NCBI GenBank assembly: GCA_900291925.1
Contig: UWYS01000001.1
Coordinates: forward strand, 620,001-684,000
DNA from: Thecaphora thlaspeos
Lineage: Eukaryota; Basidiomycota; Ustilaginomycetes; Urocystidales; Glomosporiaceae
Direction of reading: 5' to 3'
Length of the DNA: 64,000 nt
Part shown: piece by piece, positions 1 through 64,000 of the stretch
How positions within the stretch are numbered: the first letter of the stretch is position 1
How the letters are laid out: each line of letters begins with the position of its first letter
Made by a program: the position numbers and the translations under genes
Notes under the pieces: generated by a model
What the model was told of the DNA's origin: nothing
The model's database searches: none
Seen by the model: the letters and a program-made list of their open reading frames with translations, nothing else

Positions 1-219
1 AGGCGAGGAAGAGACCTCCCATGCTCTCTATCGAGCACTTGCCATCGGTACCTCCCATCCTTCGTTTTGTTCGTCGTCGTAGAGCGTGAGTACGTGCGAG
101 GGAACGGGTTGTGTTATTTTTGGGTGTGGCAGAAGGGGTTGCGTGAGAGGGCTAGCCGATACAAGAACAAGGTGACGAAAACAGGGTGGGGGTGGTAGGG
201 CGGTGCCGCCTGTTTAGGC

Positions 220-1070
220 CTAGGTGGCCTTGGCCGCCTTGCGCGCCTGCTTAGCGACGGTGCTCTTCTCGCGCTTCTCGGCGACCCGCTTGGCAATGAG
301 GGCGTCGTACTCGGCCTTCTGCTCGGCCTGCTGGGCGTGCTTCCTGCTCTTGAGCGACCTGAGGTGGCGCTTGCGCTGGAGGCGCTGAGCGGTGATGAGA
401 CGCTGAATGGCCGGGGCCTTGGTCTTAGGGGGGGCGCCCTCCTTCGAGGGGACCTCGCGGCGGATGACGTACTTGCGGACGTCATCCTCCTTGGAGAGAT
501 TGAAGAACTTGCGGATGTGGTTCGCACGCTTGGGACCAAGGCGCTTGGGGACGGTCGACTCGGCGTCGGTGAGGCCGGGGATGTCCTTCTCGCCCTGCTT
601 GACGACGATCAGGTGGAGGGCCTGGATATCGGGGCCGACGATGCAGCCGCGGACCGACTTGCGGCGGCGCTCACCAGTGCGGCGCTGGCGGTAGCACGAG
701 TCACCCTTGCCGAGGAGGAGGCGGACACGATTGGGCAGCAGAACACCCTGCTTCATGGGGAAACCCTGCTTGTCGTTACCACCGCCGATGCGGAGGACAT
801 ATCCCTTCCACTCCTCGCCGAGCGAGTCGACCTCGACGTCCTGCGACATGCGCTTCTCGTAGAAGCATCGGCTGTAGTTGTGGTCGGAGTGGTGACGAGG
901 GGCAAAGAGACGTTTGTCCAGATTAGCTGAGCTGTCTCGGCGAGGTCGCCGACGCTACGATGCGAAAACCTTGTCGTGGCGAGAAGGGATGCCACTTACA
1001 CAAGACGCTCATCCTGGATATCGAAGGACTTCTGGGCACCCGTGGCCGGGTTGGCGACGTTAAGCTTCAT
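220..1070 (-). CDS. RPS6: 40S ribosomal protein eS6 (RPS6)
   Basis: Component of the small ribosomal subunit. Two exons: 1070-1000 and 871-220, with a 128-nt intron (donor GTAAGT, acceptor CTACAG), giving 240 residues, the normal family length. Exon 1 encodes the conserved start [16 protein letters not shown] and exon 2 continues with [36 protein letters not shown] and GEKDIPGLT, all hallmarks of eS6. An intron after codon 23 is usual for fungal RPS6 genes. The C-terminus is Lys/Arg/Ala-rich, but the RRxSS target of S6-type kinases seen at the end of yeast and animal eS6 is not present; it ends [11 protein letters not shown]. Function is certain from family identity; splice sites are read directly. 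Confidence 0.97.
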
Positions 1071-2955
1071 CTGAGCGTGGGGCGGAGATGATGGGATGAG
1101 TGAACGAGTTCAGCCTGGAGGGTTCGGCAGGGATGATGAAAGGAGAGAAATATCGACCGTCTAGGCTAGCCGACGTTCGCTCGTCCGCTCGTCTCATCTC
1201 CGCAACTCTTCCCGCGGCCCGCTCTGCGCTTAAGGGCCGTGTCGAACCTCGGCTGGCGCTCTCTGTGCTGTTGCGTTCGAACTGAGCAGCTCGTACGCTC
1301 CTCTGTCGTCTTTTCCATGCTATCCCTCCTCAGCGCATTTGCTGATGTTGGAGCCCCACGCCGTCGTGGAGAGCCCCTGCCCAGCATGCCAGATCCTCTT
1401 TCCGTGCCTATACTTTCGTCCTCGGCCTTCGTTCTCTGTTGGGACAGAGGTCCTCGGGCCAAGAAGGCATGGCTTCAGGCGGTAGACGCCCTCCTCAACC
1501 GACAAGGCTTCGCGGTAGCATGCGGAGTTACTCGCTAGCATCCGTATCTTGTCCTGGCTTGCTTCTTGTCACCCTAACGGCAGTTCTTCAAGCGGCATTT
1601 TCCCATGACTCATGTCCCAATTCCAGTCCATCCATCTGCCTGTCCCGGTCCTCAACAGAACCATAAGTGTCCCCGTTCCCATTCAAGAGCTGTACGAGCT
1701 GACGATCCGAGCGAAGCGTATGCAGATAGAGGTCGCGCAGAGGGCCGAGCGAGCCAATCGCGGAGCTGGAAGAGGTGGAGAGTCGGAGCAGGGCGAAGCG
1801 GAAGCGGCGGCGGCAGAAGGCAGAGTTCTGTGACGGTGTCGCTTCGGATGCTGACTGTGGCGAAGTAAGGTGGTGCCGTATGTCGGAGGTCGTGGCAAGG
1901 GTAGCGGCGGTGGCGGTAGCGGCGGCGTCGGCGTGGTGCAAAGAGGCGAGACCTACCTTGATGGATTGACTTGAGGGTGATGACGAGGGGGAGAGGATGC
2001 GTGAGGAGGGTGAAGTGAACGATCGTGAGGGCGAAGGCCAGGTCTCAAGCAGCCTCTGCGCACCCTCACGCTGCTGTCCACTGCCGCGCTACGGTGGCCT
2101 TGGCCTGATCTGATCTGGGCTTGGCTGTCTCCCCTGCGTGACCACGCCCGCCGCCGTCGCCCCCTCAGTTGGAGAAGCCGCCCTCCTTGACTGACTGACA
2201 GAGGGAGCGCGAAATTCCAAAAACAAGGGCCGCCGCCACGGCCGCTGCCCTGCTGCTGGTCGCCCACAGCGAGGCCGTGAGAATTTTCGGGTTATTTTTT
2301 TTACTTGTCGCGCTCTGTTCGGTTCCGAATACCTCGTTTGCAAAAACCTGGCCGGCTGTTCAGGTTCAGAGGCCCAGGCGAGGCCTGGCGAGGATGGGCC
2401 GAGATAGACAGAGAGGCCGTTGACCTCTTCCTGCTCGCCGTCGTCTGCTTCTCCTCCCCATCTCAAACATTCTCCTCAAAATCAACATCATCTGCTAGGT
2501 GGGTACCATGACGCTCGCTCGCTCGCTCTAACAAGAGGTATCTACGTCCGTGACGGCCGTTGCTGAACGTCTTGTCGTGCTCCTCCATCATCGACCTCGA
2601 AACCACGCAGGTGCGTTTCTGCAAATTGCGGAAAGATGGCGGCTACAGGAGCCACGGTCGGGATTGGATAGCTTGTAGGAGGAGAAACAATCGCTTTACA
2701 CATCAAGAAGTATACCGATTTCCCGACGTCGAAGGATCGCGTGGCGAGGCTCGCGCCATCCCTCGGCGGCCTGTGCTGCGCATCCCTCAACGGCCGGGAT
2801 AAAGGTGGACGGAAACGGAGGTGGATCGGTGGACCATGGGAAACGGAGGAGTGGGATCCACATGAGCTTCAGATCGGTCTCGTGCTGACTGAATTGCTGT
2901 CTTTTCTCTGCGTCATCTTCTACCTGCGGCTTTATCATTGGGATTGATAGCCAAA
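1071..2955. other. Divergent intergenic region between eS6 and uS15, with candidate short ORFs
   Basis: Shared upstream region of two divergently transcribed ribosomal protein genes. Two overlapping short readings on opposite strands look mildly protein-like. The plus strand has an ATG at 1612 giving 73 codons to 1833 (start MSQFQSIHLPVPV). The minus strand has an open frame from about 1940 to 1588 without an ATG, which could be a 3' exon behind a CGCCACAG acceptor. I could not assemble a convincing gene from either and do not recognise the sequence. CT-rich and GCTC-repeat tracts (for example 2512-2530) are compatible with promoter or 5' UTR sequence. Confidence 0.3.
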
Positions 2956-3635
2956 ATGGGACGCATGCACTGTGAGTACGAGCGGAGCCAGGCTGCGGAG
3001 GACTGCATCGCGAGACGGGGGCCGGTGATGTGCTGACGCCCGTGGTTCTCTTGTCGCGTTCCTCCTATCGACCGTTCACCACAGCCAAGGGAAAGGGTAT
3101 CTCGAGCTCCGCTCTCCCCTTCCGCCGCACTCCTCCCTCGTGGCTCAAGGCCACCCCCGAGGATGTTGTCGAGCAGATCGCCAAGCTCGCCCGTAAGGGT
3201 ATGACCCCCTCGCAGATCGGCGTCCAGCTCCGTGACAGCCAGGGTGTTGCCCAGGTCCGCTTCGTCACCGGAAACAAGATCCTCCGTATCCTCAAGAGCC
3301 AGGGCCTCGCCCCCGAGATCCCCGAGGACCTCTACCACCTCATCGTGAGTTGCCTGCCCTTCGCCTCCACCCTCCTTTCTTGCCTAACCCCTCGTCACAC
3401 GTTGCTGAACGCATTCCGCAACCGGTCTCCACCATGCCGAACCACCTCCGAGCAGAAGAAGGCCGTGTCGGTTCGCAAGCACCTCGAGCGCAACCGCAAG
3501 GACATGGACTCCAAGTTCCGCCTCATTCTGATCGAGTCGCGTATCCACCGTCTGACCCGCTACTACAAGGCCAAGGGTGCCGTCTCGCCCACCTTCAAAT
3601 ACGAGTCGGCCACCGCCTCGACCCTCGTCGCCTAA
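2956..3635 (+). CDS. RPS13: 40S ribosomal protein uS15 (RPS13)
   Basis: Small-subunit ribosomal protein. Three exons: 2956-2971, 3085-3344 and 3456-3635, encoding 151 residues, exactly the family length. The 16-nt first exon encodes MGRMH plus one base, as in many fungal RPS13 genes. The rest carries LTPSQIGV-type and [18 protein letters not shown] blocks, [18 protein letters not shown] and ends STLVA-like, matching uS15 throughout. Donors are GTGAGT in both introns; acceptors are CACAG and GCAG. It is transcribed away from eS6, so the two ribosomal protein genes share one upstream region. Nothing is missing or unusual. Confidence 0.98.
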
Positions 3636-4610
3636 ACAGGTGTCGGACAACCTCGTCATCACCCCTGTCACCCACTCTCTTCTTGTGCTATCTCTCTTCT
3701 CTTTTCAAAAAAGGAACGATGTCGAGCTAGGCTATCCCTACCTCTCTCTGCCAATGACGAGGGACGTGTAGTTGCCAGGCGGCTTCGTCCGACCTACCTT
3801 AGACCAGCGACGAGACTCGACGCTTGGTTTTGTTGTCGGCTTGCCCAAGAAGCACGCTCTTGTATGCCGGTCATCCTCCCTGACCATGACAATTCTATGC
3901 ATCCATCCATGCGGTCCAGCCGCCTTCCCGTATACCAATCATTGCCTGGCTTTGGCCTGTGCCGTGCTCCGTGTGCGTGTGATGGTCCAGTGGCGTTCCC
4001 AGCTCGTCCAAGTGTACGAGCATTATTGCGCCAGGGTAGCAGAGACGGTACGGCAAGTCGATTGCGCTTCAGTCTCGAGACCGAACAGTGAAAGAGGGAA
4101 GGGGATGGGATGGATGGGACCATGACGACAGCGAAAAAAATATAAAAAATATAAAATTCTTGCGCAAAAATGCTATGGGAGCTAGGGAGTGTGAGAGCGG
4201 ACGGACAAGGATGCTATGAGACAAAAGGAACCATGAGGAGTCAGCGGATGTACAGACGAGACGAGAAACGGATGCTTTTGACGGGTCAGGGAAGGTGCGA
4301 CGACGATGTACACGTGACGAGCTTGGACCGGACTGCGTCATGCACGAGACCTACTGGTGACAGAGTGGCAGGGAGCCGAATGTGATGGTGGCTCGGGCCG
4401 GGCGGCGGGAGAAGGTGCAGAAGAACTGGGAAGTAGGGGCCGAGAGGGTCTGGTTGAAACAGGATGCGTGCGAAACTGTGCTGTTCGGTCCGTGTAAGTG
4501 TGTCAATGAAGCGCGTGCGACGTGATGGTCGTGGATGGATGGAAGGTGCTAGTGCGACAGTAACTAGGCGAAAGACACTGACCGACTCCGGACCGCCGCC
4601 GGAGGATCTC
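3636..4610. other. Convergent intergenic region
   Basis: Lies between the 3' ends of uS15 and the arrestin gene. An AT-rich stretch at 4135-4165 (AAAAAATATAAAAAATATAAA-like) is a plausible 3'-end processing region. No gene was seen. Confidence 0.5.
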
Positions 4611-7421
4611 TCAGATGTCAAAGATGCCCGAACTTTCGCCGTAGCTGGGAAGCAGATTCTCGGATCGCGGTTCGTCAGATCGCTCCAGAGCGGCCTGCCT
4701 CTCCTGGACGACGGCCAGCCGCGCTGGCGTGATGAGACCGAGCGCGATCTGTTCGCCCAGCTCTTCGTCGAGGTCGATCTCGGGTTCGTCAGGGATCGGA
4801 TCCAGCGAGGGGAAATCGAACCGCGGCCTGCCTAGGGGCGTCTGGGCCTCGGAAGGGGTCGAGGGCGAGGGCGAGTAATCCGGCACTCGATCGCCCATGC
4901 CGTCGGGCGAGTCGAGATCCAGCGAGCGACGCATTGGCGTGTGCGCGAGCGGGGTAGCGTCGTGGTCGTGGTCGTCGTCTTGGCTCAAGAGAGACGCGCC
5001 TACAACACCGCCCAAACGCGGCGTCGGCGCCTCGTCGATGCTCGGCCGTTCGACGTCCGCTGACGGGGTCTCGTTGCGGATGCTGCCGGCCACCAGGACG
5101 GGCGGCGTGACGAGTGCCAGATAGACTGGAGCCTCGGCAAGAGGGCCGTTCAGGGCTATCTTGACATGGAGGCGATACTCGAGCCACAGCGCCTTGAAGG
5201 AAAAGCTGGGCGTGACGAGGCAGACCTCGGGGACCAGCGTTGGCCTCGCCTTCCTGCCACCGCTGATGCTGCCGTCACCGCCGCTTCCGAGGCCATCGGC
5301 GCTCCTGTTCTTGAGCACGCGCTCCGTCCGGCTGATTAAAAAGTCGCCACCAAGCATCTGGCGCATGCGATTGCGCTCGTAAAAGGGCGGCAGCTGATCC
5401 TCGGGCGTCCGCCTCAAGTTGAGGATTCGGATTCTTTCGAACCACGTCTCAGGTCCAGTGAAGCCGTCTAGACGGTCGGGTGACTCAGCCTCGACCGTCA
5501 GAGTCCCCAGCCGCGAGAAGTTGAGGATGGAGCGGAGCAGGCTTATCTTAAGCTCGGGCTCGACGGCGGAGCTCATCCTGCTGGGCATGCGCAATTCGAC
5601 GCTGAAGGGCACTTTGGTCTCCATGTACAGGGCGGCCGTGGCCGGGATCGAGAGGATGGCCTCGACGGCACCGATCCCGGCGACCTCGGTCTCGACAGTG
5701 TGGGTGAGCCAGCCGGTCAAACGGCCGTCCATGCCCTCGGAGACCTTAACCGTGCTGATCCTTTTGACCTTGCTTGGCTGCGCGGAGATCGTCGGAACCC
5801 GCGGGACCGAGGCCTGGGAAGACGACCGGGTTGACACACGGACCGGGCTGATCTCGCACGGTAGCGCGCCGAACACCTCAGCGGGCGCGCGGTAGCCTCC
5901 CAGGTCGCGCGTCCATGAGTCTTCCTCCTCGGCCGGCGTCGTCGTCTCCTGCTCGGTCTCGTCCGAGCGCTGCGTCGTGTCGGTGGCGTTGCTGCGCATG
6001 CGACGCAGCCGCAGCAGGTCCATGTTGGGGACCGGCAGCGCGGCCGTCATGGGAGGGTAGGGCTCTACCTGGAAGCTGAGGATGAGGCGCTCGCCGCGCT
6101 TCGACGGCAGCAACTGCGAACCGAGCCTCTGCCTCGTGACGATGATGTCGATCTCGTACTTGATCTGGGCCATCGGACGCAGCAGCCGCTGGCGGTAGTA
6201 CCTTTCGCGCGCCCTGTCGAGCATCTGGGTCGGCCGCGGCGGCTCGTAGCGTGTCTCCATGCAGATACTGGGCGGCAGGTCGACAAACTTCTTGCCACGC
6301 TTGTAGGAGGCCTTCATCTTGTTGTCGAGCAGGTCGAGCGCAGTGGCGGGGATCTTGATTGGGAGCGAAAATTTGAAGGGCACGGCAAGGTTGTTCCTGC
6401 GGCGGTGGTCCACCAGGTCCGACGACTGCAGGTCGAATTGACCGTTTTCGATGTCGGCCTTTTGGCAAAGCGTGGCCTGCTTGCTGTAAAAGAGAATCTG
6501 ACGCTTGGCGATGCCGTGCTTATTGTCGCCCGGGTAGAAGCTGGCATCCCCGACTCCGAAGACGCTCCTGTGTCGTGGTCACGGTCATGATTGTCGTCAG
6601 GAGCGGCAGCAGCAGCAGTGACACAGAGGGGTCCGCTAAGGAGGGTCCATGGACGAGTCAGCAATCTAATTCGACGACGAGAAGCAAAGGGCAGGATTAG
6701 GACGTTTGGCGTCGACTCACGTTTCGAGATCACCGCGAACCCTCGCCTTGATGCCGGTGATGATGCCGCGCTCGGGGTCACAGCGGGCCAGATGGACCTG
6801 GCCGCAGACATCCTCTCCTGGCCGGTAAATTTTGTCCTGCGAACCGGGACCGTCGAGAAAGGCAGTCGTCTGGCAGGCGTCTCGCTTGGGGACCGCTGCG
6901 AGTGGCCTGACCTTGCCGTCGATTTCGATGCGAGCCGTGTAGCCCTTGTTGATGGCGCTCGACACGCTGAACTCGGAGCGGGCTGTGGCCGTCGAAGCCC
7001 GTCGACTCCGGAAGGTCGGCGCACGCGCCAGCGGGGCACCCTGCTGTTGAAAGTGGCCCTGCTGCTGCTGCATCGGGAAAGGGTAGCAGTCGGAAGCGGC
7101 CGGCTGAGGGCGTGCGGCTTCGGCGTAGACACGATCTATCGGAGAGTCATCCGGCGAGCCGGAGAAATCAGGCTAGGAGCCAGAGGGGAGTGGCTGCTGC
7201 TCCTGCGACGCCTGGAAGACGGCGTCGTGCTGGGCGCGACTGGCCTGGACGAACGAGTGCACGCGCTGTCGTCGGAAGGAGGCCCCCTCGGTATCCTCGC
7301 GCGAGCGCAACGAGGGACGAGAGGCATGGCCGCCGTTCTTGGAGCGGCTCTGCGACCCTCTGCCGAATGTGCCGGAGCCGCTAAAGAAGCCCCGCACCGA
7401 GGAGGCGGCGGTGTGAGCCAT
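4611..7421 (-). CDS. Arrestin-related trafficking adaptor (arrestin N/C domains)
   Basis: Likely an ART-family adaptor that links membrane cargo to a Rsp5/NEDD4-type ubiquitin ligase. Best model: exons 7421-7263, 7172-6721 and 6567-4611, about 855 residues. The 6720-6568 intron is clear (GTGAGT...ACACAG). The first intron is inferred: an in-frame TAG at 7175-7173 must be removed, and a 90-nt intron (donor GTGCAC, acceptor CTCCTAG) does so in phase; otherwise the ATG at 7073 starts the protein. The arrestin N-terminal fold is visible as ARIEIDGKV, IYRPGEDVCGQVHL and GIITGIKARVRG, followed by LAVPFKFSLPIKIP and strands of the C-terminal arrestin domain to about residue 650. The disordered tail contains LPSY near the end, which fits the LPxY variant of a Rsp5-binding PY motif. 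Fold confident, cargo unknown. Confidence 0.83.
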
Positions 7422-9521
7422 GCTGGTCGGCTGGTCGATGCGGGGCGAAAGGGGGAGAGCGGAAGGGTGACAACGGATAGGGCGGGCTGAGGAGCGGTGG
7501 TGTTGGAGACGTCTGGTGGTGGAAGAGTCGAGCGGATAGGTCGTAGGACGGAGTGGTGTGGACCAAGATAGGAGGCGGAAAGCCGCCACAGATGTGCCGC
7601 ACACCGAGACTCTTCGCTGTTGGAGATCGACGGCATCGGCTCCGAAAGTCAGGCAATCGGTCCGATCGGTCCGATCGGGCTGCGGTCAGTCGCCGACTCG
7701 CCGTCGGAGCTGCTACCACCAAGCCTAGACCATCTAGGCCTAGACCACACGGGTGGAGGCCTTCCGGGACGCCGTCGGCATCCCAAGAGTATCTCAGAGA
7801 CCGAAGGCATGCTTGTGGGATTACTGGGGATTGTCTAATGTACAAATAGAGGGCCCTGGGCACCATCGTCGAGCTGGAATTGATCATCTTTGACCGTCTA
7901 CTTTCCACATTCCCCACCTTTCTGCTACTACAGCCAGACCAAGGCTAGACAAAGCTTGGCCAAGCCAGACCAAGCCACAAAGGATCGGAAGGAGATCGCC
8001 GATTACCCTAGAATGCCCCCCGGCAACCTGCCGAAACACATCTCCACGACGAACATAACGGACGGAAGGCCGCGGTCGTTCGCTGCGCTTACTTTCCCGC
8101 CTTGGCCGCCAGCCAGCCGAGGCAAGGAGGCCGGGGCGGGGGTTGCGCCTGCTGACGTGCTCCGCTGCCCACGAGCCAGGGTCTCTGGGCCCCAAAATGG
8201 GTTAGCTTAAATTTAGTTTGCTATACGGTCGTCATCCTAGCTTGCGATCAGGGCGCCCGCCATCGGCGCCGTGGTTGTCGGGAGCGGGCCGTCCTCACCG
8301 AGCCAGAGATGGAAGGTACGCCAGCCAAGCTCAAGCGCAGGCTCATAGGGCTAACTAGTTATCTGTACTCTCGCGGAAGTGGTAGCGGTAGCGGGCTAGG
8401 CTGGGCTGCGGGACCAGCGAGATGATCGGTGGTCGATGTTGCCGCCGCCGTACGAGATGATGAATCGCCCTGACTCTCTTCGTCGTCAAGCAGGCGAGAA
8501 CACGCCAGCCTGCTAGCTTCCTCGTCTCGTCGGCAACGATGTGCTGCCAACGAGGCCAGTCGAGCAGGCAGCAAGATGCCCGGTAGTCAGCACTCCATCG
8601 CCAAGCCAAAAGAGATCGACCTGCTAAGACTACACAGTGTAGTACTAGCCTGCACTGGGAGGCCTCGATCAATGGAAAGAGCTTGGACCACTGGCAAACA
8701 TGCAGAGAAAGGAGGGCCAAAGGTATGAGGACAAGAGGGCGGTCGGGTCGTCCCTCAGACCACTGTGCGAGCAGGCCGCACATACGCCACAGCTGCGGCG
8801 ACTGCGGCAAAGGCGCATCAACGACGCATCAATGCCGGAGCTGGTCCAGCAGCCGGTGCAGAGGTAGTGTAGAGCGCGTGTGCCTCTATCTTGCATCTCG
8901 ATGCTGGTCCATCAGCGAGGATGATGTCGTCAGGCGGTTCGCCAGGCACTGTGGAGTGTAGAGCGGCTACGGCCGTGCCGTTATGGCTGCCGTAGAGAAA
9001 AAGGGTTCCGTCTTTTTGCCTAGGACCTTGGACCTTGATGTGGCGAAGGTTTCCTTCCGACATCGCCTTCCCTCACCTCGCTTCCACGTCCTCGTCGACG
9101 AGGTAGACGGCACACGACGCTACGCAGCGCACAGCCACAGCGGACGCTCTCTTCAACAATGCTTCAGCTCTCCAGGCAATCAAACACCCTCGCCGTCTCC
9201 TCGCCGAGCAGCATACAGAGATTTATCGCCGACGACCTGGTCGACCTTGCTCCTCTTCTTCCCTCGCTCCTCCTCTTTTTCTTCCCCTTCCCCTTCCCCT
9301 TCCCCTACCTCTTCCTATCCGCCCTCTTCTCCACCGTCCAACTATATGTGGTCGCGAAACGCCCCAGGCTCCCGAGACCACTGCAGAGGCGGACCCATCG
9401 GCAAAGATGCACGACCTGCTCTTATGACCCTGTTCCTGTAATCGCATCGACCAGCCTGCAGACTCCCTGTCTAGCCCTCGGGACAGCCATAACCCATCAA
9501 TAAGAAGCAGCTAGAGCGAAC
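7422..9521. other. Divergent intergenic region upstream of arrestin and lipase genes
   Basis: No gene supported. It contains a tandem CGATCGGTC motif (about 7650-7675), a 12-bp palindrome TCTAGGCCTAGA at 7733-7744, CCAAGCC-type repeats at 7930-7980, and a pyrimidine tract of CCCCTT units at about 9276-9312, which is probably in the lipase promoter or 5' UTR. Confidence 0.45.
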
Positions 9522-12500
9522 ATGATGGCAGAGGAGGCAGCATCCAGGGCAATGGGTGGCGGCTCTGAAGACGGCAGCGCCCCCTCGCCAGACGACACTT
9601 TCCGACTCCAAGATACAGCCGCTCAGTTAGCCTCGCCCCAAGAGCTGTCTCTTCATCACAGCGGTCCTCGCGATCATAACGGCTCTCGCGAGAGCAATGA
9701 CAGACAGCTCCCCGATCCATCTCATCTACCGCCACTCGACCTTGACGAACTCTCGCCCCTTCCGTCGCCGCTTCCTCTGGCCCAGCGCACCGCTCTCTCA
9801 CCGGACAACGCGCTTATCGAGCCGTCTCCTCGCCTCGCTCATGGGTTCCACCCATCAATGGGCTCACTGAGGTCCTCACCGATGCTATCGCCGTTCCGAC
9901 TCGACGACTCGCCGCGAAGGAGACCGACGTTGTCCTCGGAGAGCCCTCAGCCTCGTGAGCCGCGCTCTGAGCTCAGCGCAAGGGGCAGCCTCGACGATGC
10001 ACATGGGCTTCGAGAGATCGGTGCCAACGCCATACAGGCTGCGAGATACGTCACAGTCTCGGCAATCCTCTCGCGCTCAGAAGTCTACTTCTCTGCCGGA
10101 TCCCAGCATGCAGACATGTTGCGAGGCAAATTTGGCGAAGATGATCGAGCCATCCCGTCGCTCCCACGCCGATCCAGCGCAGGGCAAGCAGGTCCTGGGC
10201 CGTCGTTGTACGGCGTCCGATGGCGAGGATCTCGGAAAGCGCCAAGCAACGGCAGCGCGATAGAGGCGCTCGGTGCTCTCCTGCTCCACCGAGACAGCTC
10301 CGGAAGGGTCTCGGGTCTGAGCATGACCAGGGAGGAGGGCGGCGGACCGAAGGCGCCGCCGAATAAGCGGACCGTCGCGCAGACCTGGACGCAGGCCCTC
10401 AACGAAATCAGCAAGCTCGGACCCGCTCTCCCGCTGTCCGCCTCGTCCTGCGATGGTAACGGTGGTGCAGGCATTATCGGGCAGGGCACGATCGCGGAGA
10501 GAAGAGCCCGGAAGTGGAGCAACCTATTGCTGCGCCAGACGGATGCCACTGCCTTGGACAGCGAGCGGGAGGAAGTAGGCTTCAGGAAGATCTGGAGCTC
10601 TCGCGGAGGCCTGAGCTTCGAGGTCGGCATCTCTGCGGGTTCACGGCCGCTAGCAGCCCCCGCCGTTCGCCAAAACTCTGCCGCCGCGGGCGAATTCGCG
10701 CAGAGATCCGATCAGCGTCTGCCGGGTACGATCCTGCTGAGAGCTGGGAAGAAGCCGCATTTTGGAGACACGGCATCCTCCGAGTACGGCCTCGGCTCTT
10801 CGTTCAACCTGGAAAGCCTGCCCGAAGCCCCGCCGAGCCCGGTCGACATGCCTGGAGCGTGGCACGGAGGCTCGGCCTGGCGGGCCAAGCCGGGAGAGGG
10901 GTTCGAAGATGGAGCGCTGCTGCTACCGCCGCCGCTGCTGGACGACCAGGGCAGCAATCGGCACAGCTTCGAAGGTGAGTTCCGCTTGCGGGCTACTCAG
11001 GATTGGTCAGGTTCACCAAGACGGCTGATCGAGGATGCGCCGCTCTTCATGTATATCCCTTGGCTCCTCTCTTGCGCCCTTCCCTTCGCAGGCCTACTCG
11101 GCGTTCGACGTATGCGCGAACAGGCGAAAGCGAGGAAGCAAATGGAGCGGCTCAAGGCGCGCAACAGACCTACGCACAAAGTCGGGCCCTTCACCGCTCT
11201 TCTAAACTTTGTCAGGGCCGCCCACGCCGCAGAGAGCTCCAAACAGCCGCAGAAGGCTGGAAGCAGGCCCGATACCCTGTGGAGAAGCGTCTCGCTCCCT
11301 GGATCATCACGCCGAGCCGAGACGTCAGACGGGAAGGAGGTGCGTCAGCCTCTGTGGAGGACCCAGACGGTCACTCTGCGTAGCTCCACCACCGCCGGAG
11401 CGCTGGCAGGATCGGGCTGCGATGAGAAGCTCCTGACTGAAGAGCGCGAGACGGCGGACATCGTCCAGCACGCTGCGGATGCATCCGCGATCGTGGCCAA
11501 CCTTCCAGGTGAGCCCTTCGCCCTCTTCGAAGGCACCATCAAGCCCTCTTCGACGATGGCCTCTCCGAGACTGCAAGCGGCGCGGCGACGACAGTCCAGC
11601 CTGTCGAGGCGGGAGCCGCTGACGAGCTCTGTCGATGCGACCGGAAGGCAGCTCAACACGGTCTTCGAGACGGAGGCCCTCGATCCCGCCGCCCACATTC
11701 CCGAGTCGCGCGTCACGTCGCCCGACCTCGCCTACGTGAGCTCTCCGTTCTTGCGGCCTTCATCGCGCGCCTCGACGACGTCCCTTGGCCACGATCTCCC
11801 CTCGGCGCCGAGGCTGCTGCCGATCCAGATGTCGCTGCCACCATCGCCCTTCACGCCGCTCGGCATCGACCATCGTCCGCAGACCACTATGGAGCGGCGC
11901 TCCAACAGCAGCAGCAGCAGCCTAGCCTCCGACTATTGGTCAGCAAGGCCGCTGAACCACGCTTCGCACGGCCCTCAGACCCCACGGTTAGGCCCCACCA
12001 TCCTCAGCGTCCCGCCTTCGCCGTGGACGCCGCATCAGGGCAGCGCTCCGGTCATGTATCAGCTGCACTTCAACACCAGCAGCACGTCTTCCCTCAGGGT
12101 CCCGGGCACACCTCGGCTGATACCAACTCACCTGGAGGTGCTACCATCGCCCTTTCCGACGCCGGCAGCCTCTCGACGGGGCTCGATCAGCGTCGACAAA
12201 GGTTTTGCTGTCGTGTCGAGCTCTGCTCTGCCCTTGAATCAGACCCACGCCTCTTCGCCACAGAGCAGAGCCCAGGGAGAGACGACGACCTCATCTCTGT
12301 CCAGCGATTCCATTCAGTCTTCAGAGATCGGGGCCAGGGAGTCCACGCCGGTCCTGGCTGTTACTCGTGACTCAAGCCGGGTCCGCATGCTGAGGGCCTG
12401 TCAGCTTGCCCTAGAGCACGACGGCTCACGGCTGACCCCATCTACCTTGCTCCGGGACTTTTCGGATTCGGGCTCATCGACTCCAACAGTTGCAAAAGTC

Positions 12501-14864
12501 GAGGAGCAGCTATCGCAGGCTCGGCAAGGCGAGCCGCATAACCGCCTGGCTCCGTCTCGAGCATCCGCATCCCAGCTCCAGGCTACGCTCGCCGACGATG
12601 CAAGCGGGGGTCATTCGTTCCTGATCTGGTTCCTTGTTGGCGATCTCGGGCTGAGGAAGGGTGATTCTGTCGTGACTTCCCAGCAGGACGAGGTTGGCGG
12701 CTTGGCCGGGCTCTTGCTCGATGCCGCGAGCTTCGTCGTGTTCTGCCTGGCGCACCTGGTTGACCTGAGCTACCAGGTGGCAGAGCAGGCGGGTCTTGCC
12801 TTCTGGTTCGCCCGATGGCTCTACCTCAACGTCACGGGGCAGACGGTCCTGTCAAAGTGCGTGCTCGAAGCCTACCGCCTGATACAGGCCGAGTGGGCGA
12901 CAGTTGTCGAGGAGGACCACGAAGCTCGCGGGTCGAGGCGACGAGACGACATCGACGGCGAGGTCAAGGCGCGCGGCCTCAGCCGCTGGCAGGTGGCCAG
13001 GGGTCTCTTTGAGCTCTTTTGCCTCCAGAGCGTCACGCGAGTGCGATACCATCGCGAGGGAGCCGGGTTGCTCAAGCTCGAGGGATAATTGAAGCACTAG
13101 TCTCGACTCGACACACCGGACGCCAACCATACTCCCAGCTCCGGCCGGCTCGACATTGGCGCTCAGAAGGCTGCGGCGCGAGCAGCGATCGCAGAAGCCT
13201 CTCGGACCGCACCGTGTTCGACAAACAATGGCAGGCTCTCCGACGACGATGAAAATTGCGACCCTGACGATGATGGCTCCTACTGCGATGACGAAGACGA
13301 CGACGATGACAGCAGCGATGACGAAATGATCATCACCAATCGCGGCCACGACATTCTCGAATTCTCCAAGACTCCGCGGCTCGATCTCGTCAGGCCCTCG
13401 CAGCAGCGCAAGCCGAGTGGCTACTTTGCCACCTCGTACGAGGCTGCCACCACCTCGCCCGCGTTCCGGTCGTCGGCGAGCGACGTCGCCAGCGAATTCA
13501 AGGCGCTGCGCGAAAGCCCGCGCGAGCTGGTCAAGACCATCAAGTGGGCCAGCCGGCTGGCCATTTCGGCCTACGGCCTTCACGTGCACATCGTCGACCT
13601 GCCGCCGACCTTTACGCCTTCGGGCAACCGCTTCTCGAGACAGACGTTTGAATGTCGGCGTACAGCACGTCCTCGGCGTCGAGGCGCGACAGGTAGGCAG
13701 ACGCTCGACGTCGAGGCCAATTACAGCCCCACGTTCTACATCGTGCGCGACTACGTGCGCAAGGTGGTCTGCGTGGCCGTGAGGGGAACGCAAAGCTTCT
13801 CGGACATCATCGTCGACCTCGAGATGCAGACCGAGGAGGTGGAACTGCCACAGGTGCAACCTTCGCCAGGCGAAGAGTTCCGCTGCCACGCCGGCATCTG
13901 GCGAGCTGCCCGAGCGCTTGTCTCGCCAGACTCGAAGCTGTTCGAGAAGTTCCGGATCGCCCTTGAGGAGAACGACAACTTTGGCATCGTCTTCTGCGGG
14001 CACTCGCTGGGCGGCTCGATCTCGAGCGCGGCGGCGCTGCTGCTGGGAGAGTACCGCGTGCCGGACAGCGTCGATCGGGACCAGGGCAGCTGGTTCACCA
14101 ACATGTCAAGTGGCCTGTCGGCCCACCGACCGATACGCACCATCAGCTTTGCCAGCCCCGTCACCATGACGGCTGACCTGGCGAGCCGGGCGGCGATGGG
14201 CTCGATCCCGCTGGTGACGAGCGTGGTGCTGGGCAGCGACGTCATCCCCCGTGCGGGCCACGGACAGGCGCGCGAGATCCGGCGGGTGCTGGGTGCGCTC
14301 TCGCGTGTCCGGCGTAGGCTGGCAGTCTCTTCGTCATCCGACAAGGAGGATGCCAGGGTGCACATTGTGCGAGGCTGGTGGGACTGGAGGTCGATCACGC
14401 AGATGGCGAAGCCGGACGACGTGATGCTGCACTGCAAGGAGCGGATCGAGGAGCAGCTGTGGTCTCTGCGGCGAGAGGTTGAGTCGGAGCTGTACGCGGC
14501 GGTCAAGTTCCGGCACGATGCGGCGGACGAGGGAGAGGACCAGGGCGAGGGCGAGGAGGGTGGGGTCGCGGGACGCCTGCGGATGCCGCCCTGGCCGTGG
14601 GTGGGACCGCAGCAGAGGGCGGCGGCGCCACTGCACCAGCTGGCGGCCAGGCGGCAGGCTCTCGATTCGGCCACGCTGCGGAGCGAGGCGGCCCAGGGCG
14701 GACCGCTGATCCCACCGGGCAAGTGCCTGTGGATCGAGGGCCGCGACGTCTACCTGATCACGAGCCCGCTGTCGTTCTTCAGCCTGCCAGAGTTCCGGGT
14801 GGACATGTTTGCGATGCACTTCCCCGCCGCCTACGAAGAGGCCATCCTCAACCTGCGCAGGTGA
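9522..14864 (+). CDS. Large class-3 lipase, sn1-diacylglycerol-lipase type, with N-terminal extension
   Basis: Probable membrane-associated lipase acting on diacylglycerol-like lipids. Start is ATG ATG at 9522. Two open stretches, 9522-13088 and 13101-14864, lie in the same frame, separated only by TAA and TAG; a 60-nt in-phase intron at 13041-13100 (GTGCGA...CACTAG) joins them into about 1,760 residues. Residues 1-1170 are mostly Ser/Pro-rich with a hydrophobic segment near 508-528 and two more near 1061-1107. An acidic run of D/E follows (about 1225-1248), then the alpha/beta-hydrolase core: AVRGTQSFSD (about 1400), nucleophile elbow GHSLGG with Ser1475, LGSDVIPR with likely Asp near 1553, and MHFPAAYEEAI with likely catalytic His near 1746, as in DAGL enzymes. 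The stretch 13642-13701, before AVRGTQ, appears inverted (see findings). Family confident; intron and N-terminal role inferred. Confidence 0.83.
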
Positions 14865-15268
14865 AGTGGCGGTGGCGGCAAGCTGGCTGAACGGTTCCTC
14901 GTGGGAAGCCGTACAGTGGTGTCCTGTACGACAAGAATAGGGCGATGAATATGCGTCGATCAAGAAGTGGAAATAAAGCAGGTCAGCACCACTCAGATAC
15001 AGATGATCCACGCCGGCGGCGAGCGACGGCGATGGGGAGCAGAGCCGCTCCTCGCGTGCGTGCGCTCAAGTATGGAGGCGGCGCCTGCTTTTGTGGAGGG
15101 CCGCGCGAGCCGAGCTCCACTTGGGCGATTTCACGAGCGGCGGCGGCGGCTGTCTGGTTGAATGCCCCGTGCTCATCTCAAGAGTGCGACGCATTCCCTC
15201 GTCTGCTCCTTCTTCCCTCTTCTCCTAACCACCACCCTCTCGACCCCATCCTTCACGCCTTTATCACC
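14865..15268. other. Intergenic region
   Basis: Short gap between two genes on the same strand. A pyrimidine-rich stretch at about 15200-15265 immediately precedes the next ATG. No gene seen. Confidence 0.5.
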
Positions 15269-16543
15269 ATGGACCTCGTCACCGACTTCTGCCACCTGAT
15301 CGGCGTGCCCGCCCCATCGCACGAGAAGCTGACGCTCGCCCTGACGACGGCAATTGTCGTGCTCACCGTTCCCTTCCTCTTCCTCTTTCACTTCCGCTCT
15401 CGACCGCGATGTCAGAACATCCCAATGTACAAGGAACGCGTTCTGATCCTCGGAACGTCCAACGACCGCTCGGTCGGCGAGGCCCTGGCGCTCCAGTACG
15501 CCGGTCGAGGATGTCGCGACTTGGTCCTTGTCGCCCGCAGCCAGGAGGGGCTCGATAGGGTCAAGGAAAAGTGCCTCGCCGAGATGGCAAAGACCGAGGA
15601 GTGGAACGAGAGCAACGAGGCGCCCGGCGACGAGACGAAACAGGGCGCAGCACGCATCCATACCTTCCAAGCCGACTGTACCGATCCGCACGATGTCGAT
15701 CGCCTGCGCAAGTACGTCCTGGCCAATTTCAAGGGCCTCGACACGTTGCACATATGCTTTGGCGTATCGGCGCTCTTGCCTCTCCTCGGCGTCGCAGGCG
15801 TCGACCCAATCCGACCCTCGATCGCAGCGGGAGGTGCTGCAAAGAGCATGACGGTCCATCCGGATGAAGCAGGGCTGCGAGCCGTGTCGGAAGCCATCTC
15901 GAAAGCCTCCCACGTCAATGTTACGGGTACGGCCGTCTGTCTGGCCGCCTTTGCCCCGATGCTGCAGACCACCTCAAGCTTCCCCGCGATAGCGCTCACC
16001 TCTTCCGCCGCAGCACTGATCCCGGCCCCCACCCGCTCCATCTATGCCGGCACCAAGGCTGGCCAGCTCTCCCTCTTCCGCTCGTTTGCCATCGAATGTC
16101 AGGCCCACGCCCAGCCCTCCGTCCCGGTACAGGGAGACAGCGGAAAAGAGAGGCGCAAGATCAACTTTCTCGCCGTCTGTCCCGGAACGATCGCGAGCTC
16201 GTTTAGACACTCGGCCATCGACCTCCCCGCATCTCAGGGCGGGGAAAAGGAGATGCCACAGGACCTGGCGTGGGTCAAGGGCGAGAAGATGCTGAGCCCA
16301 CAAGACGTGGCCGCAACGACTATCTTCAAGGTCGACAGGTACGCAAACGGCACCGTAACCCTACCGGCACTGTACGAGGCTGCGACGTGGATCGAGAAAA
16401 TCTAGTGAGTGCCATCATTTCCCCTCCCATCGGCGGTGACCTGTGGACGGCTGACCGAGCCCTTCAAAATCCCCCTTTGGCAATGATCCTGCGACAGCCC
16501 GGCGTACGTCCAACGCCTTGCGAGGAAGAAGTACGCCTACTAA
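15269..16543 (+). CDS. Membrane-anchored short-chain dehydrogenase/reductase
   Basis: NAD(P)-dependent oxidoreductase of the classical SDR fold, probably on the ER or lipid-droplet membrane. Exons 15269-16404 and 16498-16543 give 393 residues. The first exon would stop at TAG, but GTGAGT overlaps that codon and splicing to GCGACAG adds the tail YPAYVQRLARKKYAY, which is typical of this SDR group. One transmembrane segment lies at about residues 21-42. The cofactor loop is an unusual GTSNDRSVG in place of TGxxxGIG, near residues 61-69. The active site is Ser in LTSSAAAL (about 245) and Y259-AGT-K263. The start is the first in-frame ATG before the transmembrane helix; an in-frame upstream extension is Arg-rich and not protein-like. 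Substrate cannot be told; the DHRS7/hydroxysteroid branch is a reasonable comparison. Confidence 0.9.
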
Positions 16544-17203
16544 GCTGTCTCGCCTCATCGCACCTCGCCTGGAACCTCTCTCTCTTCTCGTCGATAATGT
16601 ATCCGCAAGACGCGACAGAAGAGTTCACGTAGCCTGCGGATCGAAAGAAAGATTTGAATGCCGTCAAAGGATATCTCGCCCGTATCTGTGCACGTCATAC
16701 TGTGAGCTTCAGATGACGGCTCAATAGAAGGCGAAGGTCCTCCTCTCCCGGTCCTTTCTCCTCGCTCCTCTTCCCATCCTCGCGTCTCTGCGGCTGGCTC
16801 AGGGACTCGCGACCATCGGTAGCAAGAGCTAGAGACGTTCCTCAATACCCTTTCCATCATACCGACGTAGAGACGAGGGAGAGAAAGGGAAGGGGGGAAT
16901 AAAGAAGGGGGGTGAGGGTGGATTGATCTTGGTCTGTACCTCTCGTCCCGATTGGTCCTGCTTGTCTCTTCTGCTGTGAAGGTTTGGCAGTGGAAGAGCG
17001 GGACGTCTCGTTGTACGGAAGCAAGGTGGCGTGGACCGTATGTGGTGCGGGGAATGGGAGGGATGGGTGATTATAGCACGATGCAAGGGAGCAGACGAAC
17101 GAGCTGGGTACCGTCACACTTGGCCTCCACTAGGCCCGTCTCCCACACTCCTACACGCCCATGGGTTTCATCACCCATCCTACCTCAATCTCGTATTCCT
17201 GGC
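16544..17203. other. Convergent intergenic region
   Basis: Lies between the 3' ends of the dehydrogenase and TRAPPC2L. A purine-rich GGGAGAGAAAGGG-like tract lies at about 16870-16920. No gene seen. Confidence 0.45.
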
Positions 17204-18133
17204 TCAGCTAACAGCAGCCACGCTCTGTGTTGTCGACGCACCTCCAGCCGTTGACCCGCTAGCCTCGTGTCTGATGCCCGCAATCCTATCCACCGCCCGG
17301 TCGAATGCTGGACTGCGAATCTGCCTAGCTTTGATAGGAAGAGTCGAGTCTTGTATCGCCAGGAATGCGGATCTCGCTCCTTCTATTGACGTCGAGGAGG
17401 AAGAGGGAGAGGGTGAAGCGAGGAGGGAAGACGGGTTGGGCGGGAGATTATGGAACGGGTTGGAAGAGTAGGAGAGATAGGACGTATGGAGGGCGCGGAA
17501 GATCTGTGTATAGAATGTGAGAGAAGAGATGAGTGGGGTGGAGAGTGGAAAGCGGGAAGGAGAAGTCGGAGAACGGCGAACTCACAGTGAGGATGTCGAT
17601 GTCCCGAATTAGATGGTCGGTGAGGGAGATCATGAGTAGGAACTTGACCCGCGTACTCGTCTGAAAACCGTAGCTGCGCGAACATGGACACCACGAGGTT
17701 CCGTTCAGCATACAGCGGCCTTCGTTCCTCTCTCGTCGATCCTCTCGCTGAACAAAAGGATGAAGCATACTCACACAGCAAGGTCCTCCAGAGTATACAG
17801 CAACCCCAGATACTGCTCTACGTTCTTGCCGGGTGCGGTCCTCTCGTCGATCACGTCCAGTCCTGCATGAGCGAAGTAGTGGTACTTGAGATCGGTATCC
17901 GACGAAGAAGCTGATGTCTTTGAGGGCGAGGTCGAGGTGCGGCTGTGATGGTGGAACTGTCGCGCGTAGATGGGCGTGTTACGAGGGCCAAGGATGGCGA
18001 TGCATTGCTGAGGTGAAGACAAAGGAGTGGTGGAGATGGGTGTCGGCGTGGGCGAAAGGAAGGAAAAGGGAAGGGGGAGCGTGGGGTCACTTACAATCTG
18101 AGCTGGAGCTGGTGGTGACGACGAGTAGGACAT
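17204..18133 (-). CDS. TCA17: TRAPP complex subunit TRAPPC2L / Tca17
   Basis: Longin-fold subunit of the TRAPP tethering complexes, which activate Rab GTPases in Golgi and endosomal traffic. Four exons: 18133-18095, 18007-17775, 17673-17586 and 17503-17204, 219 residues; all phases agree and donors are GTAAGT or GTGAGT. The N-terminal exon MSYSSSPPAPAQI joins QCIAILGPRNTPIYAR. Family landmarks follow: KYHYFAHAGLDVIDER, QYLGLLYTLEDLAVYGF, TSTRVKFLLMI and IFRALHTSYLSYSSNPFH, aligning with human TRAPPC2L (FHYMVHTSLDVVDE, LYLGLLYPTEDYKVYG). The C-terminal 60 residues, Ser/Ala-rich, exceed the human length. Its upstream region carries the repeat island described separately. Confidence 0.92.
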
Positions 18134-18503
18134 GTTGGTAGTGTGCTGTGAGCGTTGACGATGTAGGGTCCGGCTGGAAGCGAGCGGTGGAGGGACAGGA
18201 GAAGACTAGGTGGTGGGTGGTAGGTGGTGGGTGTTGGTTGCTGGGGTCATTTGAAGACGGATCCGTGCGCTGTGCGTGTAGGCTCGCCTGCGGTGCGTCC
18301 GCTTCGCCCTTTCTCCACTTTTCCGTGAAGCCGTAGACACCCGATCGATTTTCCAAATTTAAGCGCCTGATCGCCAAAGGCATGCGTCCCTCCCTGGCTC
18401 GATGCCCTAACCCGATGTAAAACATTTTAAATCCGGGAAGACCATGGCGCGATGTTTTCCCGATGCCTCATTATAAATCGGGCCAATATTACCAATCGGG
18501 GCT

Positions 18504-18640
18504 GGGTACGCGCCGCGCGTGGCACTGCTGTTTGACCCGATCTGGTGGGCACGCGTTGCGCGTGGAATGTTGTTGACCCGATGCCAAACAAAAGATCGGG
18601 TGCAACGCTTCGCGCGGGGCGCACTTAGTTAGCCCGATTT
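18504..18640. repeat. Degenerate tandem repeat A (CCCGAT type)
   Basis: Three copies starting near 18504, 18547 and 18598. Each has a GC-rich head resembling GGYACGCGYYGCGCGTGG and a tail TGTTGACCCGAT or TTAGCCCGAT. Isolated CCCGAT/ATCGGG words continue on both sides (about 18390-18770). The copies are diverged and I see no coding potential. Confidence 0.7.
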
Positions 18641-18789
18641 TTCACATGCTTCATCAGGCTTGAGCAGGCGATGTGAGCGGCAGAACTTTTTGGCCCGATT
18701 TGCTTATCCCGATCGTTTCTAATGTTTAGCTCCCGATTATGTGCGCGAATAGCCTCGTTCACGTCGGGCGGCCGGTCGACGCGCCTCGA

Positions 18790-19300
18790 TGAGGAGGTTT
18801 CCAGGTCGCGTGTTAATTCGGGCGAGACGCGTCGTGGCGATGCGCCTGCATGTGGCGGTCTCCGGTGGTATGTTTACTCGGACGAGACGCGTCCTGTAGA
18901 CGCAGTGGCATGTGGAAGTATCCGGGTCGCGCATTTACTCGGGTGAGACGAGCGGCGCAGGTGGCGCGGTAAAACGCACGACTGCCTGATCGCTTGTTTA
19001 CTCGCGCGAGATGCGTGAGGCGGCAGGGTGACGCGCCGGGTCATGTGTTGACTCGGGCGAGACGTGTCTGGATGAAGAGGCGGAGGTCGCGTAATTATTC
19101 GGACGAAACGCGTCCGGCGGCAGAGAGACGCGTCCCGATGTGGAGGCGGGGTTTGCGTATTTACTCGGGCGAGACGCTTCCACAATTATAACGTCTTGCT
19201 GGCCGTTTCTTTACTCGCGCGAAACGCGTCGCCCCTGGACATCTCGACGCGCCCTGGGCGGCGTGTTTACTCGCACGCGAACGGCGTTGACCTCGGGCGA
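18790..19300. repeat. Degenerate ~57-bp tandem repeat B with CTCGNNCGAG and ACGCGT dyads
   Basis: Nine recognisable copies; the core TTACTCGGGCGAGACGCGTC or a variant begins at 18814, 18874, 18935, 18998, 19049, 19095, 19161, 19211 and 19267, a spacing of 46-66 bp. The upstream half of the unit recurs as GATGYGGAGG, TCCGGGTCGCG and similar. Two palindromic words recur inside it: CTCG-NN-CGAG and GACGCGTC. Copies differ by many substitutions, so the array is old. The sequence is non-coding. Confidence 0.85.
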
Positions 19301-19355
19301 GAACGGCATTGACTTCATGACCGGATCCGAAAGATATTAAACACGCCCGCCTCAA

Positions 19356-19533
19356 TTCGGAGCCGCGAATACAAAATTGGAAGCCGCCCCGCGCCCACCG
19401 CAAATACGAAATCGGAGCGTCGCTTCAACATCCGGAGCCGCAAAAACAAAATCGAGATGCCCCATTATCGGCAACCGCAAAACCAAAAACAGCGCGTAGC
19501 TTTTGTGATCGGGGGCCGCAAACACGGATCGGG
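19356..19533. repeat. Degenerate ~38-bp tandem repeat C (CGGAGCCGCAAAAACAAAATCG type)
   Basis: Five diverged copies at about 19356, 19391, 19432, 19468 and 19509, each a CGG(A/G)GCCGCAAA head followed by an A-rich tail and ATCGG. It directly follows array B, so three unrelated minisatellite-like units lie side by side. Confidence 0.75.
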
Positions 19534-20166
19534 CCACGCATGCGCGACGCGTGCTCGCAGCCAAACACGCAGCGACTCCCTGCTCACGCCACCTCGCAGC
19601 GTCAACATGTAACACACCTCACGACAACGTCGCAGACTGTCTTTTTATAGCTATCCCACCAATATATCTTATGCTGGTTTGCACTGTAGAAGGGTCTGAG
19701 CCTTGTGCCATGCTTCTCTGGATATCCGTCCTTACATATGAGCTTTTGTGTGCATGCTTGTGAGAACAAAGAAAGAAAATCAAGGAAAATACCAAAAGAC
19801 GGCAAGGCTGCCTATATGGCAGTGTGGACGGACAGGATGTATTACGGTGGAGCGAGAGCGGAGCGGTGTCGAGAGCCCGCGAGTAGAACGTTGCAAGGGA
19901 GCGAGACGGGAGAATCGAGGCATGGTAGCGAGGAGGGAAGAGGGCGAGAGGGAGGGGAGGCAGGGAGGAAAGAGTGGAAGGGAGGACCATGCTAAGTGGG
20001 AGGGAGGCGGGCAGCAGGAAATGCAAATCTCTTAATGGAGTGGGCGTGATATATATGTGTGGACAATTCGAGGCGTCTACAAGGCAGGGTGGGTCTCTGG
20101 ATGGGTCGTCAACAGCTGCACGCAGGCCCGTTGCGTTTTGATCGACGCACGATCGAAAGCAAGCTA

Positions 20167-23100
20167 TCAGTAGGGACGAGCGGCATCATAAGCCTGGTGG
20201 TGATGGTGGTGGTGTTGGTAAACGGGGTATGCTGCGTAGGCGGAAGTGGATCGATCTAGGAGGTGGCCGTACGTTGCTGGGCCGGAGACGAGTCTGTCGC
20301 CCTGCTGCCGGTGAGCATTGCCGGCCTTGACAGAGGAAGAAGCGTCGTTGCCATTGCCACTATCACCGCCGCCGCCACCACCGTCCGAGTAGAAGCTGTG
20401 TGCGTCTCCGCCGTTGCCGTGGGCCGCCATCCGGTGCGGCGCGGGAATGGGACCGCTTTCCGGTGACCCGACCGAGCTGGCCTGGGCCCACGGGTTGAAG
20501 GCATCCGACGTCGGCGATCGAAGGACAGCGTTGGACTGAAAGCTCTGCGACCGCCGTCCATCCGTGCCGCCGTTGCGCTCGACGAAGTCCGCAACACCGC
20601 AATCGGTCATGCCAGTGTACAACGGCGGACGTGTCGGCTTGGCACCCTGAGAGGCCGTCCTGGACCCGCGCGATCCCAGCTGCGGCTGGTGGTGGAAGGA
20701 TCCCTGCAGCAATGCTTGGGCCATCGCCTGGTTCAGTTCCCTCATGCCGTCCGGCTGGTAGAGGGCGCCAGCGCCGGCGGCGGCCCCTCCGTCTGCTGTT
20801 AGCTGCGAATTAGACCGAGGAAGCGGTGGCATCGCGCCGTAGGATATCGGTGACATCGCGGAAGGAAGCGCACCTGTAGGCGCAAACTTGCCGGCCACCG
20901 GTGGCGGTGGCGGTGGAGCTGCAGCGAGGCCGAGATTCTCCACCAGAGGTCGGTAGGGCGGCGCATCCAGAAGCCTGTGCTGAATCAGCAGCTCGGAGAC
21001 GCGGCCGGCGCAGATGCTTTGCATCTGGACGTCGAGCGCGTTCGAAGTTAGCAGCCGAAAGACGAACTGTGAGCCATGAAGCTGGTGCGTGACGACGTCC
21101 TCGAGGATCTGTGGCTGTGAGGGGTCGAGCAGCGCAAGCAGGACCTGCCGCGAGGCTTCGGGGTCGACACTCTGGGTGATGATGCGCAGCAGGGTGAGCG
21201 ACGCCAACTTGTGGGTGCAGAGGTGGACGAGGTGCGGCGTGAACCTTGGGACCAGCAACCTGAAGCGGCCGGGGAGGCTCGCCGAATCCAGCAGCCAGGT
21301 GACCAGCAGCGCTCCGTTCTGGCTCGTCGCGAGCGGGACCGAGTGGAGGACGATAGCAGCAGCGACGCGCTTCCGCTGCAGCTTGGAGGCTTGCGACGAC
21401 TCAAGCACCGCTCGCATGCTCCGCGCACCGAAACGGCCCTGCGCCACCTCCCAGCAACGGTCGATCATGGCGTCAAAGATGAAGTCGGCGTGCGGCGACC
21501 CAAACGGTATCACCTTTTGCACCACGTAGTTGCCGTACTGGTCGGTCAAAAGGGGCGGCACGAAGGGCCTCAGGTGCACCGCGATGATGGCGCGCTGCTC
21601 GTCGGTGGTGGCGCAGTCGATGATCTTCTGCGCCGCCCAGGTCCCGTTCTTGTGGACGCCGATCTTGGCGAGGTGCGGAGCGATGCTCTCGAGCATCGAG
21701 ACCTTGAGAGCGTCGCTGCACTTGTCGAAGAACTTCTGCACCAGCGTGTTGCCGATGAAGTCGCTCGAGAGATCGACGATGTCCGGCAGGTGGTCGCGCG
21801 CGATCTGGTCGATGTCGCCTTGCGTGCAGCTGTTCGCCTCGATACTCTTACGCAGCTCCCTGAGCTTGGTGGTGTCGAACTTGCGGCTATTGGAGTTCTC
21901 GGCCACCGGCGGGATCTTGGAGTAGTACGTCGCGAGTTCTCTGCACTTTGACACTGATTCAACGTGCTCCGATACCTCCGGGTCGTGCTCGTCGAGGTGT
22001 CGGATAATCAGCTGCCAGTCTGTGATAGTGGGCTGGGGCTTCATCTCTGCTGGCAGCGGCACGCCACCCTTGTCGCTGCTGGGAACGATGCTGTTCGAGG
22101 AGCTATGCGTAGGGAAAGAGCCAAAGCGGCCGACGATCGGGTTGGAGGCGGACTTGTGCAGCGAAGCCTGCGCGGTTGCCGTTGCGTTTGCCGTTACCGG
22201 TGCCTGTGCCAGGACTGTCACTGGTCCTGGCGCCGGGCTGCCGGCCTGTAGCGTTCTCTGCTTCTCCAGCAGGTCAAGGACGAGGTTGCTGCGGTAGTCT
22301 TCGATGTTGCCATTCGCCAGCTGCTTCTCAACGGGGACGGCCGAGCCGCCCTGCAGGTTGGCGAGGGCCTCAACGGCGGCGTGGAAGTCGGGGCTTGATG
22401 CTTCTCCCGGGTATCCGTTGCCGTCCTGGCCCTTGGAGGGGGCCTTGGCGAAACCGATCCTGACCCCGCCCACCTTAGCACCAAGGACGTCGCGTCCGTG
22501 CAGCGCCTTGCGAGCCCGCACAGCATCGTCGACCCTCTCAAAGTTGATGAAGCCGCAATTTTTGCTGGCCAGCACGCGCACGCTCTCGACCGGGCCAAAA
22601 GGCGTGAAGATATCGAGGAGCGCGGTTAGCTGGGTGGCCGCCGGGATCGATCCGATCCAGAGAGCGCGGGTAGACTGCTCGTTGCCACTCTCCGCCGGAG
22701 GGCCAAACAGCCCGTCTCCCGCCGGATGGTCTAGCCTCGGCGAGGGGACGCCGCGGCTCATCGCGCCGCCCGCGTTGGCAGCGAGCGTCTGCTGCGACCC
22801 TTGCGGGATGGCGTCAACCTTGCCGAAGCCGATTCGGATCGCGCCGTCCGCCGACGTCGTCTTGAGGCCGATCTTGCCGCCGAGCCGAGTCATGATGTCG
22901 TCCTTGGCGCCGATCGCGTCCTGCATGTCGACAAAGTTGATGAAGCCACACTCCTTCTCGGGTAGAAGTCTTAGCGTATCGATCGCACCGTAAGGCGCAA
23001 AGGCCTGCATCAGCTCCTGACCGGTGGCCGAGGAGCTGAGCTGCCCAATGTAGAGGCACCGGCTGGGCGGATGGCCGACCTGTCCATTGCTGGGCGTGCC

Positions 23101-24483
23101 GGGTGGAATTGGAGATGTCGCAGTCGCGTTGCCGTGCCGCTGGCCGGGCGCCGGCACGCTATCGACGGCGACCGATGCGTCGAGGTAGCTGCTAAGGCCC
23201 AGAGGTCTCACGTTACGATTCTGGCTGGCGTTGGGCGACAGGGACATCCGCGTCAGCTCCTGCTCCGTCCTCTGACACCCGCCCGGCCCGCTGAGGGCGA
23301 CCACGGTGCCAGCGCGATGCCGGCCGGCGAGGGATGCCATCGGCTGCGGCGCGGGGCCGCTCGAGAAGGAGGCGCGCAGGGCCTTGTTCTGGGCAAACGT
23401 GACGAACGCGTTGGGATCGATGTTTTGCTCTATCGCATAGCTGCGAATAGCCTCCTCGTCGATCCCGAAGGACAGCGTCGATGGGGTCAGCGTGGAGAGT
23501 TTAGAGGTCGGCGAGACGGGGCCATCGAGCCCGCCCATGCTCGTCGCCCTCGGCCTGGCTCCGTCGCCCGCCGAAAGGCCATGTGCGGGGGCGAAGCCTG
23601 CAGAGAGGCTGTTGCCGCCATACTGGCCGCCGAGGCGGCCGCGTGGCGCCGAAGGGGGGCATGACGCCTGCGTTGTCGGGAGCCCGGCCTCGCTCGAGTC
23701 AATTTGCTCGTCGCGCTCAGAAACGTGCTCGAAGTTGAAGCCTGGTAAGAAGGTGCTGCTTCGCGCACGACCGCCCATTTCACCAATGCGCGGCCGCGTA
23801 ACCGACGACGCCAGCGTCGATGCCCTGTTGCGGAGATTGGCGCTGCCGGCAGCGGCTTCTTGCCGGCGCGGATGGCCGTCGGCCAAGCCGAGGTAGTCAA
23901 GCGTGCTCGACTCGTCAAAAGTGTCCCTGCTTGCATATTCGTCGTCGGGGCCGTCGAGGTGCGAGTCATGCTCGGCGCTGGCGGTGTTGTCTGCGGCCAT
24001 GGCGAGGCTGCTGAGGCCGGATCGCGAAGGGTGCCAGCTGGAGAATATCGAGGGGCCAAAGGCGTTCGCGAAGCCGTCGTCAGCGAGGGAGAGAGAGATG
24101 GGGCGGATGCGATTGCTGGTCTGAGGGCCGTCGACGAAGAGAGAGCTGTCGGTAAAGGCCACCGGCTGGTGCAAGGCGTGTCGGCTTTGAGGATATGGCG
24201 GGAGGCTCGAAAGGAGGCCGGAGTGCGAATTGAGATTTGTGCTGCTGGCCTCTGCCGCTGTAGAGATGGGCACCGTGGTCAGAGAGGGCGTGGTCGAAAG
24301 GTTGCCCCAGCTGGAGGGCAAGGTGCCCGCTCGGGCCCTCCCGCGGCTGGCTCGCGCGCTGTCAAAGGCTATCAAGGCGCCGACATCTCGGTTGTCTGGT
24401 ATTTGAACGCGGCCCATCTGCGCAGGTGGTAGGATCCCCTCGTCGGCTTGAATCTGGCGAGCCCTATTTTTCGGCGCAAGCAT
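20167..24483 (-). CDS. RRM + Pumilio (PUF) RNA-binding protein, Jsn1/Puf1-Puf2 type
   Basis: Post-transcriptional regulator expected to bind mRNA 3' UTRs. One exon, 1,438 residues from the ATG at 24483; the open frame extends 8 codons further without another ATG. Order: disordered N-terminus with NRIRPISLSL and a Ser/Pro-rich region; RRM1 about 474-550 (RCLYIGQLS, RNP1-like ECGFINFVD); RRM2 about 604-680 (RALWIGSIP, KNCGFINFE); PUF array about 853-1185 with repeats such as FIGNTLVQKFFDKC, NGTWAAQKIID and YGNYVVQKVI. Several C-terminal repeats have degenerate RNA-contact triplets, as in yeast Jsn1/Puf2. The tail contains a proline run, TGALPSAMSPISYG and a final HQHHHHHHQ tract. The RRM-PUF combination is the diagnostic feature. 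An overlapping upstream ORF precedes the start. Confidence 0.93.
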   Translation of the reverse strand: MLAPKNRARQIQADEGILPPAQMGRVQIPDNRDVGALIAFDSARASRGRARAGTLPSSWGNLSTTPSLTTVPISTAAEASSTNLNSHSGLLSSLPPYPQSRHALHQPVAFTDSSLFVDGPQTSNRIRPISLSLADDGFANAFGPSIFSSWHPSRSGLSSLAMAADNTASAEHDSHLDGPDDEYASRDTFDESSTLDYLGLADGHPRRQEAAAGSANLRNRASTLASSVTRPRIGEMGGRARSSTFLPGFNFEHVSERDEQIDSSEAGLPTTQASCPPSAPRGRLGGQYGGNSLSAGFAPAHGLSAGDGARPRATSMGGLDGPVSPTSKLSTLTPSTLSFGIDEEAIRSYAIEQNIDPNAFVTFAQNKALRASFSSGPAPQPMASLAGRHRAGTVVALSGPGGCQRTEQELTRMSLSPNASQNRNVRPLGLSSYLDASVAVDSVPAPGQRHGNATATSPIPPGTPSNGQVGHPPSRCLYIGQLSSSATGQELMQAFAPYGAIDTLRLLPEKECGFINFVDMQDAIGAKDDIMTRLGGKIGLKTTSADGAIRIGFGKVDAIPQGSQQTLAANAGGAMSRGVPSPRLDHPAGDGLFGPPAESGNEQSTRALWIGSIPAATQLTALLDIFTPFGPVESVRVLASKNCGFINFERVDDAVRARKALHGRDVLGAKVGGVRIGFAKAPSKGQDGNGYPGEASSPDFHAAVEALANLQGGSAVPVEKQLANGNIEDYRSNLVLDLLEKQRTLQAGSPAPGPVTVLAQAPVTANATATAQASLHKSASNPIVGRFGSFPTHSSSNSIVPSSDKGGVPLPAEMKPQPTITDWQLIIRHLDEHDPEVSEHVESVSKCRELATYYSKIPPVAENSNSRKFDTTKLRELRKSIEANSCTQGDIDQIARDHLPDIVDLSSDFIGNTLVQKFFDKCSDALKVSMLESIAPHLAKIGVHKNGTWAAQKIIDCATTDEQRAIIAVHLRPFVPPLLTDQYGNYVVQKVIPFGSPHADFIFDAMIDRCWEVAQGRFGARSMRAVLESSQASKLQRKRVAAAIVLHSVPLATSQNGALLVTWLLDSASLPGRFRLLVPRFTPHLVHLCTHKLASLTLLRIITQSVDPEASRQVLLALLDPSQPQILEDVVTHQLHGSQFVFRLLTSNALDVQMQSICAGRVSELLIQHRLLDAPPYRPLVENLGLAAAPPPPPPVAGKFAPTGALPSAMSPISYGAMPPLPRSNSQLTADGGAAAGAGALYQPDGMRELNQAMAQALLQGSFHHQPQLGSRGSRTASQGAKPTRPPLYTGMTDCGVADFVERNGGTDGRRSQSFQSNAVLRSPTSDAFNPWAQASSVGSPESGPIPAPHRMAAHGNGGDAHSFYSDGGGGGGDSGNGNDASSSVKAGNAHRQQGDRLVSGPATYGHLLDRSTSAYAAYPVYQHHHHHHQAYDAARPY

Positions 24484-24524
24484 TGCACCGGGGACAAAGA
24501 GCAACACAGAAGGCTTCGATACAT
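24372..24524 (-). promoter_or_regulatory. Overlapping upstream ORF before the PUF start codon
   Basis: An ATG at 24524 opens a 50-codon reading (start MYRSLLCCSLSPVQ) in another frame that ends at 24372, inside the PUF coding region. If both are on one transcript it would reduce initiation at 24483. A 5' intron that removes it is possible, so the call is tentative. Confidence 0.4.
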
Positions 24525-25607
24525 GGTAAGTCCCTTGTCCTCCCGCTTTCTCTTTGTGCCACTAGCCCGACTCTAGATCTGTTGCTTACCGCCGGGAGAG
24601 AATGAGGGGAGTCGATCTCGGGAAAGTGCCTGACCCCTGTGCGCCATCAGGCGAAAGCAGCGTTGACGGCAAGTAGCCTGGTGGGGGCAGAGGTGACAAA
24701 GGATCAAGGCGCAGGATAAGAATAAAGCCCACGTCGGAAGCCAGAGGGACTGCGCAGGCGCAACCTAGCTTGGCAACAGCCGCTGGTGCGCGAAAATTGA
24801 GCGCCCACGCCGCCCTGCCCTACACACTAGAGTGTACGTCAGAGTTGCTCACCTTCATCCTGACCTTGACCGCTCATGGCTTGCTGGTGGCGTGCTGTTC
24901 GACGCCCGCCTAGCGTCCGCTCGTCGTCTCGGGGGGGCGGTCCGGTCTGCTTGAGGGGCAGGGAGTGGCCAGACGTCTGTCGGAGGCTTTTCGGATAGAC
25001 CGCGGTGCCACTGGTCTGTCGCTGAGCGGCAGCTTTCCGCTTGTCCTCCCCGATTCTGCCTTGTCGCTGCACTGCCTACTACACTCTTCTCCCGGCTTCT
25101 CTCGTGACAGATCAGGTGCGGAGAGACGCTGGCCGATCCGAACAATGCATAGTCTGCACGGCGTTTGTTTCTGGAAAAAAGGTCGCCGGTGAGGCAGTGC
25201 GTGGTGCGAGGCAGGTGGGGCGGTCAGGTCGAGCGTAGCACCGGAGCAGGAGGGCGGTCAGCAAGATGCTGTGGAGAGCTGGCGGTGAGCACGGTCCTGC
25301 TGCGAGCTAGCGACGCGGCTAAGTTGTGGCTTTTCTAGACTTCAGAGGTACGTGCTGGCGGCGACGATGGCGCTGCGGTATATCGGATGCGGGTGTTAGC
25401 GTCACTAGCGATGTCAGTTATGGTTTAGCCTTCGGAGGTGCGAAACCTTGATCTTGGTGGTGTGCGAAGCAAGTGCGCCGATCGACTTGCTGGCGGAGAG
25501 GGAGGCTAAAGGGCAGGGACGCTGCGTCTCAGGGGCTGCGAGTGTTGGCGGAAGGCTGTGATGGGAGCCGCCTAGCGTTGGCTACAAGTAGCAGGGCGAT
25601 TAGCAAG

Positions 25608-25630
25608 CGGCGGCGGCGGCGGCGGCGGCG
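25608..25630. repeat. (CGG)n microsatellite
   Basis: Seven and a half uninterrupted CGG units. Confidence 0.95.
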
Positions 25631-25772
25631 ATGATGGAAGGTGGCTGTGGTGGTGGTGCTGATGGTGCTGATGGTGCTAGTCGATGGCTTCGTTGGTAGT
25701 TGGAGCGTGAAGGAGTTCGTAGAGAAGAGCCGAGTCAAGGCCTTCCCGCTTACCAAGGAGGCCCGGCCGGCC

Positions 25773-25788
25773 GGGGGGGGGGGGGGGG
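25773..25788. repeat. Poly-G tract
   Basis: Sixteen consecutive G after GGCCGGCC; length may be unreliable in the assembly. Confidence 0.9.
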
Positions 25789-26070
25789 ACGTGGACGTCA
25801 TGTGTGGACGGGATTTTTTTCTTTCTTTCCTTTCTCTCGAGAGCCAAGAAGAGAGCTCATCCAAGAAGCGCAAGGCAAGGGTAAGGGCAAAGGGGCTCGA
25901 CCACGAGCTCAAACGCCCGCACGCCTTCTGCCCCTCTCCCTCTGTCTTCTCGTACAGAGCTAGTACACTGTAGCCGGCTGGACGGACGCGTGTCACGAGG
26001 AGCGAGCAGATCCAACCGAAATGCAGTAGTCAGGGGGGCCAAGGAAAATGAAGGCAGGGCGAGGAGGGTG

Positions 26071-26109
26071 ACGACGACAACGACGACAACGACGACAACG
26101 ACCACGACG
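26071..26109. repeat. ACGACGACA-type short tandem repeat
   Basis: Three 9-bp ACGACGACA-type units followed by an imperfect copy. Confidence 0.9.
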
Positions 26110-28271
26110 CCCGCCCGAGCCGAGCGCCAGGCACCGAACACAAGGCGGCAGGCGCTCGTGGAAATCGTGGAGGTGGCAAGCACCAGCCAACGTACGGGTA
26201 ACGCCGCTGCAAAAATTGAATAAACCGGCCCGCGACGCCTCGTCTCTGGTAGACGCCGGCGAACCGGCAGGAGGCCTTGACTTCTCGCGCCGCTAGCGCT
26301 GCCGGCGCCGCAGACGCCCTCTTCCGCCCCTGCTTTCATCTGGCGCCCTCTTGACCACGCCGCTCGCCGCCCCGACGACGCCGCTGCCCATCACAAGCAA
26401 GGAGGGCCAAGGTGCGGCGGCGCAGCACGCTACTGTAGCCTCCGGATCGAGTGGAGCAGGTGAGAGCGGATCAGGGCGGCACCGGTTCCATCAGGGAACA
26501 CCAGTTTCAGAAAGTGCAGGATCATGCTATCGACGATCGTTCCTCCCAGCTCTCATCGTTTTCTTGAGCAGGGACGCTGGGAAGGAAAGACGGTCGGACG
26601 ATCGATGATGAGGAGGCAGGTACGTAGGTCAGGTAGTCGGGGCCAGGCGCGCTCTGTGCTCGCATGGACTCAGCCGGCGCCGAGGCATCCGACCCGGTTG
26701 GTAGTGCGCTCGTCGCCGCGCTCCTGGGAGTTACCCCGTCTGGTCGTGAGAGAGTCTAGGTGCTTGCTCAGGTGCGCATCGATGCGTAAGGTGTGAGGCA
26801 GCAGCACCGAGCGTCATCACACATCCAAGATTCTCACACGACCCTACATCGACGGGCCACTCGACCTGCGACGCGGGTGGCGGCGAAGAGAAGAGGTACT
26901 GTAAAGGCAGCGGTCTCCGTGACCATCTCTCTTCTTCAACTCCTCTGCCATCCCCGGATCCAAGCGCAATCTTTGGGTCGAAGAACTCTCTGCATGCTTT
27001 CCCTGCCACCCTCTCGCCTCGTCTCGCAATTGGAGCAGCCGGCTCGACGGCGCCGTGGATGCAGGCGCCCTTCCAGAGGCGAGGTCGCCGAGAAGACCGA
27101 GAGCGCGGCCTACAGTGGCGACGATCGCAGGCTCTACCACTCCGCGCTTGAAGCGGTGGAGTGTCACTCTGGCAGCCATCGGACCCAGGACGCCGGATCA
27201 CGAGTGATCTCTCACTACACGGCAGAGCGCAGACGATCGTTGCACTCTGCTACGCCCCAAGCTGCCCCAAGTTGCCTCTGCCTGAAACTCGCCCCGAGGT
27301 GAGCCGCGCGCCGAGCCTTCGTCGGCGGCAGTGAGTGCGCGATCACATTGGAGGCATTGAGGCCAGAGAGGCCGAAGGTCGAGCTTCGCTGAACGGAAGA
27401 TGCGGCAACGACGGTGTCAAGGGCGTTCCAGCGACAGCTCGGCGGACCCTCTCGCCCGCACGAGGGCAAAACACCGTGGTCTTCGTCTTCTCCATCATTC
27501 CGCTGACGCCGCTAATGATGGCCTCCAGCAAGGCGCTGACGGCCGTGCGTGTCTATATGGATCCCACCGCTAGCGGCCTCTTCAAGACTGCACGCACAGC
27601 ACCGACGTCGAGAAAGAACGGGACTCTGTCCCGCCTTCAGTCACGCTTTCCTCTCGCTGCTATCATTCACTACGGGATTAAAGCACATGAGGTTCATCTC
27701 GTCAGTAGCACGCCGTAATACGGGGCAAGCGTGCAGGAGTCCATTGTGAGGCCTCCCACTCTCTATTACAGCTCTCCGTCATCACCTCCTGTGCGGGAGG
27801 TTGCGGGCCGGCGGATGAAGGTGGGTTGGACCACACTCTGATCACACGGGAGAGGTGACGACCGGTGAATTGGCCGATGCTGTTGCTCGTAGCACACACT
27901 CTGACCGAGCGCCACTCAGCTCATAATACAAGGGCAGGACGAGAAGGAGCCAAGTTCGTCTGGCCTCCTTCCTATCCTTTCTCTGCTGCTTGCAACGTCT
28001 TCCGCTCTGTTCTTGCCGGTACTGCCTACACTGTCCAGCACCGAGAGCCCCTTCCCACATCACGATATCTGTCACGACCACCTTGACGAAGCCTACGAAC
28101 CGCTACGAACTATCCCCACGCGACGTGCGCACCGCTCGCCCCCTCACGCCGCCTAACACTAACGACTTTGAGGATCCTGCTCTGCATCACGGCTCGCACA
28201 GCGTAGCATCGCCTCTCCTGTTTGCACCGCTAGAAACGGCACACGGAACGCAGCAGTAGCACGTAAGGTTT

Positions 28272-31200
28272 ATGCAAGTCCCCGCAGCGGTGCTTGATTG
28301 GACTACCGAGATGGACTGGCCTCCTCAATCTCCTCGAACGATGCCCTCCGAGTCGTCGCCAGACTCGACGACAGCCAACAGCCTGACGCCTCCTACTTCG
28401 GCCGGCTCAGGTCGGCCATCGCGCGAGGCCAGCGAGCCGACAGAGGTCTTTCTGAATGGGAAGCGGATTTCCGGACCCGTCTTTCTCAACGGTACCACCA
28501 CTTCTGGCGTCAGCAGGCCTCGTCGCCAACACACCGGCGGCGCCGCTGCTGCGGACGTACCACCGACGATCGCTGAGGCGGTCACCGGTCCGGGCGCGGC
28601 TCAAGTCGTAAACATCCGAAGCGATGGCGAACCGCGCTCACGGGCCCCACAGCAGCAGCTCCTGGAAGCACCGCCATACCACGTCGGTACACCGCGACGC
28701 TCCGGCGGGAGGCACTGGCCCGAGTCTGAGCAGGATTTGCAGCTCAGAAGCAAGTTTAGCATGTCGCCGGCCGGCAAGGGCAAGTCACGGGTCAGAGACC
28801 GGAGGATCGGCCCCTCGAGTCCCAAGCGGCACGAGGACGTCGGCATTGCGCCGAAGCGCAGCTTCTCGTCTTTCGGCTTTGCCTGGGGCGCTCGAGCCCG
28901 GAGGGAGAAGCTCCTGCAGAAGCTCGACCTCGACCCTCCGACCGGCGCAACGCTCTCGGTGGACCCGGGACGACACCGGGCCACCGACCTCGACGGTCAA
29001 TCGCTCAAGTCTCACAGCGGCGCATCGGCCCTTCGAAGGTTCCTGTAAGTTGCACCCTGCCTTTTTTAGCTGATGTCAGGCTCTCCGAACACGGAGACGG
29101 CTGACCCTCCTATGGTGCCCCATCTCCTAAGCAGAACGCCTTCGAGGATGCGGATGAGGTCCGCCAAGTTCGACGCGGCGTTCGACGGCGGCGGCCTTGC
29201 TCGCGGGCCGCCAGCCCCATCGTCTCCACGGTCCAGCCTCGCTGGACGTCCTGGAGTGCGAGCGGGCGCCCCGTCCACCTGGTCGGGCATGCCAAACATG
29301 GCCGGACCTCGGCCGGACGACGCTACCGCAGGCTTGATCGCGCGCGCGACGGCTATGAAGAAGATCGGTCCAGAGGTTAACCCCACGGATTGGCGGGCCA
29401 AGCTCCGCAGACGTACAGAGTCGAGACCGCCCGTCGAAACGTTGGGAGACCGCAAAGGGAAAGCCCCGACGGCGGCGGCCGAGAGCAGAACCTCGTCGCC
29501 CGTCAGCTTCAAGGGTCAAGCGGCTGTTCCGCCCTCGCCGTATCGACAGCGGGGAGCCGCAACGTCGTATAGCAGGTCGCGCCCCAAGCAATCGACAGCT
29601 CAGCGAGCTCGAAAACAGATGTCGCCGACTCCCATCATCTCTCTCGACCCTCCGCGCGAAGCCTCAATCGAGCTACTTGACCAGCCGACCCGGACCCTAC
29701 TCAGCGGCGACACGCAAGCCCGGCTGCTGGAGAGGGCCGTACAGCTGTGTCTAGAGAACCCCGGCGCGGCTCATGGATCTGGTCAGTGCAGCTCGGCGGA
29801 CGGGCTGTTCACGAAGCTTGCGGCGCCCGTATCGGAAGCCATCGGCCGCCGTCAGGAAAGAGGAGCAAGCCCGCCTGCTCATACTTTCATGCCGCTGGCG
29901 AAGGCATCTCAACGCGATGATCGCCGTGACAGGCCGGATGTCGAGCTCCTTCGAGAGAAAAGCAGAGGGCCCGTCCGCGCCCCCCGCTCCTCGGCCATCA
30001 TCGATGCTCCGCCGCCCACACTTAGCAGATCGTTCAGAACCAAGCTGAAGGAGCTCCGCTTGCTGTCCAGGCCGTTGTACGGGCCTGCTGTGTTGCCCTC
30101 GGCCCGTTCACATGCCACCGCCAGCAACACGCCGACTGCCTTGAAGGCAAAGGAAGCGGCGAGCACCGACGATAACGCGAAGTGGTGGACTTCGCTAACG
30201 GTCAAGAACAGGAAGAGCGTCGGCGACCTCCGGGTCACTTCTCATCCGCGAGGAGCCGGCATCGAGGATGAGGTTGAAATGAAGGGAGACTTTGCTCCGG
30301 ACTCGTTGCCGAGCTCGGACAGTAAGTCGCAACGTCGGGGCGGACGAAGGCTGGTGCGAGGGAGACGAAGCGAGGACTTGCTGGCGCGGACATCTCCTAA
30401 GCTCGCCACCGAGAACATCGCCGCCCAAAGGAGCAAGAGCATAGACCTCAGTGAGTCTGGTCGGCTGTTCCAGTTTCACAAGGGAGAAGAATAGACCAGC
30501 TCACGCTCGTCTGCCCATTCTCCTCTCTTCCCTTCAGTCCGAAGCTCGGAGACGTCCAAGGTGGTCCCCATCCGTCCGTTTGGGGGGGTCAAAAAGCGTC
30601 CGCCCATACCGCACCTTTGCGTACATGAGGCCACCCCGTCCCGCGAAACGCACGAATGCTCGGCGTCAATTCCGTCGCCGGCCATCATCAAGACCCCATC
30701 GCCAGCGTCACAGAGGAGCAAAGCGAGATTCATGAACGCGAGAAGGCATCCCTGGCTTCGTCAGCTCGTGCTCCAACCAGCCCCTGCTGCTCTGCCGCCC
30801 AGACACAAACACACGCTGAGCTCGACAGGCTCCACCTCGTCCTACCAGACCATCGATGAGGAGGAGGTGCAGGAGGAGGCGGGAGGAGAAGGCATCCTAA
30901 GGGCCCATCAGTTCGCTACACCGCCCACCCAGACAAAGCGATCGCCGCGTAGAAGTGCGAAGCTGCCGCCGCCATCGACCTTTTCGAGGCCTCCGCACAA
31001 CAAGTCGCTGCCCATCCCTCCCCGGCCCACGCGAAGCAGGGCGAGCACGATCAGCTCCCAGGACGCCTCTCCGTCGGAACCTTCGGGAGGCAAAATTGTC
31101 GGTGTCGGTGGGCGCTTCGGCCACGCACACGGCACTGAAGACGTCCGTTCTTCGAGCTACAGCGTCGCGACGGTCGCCACGTCGATACTGTACCAGGACC

Positions 31201-32699
31201 AGCCCCAACTAGCGCCCTTACAGCCGCAGACGCCACGAAAGGGCAAGGCAGCCGCACGAGACTCCAATGTGACGAGCAGCGGCAGCGGCGGCGGCTCGAG
31301 CGCTCGCGCTTCGCCGTACCGTTCTGCCGCCCGAGCCGTTGCGCGGAACTCGCCACGAACGTCGCGTCCGAGGCGAGGCCCGGTCCTCGCTCGACCCCCG
31401 AGCGCAGCGCTTCCTCGGCCGCCTTTCGGTGCATCTGATCTAGGCAGGTACCGCGGCATCTCAAACCATGGTGTATCTCCCAGGAAGTTGATCGGTCGCG
31501 TCCAGGGGAACCGCCTCGCTCACAACGTGGCGTCCTGGACAGAGCTTCCCGACCGATCGAAGCAGCAGGGGCAGGAGGTTGATAAGGCGACCGCGACCGG
31601 CATAGGCAAGACTGACGAAGCCACCGAGACTCTATCGCAGCTCGTTGAAAGCTTCGATGAGAGCCTAACGCCCTTGACAATGACGCCGAGCTCCATGGCC
31701 GGCAGCCCGATGCGAACGATCGGCTCGTACCGTCGGCAGAGATGGACGTCGATGGATTGCAACAGCATCTCGGATCAGGCGTTTGACTCTATTCGCGAGG
31801 TCGAGGGCGGTGGCGGAGGAGGACGAAGCGTCTGGCAGCGCTCAAGGTTCAATAGCGGCGCCAGGTCTAGCATCGCGCTCAGCACGGTGCTGAGCTACGC
31901 CTCGACCGAGGCCAACTCGAGCTTCGGAGACGGCGAAGAGCTTCAAGAGCTGATCGAAGGGATCATGGCGGGCGGCGATGCCGGCCCCGATGCGGTCGCG
32001 GGCGGCGTCGCTCAGCGTGCGCCGCCATCGCCTCAGAGATCGCCTTCGCTTCCGACAACGCTGTGTTGGCCCGAGGCGACCAGTGGAGGGACCAGACACG
32101 ATGAGGACGAATCGCGCGAGACCTCGCCGGGCAAGCACCGTCGAAGTAAGACGGACTCGAGCGTACCGAGCCACGTACAGAGCCCCTCGGCAAAGCCGCA
32201 TCGCAAACAGGAGGTATCAGATTTCACCACATCCGTCCCTAAGCCAGCTCTCGAGGTGGCGAAAGGCGTATCGGACACGCGAAAAGCAACCCTCGAGGTA
32301 ACACCGCCGGCGACACAGGACGGGCCCATCTTCGACAGGCCCATGAGAAGTCTACGCGATCCATATCCCGCCTTTACGTTCAAGGATCTGCCGTCAAGAG
32401 GCCTGTTGGAGGCGTTTGGCCTGCCTCCTCGACCGCAGGACCCGCGCAGTCAGCGGCCGAACGCCGCCGAGACGGGCGCAGGAAGACCCCCGCCTCCCCG
32501 ATTCTTGCTCAACGATGAGCCTGTCTTCGTCGTCGACACGCCCGACGCCTCTCCACAGCTCGTCAGCGGCGGCGCCGGCGACAAGACGAGCTTCAGCTTC
32601 CCTCGACCGAAGACGCAGAGCGGTCGACCGTCCGCCGCCGGTGTCGATGGCGAAGATCCGTTTGACGGCTTCGATCGCATAGCGACCAATCGGTGGTGA
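28272..32699 (+). CDS. Large disordered protein of unknown function
   Basis: Not recognised. Three exons, 28272-29044, 29135-30450 and 30538-32699, join in frame to about 1,416 residues. Intron 1 is 90 nt (GTAAGT...TAAGCAG), intron 2 is 87 nt (GTGAGT...CCCTTCAG); the three open stretches share one frame and the splices remove every stop. ATG at 28272 is the first in frame; a second at 28311 is possible. The protein is basic, rich in Ser, Pro, Arg and Ala, with no transmembrane segment and no known catalytic motif. More ordered-looking patches are RSFRTKLKELRLLSRPLYG (exon 2) and YPAFTFKDLPSRGLLEAFGL (near the C-terminus), which may be short binding motifs. Many SP/TP sites suggest proline-directed phosphorylation. 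It is probably a lineage-restricted regulatory or scaffold protein. Confidence 0.78.
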
Positions 32700-35292
32700 G
32701 ATACAGTCGTCTCAGGACGAGCTAGAATCAATGTATATCGCTAGTCGCTTCGCAAGTCAACGTGAATACGAGTAATGTGCCGATGATGTTCAAGCGAGGG
32801 CGTCAAGTCGAGCTGAAGTGTATCAACGCCCAAGTCATGTGCAGGCCGAAAAAGCCTTGTTGCGCCGACGGGCTTGCCGCCAGTCGGTCGTTTTCGGGTC
32901 CGGGGTCGGTCGGTCCGCCTCACGATCATGACGTACAGCCCAGGCGACCCGGACACGAGCCCCTCCCTTTGCCCTTCGCAATTCCAGCTTGAAAAGGATA
33001 TACATGTACAGTATGAACATACGGTCGGGCGCGGAGGATGAAGCTCTTGGTCCAGATGCAGGGGTAGCCAGCGGCCATGCTTTCTCCGCTGCTGGCGAGG
33101 CATGGCAAGCTTGCTGGTCGAGATCCGCTGTCGCCCCCATGCGAGGGGGTTGGGTGGGGAAGGAACTCGGCCGTCGTGAGCAGATGGGGGGAAGCAAGCA
33201 ACGGACGGAATGTCCCAAAAAGGGTCGTCTGCGAGCCTCTCGTCGAGCAGCTAGAAAGCTCCTTTAATGCTGAATGAAAGTTGTCACGGGCCATCGCATC
33301 GTTGTTGTGTCGTACGTCCGGCTTCGGCCTCCCTCCCGTCCGGGATTGGTTAGCTTGCTATTCCTGTACGTAGCATCTCACCGCGACTTGGCGAAATACC
33401 GCAAAGACGAAGATGCCTTGCCCCTGCAGCGTAGTGCAGAATACATTCACAGGCAGGTGTAGAGAGGCGGGCAGGGGATGTCGAGGGCCCCTGTCCCCGT
33501 CACGCTCCTTCTTCATTCTTGATTGATGCCTTCAGAAGACGTTGCAGCGAGATTAATGTCGAACAAAGCGAAGGAGTGAGTGCCGACCTTGTGATATCAC
33601 GGCGTGGCAGGAGTACGTCATGTCGCCTTTGTGCCGGTCGCCTGTGCGACGGTCCTATGTGGTGATGATGCTGAGGGTCCAGCCTAATTGGAATCGGCTC
33701 GTCCGACAACGGAGGGCGGCGGGCGGAGGCCAGGCAGGCAGGGCGGAGCGAGAGGGAGGCTTCCAGATCGAGAAGAAACCGAATCGAGCGGCGCCGCTTA
33801 GCTTGCCGGGGCCCAGCCTCACCTTTCCTCACCCCCTGGCTCGGTGGAACAGGCTGACGCGCGCGTTTCGCAGGCCAGGCTCAAACGGACGAAGGAACAC
33901 GAAGGCTCCACCATCGCCAGACCTCGACCAGGAGAGGATTCTGAGCAAGGTATTGATGCTGGCAGAGGGTCAATCTGGCCACCCATCCGCCGTCACAGCA
34001 CACCTACTGAGTTATCCCGTGATGGTCGAGCAGCAACCAAAAGATCCATTAAGTCATTCAGCAGCGACGCCTGGAAGACCGCCCTGCCGGTTGGAGGGGT
34101 GCGGAAGGGTTGAGAGAGCGGCGGAGCTCGGAGCGTTCAGGAAGGCGGGACGAGGCGAGGTGACCTTACGCGCAGCACCGGCTGATGTTGCTTGCGCAAC
34201 ACGAAGAAGGTGAGCGAGGCGGAAGCGGAGCGGCGGTCGCGGCCGATGCAAACAGGCGAGGAAGGCGAAGGAAAGTGCGTGAGTCTGCTGGCCGGTTGCG
34301 TCAACTTCTGTGACCATCCAAGGCCACGGGCCTGCTTGCCGTCCTCCTGTCGGCCTCGACACATGAGTGGCCGGCTGGCCCTGGACCTGCCTGCTGTGGG
34401 TTGGTTGTTGCATCAGACGGGCAGGCTGGGGGTTTTTTTTTTTTCTCTCGCTCCTCCCGCGTCTGAGGGCAGCGAGGCGGCAGGGCGAGGGATGAGGTAG
34501 GCAAGGGGACAGAGAGACGAGTTGGGGGCGAGTCGCCGGGGCTAAGCCCTCTCGATCCTTCCCAAATCCGCGCGGCGCAGCCAAGCCAAGCTCAGCCCAG
34601 CAGCCAGCAGTCCAACCCGGCCAAGCACCTGTGGTCCCGCCCTCTGCCGCCCCCCTTCTTCCACAGGCTCTCTCACCACCTAACGAACGACCTTGTCACC
34701 ATCACCATCATCAGCACCACGCCATTCTCCCACCCACGACCAGCTTCTCGCCTCATCATCGCTTCCGATTCCCTATTTACGACGATCATCTCGACCTCGC
34801 ATCTGCCTTCGCTCCACGCACCGCCACGTCTCCTCTCTCTCTCCGTCTCTCTCTCGACCCGGTTTCCGTTCGTTCAACCTGCCACTTGTTTCGCTGCTCT
34901 GAGAGAGCTACTCTCAGGCCCCACCTCTGCCCCATCATTCGCACCATTGCCACCGCCACAAGCCAGTAAACAAGGCCCGCAAGTCTCCTGGAGGCCTAGT
35001 CGCAGAGAGCATAGCATGGGTCAGTTGTCTCTTTGATCTGCTCCGATCTTTGGACTTTGGATCGCCCCCTTGTTAGGCTGCACCAACGATTTCTTCGCCG
35101 AGAGCCCAGAAGCTGCCGCTGCACCAGTTCCGCCCTCGCATTTCGCCAGGACATCGAGCCAACGTAAATAAGGGATCTCATCGTTCGACACCGCCTCGAG
35201 AACATCTCAGCAGCGTCTCGGTTCCTCTCGTCTCTGAGTCGACTGCGTCCGGAGACCTGGAGCATCTGAGGTCAGAAGGAGAAGCAGAGGCC
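32700..35292. other. Intergenic region
   Basis: 2.6 kb between two plus-strand genes. No supportable gene. A T9-10 tract lies at about 34434-34444, and CT-rich sequence at 34620-34970 resembles a promoter/5' UTR for the gene at 35293. Confidence 0.45.
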
Positions 35293-38108
35293 ATGGCTGC
35301 AACAAGGGCGCAGGCAGAGGCATCCAAGTCGACACCTGCTTCCACCCCCGCCAAAGATGTCCGCACGACACCCACCGCAGCAGCTGCAGCGCTAGCAGCG
35401 TCAACACCGTCGTCGGTAGAAGGCTCAGCCCCGGCTCGCCGTACGACGACCCGGACTCGCAAGATCCCCAGCCGGTTGCTCCCCTCGCCCTCTCCGCCAC
35501 CCTCGCGACCGAGCTCCTACCACAACCCAAGCAAGGCTGCAAGGAGCGGCAAGGAGGCGGGCGCGAGCATTTCTTCGACGCCGGCTGCCAATTCGAGCAA
35601 CGTCGTCACTAACATTACTACCAGCAGCATCACCGCCACCACCAAGAGCAAGAAGAGCAGTCGGCACAGCCTCGACCCGGCGTCCACTCCTTCTGGCAGC
35701 TCGGAGCAGGCCGTCTCGACCAGAGCCGAAGGCTCTAAGCCTTCGGGCAGCGCGCTGGCCGATGGCGAGGACGAGGCTTCGGCAGAGGTGCTCGGGCTCG
35801 GCAAGAGAAAGAGAAGGTGAGTAGAAGCAGCCAACGGTCTGCTTCACCGACGGGCTCGTCTGGCGAAATTGCGACCCTGACTCCTCGCATCTTTTTGTCC
35901 TATCCCCCCCCCCCCCCTTTTCCTTCCAACAGGCCTAGTTCGATGATCCAGGCGCCCTCGACATTGACGGTCCGCGACGCTCCTTCGCCCGCTGGACAGC
36001 TCCACGGCAAAGGAAAGAAGAGGACCGAAGCGGGATCTTGCGACAACAATCAGGAGCGCACCATCGCAAGAAGCGGGCCGCTCGGCCACTCCGTCAAAGG
36101 ACGCGGACGGCTGTCGAAGGGAGGCAGCGAGAGGCGGTCGGCGTTGTCAGCTCTTTCCGAGCAGAACGCTGACGAGTCCGACGGTGGCTTTTGCGCAGGA
36201 TCGGCGATGGAGGACTCGGACATGGAGTTGGATGGGTTGATGATCCATGGTCGCTCCTTTGCGCACCTCCCAGGCTTGCTGCAGGACTCGGAGCTCTCGC
36301 CGCCTCCGCTGCTGACGCGGAGTGGAACGGTGCCCCGCATCCGCATTCCTCGCGAGCTGACGCAGCGCGCCACATTCACCAAGGGAGGCCTAGTCAGTGT
36401 GTCGCCCGAATGCAGCGGCAAGAAGGCGCGGTTCGGCCTGCAGGGATTCGGAGGCCAACTAGGCAACAGCTATCTACCACGCCATCCATCGGCCGCCTCG
36501 GCGATAGCTGGCGATGTTCCGCCCGCCGCGTCCCTGCATCATTCCTGGAGGATGCTAGAGAACCGTCAAGTCCATGGCCCGGCTCCGCGAGATGGACTCG
36601 GCCCCTTCATCCACGGCAACGACACAGCGGCGCTCCCGCCCATGGTCCTCTCCGATGCTGGGTCGGACCAGGAGGACGACGAGGAGGACTTCCACCAAGC
36701 GATGCTGGACGGTGACTTCGACATGTTTGACTCTCAGCAGCCAGAACTCGCGTATGGCGAGGCGTCGGACCACCCCCTCGAGCTCAAGGGCGACGGCGGC
36801 TATGTGGACGACACCCCGGCCACCACCCCGCGCAGCCCCCAGTCTCACTGCGACATGTCGGTGCCGGACAGCCCCAGTTTCAATAACGACGAGGCCAGGG
36901 CAAAGGGCAACCAGAGGGGCAGGGATGCATCGGAGGCCCGCGCGTCGGCCTTTGCCAGCATTCAGGATGCTGTCTTTGCCCATGCGCTGCCCACGACCCT
37001 GGTAGGCGCCGACAAACCCCACCAGCACGCCGGTTCGCTGACTCTCTCGTTGCCTTACTCGCCCGAGGCTGCTACACCTCCCAGCTTGCGCAACGTCGAC
37101 GCCGAGGGCACCCTTGCTGTCGAGACCGGCCAGACCGAATCGGCGGCCGACACCTTTGCGACACCTATCGTATCGCGTCGTCTTCATGTCCCCGACAGCG
37201 AGGCCAAGACCGTTGGCCTTCCGATGACGATGAAGTTAAGTGGTCTGGGCGACGACGCGCCTGGTGCTTCGCAGTTCCTGCAATTCAGCCCGGGCATCGA
37301 GATCGACTCACCGCTGCTCGGCCCGGCTCTCGGTCTGGACATGGCAGCCGGCAAGGCGTCGCAGCCCGCCAGCCCGTTTATCGCGGGGTCAGCGAACGAG
37401 ACTGCGCTGGAGGCCCCTGCCGCCATGTTGTTGGCCGAGGCTGAGGCCGAGACGAGCAAGGAGGCATCTTCATCGAAGCCCGCCATCAGCGCCATCCCTT
37501 CGAGCGCGGTCAGCAAGCCTGCGACGCAGGTGTCCACACCGGCGCCGGTGCCTGCCGCCGCGCCCGCACCTCCCGCGCCGAGCCGGACGGCGGAAGTCAA
37601 GTCCTTGGCCTCCACCGCGATGATGGGTCGCCGGACCGCGCCGAACCATCCGCCGCCTCGGCACATCAGCTTCACTGTCCGAAGCGTCGACCCGCTGCTG
37701 GCTCCGAGTGGACCCTCCCGTGTCGTGGTCCCGCCGTCCAGCCGCACGGCGGTGACGCCTCCGGCGCAAAAGGCGACGGCGACGGCGACGGCGCCCGCTG
37801 TGGACCGCACGCCCGACCTCATCTATGGCGGCGGCAGCACCTCGTCTGAGGCGAGCTCGGGATCCGCCAGTCCTGCATCGAGGACCGAGAGCGACGTGGC
37901 CGCCGACGCCGAGGTCGAAAGCCTGCTGTTCGGCGCACCCGAAAAGCTGGACCTCCGGGAGCTGGACCAGGTGTGGGGCGGAGTGCCCGCTCATCGGGAA
38001 GCCGGACTATCGCTTAAGCTCGAGACAACTGGCGCCACGGCGGTCTCGGCTCCCGCTCTTCGCCGAGCCAAAGTCACCCGTCTCCACGTCGACCTCACGC
38101 CCAAGTAG
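35293..38108 (+). CDS. Disordered, acidic-patch protein of unknown function
   Basis: Not recognised. Exons 35293-35816 and 35933-38108 encode 899 residues. The intron (GTGAGT...TTCCAACAG) contains a 14-C run in its pyrimidine tract and splits the basic cluster KRKRRPSS, a good nuclear-localisation candidate at about residues 171-178. The N-terminal 170 residues are Ser/Thr/Ala-rich. The middle has a strongly acidic block DQEDDEEDFHQAMLDGDFDM followed by SP/TP repeats. The C-terminus is Ala/Pro-rich and ends in a more structured segment containing LLFGAPEKLDLRELDQVWGG. The NLS plus acidic patch suggests a chromatin or transcription factor partner; this is inference only. No DNA-binding domain was seen. 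Confidence 0.82.
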
Positions 38109-38996
38109 ACGGACGGCCCCATGCTGCCGTCGAATGGCCAACGAAAGTCCTCGGATCCTGGCCTGACCCGCCTACGTTCTGCAGCTGCGCTGTGAATGGC
38201 TTCGCCCTCGCTGATGGACCCTGCCCTACATTCACCGATCAGGCGTCGTCTCGCCCCTTACTACTCGGCCCTTCGTCTCCCCTGTAAAAGTACAAATATT
38301 ATACAAACTCCCAGCTCCCCAAGCCCCCACCGCTTTGCTTAGCCTCTTAATCGTCCCGGTCATTCTCTCTCTCCCTCTTAGTCTCATCCCACCCGAAAAT
38401 GAAAGAAGGAAGCTATCCCTGGCCTCCCCGGTGCTATTTCACAACAGAAGAAAGCTTGCAGTGCCTGTGTGAGATCGCCTGCTTGTGTCCAGCGTCACAG
38501 GGAAGCGTGCCGACGGCGTGAGAGGGTTGACGGCGGGAAAGCGGGAATCCTGACCGTGTCTATCAAGCGGAGCGGCCGAGTCGGCGCTGCGTCATCGTTG
38601 GGTAAGGGTACGAGGCGAGACGACCGGGGCGCTGAGAGTGGAGGTGACGTCGGGTGCAGGGCAGTTCTGAGCCCGGCTCGCCCCTCGCTCCATCCAGCCC
38701 CGGCTTTCTTCATCCTCGGTCGCCAACGTGCCTCTTTGCCTACCCTCCTCGCTCTACCTCTTTTCTGAATCACATAAACGAGTCTATTCTCTTCACGGCA
38801 GCGGCCTGCACCACTGTGGCTTTGTCTGAAGGGGCCGTTCATCGCCATAACCGCCACCTTGCAGCAGGCCGCACGGCGCCTGCAGTCCACCTTGGGCTCG
38901 CGTGCTGCTCTGGCCGCTCCGACTTTCATCGTCACACCCATCCTCCCATTGCGTCACATCCGCGGCGCCCATCCGGTGCTCTTTTCGACGCCCAAC
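38109..38996. other. Intergenic region and possible non-AUG N-terminal extension
   Basis: Holds the 3' UTR of the preceding gene and the 5' region of the glycosylase gene. From 38778 to 38996 the frame of the downstream gene is open without an ATG and encodes a basic, acid-free peptide (see findings). Confidence 0.5.
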
Positions 38997-41358
38997 ATGC
39001 CCGCTAGGACGGTGGCCACCAGGTCTGGCGGTTCCAGGCCCACGGCGTCGGCTGCGGCTGCGCGCTCGCCGGTTGCTGCTCCAACCACTAGGAAGCGGAC
39101 GCGGTCCTCGTCCAGCGCCGCAACGGCCTCGCCGACAAAGTTGGATCCCGACATACCGCCCCCCTCATTCATGTTGCAGTCCACCAACGAATCACCTGCC
39201 AAGCGTACCAGGACCTCGAACGGCAGCGGCCGCGTCAAACTCGAGGATGGAGCAGAGGAAGAGACAGCAGAACGAGCCGCCTCCCCTCCTCCCATTAAGA
39301 TCGAGAAGGAAGAGCAAGCAGACGACAAGACCCCTTCGTCATCGCCGCGCAAGCAAACGACGGCAGAAAAGAAGCTGGCGGCCTACAAGGCGTCTAGCCA
39401 GGGCAGTCCCTTTCCCGATCACCCGCTGCCCACGGCCGAAGAGGCGGAGCGCGTCGCCTGGATCCTGGGCGAGCACCACGGCTACAAGCGCGAGAGCGAG
39501 GGCGGGCGCGGTCTGCCCCAGTATACGACGCCGCGCGGTGATAACAAGTGGGGTGGATGCGGTGACGTCGCCTCGGTGCTCGATGCCACGATCCGGACCG
39601 TGCTGTCGTGCAACACGTCCGGGCGCAACTCGACAGCGGCGCATCGCAGCCTGACGGAGCGCTTCGGCCAGCAGAACTGGCAGGCCATCCTCGATGCCGA
39701 CGAGTCGGACGTCGTCGATGCGCTCCGCTGCGGTGGGCTAGCTAACAACAAGACAAAGACGATCCGCGGCATTCTGCGCAACACAAAGGAGCGACACGGC
39801 GTCCTCTCGCTCGACCATCTCCACCAGGCGACCGACGACGAGATCATGCAGGAGCTCGTTTCGTTCAACGGCGTCGGTCCCAAGGTGGCCAGCTGCGTCC
39901 TCGCCTTTTGCATAGGACGGCAGAGCATGGCGGTCGACACGCACGTCTTCCGCCTCTGCAAGGCGTTGGGGTGGGTCCCCGAAAAGGCCAACCGCGACCA
40001 AACCTACTACCACCTCCACGAGCGCATCCCCGGCCACCTCAAGTACCCGCTCCACGTCCTGCTCATCAAGCACGGCAAGATGTGCGACAACTGCTCCGCC
40101 AAGGGCTTTGCCACGGTCAAAGAGGAGCTGCCATCATCGGACGAGTCCGCGGCCGAGGACGTCGACAAGAAGCCGGCCGACCAGAACGAGGCAGCGGTCA
40201 AGGGGGAGGTCAAAGTCGAGGGCGACGCCCCTCCGGTTGATCGGAGCAAAGGCAGACCGTGTCCTCTGAGGGCCGCCGGTCTGCTGGGACGCAAGGGCAA
40301 AGCGCTGAAGCCGAAAGTGGAGCAAGACAGCAGAGTCAGCGTCAAACAGGAGGCGGGGCCACCGGGATCAGCCAACCCAGAGTCGCTATCACGTCGCCGT
40401 GGCACATCGTCGGCCGTCAAGACCGAGATCAAAGAGGAAGCGAGCGTCAACGATACCGACGAATCGGGCCCCACCTCTGCGCAGGAAGCGCTGGAAAAGG
40501 CCCAGGCAATGTCGAGCGAAGATCTGATGAAGTGCATCCAAAAATTGCGAGGGACGCGGAGCAAGAACCCGCTGAGCGACGACCTGAAGAAGAAGAGGTG
40601 CGTGGGTCACTCCTCTCGCTTTGCCCTTGCTCTTGCTTCCTCCCATCATTCGTCCTGTGTAATGACCTGTCTTCACTCTCCACATCGTCCCATCCTCGAC
40701 ACACAAACGCATACACAGATACACGCTGGAACTGAGCCACGGCAAGTCGCTTTCGGCGGAACAACGCAAGCGCGTCTTTTCCATCTTCGAGGCGAATATG
40801 AAGGACATGTATCGCAACTCTACGCTCGGCTGGAAACCCACCAACAAGAAAAAGGAGCTCTTCCACCCCGACTCGCGATTCCTCATCATCCGACCGCCCG
40901 ATGTCGGCGCCGAGATTGCCGGATACGTAATGTGGCGATTCGATACCGAGCTTTGCAACCGAGACGATCCCGTCCTCGCAGAGGAAAGGGGAAAGGAGGA
41001 TAGAGAGGTCGAGATTTCCTACCTGTAAGTCTCTTCCCTGCCATCGCCGTCGTCCACATCGACCCAAGGAACTGACAAGGCTACCATATTTTACTCTCTC
41101 ATCGCGACGTCCAATGTCCTGGCGCGCAGGTACGAAATCCAAGTATCCACTTCCCACCAGCGAGCAGGGCTCGGACGCGATATGATGCAAATCCTCTACG
41201 ACCTCACCTCTCACCTTGGCCTCAAGAAGGTCATGCTGACCGTCTTCAACGCCAACAAGACGGTCTTCCAGTTCTACCGCTCGGAAGGATACGAGGTCGA
41301 CCTCGTCTCACCTTCGAACGATGACGTCGACTACCAAATCATGTCGAAGCGGACATAG
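38997..41358 (+). CDS. HhH-GPD DNA glycosylase fused to NatD-type histone N-acetyltransferase (Naa40)
   Basis: Exons 38997-40597, 40719-41024 and 41130-41358, 711 residues. The first half is an endonuclease III-like base-excision glycosylase: CGDVASVLDATIRTVLSCNTS from about 185, then the helix-hairpin-helix FNGVGPKVAS with Lys296 and AVDTHVFR with Asp314. Their 18-residue spacing equals that of Lys120 and Asp138 in E. coli Nth, so a bifunctional glycosylase/AP lyase is expected. Only C363 and C366 remain of the usual four Fe-S cysteines. A linker of about 130 residues follows, then a complete GNAT domain of the NatD family (YTLELSHGKSLSAEQ, MKDMYRNSTLGWK, FDTELC, acetyl-CoA loop Q646-RAG-LG, KKVMLTVFNANKTVFQFYRSEGYE), which in other eukaryotes acetylates the N-terminus of histones H4 and H2A. 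No stop or intron separates the halves. Confidence 0.88.
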
Positions 41359-41898
41359 ACCAGTCGTTGGAATAGAACAGGGATAAAGAGAAATATGTGA
41401 TCTCGTTTCTGAAACCCTTGTTGGTGTATGACCCGGCCCCTGTCGTGCATCGTCGACCGCGAGGCTACTGAAAGCAGATTGCACTCGCTGCCTACATCGT
41501 GCCGGCATGCTGGTGTGGAAGCATGTGTATGTGATTGCGTGCGCCCGCGACTGATGTGGCTGCTACGGCGAAAGCAGAAGAGATAGATGCAAGACAGGAG
41601 CTAAACGAGAAATTGCAGGTGAGATGAAGATGAAGCGTGGGATATCATAATGATGGAAGGGCAGGTCTGGCCAAAATCGGAGCGCTGCGTGGTATGCTTC
41701 GAGCGCGCGATGAATCGGGGACAATGTAAGCATGATGCGAGAGAGGAGACGAGGCAGACAGGTATGTGTGGAATGTGGTAGAGGGCAATTGCCCGAGATA
41801 GTGATGCTGCTGCTGATCCCATGAGTGCTGCTGTGCTGCTAGGGATGCCCAAATGTTCCGAGGCGTGTCAAGGTGACGGTGGCGGTCGGGCGATTCCC
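41359..41898. other. Convergent intergenic region
   Basis: Lies between the 3' ends of the glycosylase-NatD gene and Cdc25. Nothing beyond UTR-like sequence is visible. Confidence 0.5.
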
Positions 41899-44730
41899 TC
41901 ACCGGGTCATGATGTTGGCCGTAGTGCCGGCCCTTTGCATGACCCGGCGGCTCAGCGAGCCGGTGCGAGCGCCTGGCTGCGGGAACGACGGGCCGGCCAA
42001 GAGCATCGCGGTGGGCCTCCGTGATCCGACGGCGGCACAGGGACTGTTGCCAACCTCTTCTTCGAACGACGAGTCGCCGACGCTGCCGAAGCTTGTGTCT
42101 ACCGCGCTGGCCGCGTTGAGGCCGCTGGCGAGATGGGAGCCCAGCCGAGCGCCTCCGGCGGCGGCGCAGGGCGAGTCCTCGAGCGACAGGTCCTCTTCCT
42201 GAATGCTTGGGTTGCCGAGGTGGCTGCGGGTGTGGCCGTTGGCGCTGTTCTTGCTCTCGCCGTAGGTAAAACTGCGGTGGCGGGCAAATTGCTTGCGGAA
42301 GCCGTTGAGCTCGGCCGAGCGCCGATCCTGGTAGCGAGGGTCGTCCATCTGGATGTACTGTTGCGGCTCGCAGATGGACGAGTAGGTCCGGAAGTACTCG
42401 CAGTAGCCTCCCTGAAGCACGTAGATCTCGGGAAAGTGGCAATCGGGATAGTCTTGGGCGAGCGCGCGGTCCGCCTGCCGCAGGGCCAGAGCCATCGACG
42501 GTGCCCGCTTGCAGCTGAATTCGCAGTGAAAGACGATGACGTGCTTCCGGAGGTTGCCGTGGACGTCGGGCTTGCCGCTCTGCGACCGGACGGGCAGCGC
42601 CTTGCCATTGGCGTGCTGGCCCTGGCCGGGCGAGAGGAAGTGTTTCTTGACCTTTTCCATTGTGCCGAGGTTGATCGCGCCGGGAACGTGGCCTCCGTCG
42701 AACTCGTAGCCGAAGCGGCAGTCGACGACATTGTAGCTCGTGATGCGATCGTCGAATTTGCCTCCTAGGAGGTCCGTTAGCGTGTGAGACGAGATACGCA
42801 CCAGCCCGTCTTCCTTGACGGTGAAGCAGGGGAGAATCTTGCCCTCCTTCTCTGACGCTCCAAACCCTGGCATGCCCTCAGCCCCAAAAGGCGAGCCGAC
42901 TTGCTGAGCCACCTCGTCGAGACCCAGATCGTCGACCATGTTCTCGCCGGTGCGCGATCCGCTCCGCTTTAAGCCCGTCCCGTATCCGAGTGGGGAGCTG
43001 TCGTCCTTGCTGGCGCGTCGGAGGCCGGGTCGTGGCTTGGCGCGAGACTTGGGCGCGATGGGCGAGCCGTTGGCATCGGCCAGCTCGCCGTAGCTGAGCA
43101 TCGAGGCCGCTTTCCTCTCGGGCGAGGCGGGAGGTATCCGCCCCAACGTGGCTAGGCTACGTCCGGAGAGGAAGCTCGAGTTGTCCATCGCCGAGTGGCA
43201 TCGCCGAGGCGCCGGTGCGGTCGGCCTCGTCACTGACGTCACCCCGGGCATACCGAGCACTGGATATGCGCTCTTCAGCGGTCTGTCGCCAGGGATCAGA
43301 GATGGCCTCTTGCTGTACGGATTCGACCGCTTGCCAAGCGAGGTGCGCGACGAGGCGACGGCGAGGGACCCTTGTGTCGGGACGCAAGCCGTGGAATGCG
43401 TCTTTTCGAAGGTCCTGAAGCCCAGAGACGCGAGCCGCGGCGGCACCATGCGGTTGGATGGCGACGAGACCGGCGAGGACGACAAGCTCGCCATCAGGTT
43501 GGGTCGAGGCCCGCCGCTCAGTCCGGTCGCCTTCTTCGCCGCAACAACGACCTGATGGGCCGGCGACTGAGGGTCGAAAAAGTAGCCGCCGATCCCGTCC
43601 TCCTTGGACGGAGACGGCGTCGGGTACTCGATGATCGTGTCGAACGCCGAATGCTCGGCTTCTGCTCCCTGATCGCAGAAGAGCGAGTCGGACGAAGCTG
43701 CCCGGGATCGCGGCTTCCGCATGCACTTCGCAGTGGAAAGACTCGAATCGGACTGTAGCGAGAGCGGGATCGGGAAGGCGGGGTCAGGGTTAACTACTGG
43801 TCGCTAGGCAATGGTCCTTGGCCTGGCGCGTGTCGACGGCGAAATCTGCATGCAACTCACGAGTCGATGCTTGGGCCCGGAGCGAGATGCACGCTGGGAG
43901 TCGAGGTCGGCCCGTGCGTCCTCTGTGAAGCACTTGAGGAGCGCCGGACGCGATCTTTGAGAGGCCAGAGAGGCGTTGACCTTTAGGCTGACGGGGCGGG
44001 CGGGGACGACCTTCTGATCGCCGTCCGTCTGGCGCGAGGGTAGCGACGAAGGCCGGCGCTTCGGCGGCGGCTCCTTGTCAGAGCTGCTTAGTAGCTCGTC
44101 TTCCTGCTCCGAAGTTTTCATTTCGTTGAGCGAAAGCTCCGTCCCGAAGAGACGACCGAGCGAAGAGGTCGCGGGAGGGCCGGCCCGCTCGCCTAGTCGA
44201 CGATTGCCTTGGGCCAGCGGCGAAGGACCGTTTGAGCTAGCCTCGGATTTCCGCCTGGATTCGGCCAGGCTGAGCATCAGGCCGAGCATCGCCTGCGAAG
44301 GCGACCTGGATCCCTTGACGGGCGGCGAGATGTCCATGTCCACGGGCGAGCTGAGCTTGGCCGCCAGGCCGGGCGAGCGCGTGTTGAGGAAGGTCCCCAT
44401 GGCCGCGCCCAGGCTGGGACCCTGCCGCGGCGAGGCGCGCTCGCTGGTTCTTGTCGTCGAAGGGCCGGCCGCTGCCTGGATGGAACTGGTGTTGGCTACA
44501 GTGCCGGCACCAAAGGCAAAGCTGGAGCCGAAGATATTGTTGTGGGTCTGGCCGCCGAGGCGCAGCTGGGGCACCTGCATGCCGTCGAAGGAGGAAGAGA
44601 TGGACATCGAGGAGCCGAAGGAGCGGTCGAAGTCGGCGGGAAGTTCTTCTTGCGTGTAGCTGGGCGAAGGTGGTTGGTCAAAGTCGAAACGAGCTGGTGG
44701 TCCCATTGGGGAGGACAGGAGCGCCATCAT
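41899..44730 (-). CDS. CDC25: Cdc25-type M-phase inducer phosphatase
   Basis: Dual-specificity phosphatase that activates Cdk1 by removing inhibitory phosphates. Exons 44730-43861 and 43752-41899, 907 residues; the 108-nt intron is phase 0 (GTGAGT...CGCTACAG). Two ATGs in a row start the protein (44730, 44727). The N-terminal 550 residues are disordered and rich in SP/TP sites, the usual regulatory region. The rhodanese-fold catalytic domain begins near ISSHTLTDLLGGKFDD and includes YNVVDCRFGYEFDGGHVPGA, then the active-site loop HCEFSCKR with Cys700 and Arg706 (C-x5-R), followed by PEIYVLQGGYCEYF, a Cdc25 signature. The C-terminal tail, Ser-rich, is longer than in yeast Mih1. All key residues are present. 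Confidence 0.95.
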
Positions 44731-47700
44731 CGTTGTTTTAAGGATTGACGGAACGTCGAGGCGCAGAGGGCCGACGTCACCTTTACACGCTGGAGAGGAG
44801 AAACGATGGGTCAAAGGGGAGGTCGCTCGAAGAGTGCGACGATGGATGTTCGACTGCGCAAAGTTGTGCTAGGTTCTAGCGCATGTGCCGCTGTGAAAGA
44901 TGGACTATGACCGTGCCCGCTGTACTACTGGGAGGGACAAAGGGGTCAAGAGTGTAGGGCTGAATTGTACAGGAAAGTGCGGCGGAGGATTATGCGACGG
45001 CTTGGGTGGTCTTCGAGCGGCACACGCTAGGGCAGTTGACGGGCGCTGGAGTGGTGGAGGCTGGCTGGCAAGCGTCTGCGCTGATGGCGCTGGAGGGACG
45101 GTGCGGACAGCTATGGCGGATGCTGGAGGACGGATGGAGGTCGATGACGGTCAAGAGACAAAGGGGAGGCGAGTGAAGAAGCTCAACGAGCGGCTAATTG
45201 GTCCGGGTCGGCGAGGGGGATAAGGCGGAGAGCGTTGAAGCGGCAGAATGTGCGGCGTATGTATGCTCCGGATGACGATGGCAGGGCGGAATTGCTGGGT
45301 AAGCAGGGGGTGGCGAAGACGGGAGGGAAGAGGTGGGGGGGGGGGGGGCGAAGGAGCGAGCGAGGGTGAAGAAAGGGAAAAAGCAGGAAAGAGGAGGGCG
45401 GACAAAGCTGGCAAGAGGCGCTGTATGCGCAGACCTCTGAGCCCTGGCGCCCTTATGAAGGAAAGCGGAGGCCTGCCGGCCTGCTACGGTGAATAGAAGG
45501 GCACACAGCGGCGACACCCGTCTACGGCTCGCCCGTGTAAGGTACTGTAGTAGACGACGATGTGATACAAATGATGATGGCCCGGCACATACGGGAGGGC
45601 CGGGCACGCGAGGCGAGGCGAGGCGAGGACAACGTGATATTGTTGAAATGAATTTAAAATAAAATAAAATATAAATGAAGCTAGCCTGGCCTTGGATGGG
45701 TGAGAGACGGCGGCCAGCCGGTCTGCAAACTGTGACGGTCGGGGGTGGGCGAGCGGCAGGAGGGCGGGCGGGCAGTGATGTGCTGGGCTGCTGGTCCGTG
45801 ACCCAGAAAAACATTACGGCCAGAGAGTGAGTTCTAAAAGCACCCCATCAAGGGTCCACCTGCCTTGCTTACTACTGTCCTCTGCAAGCACGTACACTTG
45901 GATGTAGACCGCCAGGGAGCCGCAAGCCAAGCCAAGCCAAGCGCAGTACAGGCTCTGGCAAGCACTTTGCCTGCATCGCCCCAGGCAAGGGGGGCTAGTA
46001 CTACAAACCTGGGCGTCCCTCGCTCTGCATTCGCTGTCATAGCGTCTGTGGGTGATGTCAGGCGTGTGCATTCGATTCAACTTCCAGCTTTGCGTCGGTG
46101 CAAGCAGAGCCGCAGCCCAAGATCGCACGCAAGAGCAACAAAGCGCCAGTGTCGTACGACAAGCGGCATGAGCGCCGAACGCTGGGTGTGTGTAGAGCCC
46201 GCTCCGTCGTCGGCCCGTATCCCCCCCCCTCCGGGCGTACCAGTGTCATTTGATCGAAGCGGTGACGTCTGCCTGGCTCGTAGAGAGCGGAGATCAACCG
46301 CAGTCGAGAAGGCAGGCATGATCGGTGCCTGGGACTGCTAGTCAACGATAGCATCGACACCGACACCATCGTATCGGAACGTCCCAAGCGTGGGATGGTC
46401 GGAGCGATAAAGACGGAGCAGGCGGGAAGCCGACTGCGGACCGCCTGCTTACGAGCGACATGACGCAAAAACGGGCGACACGACGCATAGGTCCTCGTAC
46501 GGCCTCATCTGCCCTGTTTGGACGCGCGAATCTAGCCGGTGGCTGTACCCTCTGACACACGGCTCGGCCGTGCGTACATTGCGGCCTCTCCAGCGTGGCA
46601 TCCAAGCTGATGACCAAGGACCGGAGCCGGCGCTGCGCCTTTTCTCGGTCGGGTGCTCCGCCCTGAGCGCAGAACGGTACGGTATAGTACACCATCGTGA
46701 TCTCCCAGTCCTAGCTATCATCGGCTCTTGTGAAGCGCAGCCGGCGGAGGGAGTCCTCGACAACTTGACGGTAGATACGCAGCAAGTATCAGCACCGACT
46801 ACAGTGTAGTATGTAGCTCGGCCAGGAGAAGGATCGATAATCCTTGACTTGTAGTGCTGTTCTAGCCGTATCAGGACGACCTTTTTGTCTGCTTGCTTGT
46901 GCCGGCGTGACCGCCTCGACTCGCTCGCTCAACTGCGATCCCGGGCCGACGCACGCGTTCGTTGCAACGTCGAAGCGGAGTGGGTGCATAAGCGAGAGCA
47001 ACACCTCGCATGCACCCATCGCCGATCAGACCAACACCATGGCATACATACGGCCATCGGCCACTCGGCCCGCGCCGCAGCTCGCCGCAGCTCGCCGTCG
47101 TCGTCCGTCGTCGTCCGTCGCCGGACTTGCGAACCCTGCGAGGCGACTTAAACGCTGCTTGATAATGTACGTAGAATGGCGTCGTCCCCACAGGCAGGCA
47201 AGTTCGCCGCCGCCACTCACCTGGCAGCATTTGTCGCTCCAACACACCTTCCTGCGTCGGGCTTCATCTGCCAAAACTTCCGTAGAAATGGACGGAGACC
47301 GTGATCCTGGAAGCCTGAACATCTTCGACGCCTTCCCCATGTCGAGATGAGGCTGCAAATCGGATCAGAGCATCCCGTCCAGGATCTTCCCCAGCCTGAT
47401 GGTATGATTGTATTGCTACGGTCGAAAACAGCGGACCGAAGCGCGTCGCCCTTGAGATCCTGCAGCATCCATGGGAACACCGAGGCCGCGCGGAAGATCA
47501 TGGTCGCCGTAGTCTGGCGACCTTGCTGCACAGCCACAGTATATGGACAAGTCGTCGTATCAATCTAGGACTTGGACTCGCCCTGAGGCTCGTAGGCTAG
47601 CTTGTCATCTGGATAGTAAACGGAGGTCGTGCTGCTCTCAATCCCATCCCGACCTCGCCAAGTGATACGCCGCCTGGTTCGGGCCTGCTACATACCAGCT

Positions 47701-50700
47701 TCGAGCGCCATTTGCAGCGGCGATCAGCATCCGTATTAGCACCTTGCTGACCCAGCACACCTGTATCGTGGTCAATGGATCAGTTATGACCTTTCGATGT
47801 CCTCGTCATCCTCGACAGCGGGGATCCGGTCGGCTGGATCGCTCCGAGGCCGAGGAATGGTCAAACGGGATGATCGACAGGTCCGAGACGAAGTCAAAGC
47901 CCGGATGCTCTGTCCATGTGTTGCGCCAATGATCGGCACAATGTCCAGGTCGTGGAATCTGTGGTTGAGTGGTCAACACGACGTTCGTGAGGTGACCGCG
48001 GATGGCTCGGACCTTTCCACGTGAACTTATTGCCATCCGGCCGAGGGGCGGCAGCTGGCTGACTACGTCATGGTCAGAGGAGCGAAGGACAACGTCCAAA
48101 ACCTGTCCATGCCACCGCTAGGGCCTCGCCGCAACGCAGACCTACAGTGCCTATCCGCGATCGTCCGACCGGGCCATCGGGAAGATCGGAATCTTGTTCG
48201 AGCCTCGTGTGTACGCATGTTGTCTGTTCACCTTTTCCACCGCCATCGTGGCTGAGCGGCGTCGTGACGCGTTGACACACCTTAAATGTCCTTGCGGGCG
48301 CGAACAAAGCCCGCTAAACAAGAAGAGACCCGTGATCTGCATGGAAAACGGCGCCAAACAGGGGTCAAGATCCCGCCGCCACGATCGGAACCATCAAGGA
48401 TTGACGACCGCGATCCAACCGCAACGACGGAAGTTTTGTAAAGGTACGGCGACCTTTCCGGCTCGGCTTGGCTTGGCCTCAGCCGCTTTGCATGGGCATG
48501 TGATGATGACGACGATGCTCGACGAGACGCACGCACGCCTGCCCGCCCACTGAGAATCCCCGGCATGCTGTACCGATCGAGGGAAGGAAGAAGCGGCGTC
48601 CACGAGGATGCCGGCCGGCCAAAGGTGGATGACGTTGTCGCCGCCTTTTAAGCTCTCATATACATCAGGACATCCGTGCCGTTTTGGCGGTAGACGTATG
48701 TATGTTCCTTTGACAGGATGGCTAAGCTCAGGAGCAATCGGCATTCTTGCCTCATGGCCATGACCATCGTTCCGCCGCTCAGTCCCTCTCCCCCATCATC
48801 AGCAAGAGCGATTCCGGTTGTTATGGTCCCGGTGTCTTGGAGGCTGCAGAAGGGAGCGGACATCTTAGAGATCGGAAGCTTGTGGCCTCGCCTCGAGACT
48901 CGAGACAGATAGAGAGAACATGACACTTCAAGACGACTCGCCAAACGCTATCAGTCGACCGACAGCTAGTAGCTGAGAGAGCGATCTCCCGAGCCTGGGC
49001 TCAAAGTTGACGGGCGATCATGTCGATCTCCTCTTTTCTCTCACCTCTTTGGTTCCTGATCGATCGACAGGCACGCCTTCTGTCGCTCTTTTAACCATAT
49101 CAGGGACGCCACAAACATCGAAGGAACGACGTGAGATATGAATGTTCGCTCGCTCGACCGGCCGCAACATATCCCGGTATCGCCGCTCATGAGAAGCCAT
49201 GCAACTTCGCCCGGCGACGTTCGGTAAGTGCGGTCCAGCCGACAGCGGTGCAAAGAGGCGTGGGTAGTGCTAATGCCGGAGAATTCAGTCGTTCCTATCA
49301 GCCTCGGAAGTCAAGGCTTTCAACCGCCCTGACTGTTTGCGCCCCCACTCGTCGTCCGTTAGCAGCGCAATCGAAAGGTAGTGGGCAGGACTTTAGCAGC
49401 CAGTCCGAGCTCCACAATCTGTGGCTCTGTTGCCTGGAGGGGTACGAGTCGAGATGATCGGTGGATCGAGATTGGTAGCTCCTTATTTTGGTCGTCTCTT
49501 CTCGCTGTCCAGGTACTCCCTGAGCTCCTGACGACCAACTCTTGCCTCCTACTGCTACAGCGAACACCGCCGAGACTCTGTCTCTCCTTCCAACGTGCTC
49601 AGGTCTCGTGAGACTGTGCGCCCTTGCCCATGTTTGCGGAGTAATCAAGGGCTGGACACGACCCGTTGAGGTACGTGAAGCCGGCAGAGAGCGATTGTGC
49701 TTCAGTCGGTTGTACGAAGTCTCGGCCCGCTTTGTCTTTCCGGGAGAAAGAGCGGGACGCAGTCACCGCACGCCAACGTTCGGGCGTTGCTCTTGGTTGG
49801 AGCGCTTCGAGCTTAAAGTCTTGCTTTGGGATCACGACCACGGGACCGAACGAATGGCGCGGCGAACGCAAGAACGGCAAGCTAAATATTATCATCAAAT
49901 CTGTGCGTACGGTACGACGCCTTGGTGAATTTTGGGACGACGTTCGGACTTGCTGCTGAGCTTCATGCTATGTCATGCCATGCTCTGCGAGGCGTCCTGG
50001 ACGCAGTCGTGCGTGTGCATCAAAGGAGCGGGAGGGTTTGAAGCGCCATTTCCCGAGGTGATTCCTGAGTGTCTGGCCTGAGAATCCCATACCTACACCA
50101 CCAGACTCCGCTGCCACGGGTCAAAAGGAGTTGGTTCCAACGCTCGCAAGTCATGGTGGTAGATTTTAAGCACACACGAGAAGGCCGCCCTCCCAGTCCT
50201 CCCTTCCGCCCAGACCATGTCCGGTGTCACAGTCGTCGTTTGATTCCATCTTTCGTTCTCCGTTTGTCCCTGCAAACACTCCTGCAACTTCTTTCCCTGC
50301 GAGACTACCATGGCTCCGCCAGAACTTAGATGACCTTACTTTGTACATCTACAACTCAAGGTGTTGGTCGCCCCTCCGCTTTGTAGCTCCGTCTGTTCTG
50401 ACCGCCCTCGCTGGACGTGTTACTCCTGTGACTCGCACTCTCTCAGAGCTAGTCGCGAGGCGAGCTTTGCAGCGACCGACTTATCTTCAGAAAAAGACCA
50501 TGTCAAGCTAGTCAACTACTTGCTGCAGTTCTTCGCCGAGCCGGAAAGTATCGCTGGAGCTCGCAAACAACCGTACCCTTGCGGCTTGCGATAGGTCACA
50601 GGCAGGACGGCGTACACGTCGCAGCTTGCTTCCCTGGGGGAGCCGCCGCCCCGAATGTACGCCGTAGTTGGCGAGACATGGCGGTGTCAAAGTGAAGCCT

Positions 50701-53332
50701 GCAAGAAAAAGACCCAGCTCTTGGCGGCCACAAGGGATTGGAAACCTCGCCCAGCATCTCGTGCAAGCTGGTCAGGATGGCCCACCGACACCGACCAACA
50801 GGACCGAGAAACGCGAACTGTACGGCGGTGGCGAGGGGGACGCAGCATGTCGAACCGGTCAACTGGCGCCCAACTACCAGGATGACGAGACACAGGTGAT
50901 CGTCTGAAGGGCGCCTCTGCTCCTTGCAGCGGGCGCCATTAGACAGGACAGCAGCGCAAAGGCGCAGCTACAGACGAGCAAGCCAACGAGGAGCGAGCTG
51001 CACGTACTTTACTGTACTGTATATGTGTGCGTAGTGATTGCAAGCGAGGTATTGCACTAAATAATAATCAACACGTACAGGAGTAGTCCGGGGGCTAGCC
51101 TTTTCGGGAGATCTCGGCCGGTGTGACTTTTTCCTTTGCGAGAAGACGCGTGGCGGCGCGCGGCGAGAGGGTCCGCGGGGGAGGAAGTGTTGCTTTTTCG
51201 GGCCAAACGCTCTATCTCTTCCCTACCCACCTGCAAGCAAGCTGTGTGCCTCTCGCCAAGCGAAGCATGGAGGTACAGTACAGTACAGATCCAGCTGCCC
51301 CGACGCTAGCACCGTCCGGCCCATGTCAGAACTCGCTGCGCTACGCCCCTGCTCCGCCCAGGCCGACCCTGATCGTTGGGAAGCGTCGATATCGATACCT
51401 CCCTCGACTCAATCTTCTTGTTGTTCTGGCATCCCTTCGGCTCGACTTGACATCGTTTGCTGCACCTCGCCTCTGAAGCAGGCCTGTCGCTTGCCTATTT
51501 GCAGATCTTCCTTCCCGCTCTGTCTGCTCGGTCAAACTAGCGCCTCGGCGTCGCCCCCTCCGACGGCTACGCCTTGACAGATAGGCGCCCGCTGAATGGA
51601 CAGGTCCAGCCTCGTCCCCTGTCCCCTGTCCCCGGCCGCGACCCGTCCATCGTGGTCGCGGCGCCCGGGAACAGGGGACAGGGGACATGAACCTGGGCTC
51701 GTCTATGCCGAACACCAGTCCACGAGAGCAAGGCCTGGCCCGACCGACGTGGCTCGGTGCTGTCGGGAGCGAGCCGTTGAGCCCCTTCCTCGCAGCAAGG
51801 CGGGGGCAAGCTCGCAGCCGCTCTGCTCGCACAGCGTGTGTCGGTGATCAACGTGATGGACCATGGTCTTGAGCGCAAGCTGTTTGTATACTCGCTCGTC
51901 AGGCGGCTCCAATGGCAGCATGACCTCCTGACATGCTCTCGAGGTTGCTGCAAGGAGAATAGGTGGCCGGCGAGCAGACGACACCTCGCCTAGGCCTGTC
52001 AAACGTACCAAAGGGACCGCCAATCTGGCTCCTGTAGGGCATCACCATTTATGATATCTTTACCCTGCTGCTGATTTGATCGCTCCTTGTAATTCGTTGC
52101 TGAGCTAAGGCCTGCCTTCGTTCCATCTCAGCGGTGGCCGTCTACCACCGCTCGCCCTCGCCTTTGGTCGTTGAGGTCGAAAATCTGTTAGTGGCGGTGA
52201 TCCCATCACAAAATGCAGGCATACTGTGTGGGGATAAGCAAGTCGTCTCGAGAGCCGGTGCCGTCTGGCTGGCGGCAGGGGCATGAAAGGTTTTCCGGCG
52301 TGCCGAATGAGACTTGAACGACAACCGACGTTCGATCAGTCTCTGAGGTACATAGTCGAGCAGATATCCAGACCGTCCTATGGATGACCAACTACCCGGG
52401 ACGACGGTGGGGAGGACCGAGTGCGGCAAGCTTTGGAAAGGAGGGACCAGCCAGAAAACACCGGCCTCTTCGATTCCTATTGCGTAAGTGGTACGCTTGC
52501 CCAGCGCAGGCGATAAATGACCCTTTGTCTGTAGTCCCTTTTGCTGCTGCGCGGCTCACATACATACATAAATGTACAGCATGTCCGGCAGCGCAGGACG
52601 CAGCATGCCACGCCGCTTGCCTCCGAAATGTGACAGAACTGTGTCGTTTGGTTGTCGAAAGATAGGTTCTGCGGGCGCAGTTGTCGACGTTGCAGCCATA
52701 AGCATGGCAGCGAACAGAGGGGCCGAGGAGTAAACAGAGCCTGCCCGCGTCGCTATCGACCGGAGCGACCCGGGCAAGAGGTGCATACGTGCGTGCGCAG
52801 TAACTAAGTACAAAGGGGAGAGGAGGGCTTCGAGTGGCAGGAGCGGCGAGTGGCGAGCGGTTCAGCCAAAGGACCGGTTCCGTTTCCATGGCCCGAGCGG
52901 CGAGAAGGGTGCGCCGCCCACGCCATACGCCAGGGTCTCTGCTTTTTCCTCGGGAGTCGGGCTGTCCACCTCGACGAGGCTCGCAGGCCGCTGTTGGAAT
53001 TTTCGCCGATTTTTCTTCTTTTCCCGCACGTCTTTTCTTTGCGGGGTTTTCGAGCCTTCTTCCCTCCGCACCTGCGCCGCCGCCACCTCGAGGACCCTGC
53101 TACCACCACCGTTCACCCATCCTCTCCGGCTCGGCCCATCACCAGAGTCGCACCACCGGACCGGTCAACCCCGCCACGTACACACCAACAGATAACGGAA
53201 TACGCGACAGCTCACTCAGCTTCAGCTCGAAACAAGGTCTAAGTCAGGACGACAGGGCGGAACCTACAACACATAACGGCCCCTCTCCTCCTCCGACCCC
53301 CAGCCAATCGCTCTATCTCGTACATCGTCAGC
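44731..53332. other. 8.6 kb region without a supportable gene
   Basis: Follows the Cdc25 5' end and precedes Pol5. Stops are frequent in all frames; open stretches reach about 200 codons but lack GC3 bias, ATG context or family signatures. Base composition looks less GC-rich than the flanking genes. Visible items are a G14 run (45335-45348), CGAGG repeats (about 45608-45630), an AT-rich AAAATAAAAT patch (45650-45675), AAGCC repeats (45927-45942) and a strong hairpin at 51614-51686. No transposase, reverse transcriptase, LTR or terminal inverted repeat was recognised. An in-frame stretch at 50668-50907 is protein-like but has no ATG and is preceded by TAG. Confidence 0.4.
51614..51686. repeat. 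Long imperfect inverted repeat (hairpin)
   Basis: Left arm 51614-51643 and right arm 51654-51686 pair over 22 bp with one mismatch (C opposite a right-arm A, where perfect pairing needs G), then 8 bp (CCGCGACC with GGTCGCGG) after a 3-nt bulge; the loop is 10 nt. Both arms consist of repeated GTCCCCT units at the base. Confidence 0.85.
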
Positions 53333-56300
53333 ATGTCCGGTAACCTACAGCTCTTCTGGCAGCTGGCCTCAGCACAGAAGCAGGACCGCCTCGCTTCCTC
53401 CAACAAGCTCATCGGCGATCTCCTCGAGCAGCAGGGTGCGCTCGCATCGACATCGAAAGTAACCATCGACAGCGCGGCAGAAGACGACCTTCAGCTCGAC
53501 GTAGGCTGCAACGGCGACCGACTGCTCGTATCCGACGAGGCAGCCCTGCTCGCAGAGGAGGCAATCGGCAACAGGAATGCAGCCGAACTGGCTTACGCGC
53601 TCAAGAGGCTCATCCGCGGCCTGGCCAGCCCTCGAGAGAATTCCCGGCTCGGGTTCGCCGTAGCCCTGACAGAGGTAAGCAGCAGAGCGACCATTGAGGT
53701 CACCTCGCCCTTTCAGGCGAACTGCACCGTATTGACATCCGCTCGCTTCCCTGCTCCTGTCTCTCATCCGACCGCCGCCACAGCTCCTGTCCAACCTCGA
53801 TTCCGTCAAGAGCCAGGAAATCCTCGCCCTCATCCTCAAGTACTCGACGCCGCAAGGCTCCGTCAGCGGGCAGGAGCACCGTGATCTGATGTTCGCCAAG
53901 CTCTTCGGCGTGTTGGCTCTCGTCCAGTCTGGCCTTCTCTTCAGGCCGACCTCTTCCCTCGCCGTCTTCGAGAGAACGATGGACGTTCTCCTCGCCCTCA
54001 CTAAGAGGAGGACCTGGATGGGAGAGAGCTGTGGCTGGGTCCTCTTCCAGACCATCGGTCACCTCTGCGGCGACAACGCCCCGGCATGGGGCGACAACGC
54101 GCTCTCGTGGCTGGCGCGGACGGTGACCTCGTCGTCCGACAACACGCCGGAAAAGGTGGCCATCCTCTTCAGGCTCGATCGCACCGGACGGCTCGGCGAA
54201 CGCGACCAGATGATCGTCCCGCCCTTCAAAGGGTCCCAGCTGCTCTCGTCCGCTAATATCCCCGTGCTCGCGCGCGTCCTCCGCGACGCCTCGGCGTCCG
54301 AGAGCAACGAAGCGGCGATCGGCTCCAGGCCCGGCTTCCGGCCGCAGCTCCACTTCGTCTGGGACGTCATTCTCGACACCTTCTTCGACCCGACCAGCTC
54401 GGCCGCGATCAGCGTCACCTTTCCCGAGTTCTTTCGCGTCGTCGTAGACGAGTCGCTCTTTGCCGCATCAAGCTCGACCGAGCGCAAGTCGTGGGGCTTC
54501 CAGGTCTTCGAGCGCGCCCTCGTCCGCGCCAGCGACGTCGACAAGCCGCTGCTCTTCACGCCCAACTTCATGCGGACCTGGATCAACCAACTGGCCGGCG
54601 AAGATCGCTTCCTGCACAAGGCGGCCCTCAAGACCGCGTCGACAGTCCAGGACGTCGTCGCCGGAAACCCCAAGATCGGCTTCAGCCTCGTCTCGCAGCT
54701 CATCGGAGAGCACGGCCATCAGAATTTCGACGCCATCACAAAGACCAAGACAGTCTCGGGCGTCCTGTCGGCTCTCGACGTTAACGGCGTGCAGGAGTAC
54801 ACACACCACCTGCGCGACCTCATCTGCCAGGCCGCCCCCACCGACGACCTCGAGAGCGGCGAGGGAGCCAAGGGCGTTGCCTCGCAGCGCATGTGGGCCC
54901 TCGACCAGCTGCTCTCGATTGTCAGGACCACCTCGATCCCCAAGGATGACGCGTGCGTGCAGGGCATTCTCGAGCTGTTGATCGCCCACGGATACTTTAC
55001 GATGAAGCAGCCGCTTAAGAAGAGCGCGCTGCTCGATGTCCTGCCCGAGATCGAGCTCACCGATGATTACCGCCAGCTTTGCCGTTCGCGCCTGCTCTCG
55101 TGCCTCTCGGAACTCTCCTCGCAAACGACGATCCTCTCCGACAGCGACGGCAAGACGCGCAAGGCTCAGGGCATCAACGGAAAGGGTGAGCTCTGGCTCG
55201 CGCTCGCCTACGAGACGCTGCTGCGCTTCGACAAGGAAACCAAGACGTTTGCGTCGATCTTCGACCGCGATGAAGAGATCGAGGCACGGCTCAAAGAGGG
55301 TCGCACATGCCTCGACAGGATTCGCAAGAAGGAGAACGCGACGAAGGAGGCCACGCTCAAGGACCAGCTCCGCGCCTTCCGGGTGCTTCTGCTGGCCGGT
55401 CTGATCGTCTCGGTCGATGCCGAGGACGGTGCGGCCAACCTGGTCGAGCCGCTCTGCGACTGTGCCGACATTCTCTTCCCCGCCACCGCGGGCAAGTCGA
55501 AGAAGGCGACCGCAAGCGCCGGCGGCAAGCAGGAGGCCGAGGGCATCGAGGTCCTCGTCGACTGCCTGGTCAACTTCCTCGAGCTACCCTCGGCGTTCCT
55601 GCGCTTCGTCGCGACCCACGCGTTCGAGCCTTTTGCCAAGGATATGACCGCCAACAGCCTCGATTACCTCTTCGCCCAGATCGGGCCCGGTCAGACAAAC
55701 GACGGCGATGGCGAGATGGACGACGCCGTCGCTGCCGGCGACGATGGCCTCGAGGCGGAGGCGTCCAACGCTGGCAACGGCGACAGTGAGGAGGCCTCCG
55801 ACACCTCGGCCACCAGCGAGGACGAGGACGACGAGATGGCGGCGAGCGATGCCGACGATGATGAGGGCGAGACGGACGAGGTCGACCCAGAGCTGCGCGC
55901 CAAGATCCAGGCCGTGCTGCGCGAAGGCGGCATCGCCGAGCCCGACGCAGAAGGCGGCGACGAAGAAGACGAGGACATGGATGGCGACGACGGTGCCTCT
56001 GACTCGAGCGTCGAGCTCTCCGACCTCGAAGACGACCAGATGATGATGCTCGACGACAAGCTGGCCGAGGTCTTCCGACAGCAGCTCTCGGCAAAGAACT
56101 CGAAGAATAGCAAGAAGGGTGAGTTGGGCGTCGCCGAGATTGCTAAGAGGGAGCTGGCGCAGATGCAGCGCTGTGATATCATTTACTAACCATCGCCCCC
56201 TACATACTCCGTTTTCCTCGTGACGACCGACAGAGGCCAAGCAGGAGGAAAGCATCTTCAAGAACAAAGTGCTAGATATCCTCGAGGTGTACGCGCGAAA

Positions 56301-57300
56301 GCAACACTCGAATCCGCTGATGATCCGGCTCGTTTCGCCGCTCTTCAACCTGGCCCGGGACGAGGAGGCGGACGAGAAGCAGCTGTCGAACCGAGCGGGC
56401 GGCATCCTGCGAGCCCGCCTCTGCAAGGCCAAGGAGGTCCCGGAAAGCGTCGCGGCCGCCGATTTCGCCGAGGAGCTCGAGGAGATGCACACTATTGTCC
56501 GCTCCGTCTCCAAGGGCACCGTCACCGACCTCGCGTCGGCCGTCATCTTCTACCTCACCAAGGTCACGCTCGCCGGTCGCACCACCGTCTCGGCCATCGA
56601 GGACGCCGTCGTGCTCAAGGCGTACAAGAAGACGCTGGGCGACTTCCTGACCAGGCGCAAGTCGCACGTCAAGCCGACCTTCTTGACCGAGTCGTTCAAG
56701 CGCTTCCCGCAGCTGGGCTGGGCACTGCGCGAAGACGTCCTCGACAGCTGCCGACCTGGCGCGGTCGCCCATGCCTTCCGACAGCTGACGGCGATGCAGA
56801 TGCTGCAGGAGACGCTGACGCAGCTGGCCCAGACGAGCGAGAAGGACGAGATCCTCTCGTTCGTCCCGCAGATCAGTCACTGTGTCGGCGATATTATCGC
56901 TTCCGCCGCCACGGACGCCGAGACGCCGTACAACGCGAGCCGCCTCAAGGACACCATCAAGTTTGCCCTTCAAGTGGCGCGGCTGTCGCGCAGGCTGGCG
57001 CCGTCCGAAGACAAGCTGAGGGCCGCCTGGAAGCCGGCCAAGCTGCGCGAGTCGACCAACCAGCTGCAGACGTGCGACCGCTTCAAGGCCTCGGCGTCGA
57101 TCCACGCCCTCGTCAAGCAGCTGTTTGCCATCCTCGAGGGACCCGAGGCCAACAAGGCCGGCAAGGCGACGCCGTCGAAGGCAACTCCGTCCAAGAAGCG
57201 TCCCAACGCCCCCGACGAGGTTGCCAGCGCCGCGGCGGCGTTTCCCTCGGCCGGCTCGAAGCCCGGTTCGGCGAAAAAGGTCAAGGCCAAGCGGGCCTGA
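53333..57300 (+). CDS. POL5: DNA polymerase phi / Pol5 (MYBBP1A family), ribosome biogenesis
   Basis: Nucleolar HEAT-like protein needed for rDNA transcription and large-subunit assembly; despite its name the family is not thought to act as a replicative polymerase. Exons 53333-53674, 53784-56118 and 56234-57300, 1,247 residues. Splices are GTAAGC...GCCACAG and GTGAGT...CCGACAG; without the second, the protein would end about 20 codons later. Family landmarks: FWQLASAQKQDRLASS at the start, ELAYALKRLIRGLASPRENSRLGFAVAL, and FKNKVLDILEVYARKQHSNPL after the acidic region. The acidic stretch, about residues 760-880, is a run of D/E/S typical of nucleolar proteins. The C-terminus is Lys-rich (KKVKAKRA). 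Length fits fungal Pol5. Confidence 0.93.
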
Positions 57301-59598
57301 AGAGCAGCCCAACCCGCCCTTGAGAGACCATTGAGACGTCGCTGGCTCGATACTTGGATACATTGCACCTGTACACTATAAGCCAGCTAGTTCGGAGGTG
57401 GGGTGGTCCGCAGCAGAAGCGGACAGAGTAAATTTGCCTTGATCCGAGCCAGACGTTTTACACTGGGAGAGGAGGAGCGAGGAGCGCGCTCGTTTTCGGG
57501 CACGCGGTCTGAGACTCTTCGAAAGAAGACGCATCCCCCTTGGCAAGATGGATGGATGATCATGCGTAAGTTACATACATACGTGCTCGGCAACTCGTTC
57601 AGCCTCCGTCCGAAAGGTCGATCGACCCGACCATTCTTTCTTCCGTTCATTTGATTTCGGCATATTCGTCAAAGCTGGCCGCCAGTCCAGCTTGCGAAGG
57701 ACTACCTGGATGCCTGCAGGTCGCCGATGGCTTCGACACCCTCTATTGTCTTTCTGTAATCGTTGGCAGGACGTTGTGAGCGCCTATTGTAGCAGCCGGT
57801 GACAATCACAATACGGAACGTAGCGCAAGAGGCCCGAGGGGCCCGGTGCGCACGGAATGCAGCTCTAGGGTCCTCATACCGCAGCCGGCCTCTTTCAGAC
57901 TGCCTTCGATGTCCGCCCCCGCAAGGCTAGCGGGACCGAGCGAGAAGCCAGGCGGGGACTTCCGTTAAGTGACTCCGTCTACCCTTCATTCAGGGGCTGT
58001 GGACCGACGGCACGACATAAAACTTGACGTCTCGGCGAGAACTAAATGCTGGGTCACAGCGGGGCACAGACGCCGTGGACTAGTTGTCCTCTGACCCCTC
58101 TGTGTATAAGTTCGGAAAGGCCGACGACCTCACATCGCTCGGTGGCCGTTGGGGGGCGGTCTAACAACGAGGAACGCCGGCGAGTCGGTCGGCGGCGCTC
58201 CGCCTGGGATCTTAACGGGCGGCAACCTGGCGTCGATTCGTTGCCTCGTCGCGCCCAAGGCGCAGGGATGGCGCCCCCACCTCGATGCTCCCGCCCGTCC
58301 GGTCGTCTCAAATCGGTCTTCTGTCCTCGCACATCGGGCGTCGTCGACTACTCACGTACTGTACTTGAAACAGAAGGCAAAGGGCCGGGCGAGCGAGCGA
58401 GCAATATCTTGAATGGGCTCGTCCGGATCAGCGTCGACGCGTGCGGAAGGCTCTCTCTCAGCAGACATCACCGACCGACCGCTGCTCTGGTCGCGCTGGG
58501 CTTGTCCCTCTGTGTCGAGGCTTGCTGGACTCCATCGCCTCGCCGACAGACAGCTAGAATTCACAAAAAACCTGAATCCGGCGAGATGATTATTGCAGGC
58601 CCCCCCCCTTTTCCTCTATTTTGCTTTTATTTTGTTCAAAGGGCGGGCGGGAGGCAGGCGTCACAACGAACCCCTTTTTCTGTAGAGCAGGCGTAGGCGG
58701 GCAGGCAGCGCAGCGAGCGAGCGAGAGAGTTTCCCTTTCCAAGTGCCGCGCCCCTCGAGGGGCAGATTGGCCCTGGCCTGACCAGCGCCCGGCTGCGTGT
58801 GGTGTGTGTGTGTGTGTGTGTCCAGGGCCCGGCCAGCCCTGCCATCGCCCTGGCCCTGGCCCTGGCCCTGACCCTCTTTCCTGCGCTCCGTCTCCAATAA
58901 CCAACAGGGCTCCTCGCTGGCCCCCAGAGCCTCAGCCTCGCCTCGCCTGCCTGGCGACAAATCTGCTCGCTGCCTTCAGCTCCATCATCCTGCCTCGTTC
59001 ATCGTTCTTCGCCCACGCCTTCCTGGCCTCCCCTCTTTCCTACCCCGTCCCCTATCCTCAGCCTTGTCACCCTATCCGACGTCGCTGTCTAGGTCTTCTC
59101 CCCGACCCTTATACGTGGGCCGTCTTCTGCAGCGATCCGCATCCCGCTCCGCCGCTTCGGCCGCAACAACTCTCAGCCCTCACCCGTCAACTTCGACACA
59201 CCAACGTCCACACAGTTCCCTACGCCTGCATCGCCTCCCGACCGACCGCTCCACTTCTCGCACCGGCCTCTCCTAAAAGGCCCGCCAGAACCATCTCTCT
59301 CGAAAGAGGCTCCGCTCTTCACTCTCCGCCTTTCAGCAACGTTTCGTCGTTGGGCGCATACCTCGGACTCTCGCGTGGTGGTCCCTCGAGCCCTATCGCC
59401 GCTGCTCTCTCATTGACCCCGTCGAGCCGCGAGCGCATCTAGCAGCACCGCCACAGCGACCTCTCTTCTAGATCCTTCTTCGTCAGCCTGTTCTGGCCCG
59501 TATCTCGTTCGACGCCAGTCTAGCGCTCCTGTACGGCCTCGCAGCTGCTTTCACCCCCTCGAAAGCGCTGCCACAGCTCTGTCCTCGCCTCTACCTCC
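57301..59598. other. Intergenic region and probable long 5' UTR of casein kinase I
   Basis: No supportable gene. A (TG)10 repeat lies at 58802-58821 and CCCTGG units at 58848-58872. From about 58900 to 59598 the plus strand is pyrimidine-rich (CTCC/TCTC), as expected for a long 5' UTR or core promoter upstream of the kinase ATG. Long open readings here reflect the base bias, not a gene. Confidence 0.5.
58802..58821. repeat. (TG)n microsatellite
   Basis: Ten dinucleotide units, followed 27 bp later by four CCCTGG hexamers (58848-58872). Confidence 0.9.
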
Positions 59599-61684
59599 AT
59601 GGTACACCAGTCTTCGCAGCCCTACCACAACTCATTCGCACCAATGTCGGCTCCCCACTCGTCCCACGCCAGCTCTGGCTCTAACGTGATCGGAGTGCAC
59701 TACAGGATCGGCAAGAAGATCGGAGAGGGCTCGTTCGGCATCATCTTCGAGGGCACCAACCTGCTCAACAGCCAGACGGTCGCCATCAAGTTCGAGCCGC
59801 GTAAGAGTGATGCACCGCAGCTTCGAGACGAGTACCGAACTTACAAGATCCTCGCCGGGTGTCGTGAGTACCTGGCCCACCGAAGGAGACGCACACACTC
59901 CCGACCTCATCCTGCGCCGCCGTCCGGGGTGAGCAATTGCTAAAAGCTTTACTGTTGTGACCCTTTACTCTTGTTCCCCTTCCCCTCTCCCCCGATGCGT
60001 CGTTCCTTCTATGCAGACGGCGTCCCCCAGGTCTACTACTTTGGTCAGGAGGGCCTTCACAACATCCTCGTCATCGACCTCTTGGGCCCGTCGCTCGAGG
60101 ACCTCTTTGACATGTGCGGCAGGAAGTTCAGCATCAAGACGGTCGTCATGACGGCCAAGCAGATGGTACGTCTCGGTAGCCTCGTCTTGACGCTGTCCAG
60201 AGGAATCAACAGAGCGTTCCCTCTCTTACGCATCGCGCTGACGGTCGTCCGATCCCATCTTTTTCCCTCCAACCTCCTTCCCTTGCCTGTCTGCCTGCCC
60301 ACTTGACTCCGTCATCAGATTACACGGGTCCAAACGATCCACGAAAAGAATCTCATTTACCGCGACATCAAGCCGGACAACTTCCTGATCGGCAGGCCGA
60401 TGACCAAGATGGCTAACGTGGTCCTGGTCGTCGACTTTGGCATGGCCAAGCAGTATCGCGACCCCAAGACCAAGCAGCACATCCCTTACCGCGAGCGCAA
60501 GTCGCTCAGCGGCACCGCGCGCTACATGAGCATCAACACGCATCTCGGACGAGGTAAGTCTCACCTTTGTTCCCTTGATCTGCACGTTTGGGCGTTGCCG
60601 AGCCCTTTGGACCTTGGCGTACGCGGTCCCCGTCTGTGCAGCGTCTCTGACCAGCTGTCCTCATCACCACTCCCCTCCCCTTCCCGCCTCGTCCCCCTCG
60701 TCTACGCCTCGACCTGATCAGAGCAATCACGCCGAGACGACCTCGAAGCTCTCGGACACGTCTTCATGTACTTCCTCCGCGGCGGGCTGCCGTGGCAGGG
60801 CCTCAAGGCGGCGACCAACAAGCAGAAGTACGAGAAGATTGGCGAGAAGAAGCAGAGCACGCCCATCAAGGAGCTGTGCGAGGGCTTCCCAGGTGCGTAG
60901 CGGCTGGCTTGCGACCCTTCGAGCGTCCAGTCCGCCCAACCAGTCGACATCGCCGATGACCGTCAATTGATGTGGCCTCCCTCTGATGATGTTTGTCCTT
61001 CCCCCCTTCCCGACAACAGAGGAGTTCGGAATCTACCTCAACTATGTCCGCAAGCTTGGCTTCGAGGAGACGCCAGACTACGACTTCCTTCGCGAGCTCT
61101 TCACAAAGGTGCTCAAGAGCTCTGGCGAGGCCGAGGACGGAGTCTACGACTGGATGCTGCTCAACGGGGGCAAGGGCTGGGAGGCCGGCACCCACCGCGA
61201 TCGCCGCGACGACCGAGAGCGTCACCGCGAGCCGCGCGCCGCGCAGATGGTCCAGGGCCAGCCCGTGCATCCGGCGCAAGCTGCGCTCGCGAGGAACGGA
61301 TCGAAGCAGGGCCGCAAGTCGGGCGTGCCAGGCGCGCAGCAGCACATGGTCAGCGAGCGGAGCCAGGCAGGCGCGCTTCGCTCCAGCCATGGAGACTTTC
61401 CGCAGAGCGGGTCAGGGTACGGTGGCGTCGGACATGCGTCCAACGTTGTTGTACACGACGCCACCGTCGCAGGTGTTCCGCATCAGAACGGCACGCGAGA
61501 GCACAGCCAGATCGGACAGGTGACTCCGACGGGCATGACGGGCAGCGGCGTCGGCATGGACGGCGGACGCAGGGCAGAGGGCCGAGGACAGGTGGCGGGC
61601 ATGGCAAACGGCGACGAGCACCCCGCCGAACGCAAGACGTTCGGGCAGAAGCTCGTCGACGCGTTGACGTGCCGCTGCGGCTAA
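59599..61684 (+). CDS. Casein kinase I, Yck1/Yck2-type
   Basis: Ser/Thr kinase of the plasma-membrane CK1 group, which controls endocytosis, nutrient sensing and polarity. Five exons: 59599-59863, 60017-60165, 60319-60553, 60722-60892 and 61020-61684, 494 residues; all phases agree. The glycine loop is [10 protein letters not shown] (from about residue 36), with [15 protein letters not shown] carrying the ATP-binding Lys; [13 protein letters not shown] is the catalytic loop, [12 protein letters not shown] the metal-binding segment, and [28 protein letters not shown] the CK1-specific signature. The tail after about residue 325 is Gln/Gly/His-rich and ends [14 protein letters not shown]. The two cysteines close to the end resemble the palmitoylated Cys-Cys of yeast Yck2, suggesting membrane anchoring. 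Nothing is missing. Confidence 0.96.
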
Positions 61685-62892
61685 AAGATGGCGGGCGCTC
61701 CCCGAGACGTCGAAAGAACGCCTTCCGCATCCCAGGTCGTCTGCCGACTTCTGTAGCCGTAGCATCGCACCAAACCATCATCCACCTCTTCCAAGTCCCA
61801 CCCACATGACACCCACTCCGAGCGACGTCCAGCAGCCCGCAACCCGATTCCACTGGTCGAATCCGGGCCACGAGCAGAGCGACGAGCATCGCTGATGTGA
61901 GGCCGACGGACGTTTTCCGTCCAGAGACGCCGCCTATCCGCACGCCGCGGAGCACAGCATATTGCTTCCTTCCACGTCCACCAACATCCAACCAAGGCGA
62001 CCGAGCCGCCATAAATTCCAGGCTCGAGCCTCAATACCATCAAGTCGATCGGTGCAGGTCCGGTACGGCTCTGTTCACTCTTCTCGCTCTCCCCCTTCGG
62101 CCGACCTTTGCTAGGACCGTCGACTTCGCTCCAACCCCCCTTCCTCTTCGCCAGCTGCCCTCCTCGGCCATGGGTATGACGGCCCGAGATCATGGCGTCC
62201 CGCCTACATTCCGCCCCCTTTTTTTTTCTTTTTCGGTTCATCCTCTAATTCGTTTGTGTCCCACGAGACTCCGATTCCAGCACCGAAAAAAAGCATTTTC
62301 AGTCACCGTGAAACCCTTCTACTCACCCTCCGACCGCCTTAATCCTGTGAATCACTACCGGCCCTACCCATTCCCATCGCCTTCTATTACACTCTTTTTG
62401 TTGCCTGAGAAGACATACGGTCGTTTCATCCAAGAGCCCCCAGATCCGAATGACTGATTGACCTGACGATGAGACGAGGGCAGTAGCCGCCGGCCGCCAA
62501 CGCGATCCTACCCGCACGTGCTGACGGAGACGCGATGGACAAGAGAACGGCAGAGACGAGCCGCGAGAGAGGGACGGACGAGAGGGAGAGGCGAGAGGGA
62601 AGGGGCGCTGTCGGTCGCCCCTCTTGCGGAGGACGTGCACTCGCGCGGCAAGGGGAGTGGGCGCCTGCTTCCCTGACACACCTCCACCCTTGCTTGTTTG
62701 TCGCAGTAAAAATCTGGCCATCGAGCTGCTTCTCGACCAGACACATCACCTTCTGCTCCCATCAAGGAAGCTCGACGCGCACTTCTCCCCCTCTCTGCCA
62801 TAGGCTGCACCATCACTTCCAAGACTGGCGTCACTGCATCGCCCGGTCACTCCACACGAGCATCTGCACCCACGTTCTCGACACGCGCAAGC
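61685..62892. other. Intergenic region
   Basis: Lies between the kinase and COA1, both on the plus strand. A T10 run lies at 62219-62228. No gene seen. Confidence 0.5.
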
Positions 62893-64000
62893 ATGGCTTC
62901 GCTCTTCGCTGTCAGAGGTGCGATTTCACTCGAGAGGTCGACCCTTCAAAGGTCGCAAGGTGAGCTTTTAGCGTCGTAGCCCGGAAGGGCAATGTATTGT
63001 TGACCTTGTCGATGGCACTGACGCTGATAGATACCTCACCGCATCTGATTGTGCATACCAGCGCTTCCGCGAACACTGACGGGCAGCGCCGGTACGTCGA
63101 GGACCTTGTCCACTGCGGGCAGAATCGATCCCACGCGTCCGCAAGCAAGGGTGAAGGCGGAACTGCCCAACGTGCCTGTGAGTCTCTACGTCTCTTCTGG
63201 TCCTTGGTGGAGTAATCTCGCGCCAACGTCTTCGCGCATGCTCGCACGGAGTGATATCTCTGACCTGTTTCCTCGCCGTTTTGCTCTTGCTGGCCACGTT
63301 GCTGCCCTCGCTACCAGAACCGGAAGCCAGTCTTCATCCTCGCGGCACTCATTGCGATTGGATCGTGGTCGGCATTCGCATCGTTTGCGACGAATAAGGA
63401 GCGGTTGAGCTCTTCGGTCTTCAAGTCGGCGCTCATACAGCTCAAGGACTCGCCAGAGGTGCAGAGGGCGCTCGGGGATCCGATCATGCTGGTCCCGAGC
63501 ACCTTTGGCGATCCGTGGATTTCCGGGTCGGTGAGTCGATTGGAGAGGATTTGCGACTGGCGTCTAGAGGTGTTCTCGTGTCCAGAAGAGGCTTGGAAGA
63601 GAGTATTGCATAGGCTTGTAACGGTTGCTAACGCCTTTCCTCTTTTCGATGCGCTCGCCTTGCCGGTGCTGCGGCTGCTGTCGACAGGTCAACATGATGC
63701 AAGGACGGGTTGATATGAGCTTCAAGGTACAGGGATCTGAAGGTGAGTAGAGCAGGACCGACCACCGAAACAGGCGACCGAAGAGGACAGGAAGTCACCC
63801 GACCGCTGACTCGAGCTGACACCTATCCTCGTGCACCTTGCACACCGCGTGTCACCGCCTTCCTGCCGCTTCAGACAAGGGCACAGCCTACTTTACGTCC
63901 ATTCGACGAGACCAGACCAAGATGTTCGAGGTGATCCGATTCCTGGTGGTGACCGACGCCGGCGAGACGATCCCGCTGCTCTCGTCTTCGGGCGCGAGCC
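62893..64000 (+). CDS. COA1: Cytochrome oxidase assembly protein Coa1 (partial, runs off the right edge)
   Basis: Mitochondrial inner-membrane factor for cytochrome c oxidase biogenesis. Exons 62893-62959, 63062-63177, 63318-63530, 63688-63742 and 63875 to beyond 64000; phases agree. The first two exons give an acid-poor, Ser/Thr/Arg-rich presequence (MASLFAVRGAISLER, then ALPRTLTGSAGTSRTLST). Exon 3 has a single transmembrane helix (PVFILAALIAIGSWSAFASF) followed by SSVFKSALIQLKDSPEVQRALGDPI and GDPWISGS. Exons 4 and 5 give VNMMQGRVDMSFKVQGSEG, KGTAYFTSIRRDQ and FEVIRFLVVTD, the Coa1 domain pattern of small helix then beta strands. The 3' end is outside the window. Use of the acceptor at 63060-63061 was chosen because it keeps the frame and gives a normal presequence. 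Confidence 0.88.

What the first reader, a model, noticed from the sequence alone, without database searches (positions are those of the whole stretch)
13642..13701. 60-bp micro-inversion inside the lipase core
Seen: the sense codons 13641-13703 read as an Arg-rich string (CRRTARPRRRGATGR) with only 9 of 21 codons ending in G/C, against 11 of 14 just before and 19 of 20 just after. The reverse complement of 13642-13701 reads AYLSRLDAEDVLYADIQT with 16 of 20 codons ending in G/C, and in context fits the segment that precedes the PTFYIVRDY...AVRGTQ strand of DAGL-type lipases. No stop is introduced and the flanking frame is kept. Inference: the segment was inverted in place, by template switching or similar, or is an assembly artefact. 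Either way the lid-side segment of the enzyme is altered.
Basis: partly seen in the sequence, partly recalled or inferred. Interest (0 to 1): 0.75.

Follow-up and report, generated by a model that had tools for sequence, protein, structure and literature searches.

The report
Flipped 49-bp block in fungal lipase
In one smut-related fungus a 49-base stretch of a conserved lipase gene lies back to front, replacing a nearly unchanging 16-residue part of the enzyme; it is a clear example of a known kind of small mutation and probably means that this copy of the gene no longer works.

Summary
The gene is a DAGL-type class 3 lipase of an unnamed fungus close to Pseudozyma flocculosa (78% identical over the searched part). 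At 13650-13698 the sense strand reads ECRRTARPRRRGATGR, which matches 0-1 of 16 residues in 79 aligned homologues. The reverse complement reads AYLSRLDAEDVLYADI and matches 9-15 of 16, best 15 in P. flocculosa. tblastn finds the antisense match unprompted. The flipped block is 49 bp (51 if the outer T/A pair is counted), not 60. An imperfect 5-bp inverted repeat abuts both ends, as in human/chimpanzee microinversions (PMC8755829). All 79 aligned homologues have the other orientation, so the flip is derived. In models the block is helix plus strand in an orthologue and low-confidence here. The gene also has two in-frame stops (13086, 13098), removable only by unproven introns. Most likely a real replication or repair microinversion in a recently disabled gene; an assembly error cannot be excluded without reads. 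New member of a known kind.

The parts
13650..13698 (-). inverted block (49 bp; 13649-13699 equally possible); antisense frame reads AYLSRLDAEDVLYADI
   Evidence: 15 of 16 to P. flocculosa P0017 and 9-15 of 16 to 79 aligned homologues, sense 0-1 of 16; tblastn antisense HSP 13710-13645; translation of the 60-bp reverse complement
13645..13649 (+). left arm of flanking inverted repeat, CGTTT
   Evidence: pairs with AGACG at 13699-13703: four Watson-Crick pairs and one G.T; 274 of 63,600 window positions with the same spacing do as well
13699..13703 (+). right arm of flanking inverted repeat, AGACG
13704..13715 (+). CTCGACGTCGAG, 12-bp palindrome just right of the breakpoint; a 13-of-14 near copy of its surroundings, CTCGGCGTCGAGGC, lies inside the block at 13672-13685
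   Evidence: repeats D1 and I1; palindrome read from the sequence
9522..14864 (+). DAGL-type class 3 lipase gene: start codon as listed by the ORF tool; matched to P. flocculosa PFL1_00544 from 9882 to 14861
   Evidence: single tblastn HSP in one frame, 1102/1700 identities, two in-frame stops; Lipase_3 PF01764 E 2.7e-16
10975..11091 (+). likely canonical 117-nt intron (GTGAGT..CGCAG) of the lipase gene
   Evidence: 39 extra residues against P0017 at this place; splice sites read by eye
13086..13088 (+). in-frame TAA where most aligned homologues have a Trp (P0017 LEAWSKH)
13098..13100 (+). in-frame TAG, a codon extra relative to P0017
13041..13100 (+). only a candidate: 60-nt phase-0 GT..AG interval (GTGCGA..CACTAG) that would remove both stops; one of 8 frame-keeping GT..AG intervals that would
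   Evidence: enumeration; no CTRAY branch site found in it, though by eye it holds an ATAAT one base off that motif

Best explanation
A 49-bp segment of the lipase gene was reverse-complemented in place in this lineage, probably after it split from the P. flocculosa lineage. Shown: block, edges, derived orientation, collinear flanks, abutting short inverted repeat. Inferred: the event happened during replication or break repair, when a polymerase paused near the palindrome-rich right flank, switched to the opposite strand at the CGTTT/AGACG repeat, copied about 50 nt backwards and switched back (template switching, or the microhomology-mediated break-induced replication proposed in PMC8755829). 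49 bp are replaced by 49 bp, so the frame survives, but 16 near-invariant residues become an Arg-rich string with no counterpart among the 79 aligned homologues. The enzyme is therefore very probably inactive. Two stops upstream fit a gene being lost. Conserved sites elsewhere in the protein are no more changed than in a control gene, so the damage is probably recent.
For: Antisense 15 of 16 to the nearest orthologue and 9-15 of 16 to the 79 aligned, sense 0-1 of 16. Unprompted antisense tblastn HSP, 18 of 22, E 1e-4. Best chance match elsewhere in the gene 9. Codon bias switches strand at the same edges, 5 of 16 against 15 of 16. Flanks match at once: 59 of 70 residues from 13437-13649 and 239 of 267 from 13699-14500. 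All 79 aligned homologues have the other orientation, so polarity is clear. Flanking 5-bp inverted repeat, found at 274 of 63,600 positions with this spacing. One DNA match in the 20.6-Mb assembly; next-best protein match 38% identical over part. Models: helix 129-136 and strand 144-147, bins of pLDDT 76-77, in P0002; the same region in bins of 30-34 here. Window-only changes at conserved sites 13 of 350 in the lipase against 10 of 290 in a control gene (Fisher p 1.0).
Against: No raw reads and no second isolate, so an assembly error is not excluded. No nucleotide sequence of a sister species was at hand, so the edges rest on protein and on the genetic code. The flanking repeat is short and imperfect, and the mechanism is inferred only. 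Loss of activity is inferred from conservation and models; both models have a mean pLDDT of only 66-67, and a low score is expected anyway where a residue string has no homologues in the alignment. The lipase has 13 window-only against 2 P. flocculosa-only changes at conserved sites, which could mean longer relaxed selection; the control gene shows 10 against 5 (Fisher p 0.39). One control gene is a thin base for 'recent'.
Confidence: 0.8

Rival explanations
1. Assembly or library artefact: a chimeric or fold-back read, or a gap-filling error, put the block in backwards. The living strain has the ordinary orientation.
For: Only one assembly is held and no reads can be mapped. Two further lesions (stops) sit within 620 bp of the block.
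Against: An artefact would have to replace exactly 49 bp by 49 bp, with edges on a short inverted repeat. No second copy of the locus was found in the assembly. The scan of 264 kb is only weak evidence: several other high blocks lie in two window ORFs (56190-57323, 60901-61809) whose codon-position composition suggests a wrong frame, and none was tested by homology.
Confidence: 0.15
2. Functional innovation: the flipped allele is expressed, the two stops are spliced out as a new intron (for instance 13041-13100), and the Arg-rich segment has been kept because it works.
For: Frame kept through the flip. 8 frame-keeping GT..AG intervals would remove both stops, one of them 60 nt long on codon boundaries. 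Conserved sites outside the block are no more changed than in a control gene.
Against: The block is present in 79 of 79 aligned homologues, with one His unchanged in all. The donor GTGCGA differs from the GTGAGT read in another likely intron of this gene and in two other window genes, and no CTRAY branch site was found. Splicing there would remove 20 codons that align to homologues. The new segment is modelled with very low confidence.
Confidence: 0.04
3. Chance or ordinary insert: the antisense frame merely looks like coding sequence, or the Arg-rich segment is a lineage-specific insert or intron.
For: GC-rich antisense frames can look coding; other blocks in the scan score nearly as high, one higher.
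Against: Antisense identity is to the very columns missing from the sense frame, 15 of 16, with no length change. The best chance match elsewhere in the gene is 9. No GTR-donor frame-keeping intron fits the edges.
Confidence: 0.01

Closest known systems
Microinversions between human and chimpanzee (Potapova, Kondrashov and Mirkin 2022, PMC8755829; abstract, section 6 and first part of section 7 read)
   Same: In-place reverse complement; short, often imperfect inverted repeats next to the edges; derived in one lineage.
   Different: 49 bp against 17-33 nt there. In a fungus and inside a conserved protein-coding block, seen from protein rather than sister DNA.
Short-range template-switch mutations (PMC7954356, Walker et al. 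2021; start of abstract in a listing and five found passages seen). Its reference list also names yeast work: Tremblay-Belzile et al. 2020 on orientation-reversing switches in human and yeast, and Omer et al. 2017 on rad27 yeast (titles only seen)
   Same: Local orientation-reversing copying explains a cluster of apparent substitutions as one event; fungal precedent exists in yeast.
   Different: From recall, those models also cover partial and displaced copies; here the copied and the replaced stretch coincide.
sn-1-specific diacylglycerol lipase-type class 3 lipases of Ustilaginomycotina (nearest: P. flocculosa PFL1_00544, P0017, itself named 'uncharacterized')
   Same: Lipase_3 domain, GHSLGG motif, collinear from 9882 to 14861.
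   Different: FAYLSRLDAEDVLHADIQTL of P0017 is replaced by FECRRTARPRRRGATGRQTL; two in-frame stops upstream.

Membership tests
Microinversion (as in PMC8755829) | Segment equals the reverse complement of the orthologous segment, in place | tested here: met
   15 of 16 residues to P0017 on the antisense strand, 0-1 of 16 on the sense strand for 79 homologues; protein level only
Microinversion (as in PMC8755829) | Flanks collinear, no gain or loss of length | tested here: met
   One tblastn HSP without a gap at the block
Microinversion (as in PMC8755829) | Perfect or nearly perfect flanking inverted repeats of 3 nt or more next to the edges | tested here: met
   CGTTT/AGACG, four Watson-Crick pairs and one G.T; with strict pairing it is interrupted after the first base pair
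Microinversion (as in PMC8755829) | Length in the published range (17-33 nt) | tested here: not met
   49 (51) bp; that range is what one primate comparison found, not a definition
Microinversion (as in PMC8755829) | Identity shown by sister-species DNA and confirmed by reads | not testable with these tools
   No sister DNA or reads at hand; only protein P0017
Class 3 lipase, DAGL type | Lipase_3 domain above Pfam cut-off | tested here: met
   60.2 bits against 22
Class 3 lipase, DAGL type | Nucleophile elbow GHSLGG (role recalled) | tested here: met
   GHSLGG at residues 225-230 of the 13326-14861 translation; 225-229 invariant in A2
Class 3 lipase, DAGL type | Class 3 lipase fold | tested here: met
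   Model of orthologue P0002, not of the window protein, against PDB: Thermomyces lipase 6xok, E 8.4e-09, target TM 0.55
Class 3 lipase, DAGL type | Intact conserved core and open reading frame | tested here: not met
   Block replaced, two in-frame stops
Class 3 lipase, DAGL type | Hydrolase activity | not testable with these tools
   needs an enzyme assay

The most novel reading that the evidence does not exclude
The flipped allele is still a working gene: an in-place 49-bp inversion created a new 16-residue protein segment in one step inside a near-invariant enzyme core, and a stretch of exon holding two stops became an intron, so that selection kept an enzyme with changed properties.
Probability: 0.04. 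Interest if true: 0.8.

Novelty: new member of a known kind. Interest (0 to 1): 0.42.

Why it matters
A single reverse-complementing event is easily misread as a burst of substitutions or as a bad gene model. Here the ancestral block is so conserved that the event can be read from one genome, with edges to about one base, in a fungus. It gives a clean case for asking how often such flips occur in fungi, and shows that Arg-rich strings in gene models of GC-rich genomes can be checked on the opposite strand. If real, it also points to recent loss of a conserved lipid hydrolase in one lineage of smut relatives.

Tried and rejected
Intron removing the block: no GTR-donor interval fits the edges; GTTTGA..GGTAG at 13646-13696 keeps the frame but is a poor donor (read by eye). 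Second copy elsewhere in the genome: none found; one DNA match, six Lipase_3 places including this one, second-best protein match 38% identical over part. RNA families at 9000-15500: none at gathering score. Old pseudogene: not supported, since window-only changes at conserved sites are at control level. Ab initio search for more inversions: the focal block ranks 2nd of 130,890; the other 24 blocks printed were not tested by homology. Donor-strength scan: uninformative, since GTGAGT itself was not enriched, so it says nothing about GTGCGA. Literature on microinversions in fungal coding genes: no such case in the titles and abstract starts listed (20 of 38, 6 of 6, 7 of 7, 1 of 1 and 8 of 16 papers); these searches are narrow, and yeast template-switch studies are named in the references of PMC7954356. 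DAGL in fungi: no paper held all terms.

Rows dropped: of 97 homologues (14, 83; both searches scored only the 7,996 and 7,990 candidates sharing most words) 79 were aligned at the block. P0003, P0006 and P0009 were left out as fragments lacking it, P0011-P0015 and P0090-P0099 as distant. In the rate test, columns 14580-14635 were left out because 7 P0017-only changes cluster at 14586-14631, a likely local error of that protein; this also drops one window-only change (14592). With everything outside the block kept, the counts are 14 window-only and 9 P0017-only in 363 columns. The exclusion favours a window excess; I draw no decay claim from it.

Full report
Setting. The window is C1:620001-684000 of a 20.59-Mb, 32-contig genome. 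The gene at about 9522-14864 (+) aligns to Pseudozyma flocculosa PFL1_00544 (P0017) from 9882 to 14861 in one tblastn HSP in one frame, 1102 of 1700 identities. It carries a Lipase_3 domain, and several named homologues are labelled sn-1-specific diacylglycerol lipases by a source.

Check of the observation. In the alignment with 79 homologues (of 97 found; 18 fragments or distant ones left out), the 16 sense residues of 13650-13695 match 0 (61 homologues) or 1 (18 homologues) of 16. The antisense reading AYLSRLDAEDVLYADI matches 9 to 15 of 16, with 15 of 16 in the nearest relative. The one difference from P0017 is a Tyr where all 79 have His. tblastn with P0017 reports the antisense match by itself (18 of 22, E 1e-4). 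Among 1,621 stop-free reverse-complement blocks stepped along the gene, the best match to P0017 away from this locus is 9.

Edges. Codons CAG ACG TTT (13641-13649) and CAG ACG CTC (13698-13706) match homologues on the sense strand. The antisense codons run GCC...ATT plus one C, which leaves 13650-13698 as the flipped block. T13649 and A13699 pair, so 51 bp is equally possible. The block is bounded by CGTTT and AGACG, an imperfect 5-bp inverted repeat; 274 of 63,600 positions with the same spacing in the window have one as good. A 12-bp palindrome lies at 13704-13715, and a near copy of it inside the block.

Mechanism. Potapova et al. (PMC8755829; abstract, section 6 and the first part of section 7 read) report 59 human/chimpanzee microinversions of 17-33 nt, all with perfect or near-perfect flanking inverted repeats of 3 nt or more. 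They discuss template switching, doubt it for very short or imperfect repeats, and propose microhomology-mediated break-induced replication. The present case fits that picture but is longer. Which of the two routes acted cannot be told from sequence.

Consequence. In a model of orthologue P0002 the block is a helix (129-136) and a strand (144-147), with pLDDT 76-77 in the two ten-residue bins that hold it. In the window protein the same region is predicted as mostly coil, in bins of pLDDT 30-34, while the later core keeps much the same order of helices and strands. Mean pLDDT is 66-67 in both, so only the local contrast is used, and a string without homologues is expected to score low anyway. 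The block is present in 79 of 79 aligned homologues, Malassezia and Tilletia among them. I infer that the flipped protein does not work.

State of the gene. Two in-frame stops, TAA at 13086 and TAG at 13098, fall where homologues read on (LEAWSKHSRL in P0017). Two other same-frame ORF pairs in the window appear to be split by introns with GTGAGT donors (read by eye), and this gene has such an intron at 10975-11091. For the two stops, 8 frame-keeping GT..AG intervals of up to 140 nt exist. The 60-nt one at 13041-13100 falls on codon boundaries but has donor GTGCGA and no CTRAY branch site; it would also remove residues that align to homologues. Conserved sites outside the block show 13 window-only and 2 P. 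flocculosa-only changes in 350 columns, against 10 and 5 in 290 columns of a JSN1-like control gene; the two genes do not differ significantly (Fisher p 0.39 for the split, 1.0 for the window rate). The gene was therefore probably under normal constraint until recently, and the lesions are young, or they are errors of the assembly.

Verdict. A sharply defined in-place inversion in the assembled sequence (about 0.98). Biological rather than artefact about 0.84. It is a new member of a known kind. The added points are the coding context, the larger size and the reading of the edges from protein alone.

Noticed in passing
window 13086-13088 and 13098-13100: Two in-frame stops in a conserved exon of the lipase gene; 8 frame-keeping GT..AG intervals, one of 60 nt at 13041-13100, would remove both. 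Either recent gene loss or a candidate for exon sequence turned intron.
   Followed up: partly
window 41902-44868 (-): Cdc25-like phosphatase gene (Rhodanese domain PF00581 found; the Cdc25 name is my recall from the residues), apparently split by an intron with GTGAGT donor.
   Followed up: partly
window 29070-32699 (+): Long ORF pair without Pfam match, in one frame, split by a single TAG inside what looks like a GTGAGT intron.
   Followed up: partly
window 20170-24561 (-) and 53736-56186 (+): JSN1-like pumilio/RRM protein gene (used as control) and DNA polymerase phi family gene.
   Followed up: partly
P0017, part aligned to window 14586-14631: The P. flocculosa protein departs from 18 otherwise identical relatives at 7 sites over a short run, which looks like a local frame or annotation error in that record.
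   Followed up: no
L016, minus strand near 2002: Only block scoring above the focal one in the ab initio antisense codon scan; not tested by homology.
   Followed up: no
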